Positions 1-41,129 of a stretch of 41,129 nucleotides of DNA are shown in pieces (the stretch's first letter is position 1; each line of letters begins with the position of its first letter). Below the pieces are notes generated by a model that did no database searches, was not told where the DNA came from, and was given only the letters and a program-made list of their open reading frames with translations. The position numbers and the translations under genes were made by a program. Source of the stretch: Lachnospiraceae bacterium (GTDB taxonomy: Bacteria > Bacillota > Clostridia > Lachnospirales > Lachnospiraceae); the NCBI GenBank assembly GCA_017482205.1, contig JAFUNK010000008.1, forward strand, positions 1 to 41,129, given 5' to 3'.

Positions 1-635
1 ACAATTATTGGCGATAAAAACGTATTTTGATGGATAGATTTCTATTTTTAGTAAAATATATACACTTAATAAGCAAATAGAATTGTATTTTTGATAGACA
101 TTTGCAGATAATGTGCATTTTTTATAGGATAGAACGACACATATTTTGAAATCTATACTATATTAACACTATTTTGAAAGGATTTTGGGTGGATAGATTT
201 AAGAATTTAACCAGTTCTATATAATTAAGGGCGATGTGCAGGCAGTTTTGGTGGTACATACGGTTCCCGATTGTTTGTATATTACTTAATGGATATTGTT
301 ATATTATAAATCTCAATTTAGCGAATACAAGAAACTTTCTGGTTGTTAGAGCAACAAATCCCAATTTGCCGAAGCGACAACTCCTAATTTTTTTCGTACT
401 CGAAACTTTTTGTGTTCTTTGATAATTGGCAAAATGATAAGGCATGTGACTTTATAGCATTAACCCGCAGTAATGTCTTTGCGAAAGGTGGTAAAGTGTA
501 CTAAAAGAGAAATTTCCCCAAGTCTGGGAAAAATATATAGGCAATTCAGAATAACCATACATTGCTGAAATCCGCTCTTTAGCGTATAATACAAAATAGC
601 AAATAACTTTCCCTTTCCAACACAGGAGAATCCAA
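1..635. other. AT-rich stretch without a convincing gene
   Basis: No open frame here resembles a known protein. The longest ones (234-422 plus, 452-688 minus) have low-complexity, AT-driven translations and no good ribosome binding site. The ten-base word GGATAGATTT occurs twice (32-41 and 191-200). The only regulatory signal I can support is the sigma-A-like promoter at 562-590 that leads into the decayed gene at 636. The stretch may be the edge of an older rearrangement, since the next gene is broken. Confidence 0.6.
562..590 (+). promoter_or_regulatory. sigma-A-like promoter
   Basis: TTGCTG at 562-567 and a perfect TATAAT at 585-590 are separated by 17 bases. Transcription would begin near 597, about 40 bases before the start codon of the broken gene at 636, and could continue into exonuclease III. 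Confidence 0.55.
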
Positions 636-1078
636 ATGCTAAACAGACCATATATTATTTGCCACATGGTAATGTCCATTGACGGCAAAGTAGCCGGTGA
701 CTTTTTGTATACACCGGAGTGTGCAACGGCAACAGAAGAATACTATAGAATAAACCGGGAGTATCGGGCGGATGCTTTTGCCTGTGGAAGTATTACAATG
801 AAGGGGAGTTTTACAGAGCACTTTCAGCCGGATTTGTCTAAGTTTACCGGGGTAAAAATGGACAGGCAGGATTATGTGGCAGATGCGGAAGCATTATCAA
901 CGGTGCATTTCAGCGGGAAGGTCTTGTAGATGAATTAAGTCTGGTACAGGCACCGGTTATTGCGGGAGCAGAAAGTAAACCATTATTTGAGAATAGTGTG
1001 CTAGAAAACTATAAGTTAGTAAAAGCAGATACATTATCAGATAGTGTCAATTGGTTTAAGTATAAAAAAGAAAAGTGA
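636..1078 (+). pseudogene. RibD C-terminal / dihydrofolate reductase-like protein, internally deleted
   Basis: The frame starting at 636 (AGGAG ribosome binding site just upstream) encodes a typical RibD_C/DHFR-fold N-terminus with SIDGKVAGDF, and runs into a stop at 927-929. A second frame, shifted by one position, then reads IINGAFQREGLVDELSLVQ and AGAESKPLF, the usual C-terminal part of the same family, ending at TGA 1076-1078. Family members have about 220-240 residues. Here only about 145 codons remain, so roughly 80-90 codons are missing between the halves around 880-905, and the junction is out of frame. NADPH-dependent reductase function would be lost. A sequencing error alone cannot explain it because the middle of the protein is absent. 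Confidence 0.8.
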
Positions 1079-1112
1079 TTTGTACAAAAAAATGGTAAAG
1101 GAATAAGGATTT

Positions 1113-1865
1113 ATGAAACTGATATCATGGAACGTGAACGGGCTGCGTGCCTGCGTGGAAAAAGGATTTTTAGATTTTTTTAAAGAGGTGGATGCAGACA
1201 TTTTCTGTATTCAGGAGTCTAAATTACAGGAAGGACAGATTGAACTGGATATTCCCGGTTATCACCAGTACTGGAACTATGCCCAGAAGAAAGGGTATTC
1301 CGGCACGGCGTTGTTTACCAAAGAAGAGCCCATTGCGGTGACTTACGGTATTGGTGTAGACAAACATGATACGGAGGGACGTGTGATTACTGCAGAGTAT
1401 CCCGACTTTTATGTGGTAACAGTGTATACACCCAATTCCCAGAGAGAACTGGCACGGCTGGATTATAGAATGGAATGGGAAGCGGATTTCCTTGCGTACC
1501 TGAAAAAGCTGGAAGAAAATAAACCTGTGATTTTCTGTGGGGATTTAAATGTGGCACACAAAGAGATTGACTTAAAGAACCCCAAGAGTAACCGCAAAAA
1601 TGCAGGTTTTACCGACGAGGAAAGAGCCTGCTTTAGCACCCTTTTGGAAAGTGGTTTTACGGATACCTTCAGACATTTCTATCCTGATTTGGAAGGAGTA
1701 TACTCATGGTGGTCTTATATGTTTAAAGCCCGTGAAAAGAACGCAGGGTGGCGTATCGATTACTTCGTAACCTCAGAATGCCTAAATGACAGACTGGTAA
1801 GTGCATCAATCCATACAAACATTTTAGGCTCCGACCACTGCCCCGTAGAACTGACTATAAACTAG
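1113..1865 (+). CDS. xth: exodeoxyribonuclease III
   Basis: A 250-residue protein of the exonuclease III / AP endonuclease family, the usual length. It cuts DNA 5' of abasic sites and degrades one strand of duplex DNA 3' to 5' during base excision repair. Visible motifs in order: [10 protein letters not shown] at the N-terminus, the metal-binding glutamate in IQESK (about E35), [15 protein letters not shown] (catalytic Asp and Asn, about 144-146), RIDYF and the final [10 protein letters not shown] with the Asp-His pair. A GGAT-containing ribosome binding site precedes the ATG. It opens a run of repair genes with the 3-methyladenine glycosylase and AddAB, but a folded repeat separates it from the next gene. 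Also named exoA in Gram-positives. Confidence 0.96.
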
Positions 1866-1892
1866 AGTGAAATTTAGCAAAAATACGGCATT

Positions 1893-2043
1893 GATATCGC
1901 TGCAAAAAGCTTTCCGACGCAGACCTTTGGTGAGCGTCGGCACTTAGCGAGAAGACTTCTCATGGAGAAGGGTTCGAGCTTAGTACCGTTACGTTCACCA
2001 CGAGCGAAAGCGCGTCTGCAAGGAAACTTTTTGCAGCAATATC
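1893..2043 (+). repeat. dispersed palindromic-ended repeat, copy 1
   Basis: An element of about 150 bp fills the gap between exonuclease III and the glycosylase gene. Its ends pair with each other: GCTGCAAAAAG(C)TTTCC at 1899-1915 against GGAAACTTTTTGCAGC at 2022-2037, extended by GATATC-like arms. Internal hairpins include CCGACG...CGTCGG (1914-1936) and AGAAG...CTTCT. The same core occurs in the opposite orientation at 26890-27032. Between the copies the first internal stem changes from A-T to G-C at the same pair, which suggests conserved structure. It may act as a terminator, a MITE-like element or a structured RNA. A false open frame runs from it into the glycosylase gene. Confidence 0.75.
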
Positions 2044-2081
2044 CCCTGCCCCATTTTTATCACAATAGAACGGGAGATAAA

Positions 2082-2696
2082 ATGCAACAAAGGCGGCTTG
2101 ACAGGGCATTTTTTATGACGGATGCCTTAGAACTTTCAAAAAACTTAATCGGCAAGATTCTGGTGCATGAAACATCTTTGGGAACAGTTCGTGCCGTTAT
2201 TACGGAGACGGAAGCCTACATGGGTGTGGAGGATAAGGGTTCCCATACCTATGGTGGCAAGCGGACGGAGCGTACCGAGGCTATGTTTCATGTGGGTGGG
2301 ACATCTTATGTGTATCTGATTTACGGTATGTACAACTGTGTCAATATTACTGCCGGGGCGGTGGATGTGCCTATGGCGGCACTGATTCGTATGGCAGAGC
2401 CGGCGGATGAAGCATCACGGGAGATTATGGAAAGGCTCAGGGCGTTAGAGTTTGAGAAAAAGGGAAAGAAGGTTCCGGTCTCTTTAAACAAGCATCTTGC
2501 AGACGGTCCCGGGAAGTTGTGTATTGCCATGGAGATTACCCGGGCCCACAATGATTTGGATATGGTGACGGATAAAGCATTTTATGTGACGGAAGGGATT
2601 GTAGTAGAGGAAAGTCGTATTCAGACAGGAAAAAGAATCGGCATTGATTATGCTGAGGAAGCGGCAGACTATTTGTGGAGGTTTACACTGGTATGA
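2082..2696 (+). CDS. DNA-3-methyladenine glycosylase (AAG/MPG family)
   Basis: A 204-residue protein of the alkyladenine glycosylase family, which flips out and removes alkylated purines such as 3-methyladenine to start base excision repair. Family hallmarks are visible: FMTDALELSKNLIGK, the ITETEAYMG segment carrying the general-base glutamate, DKGSHTYGGKRTERTEAMF, the YVYLIYGMYNCVNI strand, LADGPGKLC and the C-terminal RIGIDYAEEAADYLWRF. I place the start at ATG 2082 (GGGAG five bases upstream). The same frame is open back to 1962, but that extension is translated dispersed repeat and looks nothing like the family. The stop overlaps the start of addB (ATGA), implying translational coupling with the recombination genes. 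Confidence 0.93.
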   Translation: MQQRRLDRAFFMTDALELSKNLIGKILVHETSLGTVRAVITETEAYMGVEDKGSHTYGGKRTERTEAMFHVGGTSYVYLIYGMYNCVNITAGAVDVPMAALIRMAEPADEASREIMERLRALEFEKKGKKVPVSLNKHLADGPGKLCIAMEITRAHNDLDMVTDKAFYVTEGIVVEESRIQTGKRIGIDYAEEAADYLWRFTLV

Positions 2697-5600
2697 GCCT
2701 GCGTTTTGTATTCGGCGGTTCGGGTGCAGGAAAGAGTACCCGCATTTATACGGAAATTTTAGAGAGAGCGGCAAAGGAGCCTGCACGTAATTTTTTAATT
2801 ATTGTGCCGGACCAGTTTACCATGCAGACCCAGAAGGAACTGGTAACGCATCCTGCCAACACACGGAAGGGCATTATGAATATTGATGTCCTTAGTTTTG
2901 GTCGTCTTTCCCACCGTATTTTTGAAGAGGTAGGAAAAAAAGAGATTCCGGTATTGGACGATACCGGAAAGAGTCTGGTACTCCGCAAGGTGGCAGGACA
3001 GCTTAAGGAAGAGTTACCCTATCTTGGTTCCAATCTGGACAAGCAGGGTTATATACATGAAGTGAAAAGTGCCATTTCTGAATTTATGCAGTACGGCATT
3101 GGTGTGGAGGATGTTACCACATTAATGGAGTATGCAAAAAAGAAGGGCGCTCTTTTTTATAAATTAAAGGATTTGCAGGTATTGTACAAGGGCTTTACCG
3201 AGTATATCCATGAGAAATTTATTACCACGGAAGAAACACTGGATTTGCTTAGAACTTCTTTGGGACGTTCTGCTATTGTAAAGGACAGTGTGATTGTTTT
3301 TGACGGATTTACCGGATTTACACCCATTCAGAATAGTGTCATTGAGGAATTGATGATACTGGCAAAAGAAGTTATTTTGACTGTGACTCTGGATGTGCGG
3401 GAAAATCCTTTCGAGCAGGACGGAGAGCAGAAACTGTTCCACTTGAGTAAAAAGACGGTGGCTGATTTGGTAAAACTGGCTGAGGAAGCCGGTGTAGAGC
3501 GTGGAGAAGACATTTATGCAGATTATGCGGGCGAGTACAGATTTACCCACAACGCAGCACTGGCACATTTGGAAAGTACCCTGTTTCGCTATCCGGTAAA
3601 GGCATTTGCAGAAGAGGCACAGGAAGCGGTGCATTTATTTGCGGCGACCACCATACAGGAAGAGGTGCGCCAGACAGGGATTCTGATACAAAAGCTTGTG
3701 CGTGAACAGGGGTATCAGTATCGGGATATTGCGGTGGTTTCCGGTGATTTGGAAGGTTATGGGGAGCAGATTCAGACAGAGTTTGACATGCTTCAGATAC
3801 CCTGCTTTTTGGACCGCACCAGGGGTATTGTATTAAATCCGCTCACTGAGTACATAAAGAGTGCCCTTGAGGTATTGATAAAAGATTTTTCTTATGAAAG
3901 TGTATTCCGGTATTTGCGGAGCGGACTGGCAGGTTTTGCACAGGAAGAAATTGATGTGTTGGAAAATTACTGTGTACAGACCGGTATTCGCGGCAAGTAC
4001 AAATGGAGCAGACAGTTTACCCATAAAACTGCACAGATGCAGGATGATGTGGAGGCATTGGCATTACTGGAAGACATGCGTAAACGTTTTATGGAAGAAC
4101 TGCGTCCTTTATTGGAAAAGAAAGTAAAAACGGCTGATGAGTGTGTAGAGGCACTGTATACGTTTCTGGTACAGAATAAAGCGGCAGAGAAACTGGCAGC
4201 ATACGAGCGTATGTTTGCCGAAAAGCAAGACCTTGTCCGAGAAAGAGAGTATGCCCAGGTATACAGACTGGTGATGGAACTTTTGGAGCAGGTTATGGGA
4301 CTGCTTGCAGGAGAATGCATGGACATCAAAGAGTTTAAAGAAATTCTGGAAGCCGGATTTGCGGAAATTGAAGTGGGTACTATTCCACAGAATGTAGACA
4401 GAGTGCCGGTAGGCGATATTGAGAGAACCCGTTTAAAGCAGGTCAAGGTATTGTTTCTGGTAGGAGTGAATGACGGCAATATTCCCAAGAATGCAGGCAA
4501 GGGCGGGATTATCTCTGATATTGACAGGGAATTTTTGCGACAGTCCGAACTGGAACTGGCACCTTCTCCCAGACAGCAGATGTATATCCAGAGGTTATAT
4601 TTGTATCTTAATATGACAAAACCTTCGGACAGATTGTATCTGTCTTATGCGGCAATGAACGGTGAGGGCAAGTCCATACGTCCTTCTTATTTGATTGGTG
4701 CGTTGCAGCAGATTTTCCCGGGACTGTCAGTGGAATATCCTGAGAATGCACCGAAGCTGGAGCAGATTTATACGCCCCAGGCAGGTATGCCCTATCTGGC
4801 GGAGGCTTTAAGGGAATATGCGTTGTATGGCAGTGAAGATGTTTTTACTCTTTACAGAGCCTATGAAGAGAAAGAAGAGTATCATGCAATCTTGCAAAAA
4901 CTGACAGACGCGGCATTCTACCGCTATGAGCACAAGGGACTTAATAAGGCGGTGGCAAGGGCATTGTACGGGCAGATGCTGCGTAACAGTGTCAGTCGTC
5001 TGGAAACCTATGCTTCCTGTGCTTACAGGCATTTTCTGCAATACGGTATGACTTTGCAGGAAAGGGAAGAGTTTGCTTTTGAAAGCGTGGACATGGGAAA
5101 TGTATTCCATGGCGTTTTGGAAGGATTTTCCAGAAAACTGGAGGAAAGTACCTATACGTGGTTTGATTTTCCTAAGGAGTTTGCTGAAAATACGGTGGAA
5201 GAGGTGCTTTCTCTGTATGCGGCAGGGTATGGGGATACGGTGCTGTATGACAGTGCCCGGAATGAGTATGCCCTAAAGCGTATGAAACGGATTCTTGACA
5301 GAACGGTATTGACCTTGCAGTATCAGTTGAAAAAGGGCAGTTTCACACCGGAAAGTTATGAGATGTCGTTTTCTTCGGTTTCCGATTTGGAGAGCGTAAA
5401 TATTGCATTATCCGGGGAAGAAAAGATGCAGCTTCTGGGTAAGATTGACAGAGTGGATGTTTGTGAATCCGAAGACCGTTTATTTGTAAAAATAGTGGAT
5501 TATAAATCCGGCAACAGACAGTTTAATCTGGCGGCACTTTACTATGGATTGCAGCTACAGCTGGTGGTGTATATGAATGCGGCACTGGACAAGGAACAGC

Positions 5601-6103
5601 GCAAGCACCCGGATAAAGAAGTGATTCCGGCCGCCATGCTTTATTATCATGTGTATGACCCGGTAACGGCTGCGGATACAGAGCTTACTCCCGAAGAAAT
5701 CAATGCAGCCATTTTGGAACAGCTCAGAGCGGGCGGAGTGGTAAACAGTGAGGACGATATTGCCAAGAGACTGGACGGAGAAACAGAAGGAAAGTCGGAT
5801 GTTATTCCCATTGAGTATAAAAAGGACGGTAGTCTGTCCTCAAGGTCTTCCGTGATGACGGGAGAGGAACTGGCAGAAATATCTGCCTTTGTAAATAAAA
5901 AGGTGCGTACTCTGGGCAGGGAAATCTTGGACGGTAATATTGCCGTAAATCCTTGTGAGAGCGGAACGGAAAATGCCTGTACCTATTGTTCATTTAAGGG
6001 TGTTTGCGGATTTGAGGGAAATATTCCCGGCTATCAATACCGGAAACTGCCGGATTTGGACAAGGAAGAGGTTATGGAGAGGATCAGGCAGGAGAATGAA
6101 TAA
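2693..6103 (+). CDS. addB: helicase-exonuclease AddAB, AddB subunit
   Basis: A 1136-residue AddB, partner of AddA in the Gram-positive counterpart of RecBCD. The complex resects double-strand breaks, responds to Chi and loads RecA. The N-terminus carries the Walker A GGSGAGKST (residues 8-16). The C-terminal RecB-type nuclease shows KIVDYKSG, flanked by the iron-sulfur cysteines typical of AddB: one near residue 776 (YASCAYRHF) and the C-x2-C-x5-C group in ACTYCSFKGVC near the end. I use ATG 2693, which overlaps the glycosylase stop. A GTG at 2675 in the same frame lies on the GGAGG that serves as ribosome binding site for 2693. AddA follows 73 bases later. Confidence 0.96.
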   Translation: MSLRFVFGGSGAGKSTRIYTEILERAAKEPARNFLIIVPDQFTMQTQKELVTHPANTRKGIMNIDVLSFGRLSHRIFEEVGKKEIPVLDDTGKSLVLRKVAGQLKEELPYLGSNLDKQGYIHEVKSAISEFMQYGIGVEDVTTLMEYAKKKGALFYKLKDLQVLYKGFTEYIHEKFITTEETLDLLRTSLGRSAIVKDSVIVFDGFTGFTPIQNSVIEELMILAKEVILTVTLDVRENPFEQDGEQKLFHLSKKTVADLVKLAEEAGVERGEDIYADYAGEYRFTHNAALAHLESTLFRYPVKAFAEEAQEAVHLFAATTIQEEVRQTGILIQKLVREQGYQYRDIAVVSGDLEGYGEQIQTEFDMLQIPCFLDRTRGIVLNPLTEYIKSALEVLIKDFSYESVFRYLRSGLAGFAQEEIDVLENYCVQTGIRGKYKWSRQFTHKTAQMQDDVEALALLEDMRKRFMEELRPLLEKKVKTADECVEALYTFLVQNKAAEKLAAYERMFAEKQDLVREREYAQVYRLVMELLEQVMGLLAGECMDIKEFKEILEAGFAEIEVGTIPQNVDRVPVGDIERTRLKQVKVLFLVGVNDGNIPKNAGKGGIISDIDREFLRQSELELAPSPRQQMYIQRLYLYLNMTKPSDRLYLSYAAMNGEGKSIRPSYLIGALQQIFPGLSVEYPENAPKLEQIYTPQAGMPYLAEALREYALYGSEDVFTLYRAYEEKEEYHAILQKLTDAAFYRYEHKGLNKAVARALYGQMLRNSVSRLETYASCAYRHFLQYGMTLQEREEFAFESVDMGNVFHGVLEGFSRKLEESTYTWFDFPKEFAENTVEEVLSLYAAGYGDTVLYDSARNEYALKRMKRILDRTVLTLQYQLKKGSFTPESYEMSFSSVSDLESVNIALSGEEKMQLLGKIDRVDVCESEDRLFVKIVDYKSGNRQFNLAALYYGLQLQLVVYMNAALDKEQRKHPDKEVIPAAMLYYHVYDPVTAADTELTPEEINAAILEQLRAGGVVNSEDDIAKRLDGETEGKSDVIPIEYKKDGSLSSRSSVMTGEELAEISAFVNKKVRTLGREILDGNIAVNPCESGTENACTYCSFKGVCGFEGNIPGYQYRKLPDLDKEEVMERIRQENE

Positions 6104-6176
6104 GACAAGGTTACAGGGACTTTTGATGGGCAGATAGTGTAGTGCAGCCCGGGTAAAGTCACGGAACGGAGAAAAA

Positions 6177-9100
6177 ATGGCAGTGGAATTTACACCTGAA
6201 CAGAAACAGGTTATTGAATTACATAATTGCAATATTCTGGTTTCAGCGGCAGCAGGAAGCGGTAAGACGGCGGTGCTGACGGAACGTATTGTGCAGATGG
6301 TCTGCCGTAAGGAAAATCCGGTGGATATTGACAGATTGTTGGTGGTAACTTTTACCAATGCAGCGGCTGCGGAGATGAGGGAGCGTATCAGTCAGGCAAT
6401 TGCGGACAGGCTGGAAGCGGACAGCGAGAATGAGCATCTGCAAAAGCAGGCAGCACTTTTACACAATGCCCAGATTACCACTATCGACAGCTTTTGTTTG
6501 TTTGTGCTGCGTAACAATTTTCAGGATATCGGATTGGACCCCGGTTTTCGCGTGGCAGATGAAGGAGAGCTGGAATTATTAAAGCAGGAGGCACTTTCTG
6601 AACTTTTAGAAGAAAAGTTTGCGGAGGGTACAGAGGCTTTTTATAAATGTGTGGAATATTATTGTCCGGGCAGCAGGGAAACCGCTTTGGAAGAGCATAT
6701 TCTGGAGCTATACCGATATGCGTTAAGCTATCCGTTTCCTGAGGAATGGCTGGAAGAGAGAAAAAAAGATTATGTGTTGGAAAGCATAGAAGATATAGAG
6801 AAGTCAGAATGGGGACAGTATTTGCTGAATCATTTGCAGAAAACAGTAAAATCGTTGTATCAGGAGCTGGTATCGGCAAAGGTGCTTTGTGAGCAGCCGG
6901 ACGGTCCGTACATGTATGGGGAACTGATAGAAGAAGAGGCCGAGCAACTTTTAAAAATTGCAGAAGAGGACGCTCTTGTCCGGTTTGCGGAAAAATTACC
7001 GGCGGTTACCTTTGGAAGACTCTCTTCTAAAAAGGATGACTCTGTATCCATCACCAAAAGAGAACAGGCAAAAGACATCAGGGATGGGGTCAAGGCTTCC
7101 GTTAAAAAACTGTGTGAACAGTATTTTTCTCTGCCCTTTGAGAGTGTTTTAAGGCGCTCCGGGGAGTGTGCACAAGTAATTAGTGAGCTGGTTGATTTGT
7201 GTCTGGCATTTAAGGTGCGTCTGGATGAGAAGAAGCGGGAAAAGAAAATGTTGGACTTCTCCGATATGGAGCATATGGCACTGGAAATTCTGATAAAAAA
7301 GGATGACAAGGGTAATATTGTACCCACGGAAACGGCACTGGAATATCAGGATTATTTTGAAGAAGTACTGATTGATGAGTATCAGGACAGCAATCTGGTG
7401 CAGGAATATCTGTTAAAAGTAGTTTCTAAGGAAAATGCAGATGTTCCCAATCGTTTTATGGTAGGAGATGTCAAGCAGAGCATCTATAAGTTCCGACTGG
7501 CAAGACCGGAGCTTTTTCTGGAAAAATATCATACGTATTCAATCCAAGAAGGACGTTTACGCAGAATTGATTTGCATAAAAATTTCAGAAGCCGTACGGA
7601 GGTTATTGATACGGTTAATATGGTTTTTGAAAAGATTATGCGGGCAGATTTGGGCGGCATTGTATACGATGAGTCTGCGGCTTTGTATGCAGGAGCGGTT
7701 TATCCCCAAAATGCAGGCAACGAGAGTGAGTTGCTTTTGATTGAAAAGCCTTCTAAAGATGCAGAATGGAATGCCAAGCAGGTAGAGGCATTAGGGATTG
7801 CGAAACGTATCCACAGGCTGAAAAAGGAATTTTTAGTAACGGATAAGGCTACGGGCAAGTTACGTCCTGTGATGTATAAGGATATGGTTATCCTGCTGCG
7901 TACTAACAGTGGTTGGGACGAGGAATTTAAAGAAGTGTTGGCGGCGGAGGGGATTCCTGCTTATGTGGCGGGCAGAACCGGATATTTTGCTACCAAAGAA
8001 ATTCAGGATGTGTTGCAATTTTTAAGGGTGCTGGATAACCCATTGCAGGACATTCCGCTTTTTGGTGTGATGAAATCCGTATTCGGACAGTTTACGGACG
8101 AAGAGGCAGCAGTTATTAAGAGCCGGGGAGAAAACAGGGATACTTGTTTGTATGATTGCCTGCGGATTTGTGCGGGAGTGCAGGAGAGAGCGGGGCGTGG
8201 AGAGGTATCAGTTATTTTGGAGCCGACAATGCAGGCGGCAGTTACTTTGGATAGCGGCGAAAAATATTGTGACACCGGTCTGCAAGAGAAATGTCGGGAG
8301 TTTTTAAATAAACTTGCGGAGTATCGCCAATGCACTTCTTATATGACTATTTTGGAGCTTTTGAAGAAGATTTTTGCGGATTTTGATTATCCTGCTTATG
8401 TGGCGGCACTACCGGCAGGCGGCAAACGACTGGCAAATGTGGAAATGCTCTTGATAAAGGCAGCAGGTTTTGAGAAAAACAGTTATTATGGGTTGTTCCA
8501 TTTTGTGCGTTATATGGAGCAGTTGGAAAAGTATAATGTGGACTATGGCGAAGCGGGTACGCTGGACGAGAATGCGGATGTTGTCCGTATTATGAGTATT
8601 CACAAGAGTAAAGGATTGGAGTTTCCGGTTGCATTTGTAGCGGGACTTTCCAAGCGTTTTAATATGCAGGATACATCCAAAGCCTTAATAGTGGATACGG
8701 ATTTGGGACTGGGAACGGAATATGTAAATCCTGACCTGCGTATTAAGGGTAAAACACTTCGTAAGAATGTACTGGCAACCAAGATGAAGTTAGACAATCT
8801 GGCGGAGGAACTGCGTGTACTTTATGTAGCCCTGACCCGTGCACGGGAAAAACTGATTATGACAGCTGCGGCAGAGGATTTGGAAAATACGATTACGAAA
8901 GCAGAATTGCTCAGACAAAGCGGTGAAATAAGTTATGCGGCGCTGACAGGGGCAGGTAACTTTTTGGACTTGTTGCTTCCTACGGTGCCCTTGGTCATTC
9001 CGGTGTCCGCAGAAGAACTTACCTTAGAGGATTTAAAGGAAGGTGTAGAAGAGGCAGGCAGACGCTATGAACTAAAAGAGGCAGGAGCGTATGCGGATAA

Positions 9101-9818
9101 GCCGGCATTGGAGATGCTTACAGAGCGTTTTATGTATCGCTATCCCCATAAAAATCTGGAGAATCTTTATACCAAGACCACTGTTTCGGAGCTGAAAAAG
9201 GCGGCTATGGAAGGGAAGGGGGAAGAGCCTGCAAAAGAGATGTTCCCCGCGGAGGAAATTACACCCTATATTCCGGCTTTTATGAGAGAAAAAGAGAGTG
9301 TTTCGGGAACTACCAGAGGTAGTGCGATGCACAGAATTATGGAGCTTTTGGACTTTACCCGGAGTGGCTGGGATGTTTCAAAGATTACGGAGATGATGGA
9401 AGTATTCTGTGAGGAAGGGCGTTTGTCCGGGGAATATAAAGAGGCGATACGTGTACAGAAGGTGGCAGATTTTATGAATGCACCGTTAGCAAAACGCATG
9501 CAGCAGGCAGCAAAAGCGGGAAAACTTTTTAGGGAGCAGCCTTTTGTATATGGAATCCCGGCAGACAGACTATCATTTCCTACTGACGAAACCGTATTGA
9601 TACAGGGAATTGTGGACGTTTTCTTTGAGGAAGAGGACGGACTGGTGCTTCTGGATTACAAAACGGATGTTATTAAAAGACCCGAAGAACTGATACAGCG
9701 CTATAAAACGCAGCTGGATTACTATGAGGAAGCCTTGGAAAGCATTACGGGAAAGAAAGTAAAGGAAAGAATATTGTATTCCTTTTATCTGGGGTGCGAA
9801 GTGGCTGTTGAAAAATAG
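6177..9818 (+). CDS. addA: helicase-exonuclease AddAB, AddA subunit
   Basis: A 1213-residue UvrD-like helicase with a C-terminal nuclease, the motor of AddAB. Motifs in order: Q-motif FTPEQKQVI, Walker A AAAGSGKT (24-31), TFTNAAAAEMRER (Ia), IDEYQDSN (II, about 398), MVGDVKQSIYKFR (III), NFRSR (IV), SIHKSKGLEFPV (V), LYVALTRAREKL (VI), and the nuclease motif LLDYKTDV near residue 1160. All catalytic residues are present, so the enzyme should be active. ACGGAG lies upstream of the ATG. No obvious terminator follows. The next gene begins 255 bases downstream after an intergenic hairpin. Confidence 0.97.
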   Translation: MAVEFTPEQKQVIELHNCNILVSAAAGSGKTAVLTERIVQMVCRKENPVDIDRLLVVTFTNAAAAEMRERISQAIADRLEADSENEHLQKQAALLHNAQITTIDSFCLFVLRNNFQDIGLDPGFRVADEGELELLKQEALSELLEEKFAEGTEAFYKCVEYYCPGSRETALEEHILELYRYALSYPFPEEWLEERKKDYVLESIEDIEKSEWGQYLLNHLQKTVKSLYQELVSAKVLCEQPDGPYMYGELIEEEAEQLLKIAEEDALVRFAEKLPAVTFGRLSSKKDDSVSITKREQAKDIRDGVKASVKKLCEQYFSLPFESVLRRSGECAQVISELVDLCLAFKVRLDEKKREKKMLDFSDMEHMALEILIKKDDKGNIVPTETALEYQDYFEEVLIDEYQDSNLVQEYLLKVVSKENADVPNRFMVGDVKQSIYKFRLARPELFLEKYHTYSIQEGRLRRIDLHKNFRSRTEVIDTVNMVFEKIMRADLGGIVYDESAALYAGAVYPQNAGNESELLLIEKPSKDAEWNAKQVEALGIAKRIHRLKKEFLVTDKATGKLRPVMYKDMVILLRTNSGWDEEFKEVLAAEGIPAYVAGRTGYFATKEIQDVLQFLRVLDNPLQDIPLFGVMKSVFGQFTDEEAAVIKSRGENRDTCLYDCLRICAGVQERAGRGEVSVILEPTMQAAVTLDSGEKYCDTGLQEKCREFLNKLAEYRQCTSYMTILELLKKIFADFDYPAYVAALPAGGKRLANVEMLLIKAAGFEKNSYYGLFHFVRYMEQLEKYNVDYGEAGTLDENADVVRIMSIHKSKGLEFPVAFVAGLSKRFNMQDTSKALIVDTDLGLGTEYVNPDLRIKGKTLRKNVLATKMKLDNLAEELRVLYVALTRAREKLIMTAAAEDLENTITKAELLRQSGEISYAALTGAGNFLDLLLPTVPLVIPVSAEELTLEDLKEGVEEAGRRYELKEAGAYADKPALEMLTERFMYRYPHKNLENLYTKTTVSELKKAAMEGKGEEPAKEMFPAEEITPYIPAFMREKESVSGTTRGSAMHRIMELLDFTRSGWDVSKITEMMEVFCEEGRLSGEYKEAIRVQKVADFMNAPLAKRMQQAAKAGKLFREQPFVYGIPADRLSFPTDETVLIQGIVDVFFEEEDGLVLLDYKTDVIKRPEELIQRYKTQLDYYEEALESITGKKVKERILYSFYLGCEVAVEK

Positions 9819-10002
9819 TGTTTGCGTATGAGTGATTTAAAATGGCGGCATATAAGTACAGGCACAATGTGGGAGACTTGAAAACAATTCTAATCAAAAT
9901 TGAGATTGAAGACCGACTGGAATATATGTTATTATCAAGAAAAATATAATCAGAAAGGTTCAAAGAGTGTTTTTTGAAGAAGTATAAGACTATTGTGCGA
10001 TA

Positions 10003-10046
10003 GCGATGGCTATTGCAAATAAAATGAACATGTGATAGCCATTGCA
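10003..10046 (+). repeat. intergenic hairpin upstream of the CD3324-like gene
   Basis: GCGATGGCTAT and ATAGCCATTGC form an 11-pair stem (one G-U) around a loop of about 20 bases, 28 bases before the start codon at 10074. The rest of the 9819-10073 gap shows no gene. It lacks a T-run, so a 5' leader structure is as likely as a terminator. Confidence 0.45.
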
Positions 10047-10073
10047 TCCTAAGCTACTGTTAGGAGGACGCAG

Positions 10074-10379
10074 ATGAGCTATGTGAAGGCAGATGATGTT
10101 TTGCCAAAGACTCTTGTTGAAGAAATTCAAAGGTATGTTGATGGGCAGTTACTGTATATTCCGCGAAAGAATGAAAATTCATTGTCATGGGGAGAAAAGA
10201 ACGGTACAAGAGAAAAATTGGCAGAGCGTAATCAAGCAATAGTAAAACGCTACTATTCAGGTGAGACTATTGCAGAGTTAAGCGAAGTGTATTATCTCTC
10301 TGAAAAAAGAATTCAGGGAATCATACATGAATGTGAATCCTCTAAAAAAGAGAATGAAGGAGGATTCAAAGGTGAATAG
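10074..10379 (+). CDS. CD3324 family (Mor-like) DNA-binding protein
   Basis: A 101-residue protein resembling the CD3324 family found in Clostridia, related to the DNA-binding part of the Mor transcription activator. Typical features are the N-terminal VLPKTLVEEIQRYVDGQLLYIPRK, followed by a helix-turn-helix region around residues 50-90 (AIVKRYYSGETIAELSEVY then SEKRIQGII). Family members are mostly annotated only as probable regulators and the target is unknown. A strong ribosome binding site (TTAGGAGG) precedes the ATG. The gene overlaps the RNHCP gene by 8 bases, so the two are translated together. Confidence 0.8.
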   Translation: MSYVKADDVLPKTLVEEIQRYVDGQLLYIPRKNENSLSWGEKNGTREKLAERNQAIVKRYYSGETIAELSEVYYLSEKRIQGIIHECESSKKENEGGFKGE

Positions 10380-10794
10380 AGAAAATAAGCGAAAGCAATA
10401 TGAAAAAGGTTATTATAAGACTCATCCGTGTAATGAAACTTTTACCTGCAAAAATTGTGGGAGAATGGTAGTACCGGAAGGTGCAGGAAGTGAGCATAGG
10501 AATCATTGCCCCAACTGTCTTTACAGCCTGCATGTTGATATTCGGCCGGGCGACCGTGAATCAGATTGCGGTGGACATATGGAGCCGGTATCGGTTTGGG
10601 TTAGAAAAAATGGTGAATGGGCAATTATTCATAGATGTAAGATGTGTGGAACATTTAGTTCTAACCGAGTTGCAGCGGATGATAATCCAATGAAGCTTAT
10701 GTCTATCGCAATGAAACCTATCAGCCAGCCACCTTTTCCCATTGAGAAGATAGAAGAAATGACTAGAATGATGGGAGGCGAAGGCAGCCTGTAA
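10372..10794 (+). CDS. RNHCP domain-containing protein
   Basis: A 140-residue protein carrying the RNHCP domain, named for the conserved motif seen here as HRNHCPNCLYSLHVD. It has several zinc-ribbon-like cysteine pairs: CKNCG, CPNC, and a later CKMCG. The biochemical role of the domain is not established; the cysteines suggest zinc binding. I choose GTG 10372, which has GGAGG eight bases upstream and overlaps the preceding gene. Upstream in-frame ATGs at 10327 and 10354 lie inside that gene, and the second sits on the Shine-Dalgarno sequence. Probably co-expressed with the CD3324-like regulator. Confidence 0.8.
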   Translation: MNRENKRKQYEKGYYKTHPCNETFTCKNCGRMVVPEGAGSEHRNHCPNCLYSLHVDIRPGDRESDCGGHMEPVSVWVRKNGEWAIIHRCKMCGTFSSNRVAADDNPMKLMSIAMKPISQPPFPIEKIEEMTRMMGGEGSL

Positions 10795-10822
10795 TAATAT
10801 TGTATAGCAATGAAACATTGTT

Positions 10823-10854
10823 AGAGAGCATTACCCCAAGGGGTGATGCTCTCT
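10823..10854 (+). terminator. hairpin after the RNHCP gene
   Basis: AGAGAGCATTACCCC and GGGGTGATGCTCTCT form a near-perfect 15-pair stem just downstream of the RNHCP stop. There is no long T-run on either side, so termination is likely but not textbook. The region lies between two convergent genes. Confidence 0.55.
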
Positions 10855-10914
10855 ATTGCCTTATGACAAATTCTATAGAATTTCCTGTTGTAGCCACCAC
10901 GAGAAACGGTTTGT

Positions 10915-11595
10915 TTAGTCTGTGGTAGCAATATTCTGCAAACGTTTGAACATTTTCTTTACCGCAGGAATCTGTAATACAACCACAGTGATAATACCCT
11001 CTAATAAAATATAACTATAATTGTAAACAATGGGATAGAGTACGGCGATGGACTGCGGGAAGTTTTCCGGCATATAGTCCATCCAGTACAGATAGCCGCC
11101 GATTGTGTGGAACAGACCTCTTACAAAGATGGATAAGAGGTAGCCTAACACAAATTTGTTTTCTTTTTTGTAGAAAAAGCCCGTAATGCCCAGTGCCGTA
11201 AAGGCAAAGAAGTAGTCACAGCAAACCTGAAAAGGGCTTAACATATAGGAGCCGCCACTCTGGAAAAACTGTAAAATACTGTAGGCAACTGCAGAAAGCA
11301 GGCCGGCTTTGATGCCATAAAAATAACCGATGATGCAGATGCAAAGCATGGAAAATGCAGTGACGGAGCCGCCGTAGGGCATTTCGAACTTGATGTAGGA
11401 AAGTACAAAACCTAAGGCAAGGCAGACACCGCATACTGCCAGCCGCTTTGCAGAGAACTTGGTATTTTTCTGTTTGCGGTCTACAATGATTGCACAAAGT
11501 ATCAGTGCAACTAATAATACAGCTACTAAAGCATAGTAACCTGCGGTTCCCAAAGCAAAGGAACCGTCTTCTTGTGAAATAATAAAGTTGGACAT
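10915..11595 (-). CDS. thiT: ECF thiamine transporter S component ThiT
   Basis: A 226-residue membrane protein of the ThiT family, the substrate-binding subunit that delivers thiamine to an energy-coupling-factor transporter. It has about six or seven hydrophobic segments. The ThiT-like core LGFVLSYIKFEMPYGGSVTAFSM, GIKAGLLSAVAYSILQ and RGLFHTIGGYLYW is recognisable. An additional N-terminal transmembrane helix makes it slightly longer than the roughly 180-200 residues usual for ThiT. GGAGG precedes the ATG. A TPP riboswitch lies about 110 bases upstream, which fits thiamine import repressed by thiamine pyrophosphate. The ATPase and T subunits (EcfA, EcfT) are not in the window. Confidence 0.93.
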   Translation of the reverse strand: MSNFIISQEDGSFALGTAGYYALVAVLLVALILCAIIVDRKQKNTKFSAKRLAVCGVCLALGFVLSYIKFEMPYGGSVTAFSMLCICIIGYFYGIKAGLLSAVAYSILQFFQSGGSYMLSPFQVCCDYFFAFTALGITGFFYKKENKFVLGYLLSIFVRGLFHTIGGYLYWMDYMPENFPQSIAVLYPIVYNYSYILLEGIITVVVLQIPAVKKMFKRLQNIATTD

Positions 11596-11641
11596 AAAAA
11601 AACCTCCTTGGTATTAGCAAAGAGGGACACAAACGATCATC

Positions 11642-11698
11642 ATAAATGCAATTGGATAGAGGGTATAATGGTTGATAGTTTTAATAAATTGCATTTAT
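11642..11698 (-). promoter_or_regulatory. probable expression-platform stem of the TPP riboswitch
   Basis: ATAAATGCAATT (11642-11653) and AATTGCATTTAT (11687-11698) form a perfect 12-pair stem between the TPP aptamer and thiT. This is the expected place for the switching structure. No U-run follows directly, so translational or alternative pairing control is possible. Confidence 0.45.
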
Positions 11699-11704
11699 AA
11701 TAAC

Positions 11705-11794
11705 GTGCTTCCTTACGCCGGTATTATCCGGGTCAAGTAGTGAGGGTTAGAGTCCGAGGACTCAATCTCAGCGATGTGCTCCCCTAGCAGGTAA
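11705..11794 (-). promoter_or_regulatory. TPP riboswitch (THI element)
   Basis: Read on the minus strand, the conserved blocks of the thiamine pyrophosphate aptamer appear in order: CTAGGGGAGC, GCTGAGATT, and GACCCGGATAATACCGGCG followed by TAAGGAAG. It sits downstream of a strong promoter and upstream of thiT, the classical arrangement for thiamine transport genes. Binding of TPP is expected to reduce thiT expression. Confidence 0.95.
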
Positions 11795-11811
11795 ATATTC
11801 AGTTCATATTC

Positions 11812-11840
11812 AATATAAGATTAGTTATTTAATTTGTCAA
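11812..11840 (-). promoter_or_regulatory. sigma-A-like promoter of thiT
   Basis: On the minus strand TTGACA (11835-11840) and TATATT (11812-11817) are 17 bases apart, with transcription starting just before the TPP riboswitch. Confidence 0.75.
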
Positions 11841-11862
11841 GTAAAAAATTGTATGTTACACT
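11834..11862 (+). promoter_or_regulatory. candidate divergent promoter of the MATE gene
   Basis: TTGTCA (11834-11839) and TACACT (11857-11862) are 17 bases apart. The -35 box overlaps that of the thiT promoter on the other strand, so polymerase binding at the two may compete. A 15-base near-palindrome CACCGGTGACCGGTG follows at 11889-11903 and could be an operator. Confidence 0.45.
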
Positions 11863-11954
11863 TATATGAGTGATGTCGTAACCGCTTACACCGGTGACCG
11901 GTGGTGCGGAATGGCAGAGAAATGTTAGAAACTATATGGTCTGGGAGTGAAATT

Positions 11955-13319
11955 GTGAAGCTGATACGAAAGTGGTTTAGGGAAAATCAAAATCACATAG
12001 CACGAACCGCAAAAATTGCGTGGCCGGCAGTGTTGGAATCCTTTTTTGTGGCATTTGTAGGCATTGTGGATTCCATGATGGTAAGCCGTCTGGGAGAATA
12101 TGCCGTGGCAGCGGTAGGTTTGACTACACAGCCCAAGTTTATCGGACTGGCGGTATTTATAGCAACCAATGTGGCGGTGTCGGCACTGGTGGCAAGAAGG
12201 CGCGGTGAAGACGACAGGGAAGGTGCCGGCAGAGTGCTTTTGACAGCCTTGGCAGTGGTCGTTGCACTGGGCATTTTAATCAGTCTGCTGTGTGTATTGT
12301 TTGCAGACCCGATTATACATTTTGCAGGTTCTGAAGCGGATACCCATGAAAGTGCAGTAGCCTATTTTAGAATTATTATGGGCGGAATGATGTTCAATAT
12401 CATTTCCCTGGCAATCAATGCAGCACAACGTGGCAGCGGTAATACTAAAATTGCACTACGAACCAATCTGACATCCAATATTGTTAATGTATGTTTTAAC
12501 TTTTTGTTGATTGAAGGTAGATTTGGCTTTCCGGCATGGGGTGTACAGGGAGCAGCTATTGCTACGGTGTTGGGAACTGTGGTTGCCTGTGCCATGAGTA
12601 TTATCTCCTTATTCAGTAAGAGCAGTTTTGTAAGTGTGAAATTTATTTTAGAAAACAAATTGCGGGCAACGAAAGAAGCCTTTAAGCAGATATTCAATCT
12701 GGCGTCCAGTGTATTTATTGAACAGATATTATTGCGTGTGGGCTTTATGTCAGTTTCCGTAATGGCAGCAAAGCTGGGAACCAGAGCTTTTGCAGCACAT
12801 CAGGTGGGTATGAATATTATGGGGCTTTCCTTCTCCTTCGGAGACGGTATGCAAGTAGCAGCGGTAACTCTGATTGGGCAGAGCCTTGGACAGAAAAATG
12901 CAGAGCTTGCAAAAAAATACGGCACCATTTGTCAGCGGATGGGAAATCTGATTTCTGTGGTATTATCTGTTCTATATCTGCTCTTGGGAGAATGGTTTTT
13001 TGGTATGTATTTTGATGAGGCCGAAACCATTGCCATAGGTGTACAGATTATGCAGGTAATGGTATTGATTGTATTGATGCAGGTGTCTCAGGTGATTTAT
13101 ATGGGCTGTCTGCGTGGTGCAGGGGATGTAAGGTTTACGACAGTAGCATCTACCATAAGTGTTACTTTTATAAGACCAATAGCTTCTTTTATATTTGCCT
13201 ACGGGCTTAATTTCGGCGTAATCGGTATCTGGTGGGGCGTTGTATGCGACCAGATTTGCAGATTGATTTTGACAAACTGGCGCTTCCGTTCCGGCAAGTG
13301 GACAGAAATAGAAATATAA
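11955..13319 (+). CDS. MATE family efflux transporter
   Basis: A multidrug and toxic compound extrusion protein of about 454 residues with roughly twelve transmembrane segments in two halves, likely exporting cationic or xenobiotic compounds against Na+ or H+. The N-terminal half shows IAWPAVLESFFVAFVGIVDSMMVSRLGEYAVAAVG and QPKFIGLAVF, and the second half AAHQVGMNIMGLSFSFGDGMQ, both typical of the family. The frame is open from GTG 11901. I prefer GTG 11955, which has GGGAG seven bases upstream; ATG 11922 is possible but has no clear ribosome binding site. The substrate cannot be deduced. The HAD-CPBP gene follows after 34 bases, probably on the same transcript. Confidence 0.9.
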   Translation: MKLIRKWFRENQNHIARTAKIAWPAVLESFFVAFVGIVDSMMVSRLGEYAVAAVGLTTQPKFIGLAVFIATNVAVSALVARRRGEDDREGAGRVLLTALAVVVALGILISLLCVLFADPIIHFAGSEADTHESAVAYFRIIMGGMMFNIISLAINAAQRGSGNTKIALRTNLTSNIVNVCFNFLLIEGRFGFPAWGVQGAAIATVLGTVVACAMSIISLFSKSSFVSVKFILENKLRATKEAFKQIFNLASSVFIEQILLRVGFMSVSVMAAKLGTRAFAAHQVGMNIMGLSFSFGDGMQVAAVTLIGQSLGQKNAELAKKYGTICQRMGNLISVVLSVLYLLLGEWFFGMYFDEAETIAIGVQIMQVMVLIVLMQVSQVIYMGCLRGAGDVRFTTVASTISVTFIRPIASFIFAYGLNFGVIGIWWGVVCDQICRLILTNWRFRSGKWTEIEI

Positions 13320-13353
13320 TTATGATTTAACAAATAACAGAAAGGAAAGAAAA

Positions 13354-14919
13354 ATGTTTGATTATGTGTTATTTGACCTGGATGGTACACTGACAGACCC
13401 CAAGGAGGGCATTACCAAAAGTGTACAGTATGCACTTAAAACTTTCGGTATTGAAGAAGAGGATACCGACAATCTGGTGCCTTTTATCGGACCGCCTTTA
13501 AAGGACAGCTTTATGGAGTTTTATGAGTTTGATGAAGAAAAGGCAGAGCAGGCAATTGAAAAGTACAGGGAACGTTTCCAGGATACCGGTATTTTTGAGA
13601 ACCGTATTTATGATGGCATTCCCGAACTGATTCGTAAGCTGAAGGGAAACCGCAAAAAGCTGGCAGTGGCATCCAGCAAGCCCACTGTTTTTGTAGAGCG
13701 TATATTAGAGCATTTTGATATCCGCAGATTTTTTGATGTGGTAGTAGGTAGTGAATTGGATGGCACCAGAACGGACAAGGCTGAGGTGGTAGAAGAAGCA
13801 CTCAGACAGCTTTACGGAGAAAATGAAGAAGAGTGGGAGCAGAAAAAACGTACTACGGTTATGGTAGGTGACAGAAAGTTTGATGTTGCCGGAGCCAAAG
13901 CGCAGGGACTTATCAGTGTAGCGGTTGCATACGGTTACGGTAAAATGGATGAATTACGGATTGCAAAGCCGGATTATACAGTAAAAAGTGTGGAAGAGTT
14001 GGAAAAACTTTTATTAAAGGATACCAAAAAAGAGGTAAAAGAAGCTCCCATGACTAAAATCTGGTATGTGCTTTTCCCGGCATTGGTTTTCTTCTTTGTC
14101 AGGGAAATGGGAGCTTATATCGGACAGTTTATAATATTGAATCTGGTGGGAACACTGCCCGATGCTTTGGTAGAAAAAATTATTATCTGGGATGAAACAG
14201 GTACTATGATAGCGGGCTTAACCGGTAACGGCTCTGCCATTATAGCGGCAATAGCATTTATCATCACAGGAATTGTGTGTATAAAGTTCTTTGCCAAAGA
14301 CGATATTTCCAAGGCAGAAAAAGCGGTAAAAAAACGTCCTGTTTTGGCAAAGGCACCGGCGGCTTATGTGTGTATGTTAATTGCAGTTCCGGCACTGGTT
14401 TTGGGATTGAATTATCTTTTTGAACTTTTAGGTATTACCAATATGTCCGAAGCCTACAAACAGACCAGCGAAATGCAGTATGCGGCAGCACTTCCTCTGG
14501 CTCTGATAGTAAACGGTTTGCTGGCACCCATAGTGGAAGAAATCATTTTCAGAGGGGTTGTATTTAACAGATTAAAGGAAAACAACAAATTGGTAACATC
14601 TGTTATTGTATCTGCACTGGTGTTTGGCGTATATCACCAGAACATTGTACAGGGGTCGTATGCGTTCCTTATGGGTTGTATCATTGCCGTATTGTATGAA
14701 TGGTTCGGACATTTCTATGTGCCGGTGGTAGTGCATGTTGTAGGTAATGTGCTGGTATACCTGTTGAGTGTAACCGGACTGGCAGTGGCAATCGGTATTA
14801 ACTGGTGGATGTGCGTTGGTCTGCTTTTGGTCGGTATCGGTATGATATTGTGTTGTAGCAGTATGTATCAAAAGGTTTCTAAAGAATTTGTCCCGGTAGA
14901 AGAACATAGCGTAGAATAA
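13354..14919 (+). CDS. HAD phosphatase fused to a CPBP intramembrane protease
   Basis: A 521-residue two-part protein. Residues 1-215 are a PGP/Gph-like haloacid dehalogenase phosphatase: FDLDGTLTD with nucleophile D8 and D10, VASSKPT (motif II), and MVGDRKFDV (motif IV, about 170). After a charged linker, residues 230-500 form about eight membrane segments with CPBP (Abi, Rce1-like) motifs: PIVEEIIFRGVVF (EExxxR, about 394-400), FGVYHQN (about 427) and VVVHVVGN. Both active sites look intact. The single frame runs through without a stop, so this is a true fusion. A soluble phosphatase is thus tethered to the membrane next to a protease-like domain. No substrate can be named. AGAAAGGAAAG precedes the ATG. 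Confidence 0.88.
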   Translation: MFDYVLFDLDGTLTDPKEGITKSVQYALKTFGIEEEDTDNLVPFIGPPLKDSFMEFYEFDEEKAEQAIEKYRERFQDTGIFENRIYDGIPELIRKLKGNRKKLAVASSKPTVFVERILEHFDIRRFFDVVVGSELDGTRTDKAEVVEEALRQLYGENEEEWEQKKRTTVMVGDRKFDVAGAKAQGLISVAVAYGYGKMDELRIAKPDYTVKSVEELEKLLLKDTKKEVKEAPMTKIWYVLFPALVFFFVREMGAYIGQFIILNLVGTLPDALVEKIIIWDETGTMIAGLTGNGSAIIAAIAFIITGIVCIKFFAKDDISKAEKAVKKRPVLAKAPAAYVCMLIAVPALVLGLNYLFELLGITNMSEAYKQTSEMQYAAALPLALIVNGLLAPIVEEIIFRGVVFNRLKENNKLVTSVIVSALVFGVYHQNIVQGSYAFLMGCIIAVLYEWFGHFYVPVVVHVVGNVLVYLLSVTGLAVAIGINWWMCVGLLLVGIGMILCCSSMYQKVSKEFVPVEEHSVE

Positions 14920-14956
14920 GAAAAAATGTAAGGATTTGTAATTAAGAAAATAAAAG

Positions 14957-15005
14957 AACACCCGTAATTGAAACGTATAGCGTATCTTTACGGGTGTTTG
15001 TTTTG
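14957..15005. terminator. bidirectional rho-independent terminator
   Basis: ACACCCGTAA (14958-14967) pairs with TTACGGGTGT (14988-14997), followed by TTTGTTTTG on the plus strand and by a T-rich run on the minus strand. It separates the convergent HAD-CPBP gene and asnA and can serve both. Confidence 0.88.
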
Positions 15006-15033
15006 CTATAAATTAAAGGTTTTGCAGTTGGCT

Positions 15034-16044
15034 TTATAATAATTCAACGCCTCTTCTGGCTGCCTCTGCCATGGTGTCATCCGGCCAAAGGGAACAGTGT
15101 ACTTCACCGATATGAGCCTTTCGTAAGAAGAACATACAAATACGGGACTGTCCGATACCGCCACCGATGGTATAAGGTAACTCACCCTTGATAACGGACT
15201 TCTGGAAAGGCAACTCTGCACGTTCGGGGCAACCGGCTTTTTTAAGCTGTTTTTCAAGAGCTTCCTTGTCTACACGGATACCCATGGAGGATAATTCCAA
15301 TGCGATATCCAGTACCGGATAGTATACAATAATATCTGCATTTAATGCCCAGTCGTCATAGTCCGGTGCACGTCCGTCGTGGCGTTCGCCGGATTCAAGG
15401 GTGTCACCAATCTGCATAATGCAGACAGCTCCTTTTGCCTTTGCGATATAATATTCGCGTTCCTTGGGAGTATAGTCGGGGAACATATCTTCAAGCTCCT
15501 GTGAAGTAACGAAGAAAATATCGTGGGGCAGGATTTCTTCAATGTAATCGTAATGGATGGACATATACTTTTCGGTCTTGCGCAGTACCTTGTATACATT
15601 GCGTACTACATCTTTTAAAGTGTCAAGAGTACGGTCTTCCTTTTCGATAATCTTTTCCCAGTCCCACTGGTCCACATAGATAGAATGTATATTATCAACA
15701 TTTTCATCACGTCTGATGGCAATCATATCGGTATAGAGACCTTCGCCTACATGAAAGCCGTATTTTTTGAGTGCATAGCGTTTCCACTTAGCCAGAGAGT
15801 GTACGATTTCAGCATCTCGGCCATTTTGCTCCAGAATATCAAAAGTAACAGGACGTTCTACACCGTTTAAATTGTCGTTAAGACCGGATTCGGGAGATAC
15901 AAATAAAGGTGCAGACACACGCAGAAGGTGTAATCTTTCTGCAAGTAAGGTTTGGAAAAAGTCCTTAACCGTTTTGATAGCAATCTGGGTATCATAGAGA
16001 TTCAGTTCTGAACGGTACCCTTCAGGTATTCTTATTTCGCTCAT
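15034..16044 (-). CDS. asnA: aspartate--ammonia ligase
   Basis: A 336-residue AsnA, which makes asparagine from aspartate, ammonia and ATP. It is a class II aminoacyl-tRNA synthetase-like fold and the length matches the family. Recognisable segments are TQIAIKTVKDFFQ, LLRVSAPLFVSPESGLNDNLNG, AEIVHSLAKWKRYAL, DTLKDVVRNVYKVL, EREYIAKAKGAVCIMQIG-type sequence and the C-terminal GGGIGQSRICMFFLRK. The ATG at 16044 is preceded by GTGAG at moderate spacing. On the minus strand a possible promoter is TTGCAA, 18 bases, TAAATA around 16090-16120; I saw no T-box-like leader. It stands alone between a bidirectional terminator and the divergent radical SAM gene. Confidence 0.96.
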   Translation of the reverse strand: MSEIRIPEGYRSELNLYDTQIAIKTVKDFFQTLLAERLHLLRVSAPLFVSPESGLNDNLNGVERPVTFDILEQNGRDAEIVHSLAKWKRYALKKYGFHVGEGLYTDMIAIRRDENVDNIHSIYVDQWDWEKIIEKEDRTLDTLKDVVRNVYKVLRKTEKYMSIHYDYIEEILPHDIFFVTSQELEDMFPDYTPKEREYYIAKAKGAVCIMQIGDTLESGERHDGRAPDYDDWALNADIIVYYPVLDIALELSSMGIRVDKEALEKQLKKAGCPERAELPFQKSVIKGELPYTIGGGIGQSRICMFFLRKAHIGEVHCSLWPDDTMAEAARRGVELL

Positions 16045-16207
16045 GGGATTATCTCACTTTCTTAAATAGATATAGCAATACCTATTCTATTTAAACGCTT
16101 TTTTATCCTGTTTGCAAGTGCTTTTTTTTATTTATGGAAAATTCTCTCGAATTTCCTATAAATGAAAAAGCCTTTATGGCAGGATACCCATTGCAGTAAA
16201 TCCAAAA

Positions 16208-16221
16208 AGAACAAATGTTCT
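16208..16221 (+). promoter_or_regulatory. LexA-type SOS box 1
   Basis: AGAACAAATGTTCT is a palindrome matching the Gram-positive LexA consensus GAAC-N4-GTTC. It ends eight bases upstream of the -35 box of the radical SAM operon. Confidence 0.7.
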
Positions 16222-16229
16222 AAAAGTGC

Positions 16230-16258
16230 TTGCATAACCAGGAGAAATGTGCTAGGAT
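16230..16258 (+). promoter_or_regulatory. promoter of the radical SAM / TIGR03915 operon
   Basis: TTGCAT (16230-16235) and TAGGAT (16253-16258) are 17 bases apart. The start site near 16265 falls on the second SOS box, which explains how LexA could repress it. Confidence 0.6.
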
Positions 16259-16264
16259 AAAAAC

Positions 16265-16278
16265 AGAACAAATGTTTG
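16265..16278 (+). promoter_or_regulatory. LexA-type SOS box 2
   Basis: AGAACAAATGTTTG repeats 12 of the 14 bases of the upstream box and sits 57 bases downstream of it, around the predicted transcription start and just before the start codon at 16291. Two matching boxes flanking one promoter make chance less likely. Confidence 0.6.
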
Positions 16279-16290
16279 CGAGAGGCGATT

Positions 16291-17643
16291 ATGGAATACT
16301 TGGTTTCAAATGAAATGACAATGATGGACAAACTGCAGATTTTAAGTGATGCTGCAAAATATGATGTGGCTTGTACCAGTAGCGGTGTGGATAGGAAAGG
16401 AAACGGCAGGGATATGGGCAACTGTCTGGCAGGCGGTATCTGTCACAGCTTCAGTGCTGACGGCAGATGTATTTCCCTGTTGAAAATTTTGTTTACCAAT
16501 GAATGTATCTATGACTGTAAATATTGCTTAAACCGCCGTTCCAATGATATACCCAGGGCAACTTTTACGCCGGAGGAAGTCTGTGAACTGACCATGCAGT
16601 TTTACCGCCGCAATTATATCGAAGGGCTGTTTTTGAGTTCAGGAATTATTCAAAACCCCAATTATACAATGGAGCTGATTTATCGTACCATATATCTTTT
16701 AAGGAACCGCTATCGTTTTAACGGCTATGTGCATGTGAAGGCAATACCGGGGGCGGACCCGCGGCTGATACAGTTGACCGGATATTTAGCGGACAGGATG
16801 AGCGTCAATTTGGAACTGCCTACGGCAGAGGGGTTGAAAAATCTGGCACCCAACAAGCATCGCAAGACGATTCTTAAACCCATGCGGCAGATTCAGAACG
16901 GTATTACTGAAAATAAAAACGAAATTATGCTTTACCGCAATGCTCCCAGATTTGTGGCGGGAGGGCAGTCCACACAGATGATTATCGGAGCTACTCCTGA
17001 AAATGATTTTCAGATTATCAATGTAGCAGAGAATCTATACGATAAATTTTCTTTGAAAAGAGTTTTTTATTCAGCCTTTGTGCGGGTCAATGAAGACAAA
17101 GACCTGCCTGCGCTACCCGGCGGACCGCCCCTTTTAAGGGAGCACAGACTGTATCAGGCAGACTGGCTGCTTAGGTTTTACGGATTTAAGGCAAAAGAGC
17201 TTTTAAGCGAGGACAGACCCTTCTTTAACGTTATGCTGGACCCTAAAGAGGATTGGGCAGTGCGTCATTTAGAGCAGTTTCCGGTTGAGATTAACCGTGC
17301 ACCCTATGAGATGATACTGAGAGTGCCCGGCATCGGTGTAAAGAGTGCCATGCGTATTGTCAATGCCCGCCGTAGTGCCAGTCTGGACTTTAATGCACTC
17401 AAAAAAATAGGCGTGGTATTAAAGCGTGCATTATACTTTATTACCTGCAACGGCAGGATGATGTATCATACCAAACTGGAAGAGGACTATATCGTACGCA
17501 ATCTGACTGCTGATGCTAAAGTGAAAAGGCAGCTTGGGGAGGATGGCATGACATACAGGCAGCTATCCTTATTTGATGATACTACATTGGCAGCACAACC
17601 TACCATAGTCGACAGTGGTAAGGTTTTAATGGGGCAGATGTAG
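16291..17643 (+). CDS. putative DNA modification/repair radical SAM protein (TIGR03916)
   Basis: A radical SAM enzyme of about 450 residues in the family annotated as putative DNA modification/repair proteins. The [4Fe-4S]-binding C-x3-C-x2-C is CIYDCKYC (about C72, C76, C79). Upstream is AKYDVACTSSGVDRKG, and a helix-hairpin-helix DNA-binding motif, RVPGIGVKSAMRIV, lies near residue 343. The family occurs next to TIGR03915 proteins, as here, and is thought to act on damaged or modified DNA; no reaction is proven. I start at ATG 16291 after GAGAGG; the open frame reaches back to a TTG at 16276 inside an SOS box. SOS control is inferred from the two LexA-like sites. Confidence 0.9.
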   Translation: MEYLVSNEMTMMDKLQILSDAAKYDVACTSSGVDRKGNGRDMGNCLAGGICHSFSADGRCISLLKILFTNECIYDCKYCLNRRSNDIPRATFTPEEVCELTMQFYRRNYIEGLFLSSGIIQNPNYTMELIYRTIYLLRNRYRFNGYVHVKAIPGADPRLIQLTGYLADRMSVNLELPTAEGLKNLAPNKHRKTILKPMRQIQNGITENKNEIMLYRNAPRFVAGGQSTQMIIGATPENDFQIINVAENLYDKFSLKRVFYSAFVRVNEDKDLPALPGGPPLLREHRLYQADWLLRFYGFKAKELLSEDRPFFNVMLDPKEDWAVRHLEQFPVEINRAPYEMILRVPGIGVKSAMRIVNARRSASLDFNALKKIGVVLKRALYFITCNGRMMYHTKLEEDYIVRNLTADAKVKRQLGEDGMTYRQLSLFDDTTLAAQPTIVDSGKVLMGQM

Positions 17644-17649
17644 AATACG

Positions 17650-17686
17650 GTGCGAAGCGATTGAGAATGCAAAGCAATTTCCGCAC
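17650..17686 (+). repeat. intercistronic hairpin
   Basis: GTGCG and CGCAC with inner GCGATTG/CAAAGC pairing form an imperfect stem between the radical SAM gene and its partner. It has no T-run and probably lies inside the operon mRNA, possibly tuning expression of the second gene. Confidence 0.35.
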
Positions 17687-17741
17687 AATCACGGAAAAAC
17701 AGAATAAATAACATGTGAAATTTAAAGAAAAGGAACAGAAA

Positions 17742-18536
17742 ATGGAAGGAACCGGTACAGAAAACATTATACTGATATGCGAAGACAGCATGGAAGGGAT
17801 TCTGACAGGGATTTACGAAGCATACGCATTACGGATGCCCCATGATAAAATCAGTCTGCAAATCGGTGAAGAAGCAAATTTCAGATTGTTTACAACTTAC
17901 CGCAAGGTAGTACCGGAGGCTGTAAAGGCAGAGAAAGTAATGCGCACCTTGAAACAGCGTTTTTGGGAAAAAGATTACCATGACCTGTTTATGGCACTGG
18001 CTGCCGGAGATAACAGGAAAGCAGAGGCTGTTTACAAGACAGTGGTGTGGGGACTGTCCGGTAAATGTAAAGGCAGTATTCTGGCACATATGACGGACGA
18101 TGCGGTGCGGACGGTAGTGGAGCTTGCCAGACGTGCTGGCAACGAACTGCAACGGATGAGGGAGTTTTTGAGGTTTTCCGAGATGGAAAATGGTATCCTG
18201 TATGCACTTATAGGTCCCAAAGACAATGTATTACCTATGGTGACCGCACACTTTGCAGACAGGCTTCCCATGGAGAATTTTCTGATATTTGATGAAGTGC
18301 ACAATTTGTATGCAATACATCCGGCTGGTAAAGAGTGGTTTTTGATGAGCGGAAATGTGGTGGAAGATAAAGAAGACAGAACAATGGAGATGTCAGCAAC
18401 AGAAGAATATTATCAGGAACTGTTTCGGGGATTTTGTCATAGTATTAGTATTGAAAGCCGCAAAAATCTGAAATTACAGATGAATATGCTACCGTTGCGA
18501 TTCAGACCGTACATGGTAGAATTTCAGAAAAAATAA
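17742..18536 (+). CDS. TIGR03915 family putative DNA repair protein
   Basis: A protein of about 264 residues matching the SAM-linked TIGR03915 family, partner of the upstream radical SAM enzyme. In many other bacteria this domain is fused to a uracil-DNA glycosylase-like domain. Here it stands alone, ending in LPLRFRPYMVEF. Diagnostic segments are ICEDSMEGILTGIYEAY at the N-terminus and HFADRLPMENFLIFDEVHNLYAIH, followed by the YYQELFRGFCHSISIESRKN stretch. ATG 17742 is chosen because AAAGGA lies seven bases upstream; a GTG at 17715 in frame lacks a site. Function is inferred from gene association: handling of a DNA lesion or product with the radical SAM protein, presumably during the SOS response. 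Confidence 0.88.
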   Translation: MEGTGTENIILICEDSMEGILTGIYEAYALRMPHDKISLQIGEEANFRLFTTYRKVVPEAVKAEKVMRTLKQRFWEKDYHDLFMALAAGDNRKAEAVYKTVVWGLSGKCKGSILAHMTDDAVRTVVELARRAGNELQRMREFLRFSEMENGILYALIGPKDNVLPMVTAHFADRLPMENFLIFDEVHNLYAIHPAGKEWFLMSGNVVEDKEDRTMEMSATEEYYQELFRGFCHSISIESRKNLKLQMNMLPLRFRPYMVEFQKK

Positions 18537-18697
18537 ACAAAAATTTTAGGGCGTTTTTTGTGAGACAAAACAAAATATTGTGCAATAATACTAAAGTAAC
18601 ATCTTTATATGGTAGAACACTGCACAATATGTAAAAAAAATGGGCCACATAGAAAAAAGTACCAAAAACTATGTCGAAAAGTGGGTTAAAAAACTGC

Positions 18698-18725
18698 TTT
18701 ACTTTTGAGATAAAACGGGTATAAT
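18698..18725 (+). promoter_or_regulatory. promoter of the HPr-like gene
   Basis: TTTACT (18698-18703) and a perfect TATAAT (18720-18725) are 16 bases apart, about 95 bases before the start codon at 18821. The rest of 18537-18820 holds no recognisable gene. Confidence 0.55.
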
Positions 18726-18820
18726 CATACTAATAAAACACAGAAAGTCTTGTATTTATAAGGCTTCTGGTATTTATGATGACAAATTGCAGGTTGTTTT
18801 TTGAAAGGAAGGCAAGAGAT

Positions 18821-19045
18821 ATGGAAAGAAAAATCAGATTAACCCCCAATGCTGTAGAACACTTTGTAGCAGTAGCATCCAAATGTGATTTTGACATTGA
18901 CATTGCTTACAATAGATATACGGTAGATGCCAAATCATTTCTTGGAGTTTACGGACTGGATTTTTCTCAGGAGCTGACTGTATGCTACAATGGCTACAAC
19001 GCAGAATTTGAAGAGTTATTGAAGAATTATGCAATTGCCTGCTAA
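18821..19045 (+). CDS. HPr-like protein without the phosphorylated histidine
   Basis: A 74-residue protein with the size and sequence pattern of HPr, the PTS phosphocarrier. The region around the regulatory serine is conserved (VDAKSFLGV, S39, equivalent to Ser46), followed by LTVCYNGYNAEFEELL. The GLHARPA motif carrying His15 is missing: the aligned segment reads LTPNAVEHFV. It therefore cannot pass phosphate through the PTS in the usual way. By analogy with Crh it might act only through the serine. It has its own promoter and a terminator, so it is a monocistronic unit. The ATG at 18821 has GGAAGG upstream; an earlier in-frame start at 18776 lacks one. Assignment to the HPr fold is moderately certain. 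Confidence 0.75.
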   Translation: MERKIRLTPNAVEHFVAVASKCDFDIDIAYNRYTVDAKSFLGVYGLDFSQELTVCYNGYNAEFEELLKNYAIAC

Positions 19046-19079
19046 TCGGCAGTAAAAGTATTTTCTCAGTAAACAAATT

Positions 19080-19128
19080 GACTCCCTGTTTAAGATAGCG
19101 TACTATCTTAATAGGGAGTTTTTGTTTT
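19080..19128 (+). terminator. rho-independent terminator of the HPr-like gene
   Basis: ACTCCCTGTTTAAGATAG and CTATCTTAATAGGGAGT form a long stem with a four-base loop, followed by TTTTTGTTTT. It ends about 24 bases before the helicase start. Confidence 0.92.
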
Positions 19129-19151
19129 CCCGAGAAAGGAGCGGCATTCCC

Positions 19152-21632
19152 ATGGTGGAAAAGATGCAAATCCGCATATCGGTAAGAAATCTGGTAGAGT
19201 TTATACTGCGAAGCGGTGATATTGACAATCGAAGATCCGGTGCATCTGACAATGCCATGCAGGAAGGAAGCCGGATACACCGTCTGATACAAAAAAGGAT
19301 GGGACCGGAGTATCAGCCGGAGTATTTTCTGAAATATAATTGGGAAACTGAAAATTACAGTATCATAGTAGAAGGACGTGCCGATGGGCTTATTACGGGG
19401 TCTGACGGCAGCATAACCATAGATGAAATTAAAACCACATGGAAGGATGTCAACAGAATGAAAGAACCTGTGTCAGTCCATTTGGCACAGGCAAAGGTTT
19501 ATGCGGCAATTTTCGGACTGCAAAATCAGGAAATGTTTATGAATGTCAGGATGACATACTGTAATGTGGAAACCGAAGAAATACAGTATTTCCATGAGAC
19601 CTACACCTTGGAAGAACTGGAAGAATGGTTTGGCGATTTGCTAAAACAGTACAAAAAGTGGGCGGATTATGAGTGGGAGTGGAAACAGAAGCGAAAAGCC
19701 TCGATAGAGGTCTTGCAATTTCCCTTTGCTTACAGGGTCGGACAAAAAGAACTGGCAAGCTATGTGTATCAGACCATATATCACAAGAGAAAGCTGTTTA
19801 TAGAGGCTCCCACAGGTGTAGGAAAGACCATTTCTACAGTATTTCCTTCTGTGAAAGCAGTAGGAGCAGGGCTTGCCGATAAGATTTTTTATCTCACGGC
19901 AAAAACCATTACCCGGACCGTGGCAGAAAATACCTTTAGTCTTCTTAGGGAAAGAGGACTGCAATTTAAGAGTGTAATTCTGACAGCCAAGGAAAAGACC
20001 TGTTTTATGGAAGAAACAGAGTGTAATCCGGAGCATTGCCCCTTTGCAAAAGGGCATTATGACAGAATAAATGAAGCTGTATATGACCTGCTTTTACATG
20101 AAGAAAGCTTTACCAGGGAGATTATTGAAGAATATGCAAGAAAGCATAGTGTCTGTCCTTTTGAATTCTGTCTGGATATGAGTCTGTTTGCCGATGCCGT
20201 TATCGGTGATTACAACTATGCATTTGACCCCCATGTGTATCTGAAACGTTTTTTTGGAGAAGGCGTGCAGGGAGAGTATATTTTTCTGGTAGATGAGGCG
20301 CACAATCTTTTGGAGCGTGGCAGAGAGATGTACAGTGCCACTCTCTGTAAAGAAGATTTCCTACAACTTAAAAAAGAAATTGCAGAGGCAAGGAGTGCAT
20401 TGCTTTTGCCTGCGGAATTAAAAGGTAGTCAGGGACATTTGGGGCGTATCAGGGATTTTGGTCCTAAGCTGGAAAAACAGTTGGAAAAGTGCAACAAGGT
20501 ATTACTGGCATATAAGCGGGAATGTGAAACCTATGAAGTATTGGAAAGCATTGATACACTGATGATGCCCCTTGTCCGGTTGCATGAACTGATGGATGAG
20601 TATCTTGACGAGCAAGATGACACGCCAGTCAGACAGAAAATTCTGGAGTTCTTTTTTGAAATTGCCCATTTTCTCGATATTTATGAGAGGGTAGATGACA
20701 ATTATGTCATGTACTCGCAAATGATGGACGACGGTGGGTTTAGTGTAAAACTGTTCTGTGTAAACCCTGCACTTAACCTGCAGGAATGTATGGCAAGGAG
20801 CAGAAGCACCATTCTGTTTTCGGCTACTCTTTTACCAATTCAATATTATAAAAAGTTATTGGGCGGTACACAGGAAGACTACGAGGTCTATGCGAAGTCT
20901 ATCTTTAATCCTGCAAAAAGAGCTTTGTATATCAGCAAGGATGTAACCAGTAAGTATACCCGCCGTTCGGAGGATGAATATTATAATATCGCACGTTATT
21001 TATTTGAAATCATCAGTAAGAGGCATGGAAATTATATGGTATTCTTCCCGTCCTATTCCTTTTTGGCAGAGGTGTATGACTATTTTTGTGAATATTTTGT
21101 AGATGAAGAAACAGAATGTATCGTACAGGAAGGATATATGAATGAAGCCGCCAGGGAGGCTTTTCTGGCACGTTTTGAAGGGAATGAAGACTGTGACTTT
21201 TCCGATATCCACATGGAAGTGGAGGTAGAAACGGAAAGAGAAGATAAGAAGCTGGTAGGCTTTTGTGTTATGGGTGGTATTTTCAGTGAAGGAATTGATT
21301 TAAAGCGTGACAGTCTGATTGGTGTTATCGTGGTCGGTACAGGTTTGCCACAGGTATGCTTTGAAAGGGAACTGTTAAAGCAGTACTTTGATGCACAGGG
21401 AGAGAACGGTTTTGATTATGCATACCGTTTCCCGGGGATGAACAAGGTATTGCAGGCTGCCGGCAGAGTAATCCGTACGGCAGAAGATGTAGGCATTATT
21501 GCATTGTTGGACGAGCGTTTCCTTCAATACACTTATCAAAAGTTATTTCCAAGAGAGTGGAGTAATTATGAAGTGGTAACCATCGATTCCGTTGCAGGGC
21601 GTGTAGAGCGTTTCTGGGACGGGTGGCTTTAA
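19152..21632 (+). CDS. XPD/DinG-like Fe-S helicase with N-terminal Cas4-like nuclease domain
   Basis: A superfamily 2 DNA helicase of about 826 residues. The N-terminal 150 residues look like a PD-(D/E)xK nuclease of the Cas4/RecB type: VEGRADGLI (about 74-82) and ITIDEIKTT (about 92-100). The helicase has Walker A EAPTGVGKT, the box VDEAHNL (XPD-style DEAH), TILFSATLLP, SEGIDLKRDSLIGVIVVG and QAAGRVIRTAEDVG. Cysteines near 283-340 (KTCFMEETECNPEHCPF and SVCPFEF) sit where DinG/XPD proteins hold a 4Fe-4S cluster. It probably unwinds 5' to 3' and processes repair intermediates. ATG 19152 has GGAG ten bases upstream. Confidence 0.9.
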   Translation: MVEKMQIRISVRNLVEFILRSGDIDNRRSGASDNAMQEGSRIHRLIQKRMGPEYQPEYFLKYNWETENYSIIVEGRADGLITGSDGSITIDEIKTTWKDVNRMKEPVSVHLAQAKVYAAIFGLQNQEMFMNVRMTYCNVETEEIQYFHETYTLEELEEWFGDLLKQYKKWADYEWEWKQKRKASIEVLQFPFAYRVGQKELASYVYQTIYHKRKLFIEAPTGVGKTISTVFPSVKAVGAGLADKIFYLTAKTITRTVAENTFSLLRERGLQFKSVILTAKEKTCFMEETECNPEHCPFAKGHYDRINEAVYDLLLHEESFTREIIEEYARKHSVCPFEFCLDMSLFADAVIGDYNYAFDPHVYLKRFFGEGVQGEYIFLVDEAHNLLERGREMYSATLCKEDFLQLKKEIAEARSALLLPAELKGSQGHLGRIRDFGPKLEKQLEKCNKVLLAYKRECETYEVLESIDTLMMPLVRLHELMDEYLDEQDDTPVRQKILEFFFEIAHFLDIYERVDDNYVMYSQMMDDGGFSVKLFCVNPALNLQECMARSRSTILFSATLLPIQYYKKLLGGTQEDYEVYAKSIFNPAKRALYISKDVTSKYTRRSEDEYYNIARYLFEIISKRHGNYMVFFPSYSFLAEVYDYFCEYFVDEETECIVQEGYMNEAAREAFLARFEGNEDCDFSDIHMEVEVETEREDKKLVGFCVMGGIFSEGIDLKRDSLIGVIVVGTGLPQVCFERELLKQYFDAQGENGFDYAYRFPGMNKVLQAAGRVIRTAEDVGIIALLDERFLQYTYQKLFPREWSNYEVVTIDSVAGRVERFWDGWL

Positions 21633-21641
21633 AGAACGGAT

Positions 21642-21698
21642 AAAATCTCAATTGTAACAGTCGTAGAAAGGACGGTTATAGTTGAGATTTTTTTATTG
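21642..21698 (+). terminator. rho-independent terminator of the helicase gene
   Basis: AAATCTCAATTGTAACAGTC pairs imperfectly with GACGGTTATAGTTGAGATTT, followed by TTTTTATT. Confidence 0.85.
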
Positions 21699-22269
21699 GT
21701 CTTTATAAATATAGTTTACATAATAATTCAAAACGTAAAAATATTATGTAACTGGAAAGAAAGTACCATAACCGTATAAATGTTCGAGAAATGACATCTA
21801 TTTTTGCAAGTTTGACGTCGAAATCAAGCATATATGACACTTGTGTATATGTGGATAACTATGTGGAAACTGGGGATTTCTTTTTCAAAGCCGACAAAAA
21901 TCGACATCGTTTCCGTGTTTTCGTAAAATCGGGTATTGCAACCCAAATTGCAAAAAAACTGAACCGGTCAATTTTGTTATGTGAAGTAAAGTGCTTTTTT
22001 CATAACAAGTGTATTGAAATAGCAAAGGCAAAAGTAGGAATCCGCCTCTCTTTAAGCTGTGTGGACAGGACATACAAAGTTTTATATAATGGCATAAAGT
22101 TTTTTATACAATCTATGAGTGATGGATGTATGAGGAAAGCGAAAATAAGAAAAACGGCAATTTATGCAAGGTAAACCGGCAGTCGGTTGGAAAACTTTGT
22201 ACAGTTGGCTACAATTTTAAGGTAAGAAAATTTAAGAAAAGCTGTGTGCAGAGAAAGAGAGGTTTGTTT
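21699..22269. other. intergenic stretch without a supported gene
   Basis: An open frame at 21791-22174 exists, but its translation matches no family I recognise, lacks a clear ribosome binding site, and is full of short-word AT composition. I treat it as chance. The only supported element is the promoter of the downstream XRE regulator at 22187-22215. Confidence 0.55.
22187..22215 (+). promoter_or_regulatory. promoter of the membrane XRE regulator
   Basis: TTGGAA (22187-22192) and TACAAT (22210-22215) are 17 bases apart, about 55 bases before the ATG at 22270. Confidence 0.5.
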
Positions 22270-23091
22270 ATGGAAAACAAAAAAATAGGACAGTTTATTG
22301 CCGAACTGCGAAAAGAGAAACAAATGACACAAAAGGAACTGGCTGAAAAGTTATATATTACGGATAAAGCTGTTTCTAAGTGGGAGCGGGGACTGAGTTG
22401 CCCGGATATTTCCCTGATATCACCTTTGGCTGATATTCTGGGCATTACTGCAAGTGAGTTGTTGAATGGTGAAAAGAGTAGTGTTATTTCAAAAGATATG
22501 AATGATAGTGTAGACAATGCATTAGAGTATGCCCAAAAGGCAACTACGGGCAAATTGAAATCTATACATAATGTATTTGCAGCAGGCTATACGGCATTGC
22601 TTTTAATTGGTGTTGTAGTATGTACTGTCTGCAATCTGGCAATCTCAGGCTGCTTTACATGGTCTCTGTACCCAATCAGTGCCATTGTTTTTGCATGGTT
22701 TGTCTTTTTTCCTGTTATTAGATATGGTGCAAAGGGTATTTGGGGAAGCCTGATAGCACTGACGGTTTTGATAATTCCTTTTCTGCATGTGTTGGCGGCA
22801 CTGATAAAGGGTGACAATTTAATCAGACCGATTGGTGTGAGAGTGACTGTTGTATCTCTTATATTTTTATGGAGTGTTTTTGTTATATTTAAAGTTCTGC
22901 ATAAAAAGAAATTATTGGCAGCGACAATAACTTGTTTGCTGGCAATAGTTTTATGCATTGTAATCAATTGTACTCTTTCTGTAATGTTGAAAGAACCGGT
23001 TAGTGATGTCTGGGATATTCTGGCGTATGTAGTTTTGCTGATGTTGGCAGTGGGATTTTTCGTGCAGCACTGCAGGTGTGAAAGAGGCTGA
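22270..23091 (+). CDS. XRE-family regulator with a multi-pass membrane domain
   Basis: A 273-residue protein. Residues 5-65 are a Cro/CI-type helix-turn-helix: IGQFIAELRKEKQMTQKELAEKL, then KAVSKWERGLSCPDISLISPLADILGI. Residues 95-270 contain about six hydrophobic segments with no recognisable enzyme motif. Such HTH-plus-membrane proteins are common in Firmicutes and probably sense envelope state while binding DNA, but no ligand can be named. It has its own promoter and an AGAGAGG ribosome binding site. It lies immediately before a GntR-ABC exporter operon, though that operon has a separate promoter. Confidence 0.85.
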   Translation: MENKKIGQFIAELRKEKQMTQKELAEKLYITDKAVSKWERGLSCPDISLISPLADILGITASELLNGEKSSVISKDMNDSVDNALEYAQKATTGKLKSIHNVFAAGYTALLLIGVVVCTVCNLAISGCFTWSLYPISAIVFAWFVFFPVIRYGAKGIWGSLIALTVLIIPFLHVLAALIKGDNLIRPIGVRVTVVSLIFLWSVFVIFKVLHKKKLLAATITCLLAIVLCIVINCTLSVMLKEPVSDVWDILAYVVLLMLAVGFFVQHCRCERG

Positions 23092-23106
23092 CAAATATAT
23101 ACATAG

Positions 23107-23135
23107 TTGACAAACCTATGCATGGGTGCAATAAT
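23107..23135 (+). promoter_or_regulatory. promoter of the GntR-ABC operon
   Basis: A perfect TTGACA (23107-23112) and AATAAT (23130-23135) are 17 bases apart, directly before the palindromic operator at 23136. Confidence 0.6.
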
Positions 23136-23154
23136 GTATATATCGTATATATAC
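23136..23154 (+). promoter_or_regulatory. candidate operator of the YtrA-type GntR regulator
   Basis: GTATATATCGTATATATAC is a 19-base dyad (GTATATA-N5-TATATAC) around the expected transcription start, 18 bases before the regulator's ATG. Position and symmetry suit autorepression. Confidence 0.5.
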
Positions 23155-23171
23155 AATTTAAGAGGCGCACA

Positions 23172-23546
23172 ATGGATATTATTATTACAAATTCTTCCGG
23201 TGAACCGATTTACTTACAAATTACATCTCAGATAAAGGCTATGATTATGAGTGGTGAGCTGAAGGAGGGGGACGCCCTTCCTTCCATGCGTACGCTTGCG
23301 GCACAGCTGCGCATTAGTGTCATTACCACGAAACGTGCCTATGAAGATTTGGAGAGGGAAGGCTTTATTGAGTCCTACACAGGCAAAGGCAGTTTTGTGA
23401 AAGGCCAGAACCGGGAGTTGTTGCGGGAAGAGAATTTGCGGCAGATTGAGGGGTTATTTGTACAAGCCTGCGAAAAAGCAGGAATGAGCAATCTTTCGCT
23501 GGATGAATTAAAAGAAATGCTGGAACTGATTTATGCAGAGAAATAA
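23172..23546 (+). CDS. GntR family transcriptional regulator, YtrA subfamily
   Basis: A 124-residue regulator. The winged helix is typical: PIYLQITSQIKAMIMSGELKEGDALPSMRTLAAQL, then SVITTKRAYEDLEREGFIES and TGKGSFV. The short C-terminal helical tail instead of a large effector domain marks the YtrA subfamily, which usually controls an adjacent ABC exporter, often for peptide antibiotics or cell-wall stress. I use ATG 23172 after AGAGGCG; the open frame starts at 23118 but that part lies in the promoter and operator. The ABC ATPase follows after 104 bases. Autoregulation is inferred from the operator. Confidence 0.92.
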   Translation: MDIIITNSSGEPIYLQITSQIKAMIMSGELKEGDALPSMRTLAAQLRISVITTKRAYEDLEREGFIESYTGKGSFVKGQNRELLREENLRQIEGLFVQACEKAGMSNLSLDELKEMLELIYAEK

Positions 23547-23650
23547 ACTTTAGAGTTATGCGGAGAAATAGGAAAGAAAATATGGGGTCGCAATACCAAT
23601 GACAACATCACAGGAAAAATATTACATGTGACTGTGCAGGAGGTGTAAGT

Positions 23651-24529
23651 ATGTCAAAATATGAAAATGCTATTGAAATTGCAAACCTTACGGTAAAATA
23701 CGACGGATTTACCTTGGATAACATTAGCTTCAATGTGCCAGAAGGCAGTATCATGGGTTTTATCGGACAAAACGGAGCCGGCAAAACAACTACTATTAAG
23801 GCACTGCTAAATATAATAAAAAGAGATGCGGGAACCATCCGTATGTTGGGGCTTGACAATATCAAAGATGAAATTGCCGTTAAAGAGCAGATTTCCGCAG
23901 TATTTGATGAACTCCCTTTCCATGACCAGTTAAATGCAAGGGGCATTAACATTATGTTGCGGGAAGTATACAAAGAATGGGACAGTGAGGTCTTCAAAAA
24001 ATATCTGGACAGACTGGCTTTGCCGGAGAAAAAGAAAATCGGAGATTTCTCCAAAGGTATGAAGATGAAATTACAAATTGCGGCAGCCTTATCCCACAAT
24101 GCAAAACTGTTGATTATGGATGAAGCCACCACAGGCTTAGACCCCGTTGTCCGCAACGAATGTCTGGACATTTTCTTAGAATATTTGCAGGATGAAAGCC
24201 ACAGTATTCTTATGTCCTCCCATATTACCACTGACCTTGAAAAAGTGGCAGACAGTGTGACATTTATCCATAAAGGTAAATTATTGTTGACCGGTTATAA
24301 GGATGATGTGCTGGAAAACCATGGTGTTATCAAGTGTAAAAAGAGTGATTATAAGGACATTGACCCTAGTGATATCATCAGTGCAAGACTTAACGATTTT
24401 GGAGCGGAAGTGATGATAAAGGATAAGATACTTTGCCGCAACAAATATGCGGGGCTGGCTTTGGATAACACGACACTGGAAGAAATTATGTTGTATTACG
24501 TGAATGCAGAGAAAAAGGAGTGGACGTGA
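23651..24529 (+). CDS. ABC transporter ATP-binding protein
   Basis: A 292-residue ABC ATPase that powers the two permeases downstream. Walker A is GQNGAGKTTT (about 40-49), the signature is FSKGMKMKLQIA (a variant with SKGM in place of SGGQ), Walker B is LLIMDEATTGLDP, and the switch histidine is in SSHITTDLEKV. The C-terminal 80 residues are an accessory domain as in YtrB/BcrA-like exporters. AGGAGGTG precedes the ATG. The stop TGA overlaps the next start (TGATG), so the ATPase and permease are translationally coupled. The substrate is unknown; the operon type suggests export or resistance to membrane-active compounds. Confidence 0.94.
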   Translation: MSKYENAIEIANLTVKYDGFTLDNISFNVPEGSIMGFIGQNGAGKTTTIKALLNIIKRDAGTIRMLGLDNIKDEIAVKEQISAVFDELPFHDQLNARGINIMLREVYKEWDSEVFKKYLDRLALPEKKKIGDFSKGMKMKLQIAAALSHNAKLLIMDEATTGLDPVVRNECLDIFLEYLQDESHSILMSSHITTDLEKVADSVTFIHKGKLLLTGYKDDVLENHGVIKCKKSDYKDIDPSDIISARLNDFGAEVMIKDKILCRNKYAGLALDNTTLEEIMLYYVNAEKKEWT

Positions 24530-25284
24530 TGAAAGGCTTATTGTACAAAGAGTTTTTCTTGGGACGTAAAAATTATCTGGCTTTCCTTGCACTGTTCTTT
24601 GTCTTTGCTTTGCTGGGGGCACTGGTGTGTCTGAGTATGATTTGCGGCAACTTACAATCGCTCCCGGTGGAAGATCCGGAAAGTGTGAAAACCTTTGCAC
24701 TGATTTTTACATATGCACCTTATGCATTATTGCTGGCGGTGATATTTGACGGAGCCCAGTCCGTATACAGGGATCATTCCTGCGGATTTATGAAATTCAC
24801 TTACACACTGCCTGTTAAGACGGAGGTAACGGTAGGGGTATGTTATCTGACGGAACTGATTTTTCTGGGAGCAGGTTTGGTGCTTGGCATTATCAATGCA
24901 GGAATTATCAGTGTGTTGACGGAGACGGCGTTTAGTGCAGGCACAGTAAAAAATATGTTCGTAATTTTATTGTGTGCGGTATTTGTATATGCATGGGAGT
25001 TACCGCTGGCATACCGCTTAAAAAATCAAAAAACAGTATCAGCAGTTATGGTGGCTTTTTGTGTAGTTGTTTACCTGGTAACCGGCGCTATGTTTATCAG
25101 TGGAATGAAAAAGTTTGAAGCCATTATGGAGGGAGGAGCAGACGAGGCATATCTGCAAATGATTTTGGAAAAATATGCAGAAATCAGAGATGCAGCGTTT
25201 CCATTTGTACCATTCCTTATAGCCGCAGTGTTGGCACTTAGCTTCTTTTTATCCGTAAAAATCTGCAAAAGGAGGGAAAAATAA
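24529..25284 (+). CDS. ABC-2 type permease subunit 1
   Basis: A 251-residue protein with about six membrane segments, of the ABC-2 membrane family that pairs with the ATPase upstream. It begins MKGLLYKEFFLGRKNYLAF, a usual start for these exporter subunits, and ends SVKICKRREK. ATG 24529 overlaps the ATPase stop and has AAAAAGGAG upstream; the in-frame GTG at 24520 overlaps that site and is unlikely. Its stop overlaps the next start by one base. Confidence 0.88.
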   Translation: MKGLLYKEFFLGRKNYLAFLALFFVFALLGALVCLSMICGNLQSLPVEDPESVKTFALIFTYAPYALLLAVIFDGAQSVYRDHSCGFMKFTYTLPVKTEVTVGVCYLTELIFLGAGLVLGIINAGIISVLTETAFSAGTVKNMFVILLCAVFVYAWELPLAYRLKNQKTVSAVMVAFCVVVYLVTGAMFISGMKKFEAIMEGGADEAYLQMILEKYAEIRDAAFPFVPFLIAAVLALSFFLSVKICKRREK

Positions 25285-26042
25285 TGTGGGGACTTCTTTA
25301 TAAAGATTTTTCGGTTATGAAAAAGGATCTTCTTATTTGTGGGGGTAGTGTATTGGGAATTTCCTTATTGCTTTTTATTCCATGGGAAAGTCTGTTACAG
25401 GCAAGTGGTGTGGCATCAGAATTTCTCAATGCAGAAAGTATGATTTATGCTATTACGCCCATGGTGGTGTACATATGTATTTTTTTGGTGATATCCGGCG
25501 TGCAGTCCGGTATTTTTGCCCATGATGAACGTAAAGTCTTTAGTGCTTATATTACCTCATCCCCTATGGGAGGAAATGGACAGGTGCTCTCCAAATACTA
25601 TATGACTTTACTGTTATCCTTTGGAGTTGTGGTGTGGGGATTTCTTTGCGACAGTTTTTGTACATTGATAAGTGGTATAAAAGGCAGTGCTGCAAGTATT
25701 TACATTACCATGTTTTTTGTGCAGATTTTGCTTAGGGCTGTTGAAATGCCTTTTATTATCCGCTTTGGAGAAAAGCACGGCAGAACCTATAAAATACTGT
25801 TAATCAGTGCCATTGCATTTGTGGGAATTGTGTATTTGTTGTTTGGCCCCTTGCCGGAGAGTGTGTCCTTGGACAGCTTCTTTGAATTTATTATCCGTTT
25901 TTCTAAAAATGAGGCGGCAGTCTCAACCACCATGCTTGGAGTAGCGGCATTATTTCCTTACATAGTATTATTGCTGTATTACGGGTCCTATAAAATATCC
26001 TGCAAGTTATATCAAAAAGGAGTGAACAATTATGATAAATAA
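25284..26042 (+). CDS. ABC-2 type permease subunit 2
   Basis: A 252-residue membrane protein with the same MxGLLYKDF start as the neighbouring permease and about six hydrophobic segments, so the two are probably paralogous and form a heterodimeric channel. AGGAGGG lies inside the end of the preceding gene, and the ATG shares one base with its stop codon. The stop falls 11 bases inside the next gene, which continues the tight operon. Confidence 0.88.
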   Translation: MWGLLYKDFSVMKKDLLICGGSVLGISLLLFIPWESLLQASGVASEFLNAESMIYAITPMVVYICIFLVISGVQSGIFAHDERKVFSAYITSSPMGGNGQVLSKYYMTLLLSFGVVVWGFLCDSFCTLISGIKGSAASIYITMFFVQILLRAVEMPFIIRFGEKHGRTYKILLISAIAFVGIVYLLFGPLPESVSLDSFFEFIIRFSKNEAAVSTTMLGVAALFPYIVLLLYYGSYKISCKLYQKGVNNYDK

Positions 26043-26838
26043 AGAAAATACAGAAAATTCACAAAAAACAGAACGCAGAACGGTGATAAAGCAGTTGGTG
26101 TTTTTTTTACTTATATGTTTACCTGTAACTTGGATTTTAAATTTGTTGGGGGATACCATGCTTTTTGCCTTTATACCGGCGATTGCGGCTACACTGACTT
26201 GTCTTATCACAAAAGTGAAACTGCGTGAATTGAAGATGTTTCCTAAATTTAAAGGACATATAAAGATATATCTGTTTGCGATTTTATGCGGTGTGTTCTT
26301 AAGTGTTTTCGGTAATCTGTTATTACCGGTATGTTTTCCCAAGGTGGCGGTATTTGGTGAAGAGGCCTCTTTGGTGGTGGTGGTTTTATCAATATTTCTC
26401 TTTACGGCAATTGGCACCATACAGTTTTTTATACTGATGGGGGAAGAAATCGGCTGGATGGGCTTTTTGTTTCCCCGCATGGAAAAACTCTGCGGCACTA
26501 CATTGGCACTGGTTTTAACAGGCGTGATTCGCACCATATGGCATTTGGCTTTGTTAGTGCAGATGGAAGATTTTCTTTTAAATTTTGCAACGCTTTTACT
26601 TTCCAATATTTTGTTGGGTGCAATTTTAGACTGGGTTACCAAAGCAAGTGACTCCGTCATTCCGGCATCCGTTATTCATGTGCTGACCAATGCGGTTCCC
26701 TCCGCAGTTTTAGGATTTATGGTAATAGACGAAACTCTGTATCAGGCAAACTACTGGGGCATTTATTTTATGACACTCATTCCCAGTGTAATTGTTGCGG
26801 GAGTTTGTTATTGGATGTTAGTAAAAAAGAAATACTAA
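26032..26838 (+). CDS. CPBP family intramembrane protease-like protein
   Basis: A 268-residue membrane protein with about seven or eight hydrophobic segments. CPBP (Abi) motifs are visible: GEEIGWMGFLFPR near residue 137, IWHLALL with a histidine near 171, and SVIHVLTNA near 215. The first motif normally reads EExxxR, often EEIGWRGFL. Here the arginine position is methionine, while both glutamates and the histidines remain, so activity is uncertain. Such proteins often give immunity to peptide antibiotics when placed with ABC exporters. It overlaps the second permease by 11 bases and ends the operon; the large palindromic repeat follows directly. Confidence 0.85.
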   Translation: MINKENTENSQKTERRTVIKQLVFFLLICLPVTWILNLLGDTMLFAFIPAIAATLTCLITKVKLRELKMFPKFKGHIKIYLFAILCGVFLSVFGNLLLPVCFPKVAVFGEEASLVVVVLSIFLFTAIGTIQFFILMGEEIGWMGFLFPRMEKLCGTTLALVLTGVIRTIWHLALLVQMEDFLLNFATLLLSNILLGAILDWVTKASDSVIPASVIHVLTNAVPSAVLGFMVIDETLYQANYWGIYFMTLIPSVIVAGVCYWMLVKKKY

Positions 26839-26848
26839 TGGCAAATGT

Positions 26849-27068
26849 AATAAAAGAGGTTGCCCACAAATAGCTTGCTTAAGTATTAATTGTAAAAAGT
26901 TTCCTTGCAGACACGCTCTCGCTCCATGTCAAACGCAGCGGTACTAGGCTCGAAAACTTCTCCACGAGAAGTCTTCTTGCCAAGTGCCGGCGTTCGCCAA
27001 GGGTCTGCGCCGGAAAGCTTTTTACAATTAATACTTAAGCAAGCTATTTGTGGGCAGCTTCTTTTATT
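26849..27068. repeat. dispersed palindromic-ended repeat, copy 2, with long hairpin arms
   Basis: Near-perfect inverted arms of about 55 bases (26849-26905 and 27014-27068; e.g. GCCCACAAATAGCTTGC against its complement) enclose a core of about 110 bp. The core from about 26890 to 27032 is the reverse complement of the repeat at 1893-2043, with many identical blocks such as GAGAAGACTTCTC-like and CTAGTACCG. The arms outside the core are not shared with copy 1. It lies between convergent genes and overlaps the flavodoxin stop codon, so it very likely terminates transcription from both sides, with AATAAAAGA/TCTTTTATT at the ends. Confidence 0.82.
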
Positions 27069-27594
27069 GTATGCCCATATATTCCAATAAAGGTTCAAGA
27101 TACTTTCGGTCAGTCCAGTCACACTTTTGACCGACTGCACTCATTAAGGCTTTCTGCCAAGGCTCATAGGTAGCAGGGTCCTGTTTTGCAACAGCCTTTT
27201 GCAGCATGTTGCACAAGGTTCTGTCCATAAAAGACATGGCATCTGAATCCCATGCACCGCGGCAGTAAAAGCAGGGTAAATCCTTCAGTGCATCTTTGAA
27301 ATTGTGAGTGCGGATTTCATTGAAGGCATCTTCCTCATAGGGAGAGGCACCCACACAGAAAACAATGACTTGCTTATCTTTTAGGAGTGTCATATTTTTC
27401 TTTAAAAAAGATAATCCGGCAATTCCGGAGGCGTAAATGCCACCACCGAGAATAATAATATCATATTCAGCTATTTTTCTGATAGCGGCTCCCTTTGTTT
27501 TTTCACAATCAAATCCGGTGGCTTCTTTAAGCCATTCTGCATATTTTTTTGTGGCACCATATTTGGACTGATATAAAATAATTCCTTTTTTCAT
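27064..27594 (-). CDS. flavodoxin-like (HemG/Flavodoxin_5 type) protein
   Basis: A 176-residue flavodoxin-fold protein. The FMN phosphate loop is ILYQSKYGATKKYAEWL (T/S-rich with YGAT), followed by DIIILGGGIYASGI and VIVFCVGASPYEED. It resembles the flavodoxin-domain proteins related to protoporphyrinogen oxidase HemG, but heme genes are absent here, so a general FMN redox role is safer. MKKGIILY at 27594 is the better start: GGAG lies nine bases upstream, while the open frame reaches 27618. Its end overlaps the long hairpin. The MarR regulator lies 51 bases upstream and probably shares its transcript. Confidence 0.85.
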   Translation of the reverse strand: MKKGIILYQSKYGATKKYAEWLKEATGFDCEKTKGAAIRKIAEYDIIILGGGIYASGIAGLSFLKKNMTLLKDKQVIVFCVGASPYEEDAFNEIRTHNFKDALKDLPCFYCRGAWDSDAMSFMDRTLCNMLQKAVAKQDPATYEPWQKALMSAVGQKCDWTDRKYLEPLLEYMGIQ

Positions 27595-27645
27595 ACTTAT
27601 GCTCCATTCTTGCTGCAACCCGGAAAGTTGGGTGCAAGCACAAAT

Positions 27646-28125
27646 TTATATTCTTTCAATATTTTTTAAATTATTTTCCATCTGCATAATGGTTTGAATA
27701 GTGGTACGTATCCCTTCTTGTGAAATACCCTGAAACATGGTAGTGACCGCAAGGGTACTCTTTTCGTCATTGGCATTACAGAACGCAATACATTTTTCCG
27801 TAAGGGAAACCCGCTGTTTTCTCTTGTCATCGGGGTCAGAAGTAATATTTACAAAGCCTTTTTTCTCAAGTTTTAAAAGAATCTGTTTTACATTCTGGTG
27901 GGAACTGCCCATAATTTCAGCCAGTTCCCTGATAGTAGGACTTTCCTTGCACAAATTGATACAAATAATGGCAAAAAACTGTTTCCAACTGATTTCGCCG
28001 ATTAACTTATCCGCAACAGCCTGAAAACGATTGTCAAAAGCACTGAGCAGTCCCAAAAGAAAATAAGAGGATTCCGTTGTGCTGAAATCGATATTGTCAT
28101 GTTGCATCACTTCTTTAAAATCCAT
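27646..28125 (-). CDS. MarR family transcriptional regulator
   Basis: A 159-residue winged-helix regulator. The core is typical: ISWKQFFAIICINLCKESPTIRELAEIMGSSHQNVKQILLKLEKKGFVNI, then the wing DPDDKRKQRVSLTEK. I use ATG 28125 with AGGAGAGG just upstream; the open frame continues to 28146. Two GGTAA-N4-TTACC palindromes lie within 61 bases upstream and overlap the promoter, so it probably represses itself and the flavodoxin gene, perhaps releasing on oxidants or phenolic ligands as many MarR proteins do. Confidence 0.93.
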   Translation of the reverse strand: MDFKEVMQHDNIDFSTTESSYFLLGLLSAFDNRFQAVADKLIGEISWKQFFAIICINLCKESPTIRELAEIMGSSHQNVKQILLKLEKKGFVNITSDPDDKRKQRVSLTEKCIAFCNANDEKSTLAVTTMFQGISQEGIRTTIQTIMQMENNLKNIERI

Positions 28126-28151
28126 AAATTCCTCTCCTAATAACAAAAAAA

Positions 28152-28165
28152 GGTAAGTTGTTACC
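28152..28165 (-). promoter_or_regulatory. MarR operator 1
   Basis: GGTAAGTTGTTACC is a perfect GGTAA-N4-TTACC palindrome between the promoter and the marR start codon. Confidence 0.7.
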
Positions 28166-28172
28166 TAATAAT

Positions 28173-28186
28173 GGTAACATATTACC
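28173..28186 (-). promoter_or_regulatory. MarR operator 2
   Basis: GGTAACATATTACC repeats the same half-sites exactly 21 bases (two helical turns) from operator 1. On the minus strand it overlaps a likely promoter, TTGCCA then 17 bases then TACCAT. Confidence 0.7.
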
Positions 28187-28649
28187 TTTTGCTTGGCAAG
28201 ACTATTTTTTCAGCTGCAACAAAATATATCCAGAAAGGCAGAAACTTGTGTTAATATGAGCTAAAGGAAGGAATTAGTCAGGTCGTGAAGAATTATTTAG
28301 ACAAATTGAGCGGGCAGAGGGATAGATGAAAGTAGAAATAAAACCTGATGGAGTTTGGTATCATGGTTCCAATATGATTTTTTCAGAATTAAGAACAAAC
28401 AGCACTATTACGCAGTGGAAGGAGCTTGCGGAGGCATTCTCTCATCAGCCAAGTAGTTTGCGAATTATAACTTTAAATTGACGCCCTTTTGGAATTGTGT
28501 GCTTGATATATATACTTTGATAAATGGGGATTTATCGCTTTGGCAAACTGGAAGTTAAATAGTGTCACACCGGAAGTTGAGTATGAGCCATTCACAGGAA
28601 AAAACGGAAGATAGTTTTCGAATGCTGCAGGCCGGAGTAAACTGCATTA
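28187..28649. other. gene-poor stretch with gene remnants
   Basis: This part of the gap between the MarR gene and the XRE/S24-like gene has no intact gene. On the plus strand, a 15-codon tail SGREELFRQIERAEG ends at about 28325 and looks like the last piece of a lost protein. It is followed by the short frame at 28326-28481. Between 28482 and 28649 I see nothing recognisable. Confidence 0.5.
28326..28481 (+). pseudogene. N-terminal remnant of a YHGS-type (ADP-ribosyltransferase-like) protein
   Basis: A 51-codon frame after AGAGGG encodes VWYHGSNMIFSELR and TITQWKELAEAFSHQPSSL. The YHGS start followed by STITQ and an alpha-helical AEAFSH segment resembles small Clostridial proteins with an ADP-ribosyltransferase-like N-terminus, which normally continue for another 60-100 residues. 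Here a stop follows at once. Its isolation in a gene-poor region supports decay. The family assignment is from memory and tentative. Confidence 0.4.
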
Positions 28650-28882
28650 TGGGCATATACAACATATTTTTCAGGGTGATGCCCAAAACCAAGGAAATTT
28701 TACAGCTATTTTAGTAGTTTTGGGCATAGAGAGCTAAAAAAACGGCGTCAGTGCCCACAGTTTGTCTTTTTTGTGGGCATCAGACAGGTAAATTGTTCTG
28801 GAATGCCCAAAAAGACCTTTTTTTAAGGATAAAATACAATTTTTTGGGCATAGAGAGCAGAAAAAATCCATTTATGCCCATT
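28650..28882. repeat. cluster of GGGCA/TGCCC inverted repeats
   Basis: In about 230 bases the words GGGCA and TGCCC alternate at 28651, 28680, 28721, 28752, 28775, 28804, 28845 and 28875, making several successive hairpins. Examples are TGCCCAAAAC with GTTTTGGGCA, and GTGCCCAC with GTGGGCAT. The string TTTTGGGCATAGAGAGC occurs twice (near 28718 and 28843). Stems are separated by AT-rich loops. No open frame fits. It could be a degenerate repeat element or a structured RNA. Confidence 0.6.
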
Positions 28883-28988
28883 TTGAATAAAAAGTGCTGC
28901 TTTCCCACATGCACCACAATTGGCTAAGGTCAAGAAATGCTGTACCCGTATTTCAAGTATCGTCTAAAAACCTTCTGCATATTTTTGA

Positions 28989-29675
28989 TTATTCGGCAAG
29001 AACACCCACGCAAGTACCGATATATTCAATTTCATCCATTCGTTTCACCAGAATGTCTTCCCCGTGATTGTGTAAGCATTTTAAACGGTATTGCTTATCT
29101 TCTTCTACAAATTCCCGGATGTATGCCCGACCGTTTTTGAAGAAAGCGGCCCGCTCACCATCGTGAGGAAAACGGTTTTCAAACAGTATGATGTCGTCCC
29201 GACAATATGCAGGAGCTAAATCGTTGTTAGTCATTCTGATACCTACAAAGGCTTCCGGTATAGAAGTTTCCACTTCAATAGTCTGGCAGGTTTCATATAC
29301 GATACCTTTGTGGATATCACCATGGGGAACCAGACAGGGAATTTTATGTTTTTCAGTAGCATTGCGTTCACTTTTTATAGCACCGGCTTCGTACTTAGCA
29401 ATAAATTCAATCAGGCTTTTTCCGTGAGGCCCACAGGCACGGTAGTTCTGGAGAATGATTCGCTCCTGCGGTGTGTGGGGGCATTGTCCCATTAAGCAGT
29501 TTACACTTAAATTAAATGCTTTTGCCAGCTTCATGACCGTTGAAATCTTCGGGTCATTGGTTTTGCCATAATAAACATTTCTTACTGTCTCCATCGGTAA
29601 ATCGGATATGTCGGCCAGTTGTTGCAGAGACCATCCTTTTTCATTCATTAAATCTTTTATTCTTGCACTTATCAT
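28989..29675 (-). CDS. XRE regulator with an S24/LexA-like domain lacking the catalytic serine
   Basis: A 228-residue protein. Residues 3-60 are a Cro/CI helix-turn-helix (IKDLMNEKGWSLQQLADISDLPMETVRNVYYGK). Residues 110-225 resemble the LexA/CI S24 autoprotease fold, but where the active serine (GDSM) should be the sequence reads NNDL (150-153). The lysine seems present in YRLKCL (K199). It is therefore unlikely to cleave itself, so induction would need another signal. ATG 29675 follows AGGGGAA; the open frame extends to 29726. Divergent from the Spo0A-C gene with overlapping promoters. It may be a prophage-type repressor remnant or a domesticated regulator. Confidence 0.85.
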   Translation of the reverse strand: MISARIKDLMNEKGWSLQQLADISDLPMETVRNVYYGKTNDPKISTVMKLAKAFNLSVNCLMGQCPHTPQERIILQNYRACGPHGKSLIEFIAKYEAGAIKSERNATEKHKIPCLVPHGDIHKGIVYETCQTIEVETSIPEAFVGIRMTNNDLAPAYCRDDIILFENRFPHDGERAAFFKNGRAYIREFVEEDKQYRLKCLHNHGEDILVKRMDEIEYIGTCVGVLAE

Positions 29676-29689
29676 ATTTTCCCCTATTA

Positions 29690-29703
29690 TGTCATTCTTG
29701 ACA
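29690..29703. promoter_or_regulatory. TGTCA-N4-TGACA dyad, candidate operator
   Basis: TGTCATTCTTGACA is a perfect dyad 15 bases upstream of the XRE/S24-like start codon. Further TTGACAT, ATGTTA and TTGTCAA words occur between it and the divergent gene, suggesting several sites for the same repressor. Confidence 0.5.
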
Positions 29704-29719
29704 CAAAACACAATTATTT

Positions 29720-29760
29720 TTGACATAAAAAATGTTACAAAAAATATTTTTTCTTGTCAA
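29720..29760. promoter_or_regulatory. overlapping divergent promoters
   Basis: On the minus strand TTGACA (29755-29760), 17 bases, TAACAT (29732-29737) drives the XRE/S24-like gene. On the plus strand TTGACA (29720-29725), 17 bases, AATATT (29743-29748) could drive the Spo0A-C gene. The two overlap completely, so use of one should interfere with the other. Confidence 0.6.
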
Positions 29761-29818
29761 TATATGGAATATTATTACGTTGTAATTTAACACAATTTTT
29801 ATATGAAAGGGAAAAACT

Positions 29819-30190
29819 ATGAAAACAGACGATGATCTCACGGCACTTTATAACGCAAAAGAAATTCAGGATTTACTACTGACAATCGGTACGCCTACCA
29901 ATTTGAAAGGATTTAAGTATATTACCTATGCGGTGCAGCTTATTCTGAAAGACCCGGATACGGCGACTATCAAAATTGTAGACGGATTGTATGTGGATGT
30001 AGCAAAAAGATATCAGACAACCGCTTCCAGTGTGGAAAGAGGAATCCGTCATGCCATTGGGGTAACGTGGGAGAGGGGGAACTTGGAATACATTTATAAA
30101 TTATTCAGGAACAGCATAAGTCCACTGAAAGGTTCACCTACAAATACACAGTTCATTATGCGTTTGTACTATTATTTTGCAAATCAATAA
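29819..30190 (+). CDS. stand-alone Spo0A C-terminal DNA-binding domain protein
   Basis: A 123-residue protein matching the DNA-binding effector domain of Spo0A without the receiver domain. Typical segments are LLLTIGTPTNLKGFKYITYAVQL, VDVAKRYQTTASSVERGIRHAIGVTWERGN (recognition helix region) and SPLKGSPTNTQFI near the end. Without the phosphorylation domain it cannot be switched by a phosphorelay. It may compete with Spo0A at 0A boxes or serve a local role with the divergent XRE/S24-like gene. AAAGGGAAAA precedes the ATG. A terminator follows. Confidence 0.9.
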   Translation: MKTDDDLTALYNAKEIQDLLLTIGTPTNLKGFKYITYAVQLILKDPDTATIKIVDGLYVDVAKRYQTTASSVERGIRHAIGVTWERGNLEYIYKLFRNSISPLKGSPTNTQFIMRLYYYFANQ

Positions 30191-30194
30191 AGAT

Positions 30195-30223
30195 AAGGGC
30201 AGGGGATCCTGCTCTTTCTTTTT
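30195..30223 (+). terminator. rho-independent terminator of the Spo0A-C gene
   Basis: AGGGCAGG and CCTGCTCT form a compact stem around GGAT, followed by TTCTTTTT. Confidence 0.85.
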
Positions 30224-30287
30224 GGAAAAAAATAAGTGGTTGTGTAAAAGGGCCAAAAGAAAGGTTTTAAATCTTTTATAAATACTA

Positions 30288-30317
30288 TTGACAAAAGTAT
30301 ATTATATGTCATATAGT
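30288..30317 (+). promoter_or_regulatory. promoter of the PadR operon
   Basis: A perfect TTGACA (30288-30293) and TATAGT (30312-30317) are 18 bases apart. The -10 region lies within the left arm of an inverted repeat. Confidence 0.6.
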
Positions 30318-30346
30318 ATGCACATATAGATGTTATATGACGTATA
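30303..30346 (+). promoter_or_regulatory. candidate PadR operator dyad
   Basis: TATATGTCATATAG (30303-30316) and TTATATGACGTATA (30333-30346) are inverted copies with two mismatches, and each half is itself partly palindromic. They overlap the -10 box and transcription start, fitting autorepression by PadR. Confidence 0.5.
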
Positions 30347-30443
30347 GTATTATAAAATTATACAGCATTATAAAATCATAGGTAATTGTGATTTATATAA
30401 TAGTATTGTTTTCAGTATAGCAACCAAAGAACGGAGGAATGGG

Positions 30444-30767
30444 ATGGTATTCAACACAGGTGCGGCACTATTGGATGCAATTGTGCTGGCGGTAGTGTCC
30501 AAGGAGCCGGAAGGTACATATGGGTACAAAATTACCCAGGATGTGCGGCAGGTTATTGATTTGTCGGAATCGACCCTGTATCCGGTACTGCGAAGACTGC
30601 AAAAGGATGAGTGTATGGTGGTGTATGACAGAGAATACGCAGGACGGAACAGACGGTATTACCGGATTACGGAAAAAGGGATGGCACAGCTTACCATGTA
30701 TATAAATGAATGGAGACAGTATTCCGGAAAGATTTCATGGATACTGGAGGGGAGGAGCCAAGGATGA
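30444..30767 (+). CDS. PadR family transcriptional regulator
   Basis: A 107-residue PadR-type winged helix: LLDAIVLAVVSKEPEGTYGYKITQ, then LSESTLYPVLRRLQKDECMVVYDRE and the wing NRRYYRITEKG, ending in a short dimerisation helix. In Firmicutes, small PadR proteins commonly sit in front of DUF1700 and DUF4097 genes, as here, and control an envelope-stress-like response. An ACGGAGG ribosome binding site precedes the ATG. Its stop overlaps the start of the next gene (30764), so the two are coupled. Confidence 0.94.
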   Translation: MVFNTGAALLDAIVLAVVSKEPEGTYGYKITQDVRQVIDLSESTLYPVLRRLQKDECMVVYDREYAGRNRRYYRITEKGMAQLTMYINEWRQYSGKISWILEGRSQG

Positions 30768-31552
30768 ATAAAGAGGAATTTTTGAGAGAACTGGCACGTT
30801 TGCTTCAAAACATTCCGGATAGCGAAAGAAGAGAAGCATTGCAATATTATGAAGACTATTTTAATGATGCGGGGCCGGAAAATGAACAAAAGGTGCTGGA
30901 AGAATTGGGAACACCCCGTAAGGTAGCCGATACCATTAAAGATGGTCTGCTGGCAAATATGGATTGCCGGGAAACTATCGGAGGACAGAACACAACTGCA
31001 TACCAGAGTACAGTGGGCGGACAGGGTGCAACCGCATACCAGAGTACAGTGGGCGGACAGGGTGCAACCGCATACCAGAGTACAGTGGGCGGACAGGGTG
31101 CAACCGCATACCAGAGTACAGTCGGAGGACAGAACACAGCCACATACCAGACTCCTCCGGTACAGAAAGAAGAGGGGATACCTGCATGGGCGATAGTGCT
31201 GATTGTCATAGGATGCATTTTCTGTTCCCCGGTTATTATCGCTCTGGCGGCGGTTTTATTTGGACTGATTGTAGCAGTGATGGCGGTAATGTTTGCGTTG
31301 GTGATAGGATTTGGGGTGTCCTGTGCGGCGACTTTATTTGCCGGACTTGTGGTAACCATAATGGGACTTGTACATATTATTGTATCCCCTTTTTCAGGAA
31401 TGATAGTGACGGGAGCTGGGTTGATTTGTTTTGCAGTCGGTATTCTGTTTATGATGATTACCGTATTTCTTTGCGGTTGTGCAATACCGGCAATGTGCAG
31501 AGGAATTGCATGGATATGCGGAAAAATTTTTAAAAGAAAACAAAAGATATAA
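30764..31552 (+). CDS. DUF1700 (HAAS-type) membrane protein with a repeat linker
   Basis: A 262-residue protein. Residues 1-65 are the DUF1700/HAAS helical domain (MNKEEFLRELARLLQNIPDSER, EALQYYEDYFNDAG, VLEELGTPRKVADTI), which interacts with PadR-type systems. Residues 73-132 are a low-complexity linker built from 12-residue repeats of the type GGQGATAYQSTV, encoded by almost identical 36-bp units. The rest is about three to four membrane segments and a basic tail. The start ATG 30764 overlaps the PadR stop and has GGAGGGGAGG upstream. The linker length is likely to vary between strains. Confidence 0.88.
   Translation: MNKEEFLRELARLLQNIPDSERREALQYYEDYFNDAGPENEQKVLEELGTPRKVADTIKDGLLANMDCRETIGGQNTTAYQSTVGGQGATAYQSTVGGQGATAYQSTVGGQGATAYQSTVGGQNTATYQTPPVQKEEGIPAWAIVLIVIGCIFCSPVIIALAAVLFGLIVAVMAVMFALVIGFGVSCAATLFAGLVVTIMGLVHIIVSPFSGMIVTGAGLICFAVGILFMMITVFLCGCAIPAMCRGIAWICGKIFKRKQKI
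30980..31159 (+). repeat. 36-bp in-frame tandem repeat, five units
   Basis: Units begin at 30980, 31016, 31052, 31088 and 31124. Units 2 to 4 are virtually identical (GGCGGACAGGGTGCAACCGC start); the outer units have GGAGGACAGAACACA. Because 36 is a multiple of three, gain or loss of units keeps the DUF1700 frame. Not a CRISPR array: there are no spacers. Confidence 0.95.
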
Positions 31553-31610
31553 TAAATAGTAGAAATAAAAGAAATTTTTGGACCGCTAAAACGGTGGAAG
31601 GAGAGGAATT

Positions 31611-32555
31611 ATGAAAAAATTTATGAAGGGCAGCGGGTTGACATTGGCAATTGTTTTGCTACTGGGAATGATTCTTGTAACAGCAGGAGGTTGCGGTGGT
31701 GGATTTAAAGATGTGACACAGCAAATTGCTGACGGAGAATTTAATTTTGACTCAGAGGATTTGGAAAACTGGATTTGGAACGAAGATTGGGAAGTTTATG
31801 ATGCCGCTTCCATGACTGTATTTAATAATGATAAACCCATTATTAAGGATGAAGAAAGCTATGAAGAAACTATGGAGGCAGCCGGAATACAGAAGTTGGA
31901 AATAGATTTAGGAGGCTGTGAAGTGAAAATTGAAATTTCACCTGATGCAGATTATCATGTGAAAGCTGAAAAAATCAGTGCATTCCAAACTTATGCAGAG
32001 GGAGATACCCTGTATGTGTGCGGCGTGAAAACCGGTAGCTTTAACGGTAATCTGAATAACAACATGTCAGTGACAGTACAAATTCCGGCAGATGCTGTTT
32101 ATGAAACTGTAAGCCTTTCCTTGGGGGCAGGAGATTTTGAAATTGAAGCGCTTTCAGCAGACAGCATAGAGATTGAAATCGGTGCGGGAAGATTACAGAT
32201 AAACGGTCTGCGGGCAGAGATACTGGCAGTGGAACTGGGTGCAGGTCAGGCGATTATAAAAGATGCGGAGGTATCTGCAAATGCACAACTTGAAACCGGA
32301 GCGGGAGAAATGATTTTCGAAGGTAGTATCCCCGGAGATTTGCAGGCTGAATGTGCTATGGGAAATATGGACATCAAGATTACCGATAGCACGGAAAATG
32401 ACCACAACTACAATCTGGAATGTGCAGCAGGTAACCTGACGGCAGGCAGTGCAAACATCAGTGCAGGACTGGGTGAGAAAACAATTGATAATGGTGTAAC
32501 AAGTGATTATGATTTGGAATGCGCCATGGGTAATCTGACACTTACCTTTGAATAA
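31611..32555 (+). CDS. DUF4097 family beta-strand repeat protein, probable lipoprotein
   Basis: A 314-residue exported protein. The N-terminus is a signal peptide: basic MKKFMKGSG, hydrophobic core, then TAGGC, a possible lipobox with the lipidated cysteine near residue 28. From about residue 90 the sequence has repeated beta-strand units such as VSLSLGAGDFEIEAL, SIEIEIGAGRLQI, VELGAGQAII and LETGAGEMIFEG, the DUF4097 adhesin-like solenoid. It is the third gene of the PadR-DUF1700-DUF4097 set, 58 bases after DUF1700. Role unknown; it is likely an envelope-associated sensor or structural protein. GGAGAGG precedes the ATG. Confidence 0.9.
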   Translation: MKKFMKGSGLTLAIVLLLGMILVTAGGCGGGFKDVTQQIADGEFNFDSEDLENWIWNEDWEVYDAASMTVFNNDKPIIKDEESYEETMEAAGIQKLEIDLGGCEVKIEISPDADYHVKAEKISAFQTYAEGDTLYVCGVKTGSFNGNLNNNMSVTVQIPADAVYETVSLSLGAGDFEIEALSADSIEIEIGAGRLQINGLRAEILAVELGAGQAIIKDAEVSANAQLETGAGEMIFEGSIPGDLQAECAMGNMDIKITDSTENDHNYNLECAAGNLTAGSANISAGLGEKTIDNGVTSDYDLECAMGNLTLTFE

Positions 32556-32627
32556 AGAAGTAGTACCTGTAATAAAAAAGTATAAAGTGCGGCGAAGCGG
32601 AAAATATATTGTCCGCCCGCCGCCGGT

Positions 32628-32655
32628 AAAAGAGTCCATGAGCGGACTCTTTTTA
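32628..32655. terminator. bidirectional terminator
   Basis: AAAAGAGTCC and GGACTCTTTTT form a stem around ATGAGC between the DUF4097 gene and the convergent ECF gene. Both strands end in T-runs. A weaker GCGGA/TCCGC hairpin precedes it at 32597-32616. Confidence 0.85.
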
Positions 32656-32659
32656 AGTT

Positions 32660-33595
32660 TTATTCTGTTTTTAAAAAACCGGCTTTTTTCAGCGCAGGAC
32701 GTAAGGCAAGATAAAAGATGGTTGCAGTAATGACAGCAATGACAGCATTTACAAAAGTAGTAATGGCAGACATTTTAGCCAGTGCTGCGGATAAATCCTG
32801 AGGAATTCCCAAAAGATATGTTTTGTAAAAATAACCGACTACAGGGTCTGCGATTACATTAAAACCCATGCCGCAGATAGAAGCTAAAACAGTAATTCCT
32901 GCAATGTGCTTTTTATTGGTGATTTTACCAAGCTTAAAAATTTTGTGTGCTACCAGCCCCACAATCAGACCAATGCATAGTTTTAAGAAAAAAGTTTTAG
33001 GAGCACTGGTTACATAGGTAGTGGTCAAATCTGCAATTGTCATACCTACGGCACCGGAAAGACCGCCCCAGAAACCGCCCAGTAACAAGGCAGCCAGTAC
33101 ACAGAATACATTGCCGAGATGAAAAGCTGTTTTTTCTGTACCTACCGGAATATCTATTTTAAAGAAGGTAAAACCGATATAGCATAGAGCGGCCAAAAGA
33201 CCTGCCTGGGCCAGTTTTGTTAAGTCTGTTTTGGCAGTCGGTTTCACCTTTGCGGTCAATTTTACGATACCTGCGATGGTAGTGAGAATGCCTGCAAAAA
33301 GTAATATAAGGGAGTAGGAATAGGGTTTTTCCAAAGCCAGTTTTTCTGCACTCAGAGCTTCTTTTTCCTCTTTTAAAGCGGTAAGAGCAGCTTCTAAGGA
33401 TTGGCGCACAGAAGCATCAGTTGTTTCTGCTAAAAGTTTTTCGGTATCACTTATATCTGTTTTTATCTGTGAAAGGATATTACCTATTTTTACCGATTCT
33501 GCATAGGAGTTTTGGTAGGTCTTGGAGCAGAATAAAATGCCGGCAATCAGTAAAATCAGACCGATAAGTAAAAGAACAGGATTTTTTTGTTTCAT
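32660..33595 (-). CDS. ECF transporter S component with N-terminal coiled-coil extension
   Basis: A 311-residue membrane protein. Residues 1-30 are a membrane segment, and 40-95 a glutamate/lysine-rich helix likely to form a coiled coil. A second segment follows near 100-118. From residue 130 it is an S component of an energy-coupling-factor transporter: ALCYIGFTFFKIDIPVG, FHLGNVFCVLAALLLGGFWGGLSGAVGMTIADL, VTSAPKTFFLKLCIGLIVG. This resembles the ECF-ribofla_trS group, whose members bind various vitamins; the substrate is not evident and no riboswitch was seen upstream. The start MKQKN at 33595 has AGAGGAA upstream; the frame extends to 33613. The N-terminal extension is unusual. Confidence 0.85.
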   Translation of the reverse strand: MKQKNPVLLLIGLILLIAGILFCSKTYQNSYAESVKIGNILSQIKTDISDTEKLLAETTDASVRQSLEAALTALKEEKEALSAEKLALEKPYSYSLILLFAGILTTIAGIVKLTAKVKPTAKTDLTKLAQAGLLAALCYIGFTFFKIDIPVGTEKTAFHLGNVFCVLAALLLGGFWGGLSGAVGMTIADLTTTYVTSAPKTFFLKLCIGLIVGLVAHKIFKLGKITNKKHIAGITVLASICGMGFNVIADPVVGYFYKTYLLGIPQDLSAALAKMSAITTFVNAVIAVITATIFYLALRPALKKAGFLKTE

Positions 33596-33629
33596 GATAA
33601 TTCCTCTTTTCATATGTATTGTTACATTT

Positions 33630-33657
33630 ATTATATATATAACTGACCATGTTGAAA
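33630..33657 (-). promoter_or_regulatory. promoter of the ECF S component gene
   Basis: On the minus strand TTTCAA (33652-33657) and TATAAT (33630-33635) are 16 bases apart, about 30 bases before the start codon. Confidence 0.5.
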
Positions 33658-33817
33658 GTGCCAGTTTGCAATTAAATTATAATGCCAGATTGAAATGCGG
33701 TCTATGAGGTGTGGTTCAAAAATATTTTTATAAAATATATAAACAATAAAGTTGTGGTTTAGAAAGGGTTTAATAAGTAAATAAAAAAACAAATAGAGTG
33801 TATCATGTAAATTACAG

Positions 33818-33847
33818 TTGACAGTCAAGGGGAGGAAAGCTTACAAT
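33818..33847 (+). promoter_or_regulatory. RADAR operon promoter P1
   Basis: A perfect TTGACA (33818-33823) and TACAAT (33842-33847) are 18 bases apart. The -10 box overlaps the first ATATCG dyad. The leader to the first start codon would be about 265 bases. Confidence 0.6.
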
Positions 33848-33937
33848 ATCGATATAGTAGAAAGGTTTCGATATTAGAAGTGCTATATATCGTTGAGATG
33901 AATACACTTAATAGAATATTTGCTTTGGCGATATATA
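33845..33937 (+). promoter_or_regulatory. two ATATCG dyads in the RADAR leader
   Basis: AATATCGA (33845-33852) pairs with TCGATATT (33868-33875), and TATATATCG (33884-33892) pairs with CGATATATA (33929-33937). The four related words lie on or just after P1. They could be operator sites for a repressor that keeps the operon low, or leader RNA hairpins. Confidence 0.5.
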
Positions 33938-33988
33938 ACTTTTATTTGCTTGGTTAGAAAACGGATAATTTGTGTATCTGTTGAATAA

Positions 33989-34016
33989 TTGTGATTTTAG
34001 CGGAAATAGATATTAT
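33989..34016 (+). promoter_or_regulatory. candidate RADAR operon promoter P2
   Basis: TTGTGA (33989-33994) and TATTAT (34011-34016) are 16 bases apart, about 100 bases before the first gene. It is weaker than P1. Confidence 0.35.
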
Positions 34017-34120
34017 GATTGTTGATTGTCAGGATAAATCTTCTTTTGAAGGTAGGTCATATTTGGGTATATGAAACATAAAGTATACGGAAAAAGATTT
34101 TGATTAATAGGGGTAGTTGG

Positions 34121-35524
34121 ATGCAGAGAATTAGGTTAACGTATAAGAGTTCGGAGGTTACTCCCAGTGTATATTTATTGCTGTATTTTCGGATGACAGG
34201 AATCTATGTATATGAGCGTTTTTTTGACGCTGATCGGAGTAAGTCTGAGAAAATGCGGAGTTTGTTGTCACGCAATGAAGATATTAACATTTCAGAGCCA
34301 AGAGATGGTTTTGATTTGGATATTTATTGTATAGCAGATGCGAACGATTATAAAATGTATTTGGAAGAGTATGGACAAGAAAAGGAAGGTTTTTTTTCAA
34401 AGCGGATAGTCCTTTGTTCAGAAGAATTAGAGCTGTTGCCATTTGAACAGACTGCAAATATTCGTATGTTGAAATATAGGGGAGAAAGTGAACAATTACT
34501 AATTGATATTGTGGATGCATTATATGATATGATGATTGTTCCGGGATATACGAAAGACGAATTGCATATTTGTAGGGAGATATATATTAGTATTGAATTG
34601 TGGAAGATATCTTTATTGGGAAAATATTTCTATATTGCAGAATCCATGGAGCAGTATAAAAATATGGTTCAGAAGTATAGAAATGGAGTTGATTTGATTT
34701 TTTCACGATTAAGAAAGACTGGGTGTAATTGGGGAGATAAAGAGTATATTCATCTTCAATATGCAGCTTTGAACTTGGCGTATGAAGGGAATCAATACTG
34801 TATCAGAAATAGTAAAACGTTGATATACAAATCTGCTGGAATAGCCGATGTATGTGAACAATTATTAAATAAGGGTATTGAGCCAACTGAACTTTCAGAT
34901 AGCTTTAACATGTTGTTGGCACAAATATATGATGATTTGTTAAAAGATGCTAATAAAGCATATCCATATTATTTATTAGCCTGTAAGGATTATAATGCAT
35001 ATGCGTTTTATAGGAAAGGTATTTACTGGCAAGAATATGCAAAAGATTATAATAAGGCAATAAAGTATTATTCACAAAGTGTTCATATTTATCCAGAATA
35101 TTATAGAGCATGGTATCGTTTAGGGAACTGTTTCATGCTGACAAATAAATGCAGAGAAGCGTTAGAAATTTTTAGACATGTGAATTGTATACTTAAACCT
35201 CGGTTAGAAACAAAAAAAATTCGCCCTATGGAAATTGAATATTTGTTTAAAGCACAGAATAGATGTGCATATATTTGCAATAAGGTATTAAATAATAAGC
35301 AGCAATCAATTAGGGAGAATATGGAAGCAATAAAGGCATGGGAGGCTATTGACAATAGTTCGTTTTTTGAATTTTTTAAGGAGGAAGAAGAGACAACGAG
35401 AAAAAGAGTAAAGAAAGAATTAAATATTTTAAAAATATATATGGAAATATATAAACTTGCTGACAAAATAGGGGACAGTCAGTTAAAAAAAGAGTACTCA
35501 AATAAAATAGAAGATATACTATAA
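34121..35524 (+). CDS. alpha/beta plus TPR protein, candidate RADAR accessory
   Basis: A 467-residue protein I cannot assign to a named family. Residues 1-140 alternate hydrophobic strands and helices (VYLLLYFRMTGIYVYERFF, DLDIYCIADANDYKMYL, KRIVLCSEELELLP, LLIDIVDALYDMM), which looks like a Rossmann- or TIR-like fold, though no catalytic glutamate can be fixed. The middle is helical. Residues 290-360 contain TPR-like repeats (YAFYRKGIYWQEY, DYNKAIKYYSQSVHIYP, YRAWYRLGNCFM, CREALEIF). The C-terminus is charged and helical. ATG 34121 has AGGGG seven bases upstream; the frame is open back to a TTG at 34100. The rdrA-like gene starts 11 bases after it, so it is co-expressed and may sense infection or scaffold the complex. 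Confidence 0.8.
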   Translation: MQRIRLTYKSSEVTPSVYLLLYFRMTGIYVYERFFDADRSKSEKMRSLLSRNEDINISEPRDGFDLDIYCIADANDYKMYLEEYGQEKEGFFSKRIVLCSEELELLPFEQTANIRMLKYRGESEQLLIDIVDALYDMMIVPGYTKDELHICREIYISIELWKISLLGKYFYIAESMEQYKNMVQKYRNGVDLIFSRLRKTGCNWGDKEYIHLQYAALNLAYEGNQYCIRNSKTLIYKSAGIADVCEQLLNKGIEPTELSDSFNMLLAQIYDDLLKDANKAYPYYLLACKDYNAYAFYRKGIYWQEYAKDYNKAIKYYSQSVHIYPEYYRAWYRLGNCFMLTNKCREALEIFRHVNCILKPRLETKKIRPMEIEYLFKAQNRCAYICNKVLNNKQQSIRENMEAIKAWEAIDNSSFFEFFKEEEETTRKRVKKELNILKIYMEIYKLADKIGDSQLKKEYSNKIEDIL

Positions 35525-35535
35525 GGAGAAAACAG

Positions 35536-37998
35536 ATGGGCAAAAATATTAAGGAATTCAGGGTAAATTGTATTAATAGGATTAAGTATGAAAAGGTAGA
35601 TGAGTTTGAAACGTCACTATTTGCAGACGTGTATAGTAGAGCAGTAGAACTGACTGCATCTATTGTTGATGCCAATATGGCGGAAGAAAATCAAATTTCT
35701 GTGGAAACGGAATTTTGCACGGAAGAAAGATTTAATAATATAATATCCTTTTGGGGAGAGCGTGGCATGGGAAAATCTTCTGCCATGCTTTCTTTTGCTC
35801 TTTTTTTAAAAAAATATGAACCGAACGGATGTGCATATCAATTTAAATTTAGAGAAGGAGAAAAATTAAAATTTCATGTGCTTCCCAGAATAGATGCGGC
35901 CATGTTGGTAAAGGGAGAAAATTTGCTGGATATTATATTGGCAAAAATGTGGAGTACCTTTGATGAAAAAGAAAAAAGGAGTGTTAATACTGAGCAGGAT
36001 AGCCAGTTTATTGAAACAAAAAAACGTTTTGGAGATGTAAAGAAATCATATGAGGCCTACCAGAATACTATTCTTGGAAAGAAAAGGAAGGATATGACTT
36101 CCGTTAGGCAATTGAGTGAGTTGTCTAAATGTTTGAACTTGAGAGAAGATTTTAAGAAATTAGTAGTTTCCTATCTGGAATGGATGGAAAACAATGTCTC
36201 AGAAAATAAATTTTTGGTGTTGACAATTGACGATTTGGATGTGGTAGTTGACGATGTGAATAATATTCTGGAACAAATACGATTATTTTTAATGATACCT
36301 AAAGTAATCGTATTGGTAACAGCTGATTTTGAACGACTTTATTTGGATTGTAACAGAGCTTTTTCAAGTAAATTGATTTGTAAGGATAATATTCAAGACA
36401 ATGAAAAGAAACAGGTGAGAAGTTATACTGAAAAATATTTGTCCAAAATATTTCCAAGTAATATGCGAGTATATATGCCAAGAATTAATGTGATGGGAGG
36501 TATAGAATATAAAGTAAAGCTGCCTAGGGCAGAAAAAATATTGAGAATGGCGGATGGACAAGAGTATGATGAAGATGATTTGAATGAGAAAAAAATATTA
36601 TTTACAATGCTTGCAAAGTATACCAATATTATGATGTATCCTTTTGATGATCATATTCATATACTGCAGAAAAATTCTTTAAGAACTATTGCTAATGCAC
36701 TGTATGAGTTAAGTAATATGCATGATATAGAGGAGCAGCAGCGTTCTAAAGTTGCTTGCCGTTGGATACAAAATGCGTTAATTGACTATGCGAGGGCAAT
36801 TACGGATGAAGAAGAATATAATTGTATACAAGGAATATTAAATGAAGATAGAAAAGGTATTAATATAGCGATTGAGGAGGTGCTTTTTTATTTATATGAT
36901 AAAGCTGAAAAAGCGGACGAATATCAAGTCACATATGGTGAATTACTAAAACTTTTATCACTGTTGAGAAAAAATGGGCATAGAAAATTTGTGCAATTTA
37001 TTCTTGTATTATATTCTACATATATTGCAGAAATGTTTGGAGAAATTAGTGAAAAGGAAGAATTTGCGGCTGAAAATATGAAACATATATTTAGTCCGTT
37101 TATAGAGGGAAAAACGTTTTTAGACAAGGATTCGGATGGACCGATTGAAGTGGATAAAATACCAGTAAGTGCGTTGCAAATGGAATTTATTGAAGCACCA
37201 GGGCAGTATAGTGCTATTGAATGTATAGAGAAGAATATAGGGTTAATTCATAAGGTCTTTAAAATTGCAATGTTATGCGAGTGGGACTTGTGGAAAAAAA
37301 GTAAAGAGGATGAGGAGTATATTAAATATGTTGCAGAGAAAGTAGTTACATTTGAAGCAAAGGAATTCCCGGGGAATTTAGAAGAATCACAGGGTATTAG
37401 TGAAGAGAAAGGAGAAACCAGTAAAATTTGTTTATTGTTGAAAGAAGAGTTACAGATAGATTATGCTAAGTCAACTGTGGGAAATACATTACAAAATTAT
37501 CTTTCGTATGAAGAAAAGTTAAAGGGATTTATATATAATATATATATTGCTTTATGCGAGTTATTAAAAGAAAAGGAAGACAAAAATGTAGAAGCAAAAA
37601 TTAAGAAGATAGTTATGCTGCCGATTTTTGAAATAAAGAAATATAGAAAGTGGAATCAGGGACTGCAGAAAGGAACGGTAACGATATTGCCGTTACAAAG
37701 TGCAGAGGTAATGTGTTATATGGCTGAAAAGGTAAGCAAAATAGAGCCAATTGCGAGTTTAGGAATATTGGAAAGAATATTGCAGAGGCAGGAAAAACAG
37801 GTGGAAAAAATAATTGCTGAACTTGAAAAGGTCGAGAACTATTATAGTATTGATTTGGGAACAAATGCAAATTATTCGAAACAAATAAAAACACTTAGGG
37901 ATATAGTGGATCCATATGCAATTGAAAGTAATATTGTAAAGCGACAAGAAAGTACTAGGTTATTAATGCCAAGAATTGATTCAGGTACAAGTGTATAA
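35536..37998 (+). CDS. rdrA: RADAR system ATPase RdrA
   Basis: An 820-residue P-loop ATPase. Walker A is FWGERGMGKSS (72-82), Walker B is LVLTIDDLD (227-235), and a sensor-like IVLVTADFERL follows at 258-268, giving a STAND/KAP-like AAA+ core in the first 350 residues. The remainder is long and helical with many charged residues and no other known domain. Size, the N-terminal ATPase position and the adjacent deaminase gene match RdrA, which in studied systems forms ring-shaped heptamers that bind the RdrB shell and are needed for phage defence. It has AAGGAG upstream, starts 11 bases after the TPR gene and ends 20 bases before rdrB. AT-rich codon use unlike the housekeeping genes suggests transfer. 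Confidence 0.87.
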   Translation: MGKNIKEFRVNCINRIKYEKVDEFETSLFADVYSRAVELTASIVDANMAEENQISVETEFCTEERFNNIISFWGERGMGKSSAMLSFALFLKKYEPNGCAYQFKFREGEKLKFHVLPRIDAAMLVKGENLLDIILAKMWSTFDEKEKRSVNTEQDSQFIETKKRFGDVKKSYEAYQNTILGKKRKDMTSVRQLSELSKCLNLREDFKKLVVSYLEWMENNVSENKFLVLTIDDLDVVVDDVNNILEQIRLFLMIPKVIVLVTADFERLYLDCNRAFSSKLICKDNIQDNEKKQVRSYTEKYLSKIFPSNMRVYMPRINVMGGIEYKVKLPRAEKILRMADGQEYDEDDLNEKKILFTMLAKYTNIMMYPFDDHIHILQKNSLRTIANALYELSNMHDIEEQQRSKVACRWIQNALIDYARAITDEEEYNCIQGILNEDRKGINIAIEEVLFYLYDKAEKADEYQVTYGELLKLLSLLRKNGHRKFVQFILVLYSTYIAEMFGEISEKEEFAAENMKHIFSPFIEGKTFLDKDSDGPIEVDKIPVSALQMEFIEAPGQYSAIECIEKNIGLIHKVFKIAMLCEWDLWKKSKEDEEYIKYVAEKVVTFEAKEFPGNLEESQGISEEKGETSKICLLLKEELQIDYAKSTVGNTLQNYLSYEEKLKGFIYNIYIALCELLKEKEDKNVEAKIKKIVMLPIFEIKKYRKWNQGLQKGTVTILPLQSAEVMCYMAEKVSKIEPIASLGILERILQRQEKQVEKIIAELEKVENYYSIDLGTNANYSKQIKTLRDIVDPYAIESNIVKRQESTRLLMPRIDSGTSV

Positions 37999-38018
37999 AT
38001 ATAGGGGAGAAAGCAGTT

Positions 38019-40850
38019 ATGGATAATCTGCGTGCTGTAATAAAAAATTTATTTTGTTATGTATCGCCACAGGCAATTATAGAGAATAAAATTCAATATG
38101 ATGGTATTGATGAAACGCTTTTTTTGCAGTTAGGTAGTGGATATATAACCCAGTATTCTAATGATGAATTATTAAATATGTATAACTACTTACGGAATGA
38201 GTTTCAGTGGCAGAAAAGAAAACTTAAGGGTGAAATACCAACGCATATGAAAGGTGAAGATGGTCTTTTAAATGTATTTGAAGCGTTAATTGCTTTTGAC
38301 TATGGTGTTCTTATTGAAGAAAATGGAATGCCGTTGTGTCAATATGTACAATTATTGCGTTGGAGAGAGATGATAACGGTGTTAGAAGAAGATTTGTTTA
38401 TTACTTCTTTTCTGGCATATAATGATAATTTAACAGGAAAGAGGAGAAAAAATTTTTTCTGGAAGCCGGTTATTGGTCATAATAATCGAGCGTTAAATTG
38501 TTTGGTGTCTAAAGGCGTAGCAGAAAATCATTTTCATTTGAAAGGGTCAGCCCCACAGTTTCATCTGTCATGGATTAGTCTTATGAATCAAGTAGATAAT
38601 ATGAAGTTTGCAGAGAGACTTGAACAATATGAGAATAATCGTTTGCAAAAGAATTTGAGTATGAATGCAAATTACCCTTCTAGTAAATTAACGCATATGT
38701 GGCAACAGGCAGTGCTGATTAGATTATTTCTTTTTTCGGTATTGAAGGAGGATTATTTGGAATGGGGAGATATCTATGTTTCTGCAAAGTTATTATTAGA
38801 CTTGATAAAGGATGAAGGGATACAAGCAAAAATAAAGGAAATAGTTACGAAAAAGAAATTTGCAGAAAAACAACTGGTGAATTTTGACGAATATGCTGAA
38901 GCATGTGGGAGTCAGAGCATAATAGTTAAAAAGTGGTATTCAGTATATATGACGGAAAGACTATTGCATGATAGGGAGATGTTAGAAGATTATCTAGGTA
39001 TTGTGCAGGAAAATATTTATCGGTTTCAGGAAAAGTATGGTAAGAGAGATCTTGATTACATGATATGCGAGGTGTGGTTGGCTTATAATGGAAAGAAAGA
39101 TATAAATGGCCCACTTAGTGGAGAGCGTTGGTTTTTGTATACGATATTTTCGGGCATTTATAGTAATCAGAAGGAGATAAAACCATATATAAATTGGTTT
39201 TATTTATATTTGGTAATCAAGGCAAATATTCGACGAGAATTGGTACAAACAAATGTCAATGTGGGATTTGATAATTTTTATCAGTATCAAAATCGTAAGG
39301 ATATTTTTATTGAAGATAGTATTTATGAGAAGATTTATGTCAGGATGGCGGTTAGAGATACCATATATAATCAGCACATTAGGAGTCTGGAAGCTAGAAT
39401 AACTCCGAAGAAAACAGTGCAAGAAAATCTCAATATGATTCGCAAGTATGATAAATGGATTACGGAGTCATTGGATGATGAAGAGGATAAACGTAGATTA
39501 CAGGAACAATATTTTTATGTAATACATTTTATTAAAGAGTCTGAGAGAGTTCAGCCTAATTTACCATTTTTAGAGGAATATCGAAGTTATAAAATAAGGG
39601 AAAACGTGAAAGAGCAAGCACTGGCAATTGCATCATTACGAGAGAGAGGGTGTCCGGAGGCAGCTAGGATAAAAGGTATTGATGCATGTTCGGCAGAGCT
39701 TTGGTGCAGAGCGGAAGTGTTTGCACAAGCGTTTCGTTATTTGAAGAACCATTGGGTATATGAGGCAAAAGAACAATGTGATGATGTTAGGTGTAAAAAT
39801 CTTTTTGCAACGTATCATGTAGGAGAAGACTTTTTGGATATTTTAGATGGGTTACGGGCAATTGATGAAGCTATTGTTTTTTTGAACTTACGTTGTGGAG
39901 ACCGGTTGGGGCATGCATTAGCTTTAGGCGTGGATATTGATGATTGGTATGCAAGTAAGACACATCGAATTTTGATTAATAAGATGGCATACATAGATAA
40001 CTTGGTTTGGTTGTATGCAAAGTTAAGAAGATATAATATTGAAGGGTGTGATGACGTAAAATCTTATATAGAAAAGCGGTTCAGAGAATATTTTGCAGAA
40101 ATTTATGAAAATAATATTGTACAAGAAAAAATTCAAGATATCATAAAACAAGCAAAAGCGTATTTTGATCAGTGTGGTATTAAACATAGTTATAATCATA
40201 ACAATGTATACTTTGGAATCAATGAATACTATGATGCATGGAAACTTAGAGGAGATAACCCTGAGTTATATAGAGATGGCTTTTTTAAGATTAAAGGTGA
40301 GTTAATGGACGAGTGGGATGAATATGCAGTAAATAAAGAATATCCGCAAAATTATCAAATTCGCTATAATCCTGAAACGGCATTATTATATTATATGTAT
40401 CATTTTGATCCGAATGTAAAAATTATAGGTGACCAAATGATAGAAGTTAAGATTAGGCCTAATTTGGTAGATGCAATTAAAAAGGTCAGAAATGTAATGC
40501 AACGTGAAATATGCAGTGCAGGGATTGGAATAGAAACAAATCCTTCTTCTAATTATTTAATTGGTACTTTTAGGCGTTATGATCAACATCCTATTACTAA
40601 ATGGTATAATTGTGGTTTGACATTAGATGCAGAAGCATTGCAGCAGTGCCCTCAGATGCAGGTATCTATCAATACTGATGATCAAGGTGTTTTTTCTACA
40701 TACATTGAAAATGAATATGCATATTTGGCGTTAGCGCTAGAGAAATGTAAGGATGAAAAAGGTGCTCCTATATATAACAGGACAATGATTTTGCAATGGT
40801 TAGATCATATTAGGGAGATGGGAATTGATCAAAGTTTTGATTCTAGATAA
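38019..40850 (+). CDS. rdrB: RADAR system adenosine deaminase RdrB
   Basis: A 943-residue protein, about three times longer than normal adenosine deaminases but matching RdrB. The deaminase motifs are spread along it with large insertions: metal-binding HxH in ENHFHLKGSAP (H171, H173), YHVGEDF (H600, E603, equivalent to HAGE with the catalytic glutamate), GDRLGHALALG (H632), IETNPSSN (839-845) and SINTDDQGVFS (D887, D888). All zinc ligands and catalytic residues are present. In known RADAR, RdrB forms a dodecameric shell and with RdrA deaminates adenosine in RNA or, by later work, ATP/dATP to ITP/dITP, stopping phage growth. AGGGGAG precedes the ATG. It is the last gene of the operon. Confidence 0.93.
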   Translation: MDNLRAVIKNLFCYVSPQAIIENKIQYDGIDETLFLQLGSGYITQYSNDELLNMYNYLRNEFQWQKRKLKGEIPTHMKGEDGLLNVFEALIAFDYGVLIEENGMPLCQYVQLLRWREMITVLEEDLFITSFLAYNDNLTGKRRKNFFWKPVIGHNNRALNCLVSKGVAENHFHLKGSAPQFHLSWISLMNQVDNMKFAERLEQYENNRLQKNLSMNANYPSSKLTHMWQQAVLIRLFLFSVLKEDYLEWGDIYVSAKLLLDLIKDEGIQAKIKEIVTKKKFAEKQLVNFDEYAEACGSQSIIVKKWYSVYMTERLLHDREMLEDYLGIVQENIYRFQEKYGKRDLDYMICEVWLAYNGKKDINGPLSGERWFLYTIFSGIYSNQKEIKPYINWFYLYLVIKANIRRELVQTNVNVGFDNFYQYQNRKDIFIEDSIYEKIYVRMAVRDTIYNQHIRSLEARITPKKTVQENLNMIRKYDKWITESLDDEEDKRRLQEQYFYVIHFIKESERVQPNLPFLEEYRSYKIRENVKEQALAIASLRERGCPEAARIKGIDACSAELWCRAEVFAQAFRYLKNHWVYEAKEQCDDVRCKNLFATYHVGEDFLDILDGLRAIDEAIVFLNLRCGDRLGHALALGVDIDDWYASKTHRILINKMAYIDNLVWLYAKLRRYNIEGCDDVKSYIEKRFREYFAEIYENNIVQEKIQDIIKQAKAYFDQCGIKHSYNHNNVYFGINEYYDAWKLRGDNPELYRDGFFKIKGELMDEWDEYAVNKEYPQNYQIRYNPETALLYYMYHFDPNVKIIGDQMIEVKIRPNLVDAIKKVRNVMQREICSAGIGIETNPSSNYLIGTFRRYDQHPITKWYNCGLTLDAEALQQCPQMQVSINTDDQGVFSTYIENEYAYLALALEKCKDEKGAPIYNRTMILQWLDHIREMGIDQSFDSR

Positions 40851-41009
40851 TTTATTGTAGGAATAGAAGATTTTTCTGATATATAAGGAGTCTGGATATA
40901 GTTAATATGATCGTGTAAAGAGCGTATTTAGAACAAAACGTGAAGATTAAAAAAGATAAAATTTCAACTTACAATAAAATTTGCAGTCTGTAGGTTTGTC
41001 AAACATTTG
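40851..41009. other. short junction between rdrB and a transposase fragment
   Basis: AT-rich, with no gene and no clear terminator hairpin. The right end of the downstream insertion element should lie in the last 50 bases, since the transposase stop is at 41010-41012, but I cannot fix its terminal repeat or target duplication. Confidence 0.5.
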
Positions 41010-41129
41010 TTACAGTGATGCGAGATAATTCCTTAGAATTTGGTTTGGTGTCTTCCATCCCAGTGGACGCATAGGGAAGTTGTTGTAATCCCTGCGGTTG
41101 TAAAGTTTAAGCTGGTTACTGAAATCTTC
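40980..41129 (-). mobile_element. insertion sequence, 3' end only
   Basis: Inferred from the transposase tail at 41010-41129; the left boundary is approximate. Family IS3 or IS481 by the tail sequence; not resolvable from 40 codons. Confidence 0.5.
41010..41129 (-). CDS. transposase, C-terminal part (DDE/integrase-core type), cut by the window
   Basis: Thirty-nine codons plus stop on the minus strand, continuing beyond the window. The translation includes QLKLYNRRDYNNFPM and RPLGWKTPNQIL, the standard end of integrase-core transposases of the IS3/IS481 type (the YN..RPM..LGWKTPxQIL tail). The catalytic DDE residues would be upstream, outside the window, so I cannot say if the element is intact. 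It is evidence that a mobile element borders the RADAR operon. Confidence 0.8.
   Translation of the reverse strand, partial: EDFSNQLKLYNRRDYNNFPMRPLGWKTPNQILRNYLASL

What the first reader, a model, noticed from the sequence alone, without database searches (positions are those of the whole stretch)
34121..40850. RADAR anti-phage operon in a Lachnospiraceae-like genome
Seen: an 820-residue P-loop ATPase (GERGMGKSS, LVLTIDDLD) directly followed by a 943-residue protein carrying HFHLKGS, YHVGED, RLGH and INTDDQ in adenosine-deaminase order. Known: this size and gene order define RADAR (RdrA-RdrB), reported mostly from Proteobacteria, streptococci and other scattered taxa. Inference: a complete, catalytically intact RADAR system in a gut-type Clostridia chromosome.
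Basis: partly seen in the sequence, partly recalled or inferred. Interest (0 to 1): 0.9.

Follow-up and report, generated by a model that had tools for sequence, protein, structure and literature searches.

The report
Three-gene RADAR with a TPR partner
A gut bacterium carries a far-diverged version of the RADAR phage-defence system with an extra repeat protein in front, and some relatives sit beside fused sensor-killer genes, which hints that RADAR's altered nucleotide may act as an alarm signal.

Summary
In detail: an 820-aa AAA+ ATPase and a 943-aa deaminase-like protein with the stated motifs. They are a divergent RdrA-RdrB pair: a 50-row profile of the ATPase hits only solved RdrA chains in the PDB (E 1e-37); the deaminase profile hits RdrB at 168.6 bits, other deaminases at 25.1 or less. 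It marks one RdrB clade (35 of 36 decidable loci), lay only in RADAR operons (7 of 7 family genomes holding it, 299 searched) and co-varies with RdrA more than with RdrB; I read it as a dedicated sensor or adaptor. An IS cuts the locus 138 bp after rdrB. In relatives, three loci of the same clade and one distant RADAR have a KomB-KomC-like (HAM1-SIR2) fusion beside them, kin of Kongming's dITP-activated NADase; the one fusion found in 392 genomes searched for it abuts rdrB. RADAR's (d)ITP may thus serve as a signal. No such gene was found in this draft genome. New variant of a known kind; function inferred.

The parts
34121..35524 (+). TPR protein (467 aa), first gene of the operon; N-terminal ~130 aa of unassigned fold, C-terminal TPR repeats
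   Evidence: ATG preceded by AGGGG
35536..37998 (+). RdrA-like AAA+ ATPase (820 aa)
   Evidence: PADLOC RdrA 5.2e-18; NCBIfam RdrA 1.3e-23, below cut-off; profile A4 hits only PDB RdrA chains 8fnu, 8hr7, 8fnt (8FNT and 8FNU named RdrA in PMC9994260)
35755..35781 (+). Walker A GERGMGKSS (residues 74-82, K80)
36214..36240 (+). Walker B LVLTIDDLD (residues 227-235)
38019..40850 (+). RdrB-like (d)ATP deaminase (943 aa)
   Evidence: PADLOC RdrB 1e-34; NCBIfam RdrB 3.7e-55, below cut-off; PDB RdrB 8fnv/8fnw 1.7e-22, profile 2.2e-48; 8FNV and 8FNW named RdrB and RdrA-RdrB in PMC9994260
38529..38549 (+). HFHLKGS, zinc ligands H171 and H173 (E. coli RdrB H152/H154)
   Evidence: ligand numbering from PMC9994260 passages
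39813..39830 (+). YHVGED, H600 and catalytic E603 (E. coli H498/E501)
39903..39914 (+). RLGH, H632 (E. coli H530)
40668..40685 (+). INTDDQ, D887/D888 of the deaminase core
40989..41129 (-). Terminus of an IS element with an integrase-type transposase (type by eye); cuts off whatever lay 3' of rdrB; not a part of the defence system
   Evidence: 130 bp identical at G000:C28:1-130 and G000:C14:5134-5263; all three copies share sequence from 40989 on, and the window and C28 differ before it; transposase ORF in the C14 copy

Best explanation
This is a three-gene variant of RADAR. Shown here: the two large proteins are a divergent RdrA-RdrB pair with intact active-site residues, in one operon behind a TPR protein that is confined to one clade of RADAR and tracks RdrA in evolution. 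Inferred from the solved systems: RdrA forms an AAA+ ring that docks on a shell of RdrB, and on phage infection RdrB turns ATP and dATP into ITP and dITP, which stops phage growth and the cell. Inferred and less certain: the TPR protein is the sensor or gate of RdrA, binding a phage product or an RdrA ring and releasing or triggering the complex. In several relatives a further gene beside the operon (HAM1-SIR2 fusion, Csx27-like or SLATT-like membrane protein, CBASS-type 2TM protein, Thoeris-like SIR2 protein) probably acts as an additional effector, and in the HAM1-SIR2 case it probably reads the inosine nucleotide made by RdrB.
For: RdrA: PADLOC 5.2e-18, profile hits only RdrA chains in the PDB, 1.1e-37 over columns 71-812. 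RdrB: PADLOC 1e-34, PDB RdrB 168.6 bits against at most 25.1 bits for other deaminases; all five metal/catalytic residues present. Pairing: of 84 tree rows checked, the nearest upstream gene is rdrA-like in 75 (73 by the strict rule, plus L091 and L092 with longer overlaps); in 4 it is an rdrA split into pieces, in 1 (L022) a 1010-aa ORF with a weak RdrA match, in 4 the contig ends within 1.4 kb; 7 rows were not in that count. TPR gene: in 35 of 91 RdrB rows, all inside one clade of 40 rows (35 with, 1 without, 4 cut by a contig edge); 7 of 299 family genomes hold it and all 7 in RADAR operons (six of those seven loci are in the profile, so the informative part is that none lies elsewhere); partial rank correlation of distances TPR-RdrA given RdrB 0.64 (0 of 2000 permutations as high), TPR-RdrB given RdrA 0.14 (82 of 2000) in 35 loci. 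In the nearest relative TPR and RdrA share 44.5% and 45.6% identity, RdrB 68.3%: two fast partners and one slow enzyme.
Against: NCBIfam equivalog cut-offs are missed. The sensor role of the TPR protein rests on co-variation and operon position; adjacent genes can also co-vary because they are inherited or exchanged as one block, and TPR proteins serve many roles. No phage trigger is known. Many TPR-RADAR loci have no effector-like neighbour. Csx27- and SLATT-associated RADAR already exist in print (PMC7699616 passage), so part of the accessory pattern is not new.
Confidence: 0.6

Rival explanations
1. Ordinary two-gene RADAR; the TPR protein is a chaperone or assembly factor, or is merely co-transcribed and plays no part in sensing.
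For: Published RADAR is described as two genes and protects E. coli in that form (PMC9994260 passages). Sister clades of the same RdrB family lack the TPR gene: 32 rows without it, 15 undecided, in the 82-row family.
Against: Kept in 35 of 36 decidable loci of its clade although its sequence has diverged to a median 19.3% identity; co-varies with RdrA beyond what RdrB explains.
Confidence: 0.27
2. The TPR protein is itself an effector that is activated by the (d)ITP made by RdrB or by RdrA.
For: Several relatives carry a second, effector-like gene beside the same operon, so extra effectors are a habit of these systems.
Against: No catalytic domain found: 36 members matched TPR-type and other helical-repeat families and, beyond these, single weak hits; comparison of the N-terminal part with 30 TIR domains gave 0.25% probability. 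It is also present together with the HAM1-SIR2, Csx27-like and Thoeris-like genes, so it is not an alternative to them.
Confidence: 0.08
3. Deaminase pair with a non-defence role (nucleotide salvage or RNA modification).
For: No direct defence assay here; the neighbours in the window look by eye like ordinary chromosomal genes, and nine of them scanned against PADLOC gave no defence system, only weak matches of regulator-type proteins.
Against: Family match is to RADAR and not to salvage deaminases; patchy distribution, 12 of 299 family genomes, one of them by a weak partial match; some relatives stand beside CBASS-, Thoeris- and Kongming-like genes.
Confidence: 0.05

Closest known systems
RADAR (RdrA-RdrB), E. 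coli / Citrobacter / Streptococcus suis type
   Same: AAA+ ATPase followed by ~900-aa deaminase, same motifs, profile matches to the solved RdrA and RdrB
   Different: Extra TPR gene in front; far from the RdrB rows that pass the NCBIfam cut-off (L144, L149) in the tree; itself below the equivalog cut-offs
Csx27- and SLATT-associated RADAR (named in PMC7699616, passage)
   Same: Same RdrB family: Aureibacter RADAR with an annotated SLATT gene falls in the 82-row family; TPR-RADAR relatives carry Csx27-like genes
   Different: No ORF of 80 aa or more after rdrB in the 279 bp left, and no Csx27 or SLATT match among nine genes upstream; a TPR gene is not mentioned in the passages read
Kongming (KomA-KomB-KomC)
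   Same: A deaminase makes an inosine nucleotide; in relatives of the window's operon a fused HAM1-SIR2 protein matches KomC (5.6e-45) and KomB (3.4e-22) of the solved structures
   Different: RdrB in place of KomA; KomB and KomC fused into one chain; no copy found in the window's own draft genome
Cad1 (CARF-deaminase of type III CRISPR)
   Same: Converts ATP to ITP (PMC11645235 title and passages)
   Different: No CARF domain match; the CARF-ADA model touches only the deaminase end of RdrB at E 0.004

Membership tests
RADAR | RdrA: AAA+ ATPase homologous to solved RdrA | tested here: met
   Profile of 50 rows hits only three distinct PDB sequences at E 0.01: 8fnu 1.1e-37, 8hr7 3.3e-26, 8fnt 6.1e-26. 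8FNT and 8FNU are E. coli and S. suis RdrA by PMC9994260; 8hr7 is an entry that also holds the RdrB chain. A single-sequence search found none
RADAR | RdrB: large deaminase nearer to RdrB than to housekeeping adenosine deaminase | tested here: met
   8fnv/8fnw 168.6 bits, next deaminase 25.1 bits
RADAR | Histidine tetrad and catalytic glutamate of RdrB | tested here: met
   H171, H173, H600, H632, E603 invariant in 10 rows and aligned to the E. coli residues given in PMC9994260 (the stretch with H171/H173 aligns in a segment of only 2.6 bits)
RADAR | rdrA directly followed by rdrB, conserved in relatives | tested here: met
   counts
RADAR | NCBIfam equivalog cut-offs (600 and 800 bits) | tested here: not met
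   83.4 and 187.8 bits. Of 8 other RdrB proteins scanned, 2 pass (970, 901) and 6 do not (156-205); the one RdrA scanned passes (781). The RdrB model marks a narrow clade and not RADAR as a whole
RADAR | Heptamer-dodecamer assembly; ATP to ITP conversion; phage protection | not testable with these tools
   needs the bench
Csx27- or SLATT-associated RADAR | Csx27 or SLATT gene beside rdrAB | tested here: inconclusive
   No match among nine upstream genes and no ORF of 80 aa after rdrB, but the contig ends 279 bp after rdrB in an IS
Kongming | KomA, KomB (HAM1-like) and KomC (SIR2) | tested here: not met
   No window ORF matches Vibrio KomA (E 1e-2), KomB or KomC (E 1e-5). No match of the HAM1-SIR2 profile in the own genome, which is 73.7% complete; that profile also missed the two HAM1 proteins that Pfam finds there, an RdgB-like one and a HAM1-HD-type fusion
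Type III CRISPR Cad1 | CARF domain fused to deaminase | tested here: not met
   No Pfam CARF hit; PADLOC CARF-ADA only at residues 830-904, E 0.0041

The most novel reading that the evidence does not exclude
RADAR in this lineage is a second-messenger system: the TPR protein senses the phage and gates RdrA, RdrB makes ITP/dITP as an alarm nucleotide, and interchangeable effector genes read it, the clearest being a KomB-KomC-like fusion (a HAM1 receptor whose catalytic Asp is replaced, joined to a SIR2 NADase with its conserved residues kept). RADAR and Kongming would then be two inputs to one inosine-nucleotide alarm.
Probability: 0.35. Interest if true: 0.85.

Novelty: new variant of a known kind. 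Interest (0 to 1): 0.6.

Why it matters
[quoted passage not shown] A clade-wide TPR partner that tracks RdrA offers a concrete sensor candidate. The KomB-KomC-like fusion beside RADAR in two separate RdrB lineages makes a second question directly testable: is (d)ITP a poison, or a signal read by a dedicated NADase? If it is a signal, two defence systems now treated apart would share one messenger.

Tried and rejected
TIR reading of the TPR protein's N-terminus: some members look TIR-like by eye (FISY near the start), but the tally of 36 members shows no TIR match in Pfam, profile comparison with 30 TIR domains gave 0.25% and a PDB search with one N-terminus gave nothing below E 0.14; dropped.

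Structure prediction of RdrA and the TPR protein: queue full, then switched off, the RdrA job interrupted; no fold search was run.

Phage and virus context: no RdrB match at E 1e-5 in 50,697 phage records; two matches among IMG/VR contigs. I looked for mobile genes near the operon only by reading the ORF lists.

Attempt to extend past the contig end: the IS at the edge is repeated. C28 runs into the same IS end from the same side as the window, with a different flank; C14 carries an IS copy and, by eye, valS; whether C14 continues the window cannot be told. One translation of the edge was in a wrong frame.

HAM1 genes of the own genome considered as a KomB: one RdgB-like, one HAM1 fused to what looks like an HD-type domain, with a CDSGL motif; rejected.

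Chance adjacency of HAM1-SIR2 and RADAR: 1 of 392 order genomes holds a full-length match at E 1e-45 and it lies 19 bp after rdrB. In the class draw 3 of 391 genomes matched at E 1e-40 with the SIR2 half only, with no match to RADAR, KomA or KomB in the stretches fetched. 0 of 398 phylum genomes other than the own one holds a convincing RdrB (seven hits of 18-21 bits are short partial matches). In plasmids 297 records matched the fusion, 99 of them over 80% or more of it; the 20 listed are annotated as separate SIR2 and pyrophosphatase genes, and the other 277 were not looked at.

KomA search in the four fusion-bearing genomes was empty, but the tool warns that it had no positive control there; the same protein did find KomA in five prophage-like loci.

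Rows dropped before counts: L040 and L100 (short RdrB pieces), L033, L116-L120, L126 and L127, and seven loci that were fetched twice (L021, L023, L025-L029) before the tree. In one search seven of the 91 rows (L115, L144-L149) were not in the script's ORF labels and were left out.
Full report
OBSERVATION. The three genes run on one strand with gaps of 11 and 20 bp and Shine-Dalgarno-like sequences AGGGG, AAGGAG and AGGGGAG. Upstream is a 317-aa gene on the other strand; nine genes upstream gave no defence system in PADLOC, only weak matches of regulator-type proteins. Downstream, from 40989, is the end of an IS; 130 bp of it occur in identical form on two other contigs of the same draft genome.

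WHAT THE TWO LARGE PROTEINS ARE. PADLOC gives RdrA 5.2e-18 and RdrB 1e-34. NCBIfam's RdrA and RdrB equivalogs match at 1.3e-23 and 3.7e-55 but at 83 and 188 bits against cut-offs of 600 and 800. As calibration, of eight other RdrB proteins two (Aliivibrio, Salmonella) pass with 970 and 901 bits, and six (Aureibacter, Rhizobium, L115, L032, Clostridium ljungdahlii, L041) score 156-205: the RdrB equivalog covers one narrow clade. A profile of 50 RdrA rows finds exactly three PDB sequences at E 0.01, the best over columns 71-812; 8FNT and 8FNU are E. coli and S. suis RdrA (PMC9994260 key resources passage), and 8hr7 is an entry that also holds the RdrB chain. A profile of ten RdrB rows finds the solved RdrB at 168.6 bits and other deaminases at 25.1 bits or less. 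35 of 50 RdrA members match PADLOC RdrA model PDLC02216 on their own, 19 match PDLC02217. Published RADAR systems themselves share only 22-25% (RdrA ATPase domain) and 24-28% (RdrB) identity (PMC9994260 passages), so this divergence fits RADAR.

RELATIVES. RdrB matches occur in 12 of 299 genomes of the window's family, one of them (G010) a weak partial match. A pattern scan of GTDB contigs gave 187 relatives, of which the best 80 were kept. The RdrB tree of 91 rows (quick method, SH-aLRT support, several long branches flagged) puts the window next to an uncultured Lachnospiraceae bacterium (L034, support 99) and then L035 (100). The larger family of 82 rows includes Lachnospiraceae, Clostridium, Fusobacteriaceae and many Bacteroidota. 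rdrA-like gene before rdrB: counts are given above.

THE TPR GENE. It stands upstream of rdrA in 35 of the 91 rows; 41 lack it and 15 cannot be judged because the contig ends too close. All 35 fall in one clade of 40 rows (35 with, 4 cut, 1 without: L085, whose rdrA is split into two ORFs). That fits one gain and near-constant retention, although the fork that unites the 40 rows has support 89 and is drawn open. In 299 family genomes the TPR profile found 7 genomes, all in RADAR operons; six of these seven loci are themselves in the profile, so the point is only that no copy lies elsewhere at E 1e-12, and at most five candidates of each genome were scored. Distances between TPR proteins follow those between RdrA proteins after RdrB is accounted for (partial rho 0.64, 0 of 2000 permutations), but follow RdrB only weakly after RdrA is accounted for (0.14, 82 of 2000). 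Median identities in the 35 loci are 19.3% (TPR), 22.4% (RdrA) and 39.5% (RdrB). My reading is that TPR and RdrA form the fast-changing recognition side and RdrB the conserved enzyme. This is inference; block inheritance of neighbouring genes is not excluded. On print: the four papers listed hold the word tetratricopeptide zero times, and PMC9994260 holds neither it nor TPR; a wider literature, including supplements and subscription papers, was not searched, so I claim only that I did not find this gene described.

ACCESSORY GENES IN RELATIVES. Within 150 bp of the operon, among the 40 rows of the TPR clade: Csx27-like membrane proteins at seven loci (L030, L046, L048, L059, L068, L083, L090; PADLOC Csx27 E from 2.3e-9 to 1e-3, the latter weak); a group of small proteins that cluster by BLAST (L055, L069, L072, L073, L074, L077, L080 among the eight pieces printed of nine), with DUF4231/SLATT-type similarity below Pfam's cut-off for L069 and L072 and none for L055, and no PADLOC match for L069, L072, L074 and L077; a SLATT/DUF4231 gene above Pfam's cut-offs at L085, the row without TPR; a CBASS-type 2TM protein (L079, 4.9e-30); Thoeris-like SIR2-STALD proteins with a TIR end (L103, L064); a SIR2-nSTAND protein (L076). 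Csx27 and SLATT partners are known for RADAR. Other rows have no neighbour of 150 aa or more within that distance, for example L036, L042, L043, L051, L056, L065 and L089. L034, the sister of the window, has an AAA-ATPase_like gene of a kind that also lies beside L035 and L044.

HAM1-SIR2 FUSIONS. L038, L039 and L041 carry a protein with Ham1p_like (84-121 bits, cut-off 22.5) and SIR2_2 (91-95 bits, cut-off 24.5) domains. In L038 and L039 it lies directly before the TPR gene (gaps 59 and -8). In L041 it lies between a complete TPR-rdrA-rdrB operon and a second TPR-rdrA that runs off the contig, so the rdrB of that second operon was not seen; the second TPR, second RdrA and the fusion are all nearest to L038, so these three are one lineage. 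A search of 392 genomes of the order for the fusion alone found one (G495), and it lies 19 bp after the rdrB of a distant RADAR without a TPR match (L115: rdrA 12172-15489, rdrB 9467-12157, fusion 7981-9447, minus strand), in another part of the RdrB tree. So there are two RdrB lineages and four single-chain fusions confirmed; three of the four were found through RADAR, so only the fourth is an unselected case. The L041 fusion matches KomC and KomB of the solved Kongming complex (5.6e-45 and 3.4e-22) and the pyrophosphatase-SIR2 gene pair of a Vibrio plasmid next to a gene annotated adenosine deaminase. At the position where the archaeal pyrophosphatases read VED or IED (1b78, 1v7r), KomB, chain 9v0g_A and the L041 fusion read VEH; L038 and L115 also read VEHT, L039 reads TDIT. 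That this Asp is catalytic in the active enzymes is recalled, not from a call. The SIR2 stretches IYTTN and HGD are invariant in the four. That is what a receptor-plus-NADase would look like. Kongming's dITP signalling is taken from passages of PMC12774641 and PMC12948488; the original paper was not held. No KomA was found in the four genomes (no positive control). Papers that might treat both systems were looked for; no passage that I read pairs RADAR with a HAM1-SIR2 gene.

WHAT THIS MEANS FOR THE WINDOW. The window's operon belongs to the TPR clade. No fusion was found in its own genome, which is 73.7% complete and breaks right after rdrB. Whether an accessory gene was ever there cannot be told. 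Best reading: a three-gene RADAR that deaminates (d)ATP on infection, gated through RdrA by the TPR protein. The RADAR assignment itself I hold at about 0.93, the TPR role at about 0.5.

LIMITS. No structure model, no bench result, a tree by the quick method, ORF calls by a simple finder with the first start codon, and accessory calls by profile match or BLAST cluster.

Noticed in passing
L038:1804-3189, L039:1601-3298, L041:6762-8243, L115:7984-9447 (-): HAM1-SIR2 (KomB-KomC-like) fusion genes next to RADAR in two separate RdrB lineages; the HAM1 acidic position is replaced, the SIR2 residues kept.
   Followed up: yes
L116-L120 (IMG/VR contigs): Adjacent komA-, komB- and komC-like genes on five virus-collection contigs, of two kinds.
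   Followed up: no
L022 and L055 (G029), L024 and L069 (G176): Two family genomes hold two RADAR-like loci each, one with the TPR gene and one distant type without it.
   Followed up: partly
L086 (=L027):4076-6084: A RADAR of the wider family stands beside a CBASS-type cyclase and a gene whose start looks by eye like a nucleotide-binding TIR-type protein.
   Followed up: no
window 30710-31552: 280-aa protein with several tandem copies of about 12 residues (TVGGQGATAYQS) before its hydrophobic segments.
   Followed up: no
window 28640-28900: Intergenic stretch with several copies of a GGGCAT/ATGCCC-containing unit.
   Followed up: no
G000:C6 (L187:652-1908, -): Fusion of a HAM1 domain (CDSGL present) with what looks by eye like an HD-type phosphohydrolase, beside a helicase end; unlike KomB.
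   Followed up: partly
L139, L140, L141: KomC-like SIR2 genes of about 260-300 aa without a KomA, KomB or RADAR match in the stretches fetched.
   Followed up: no
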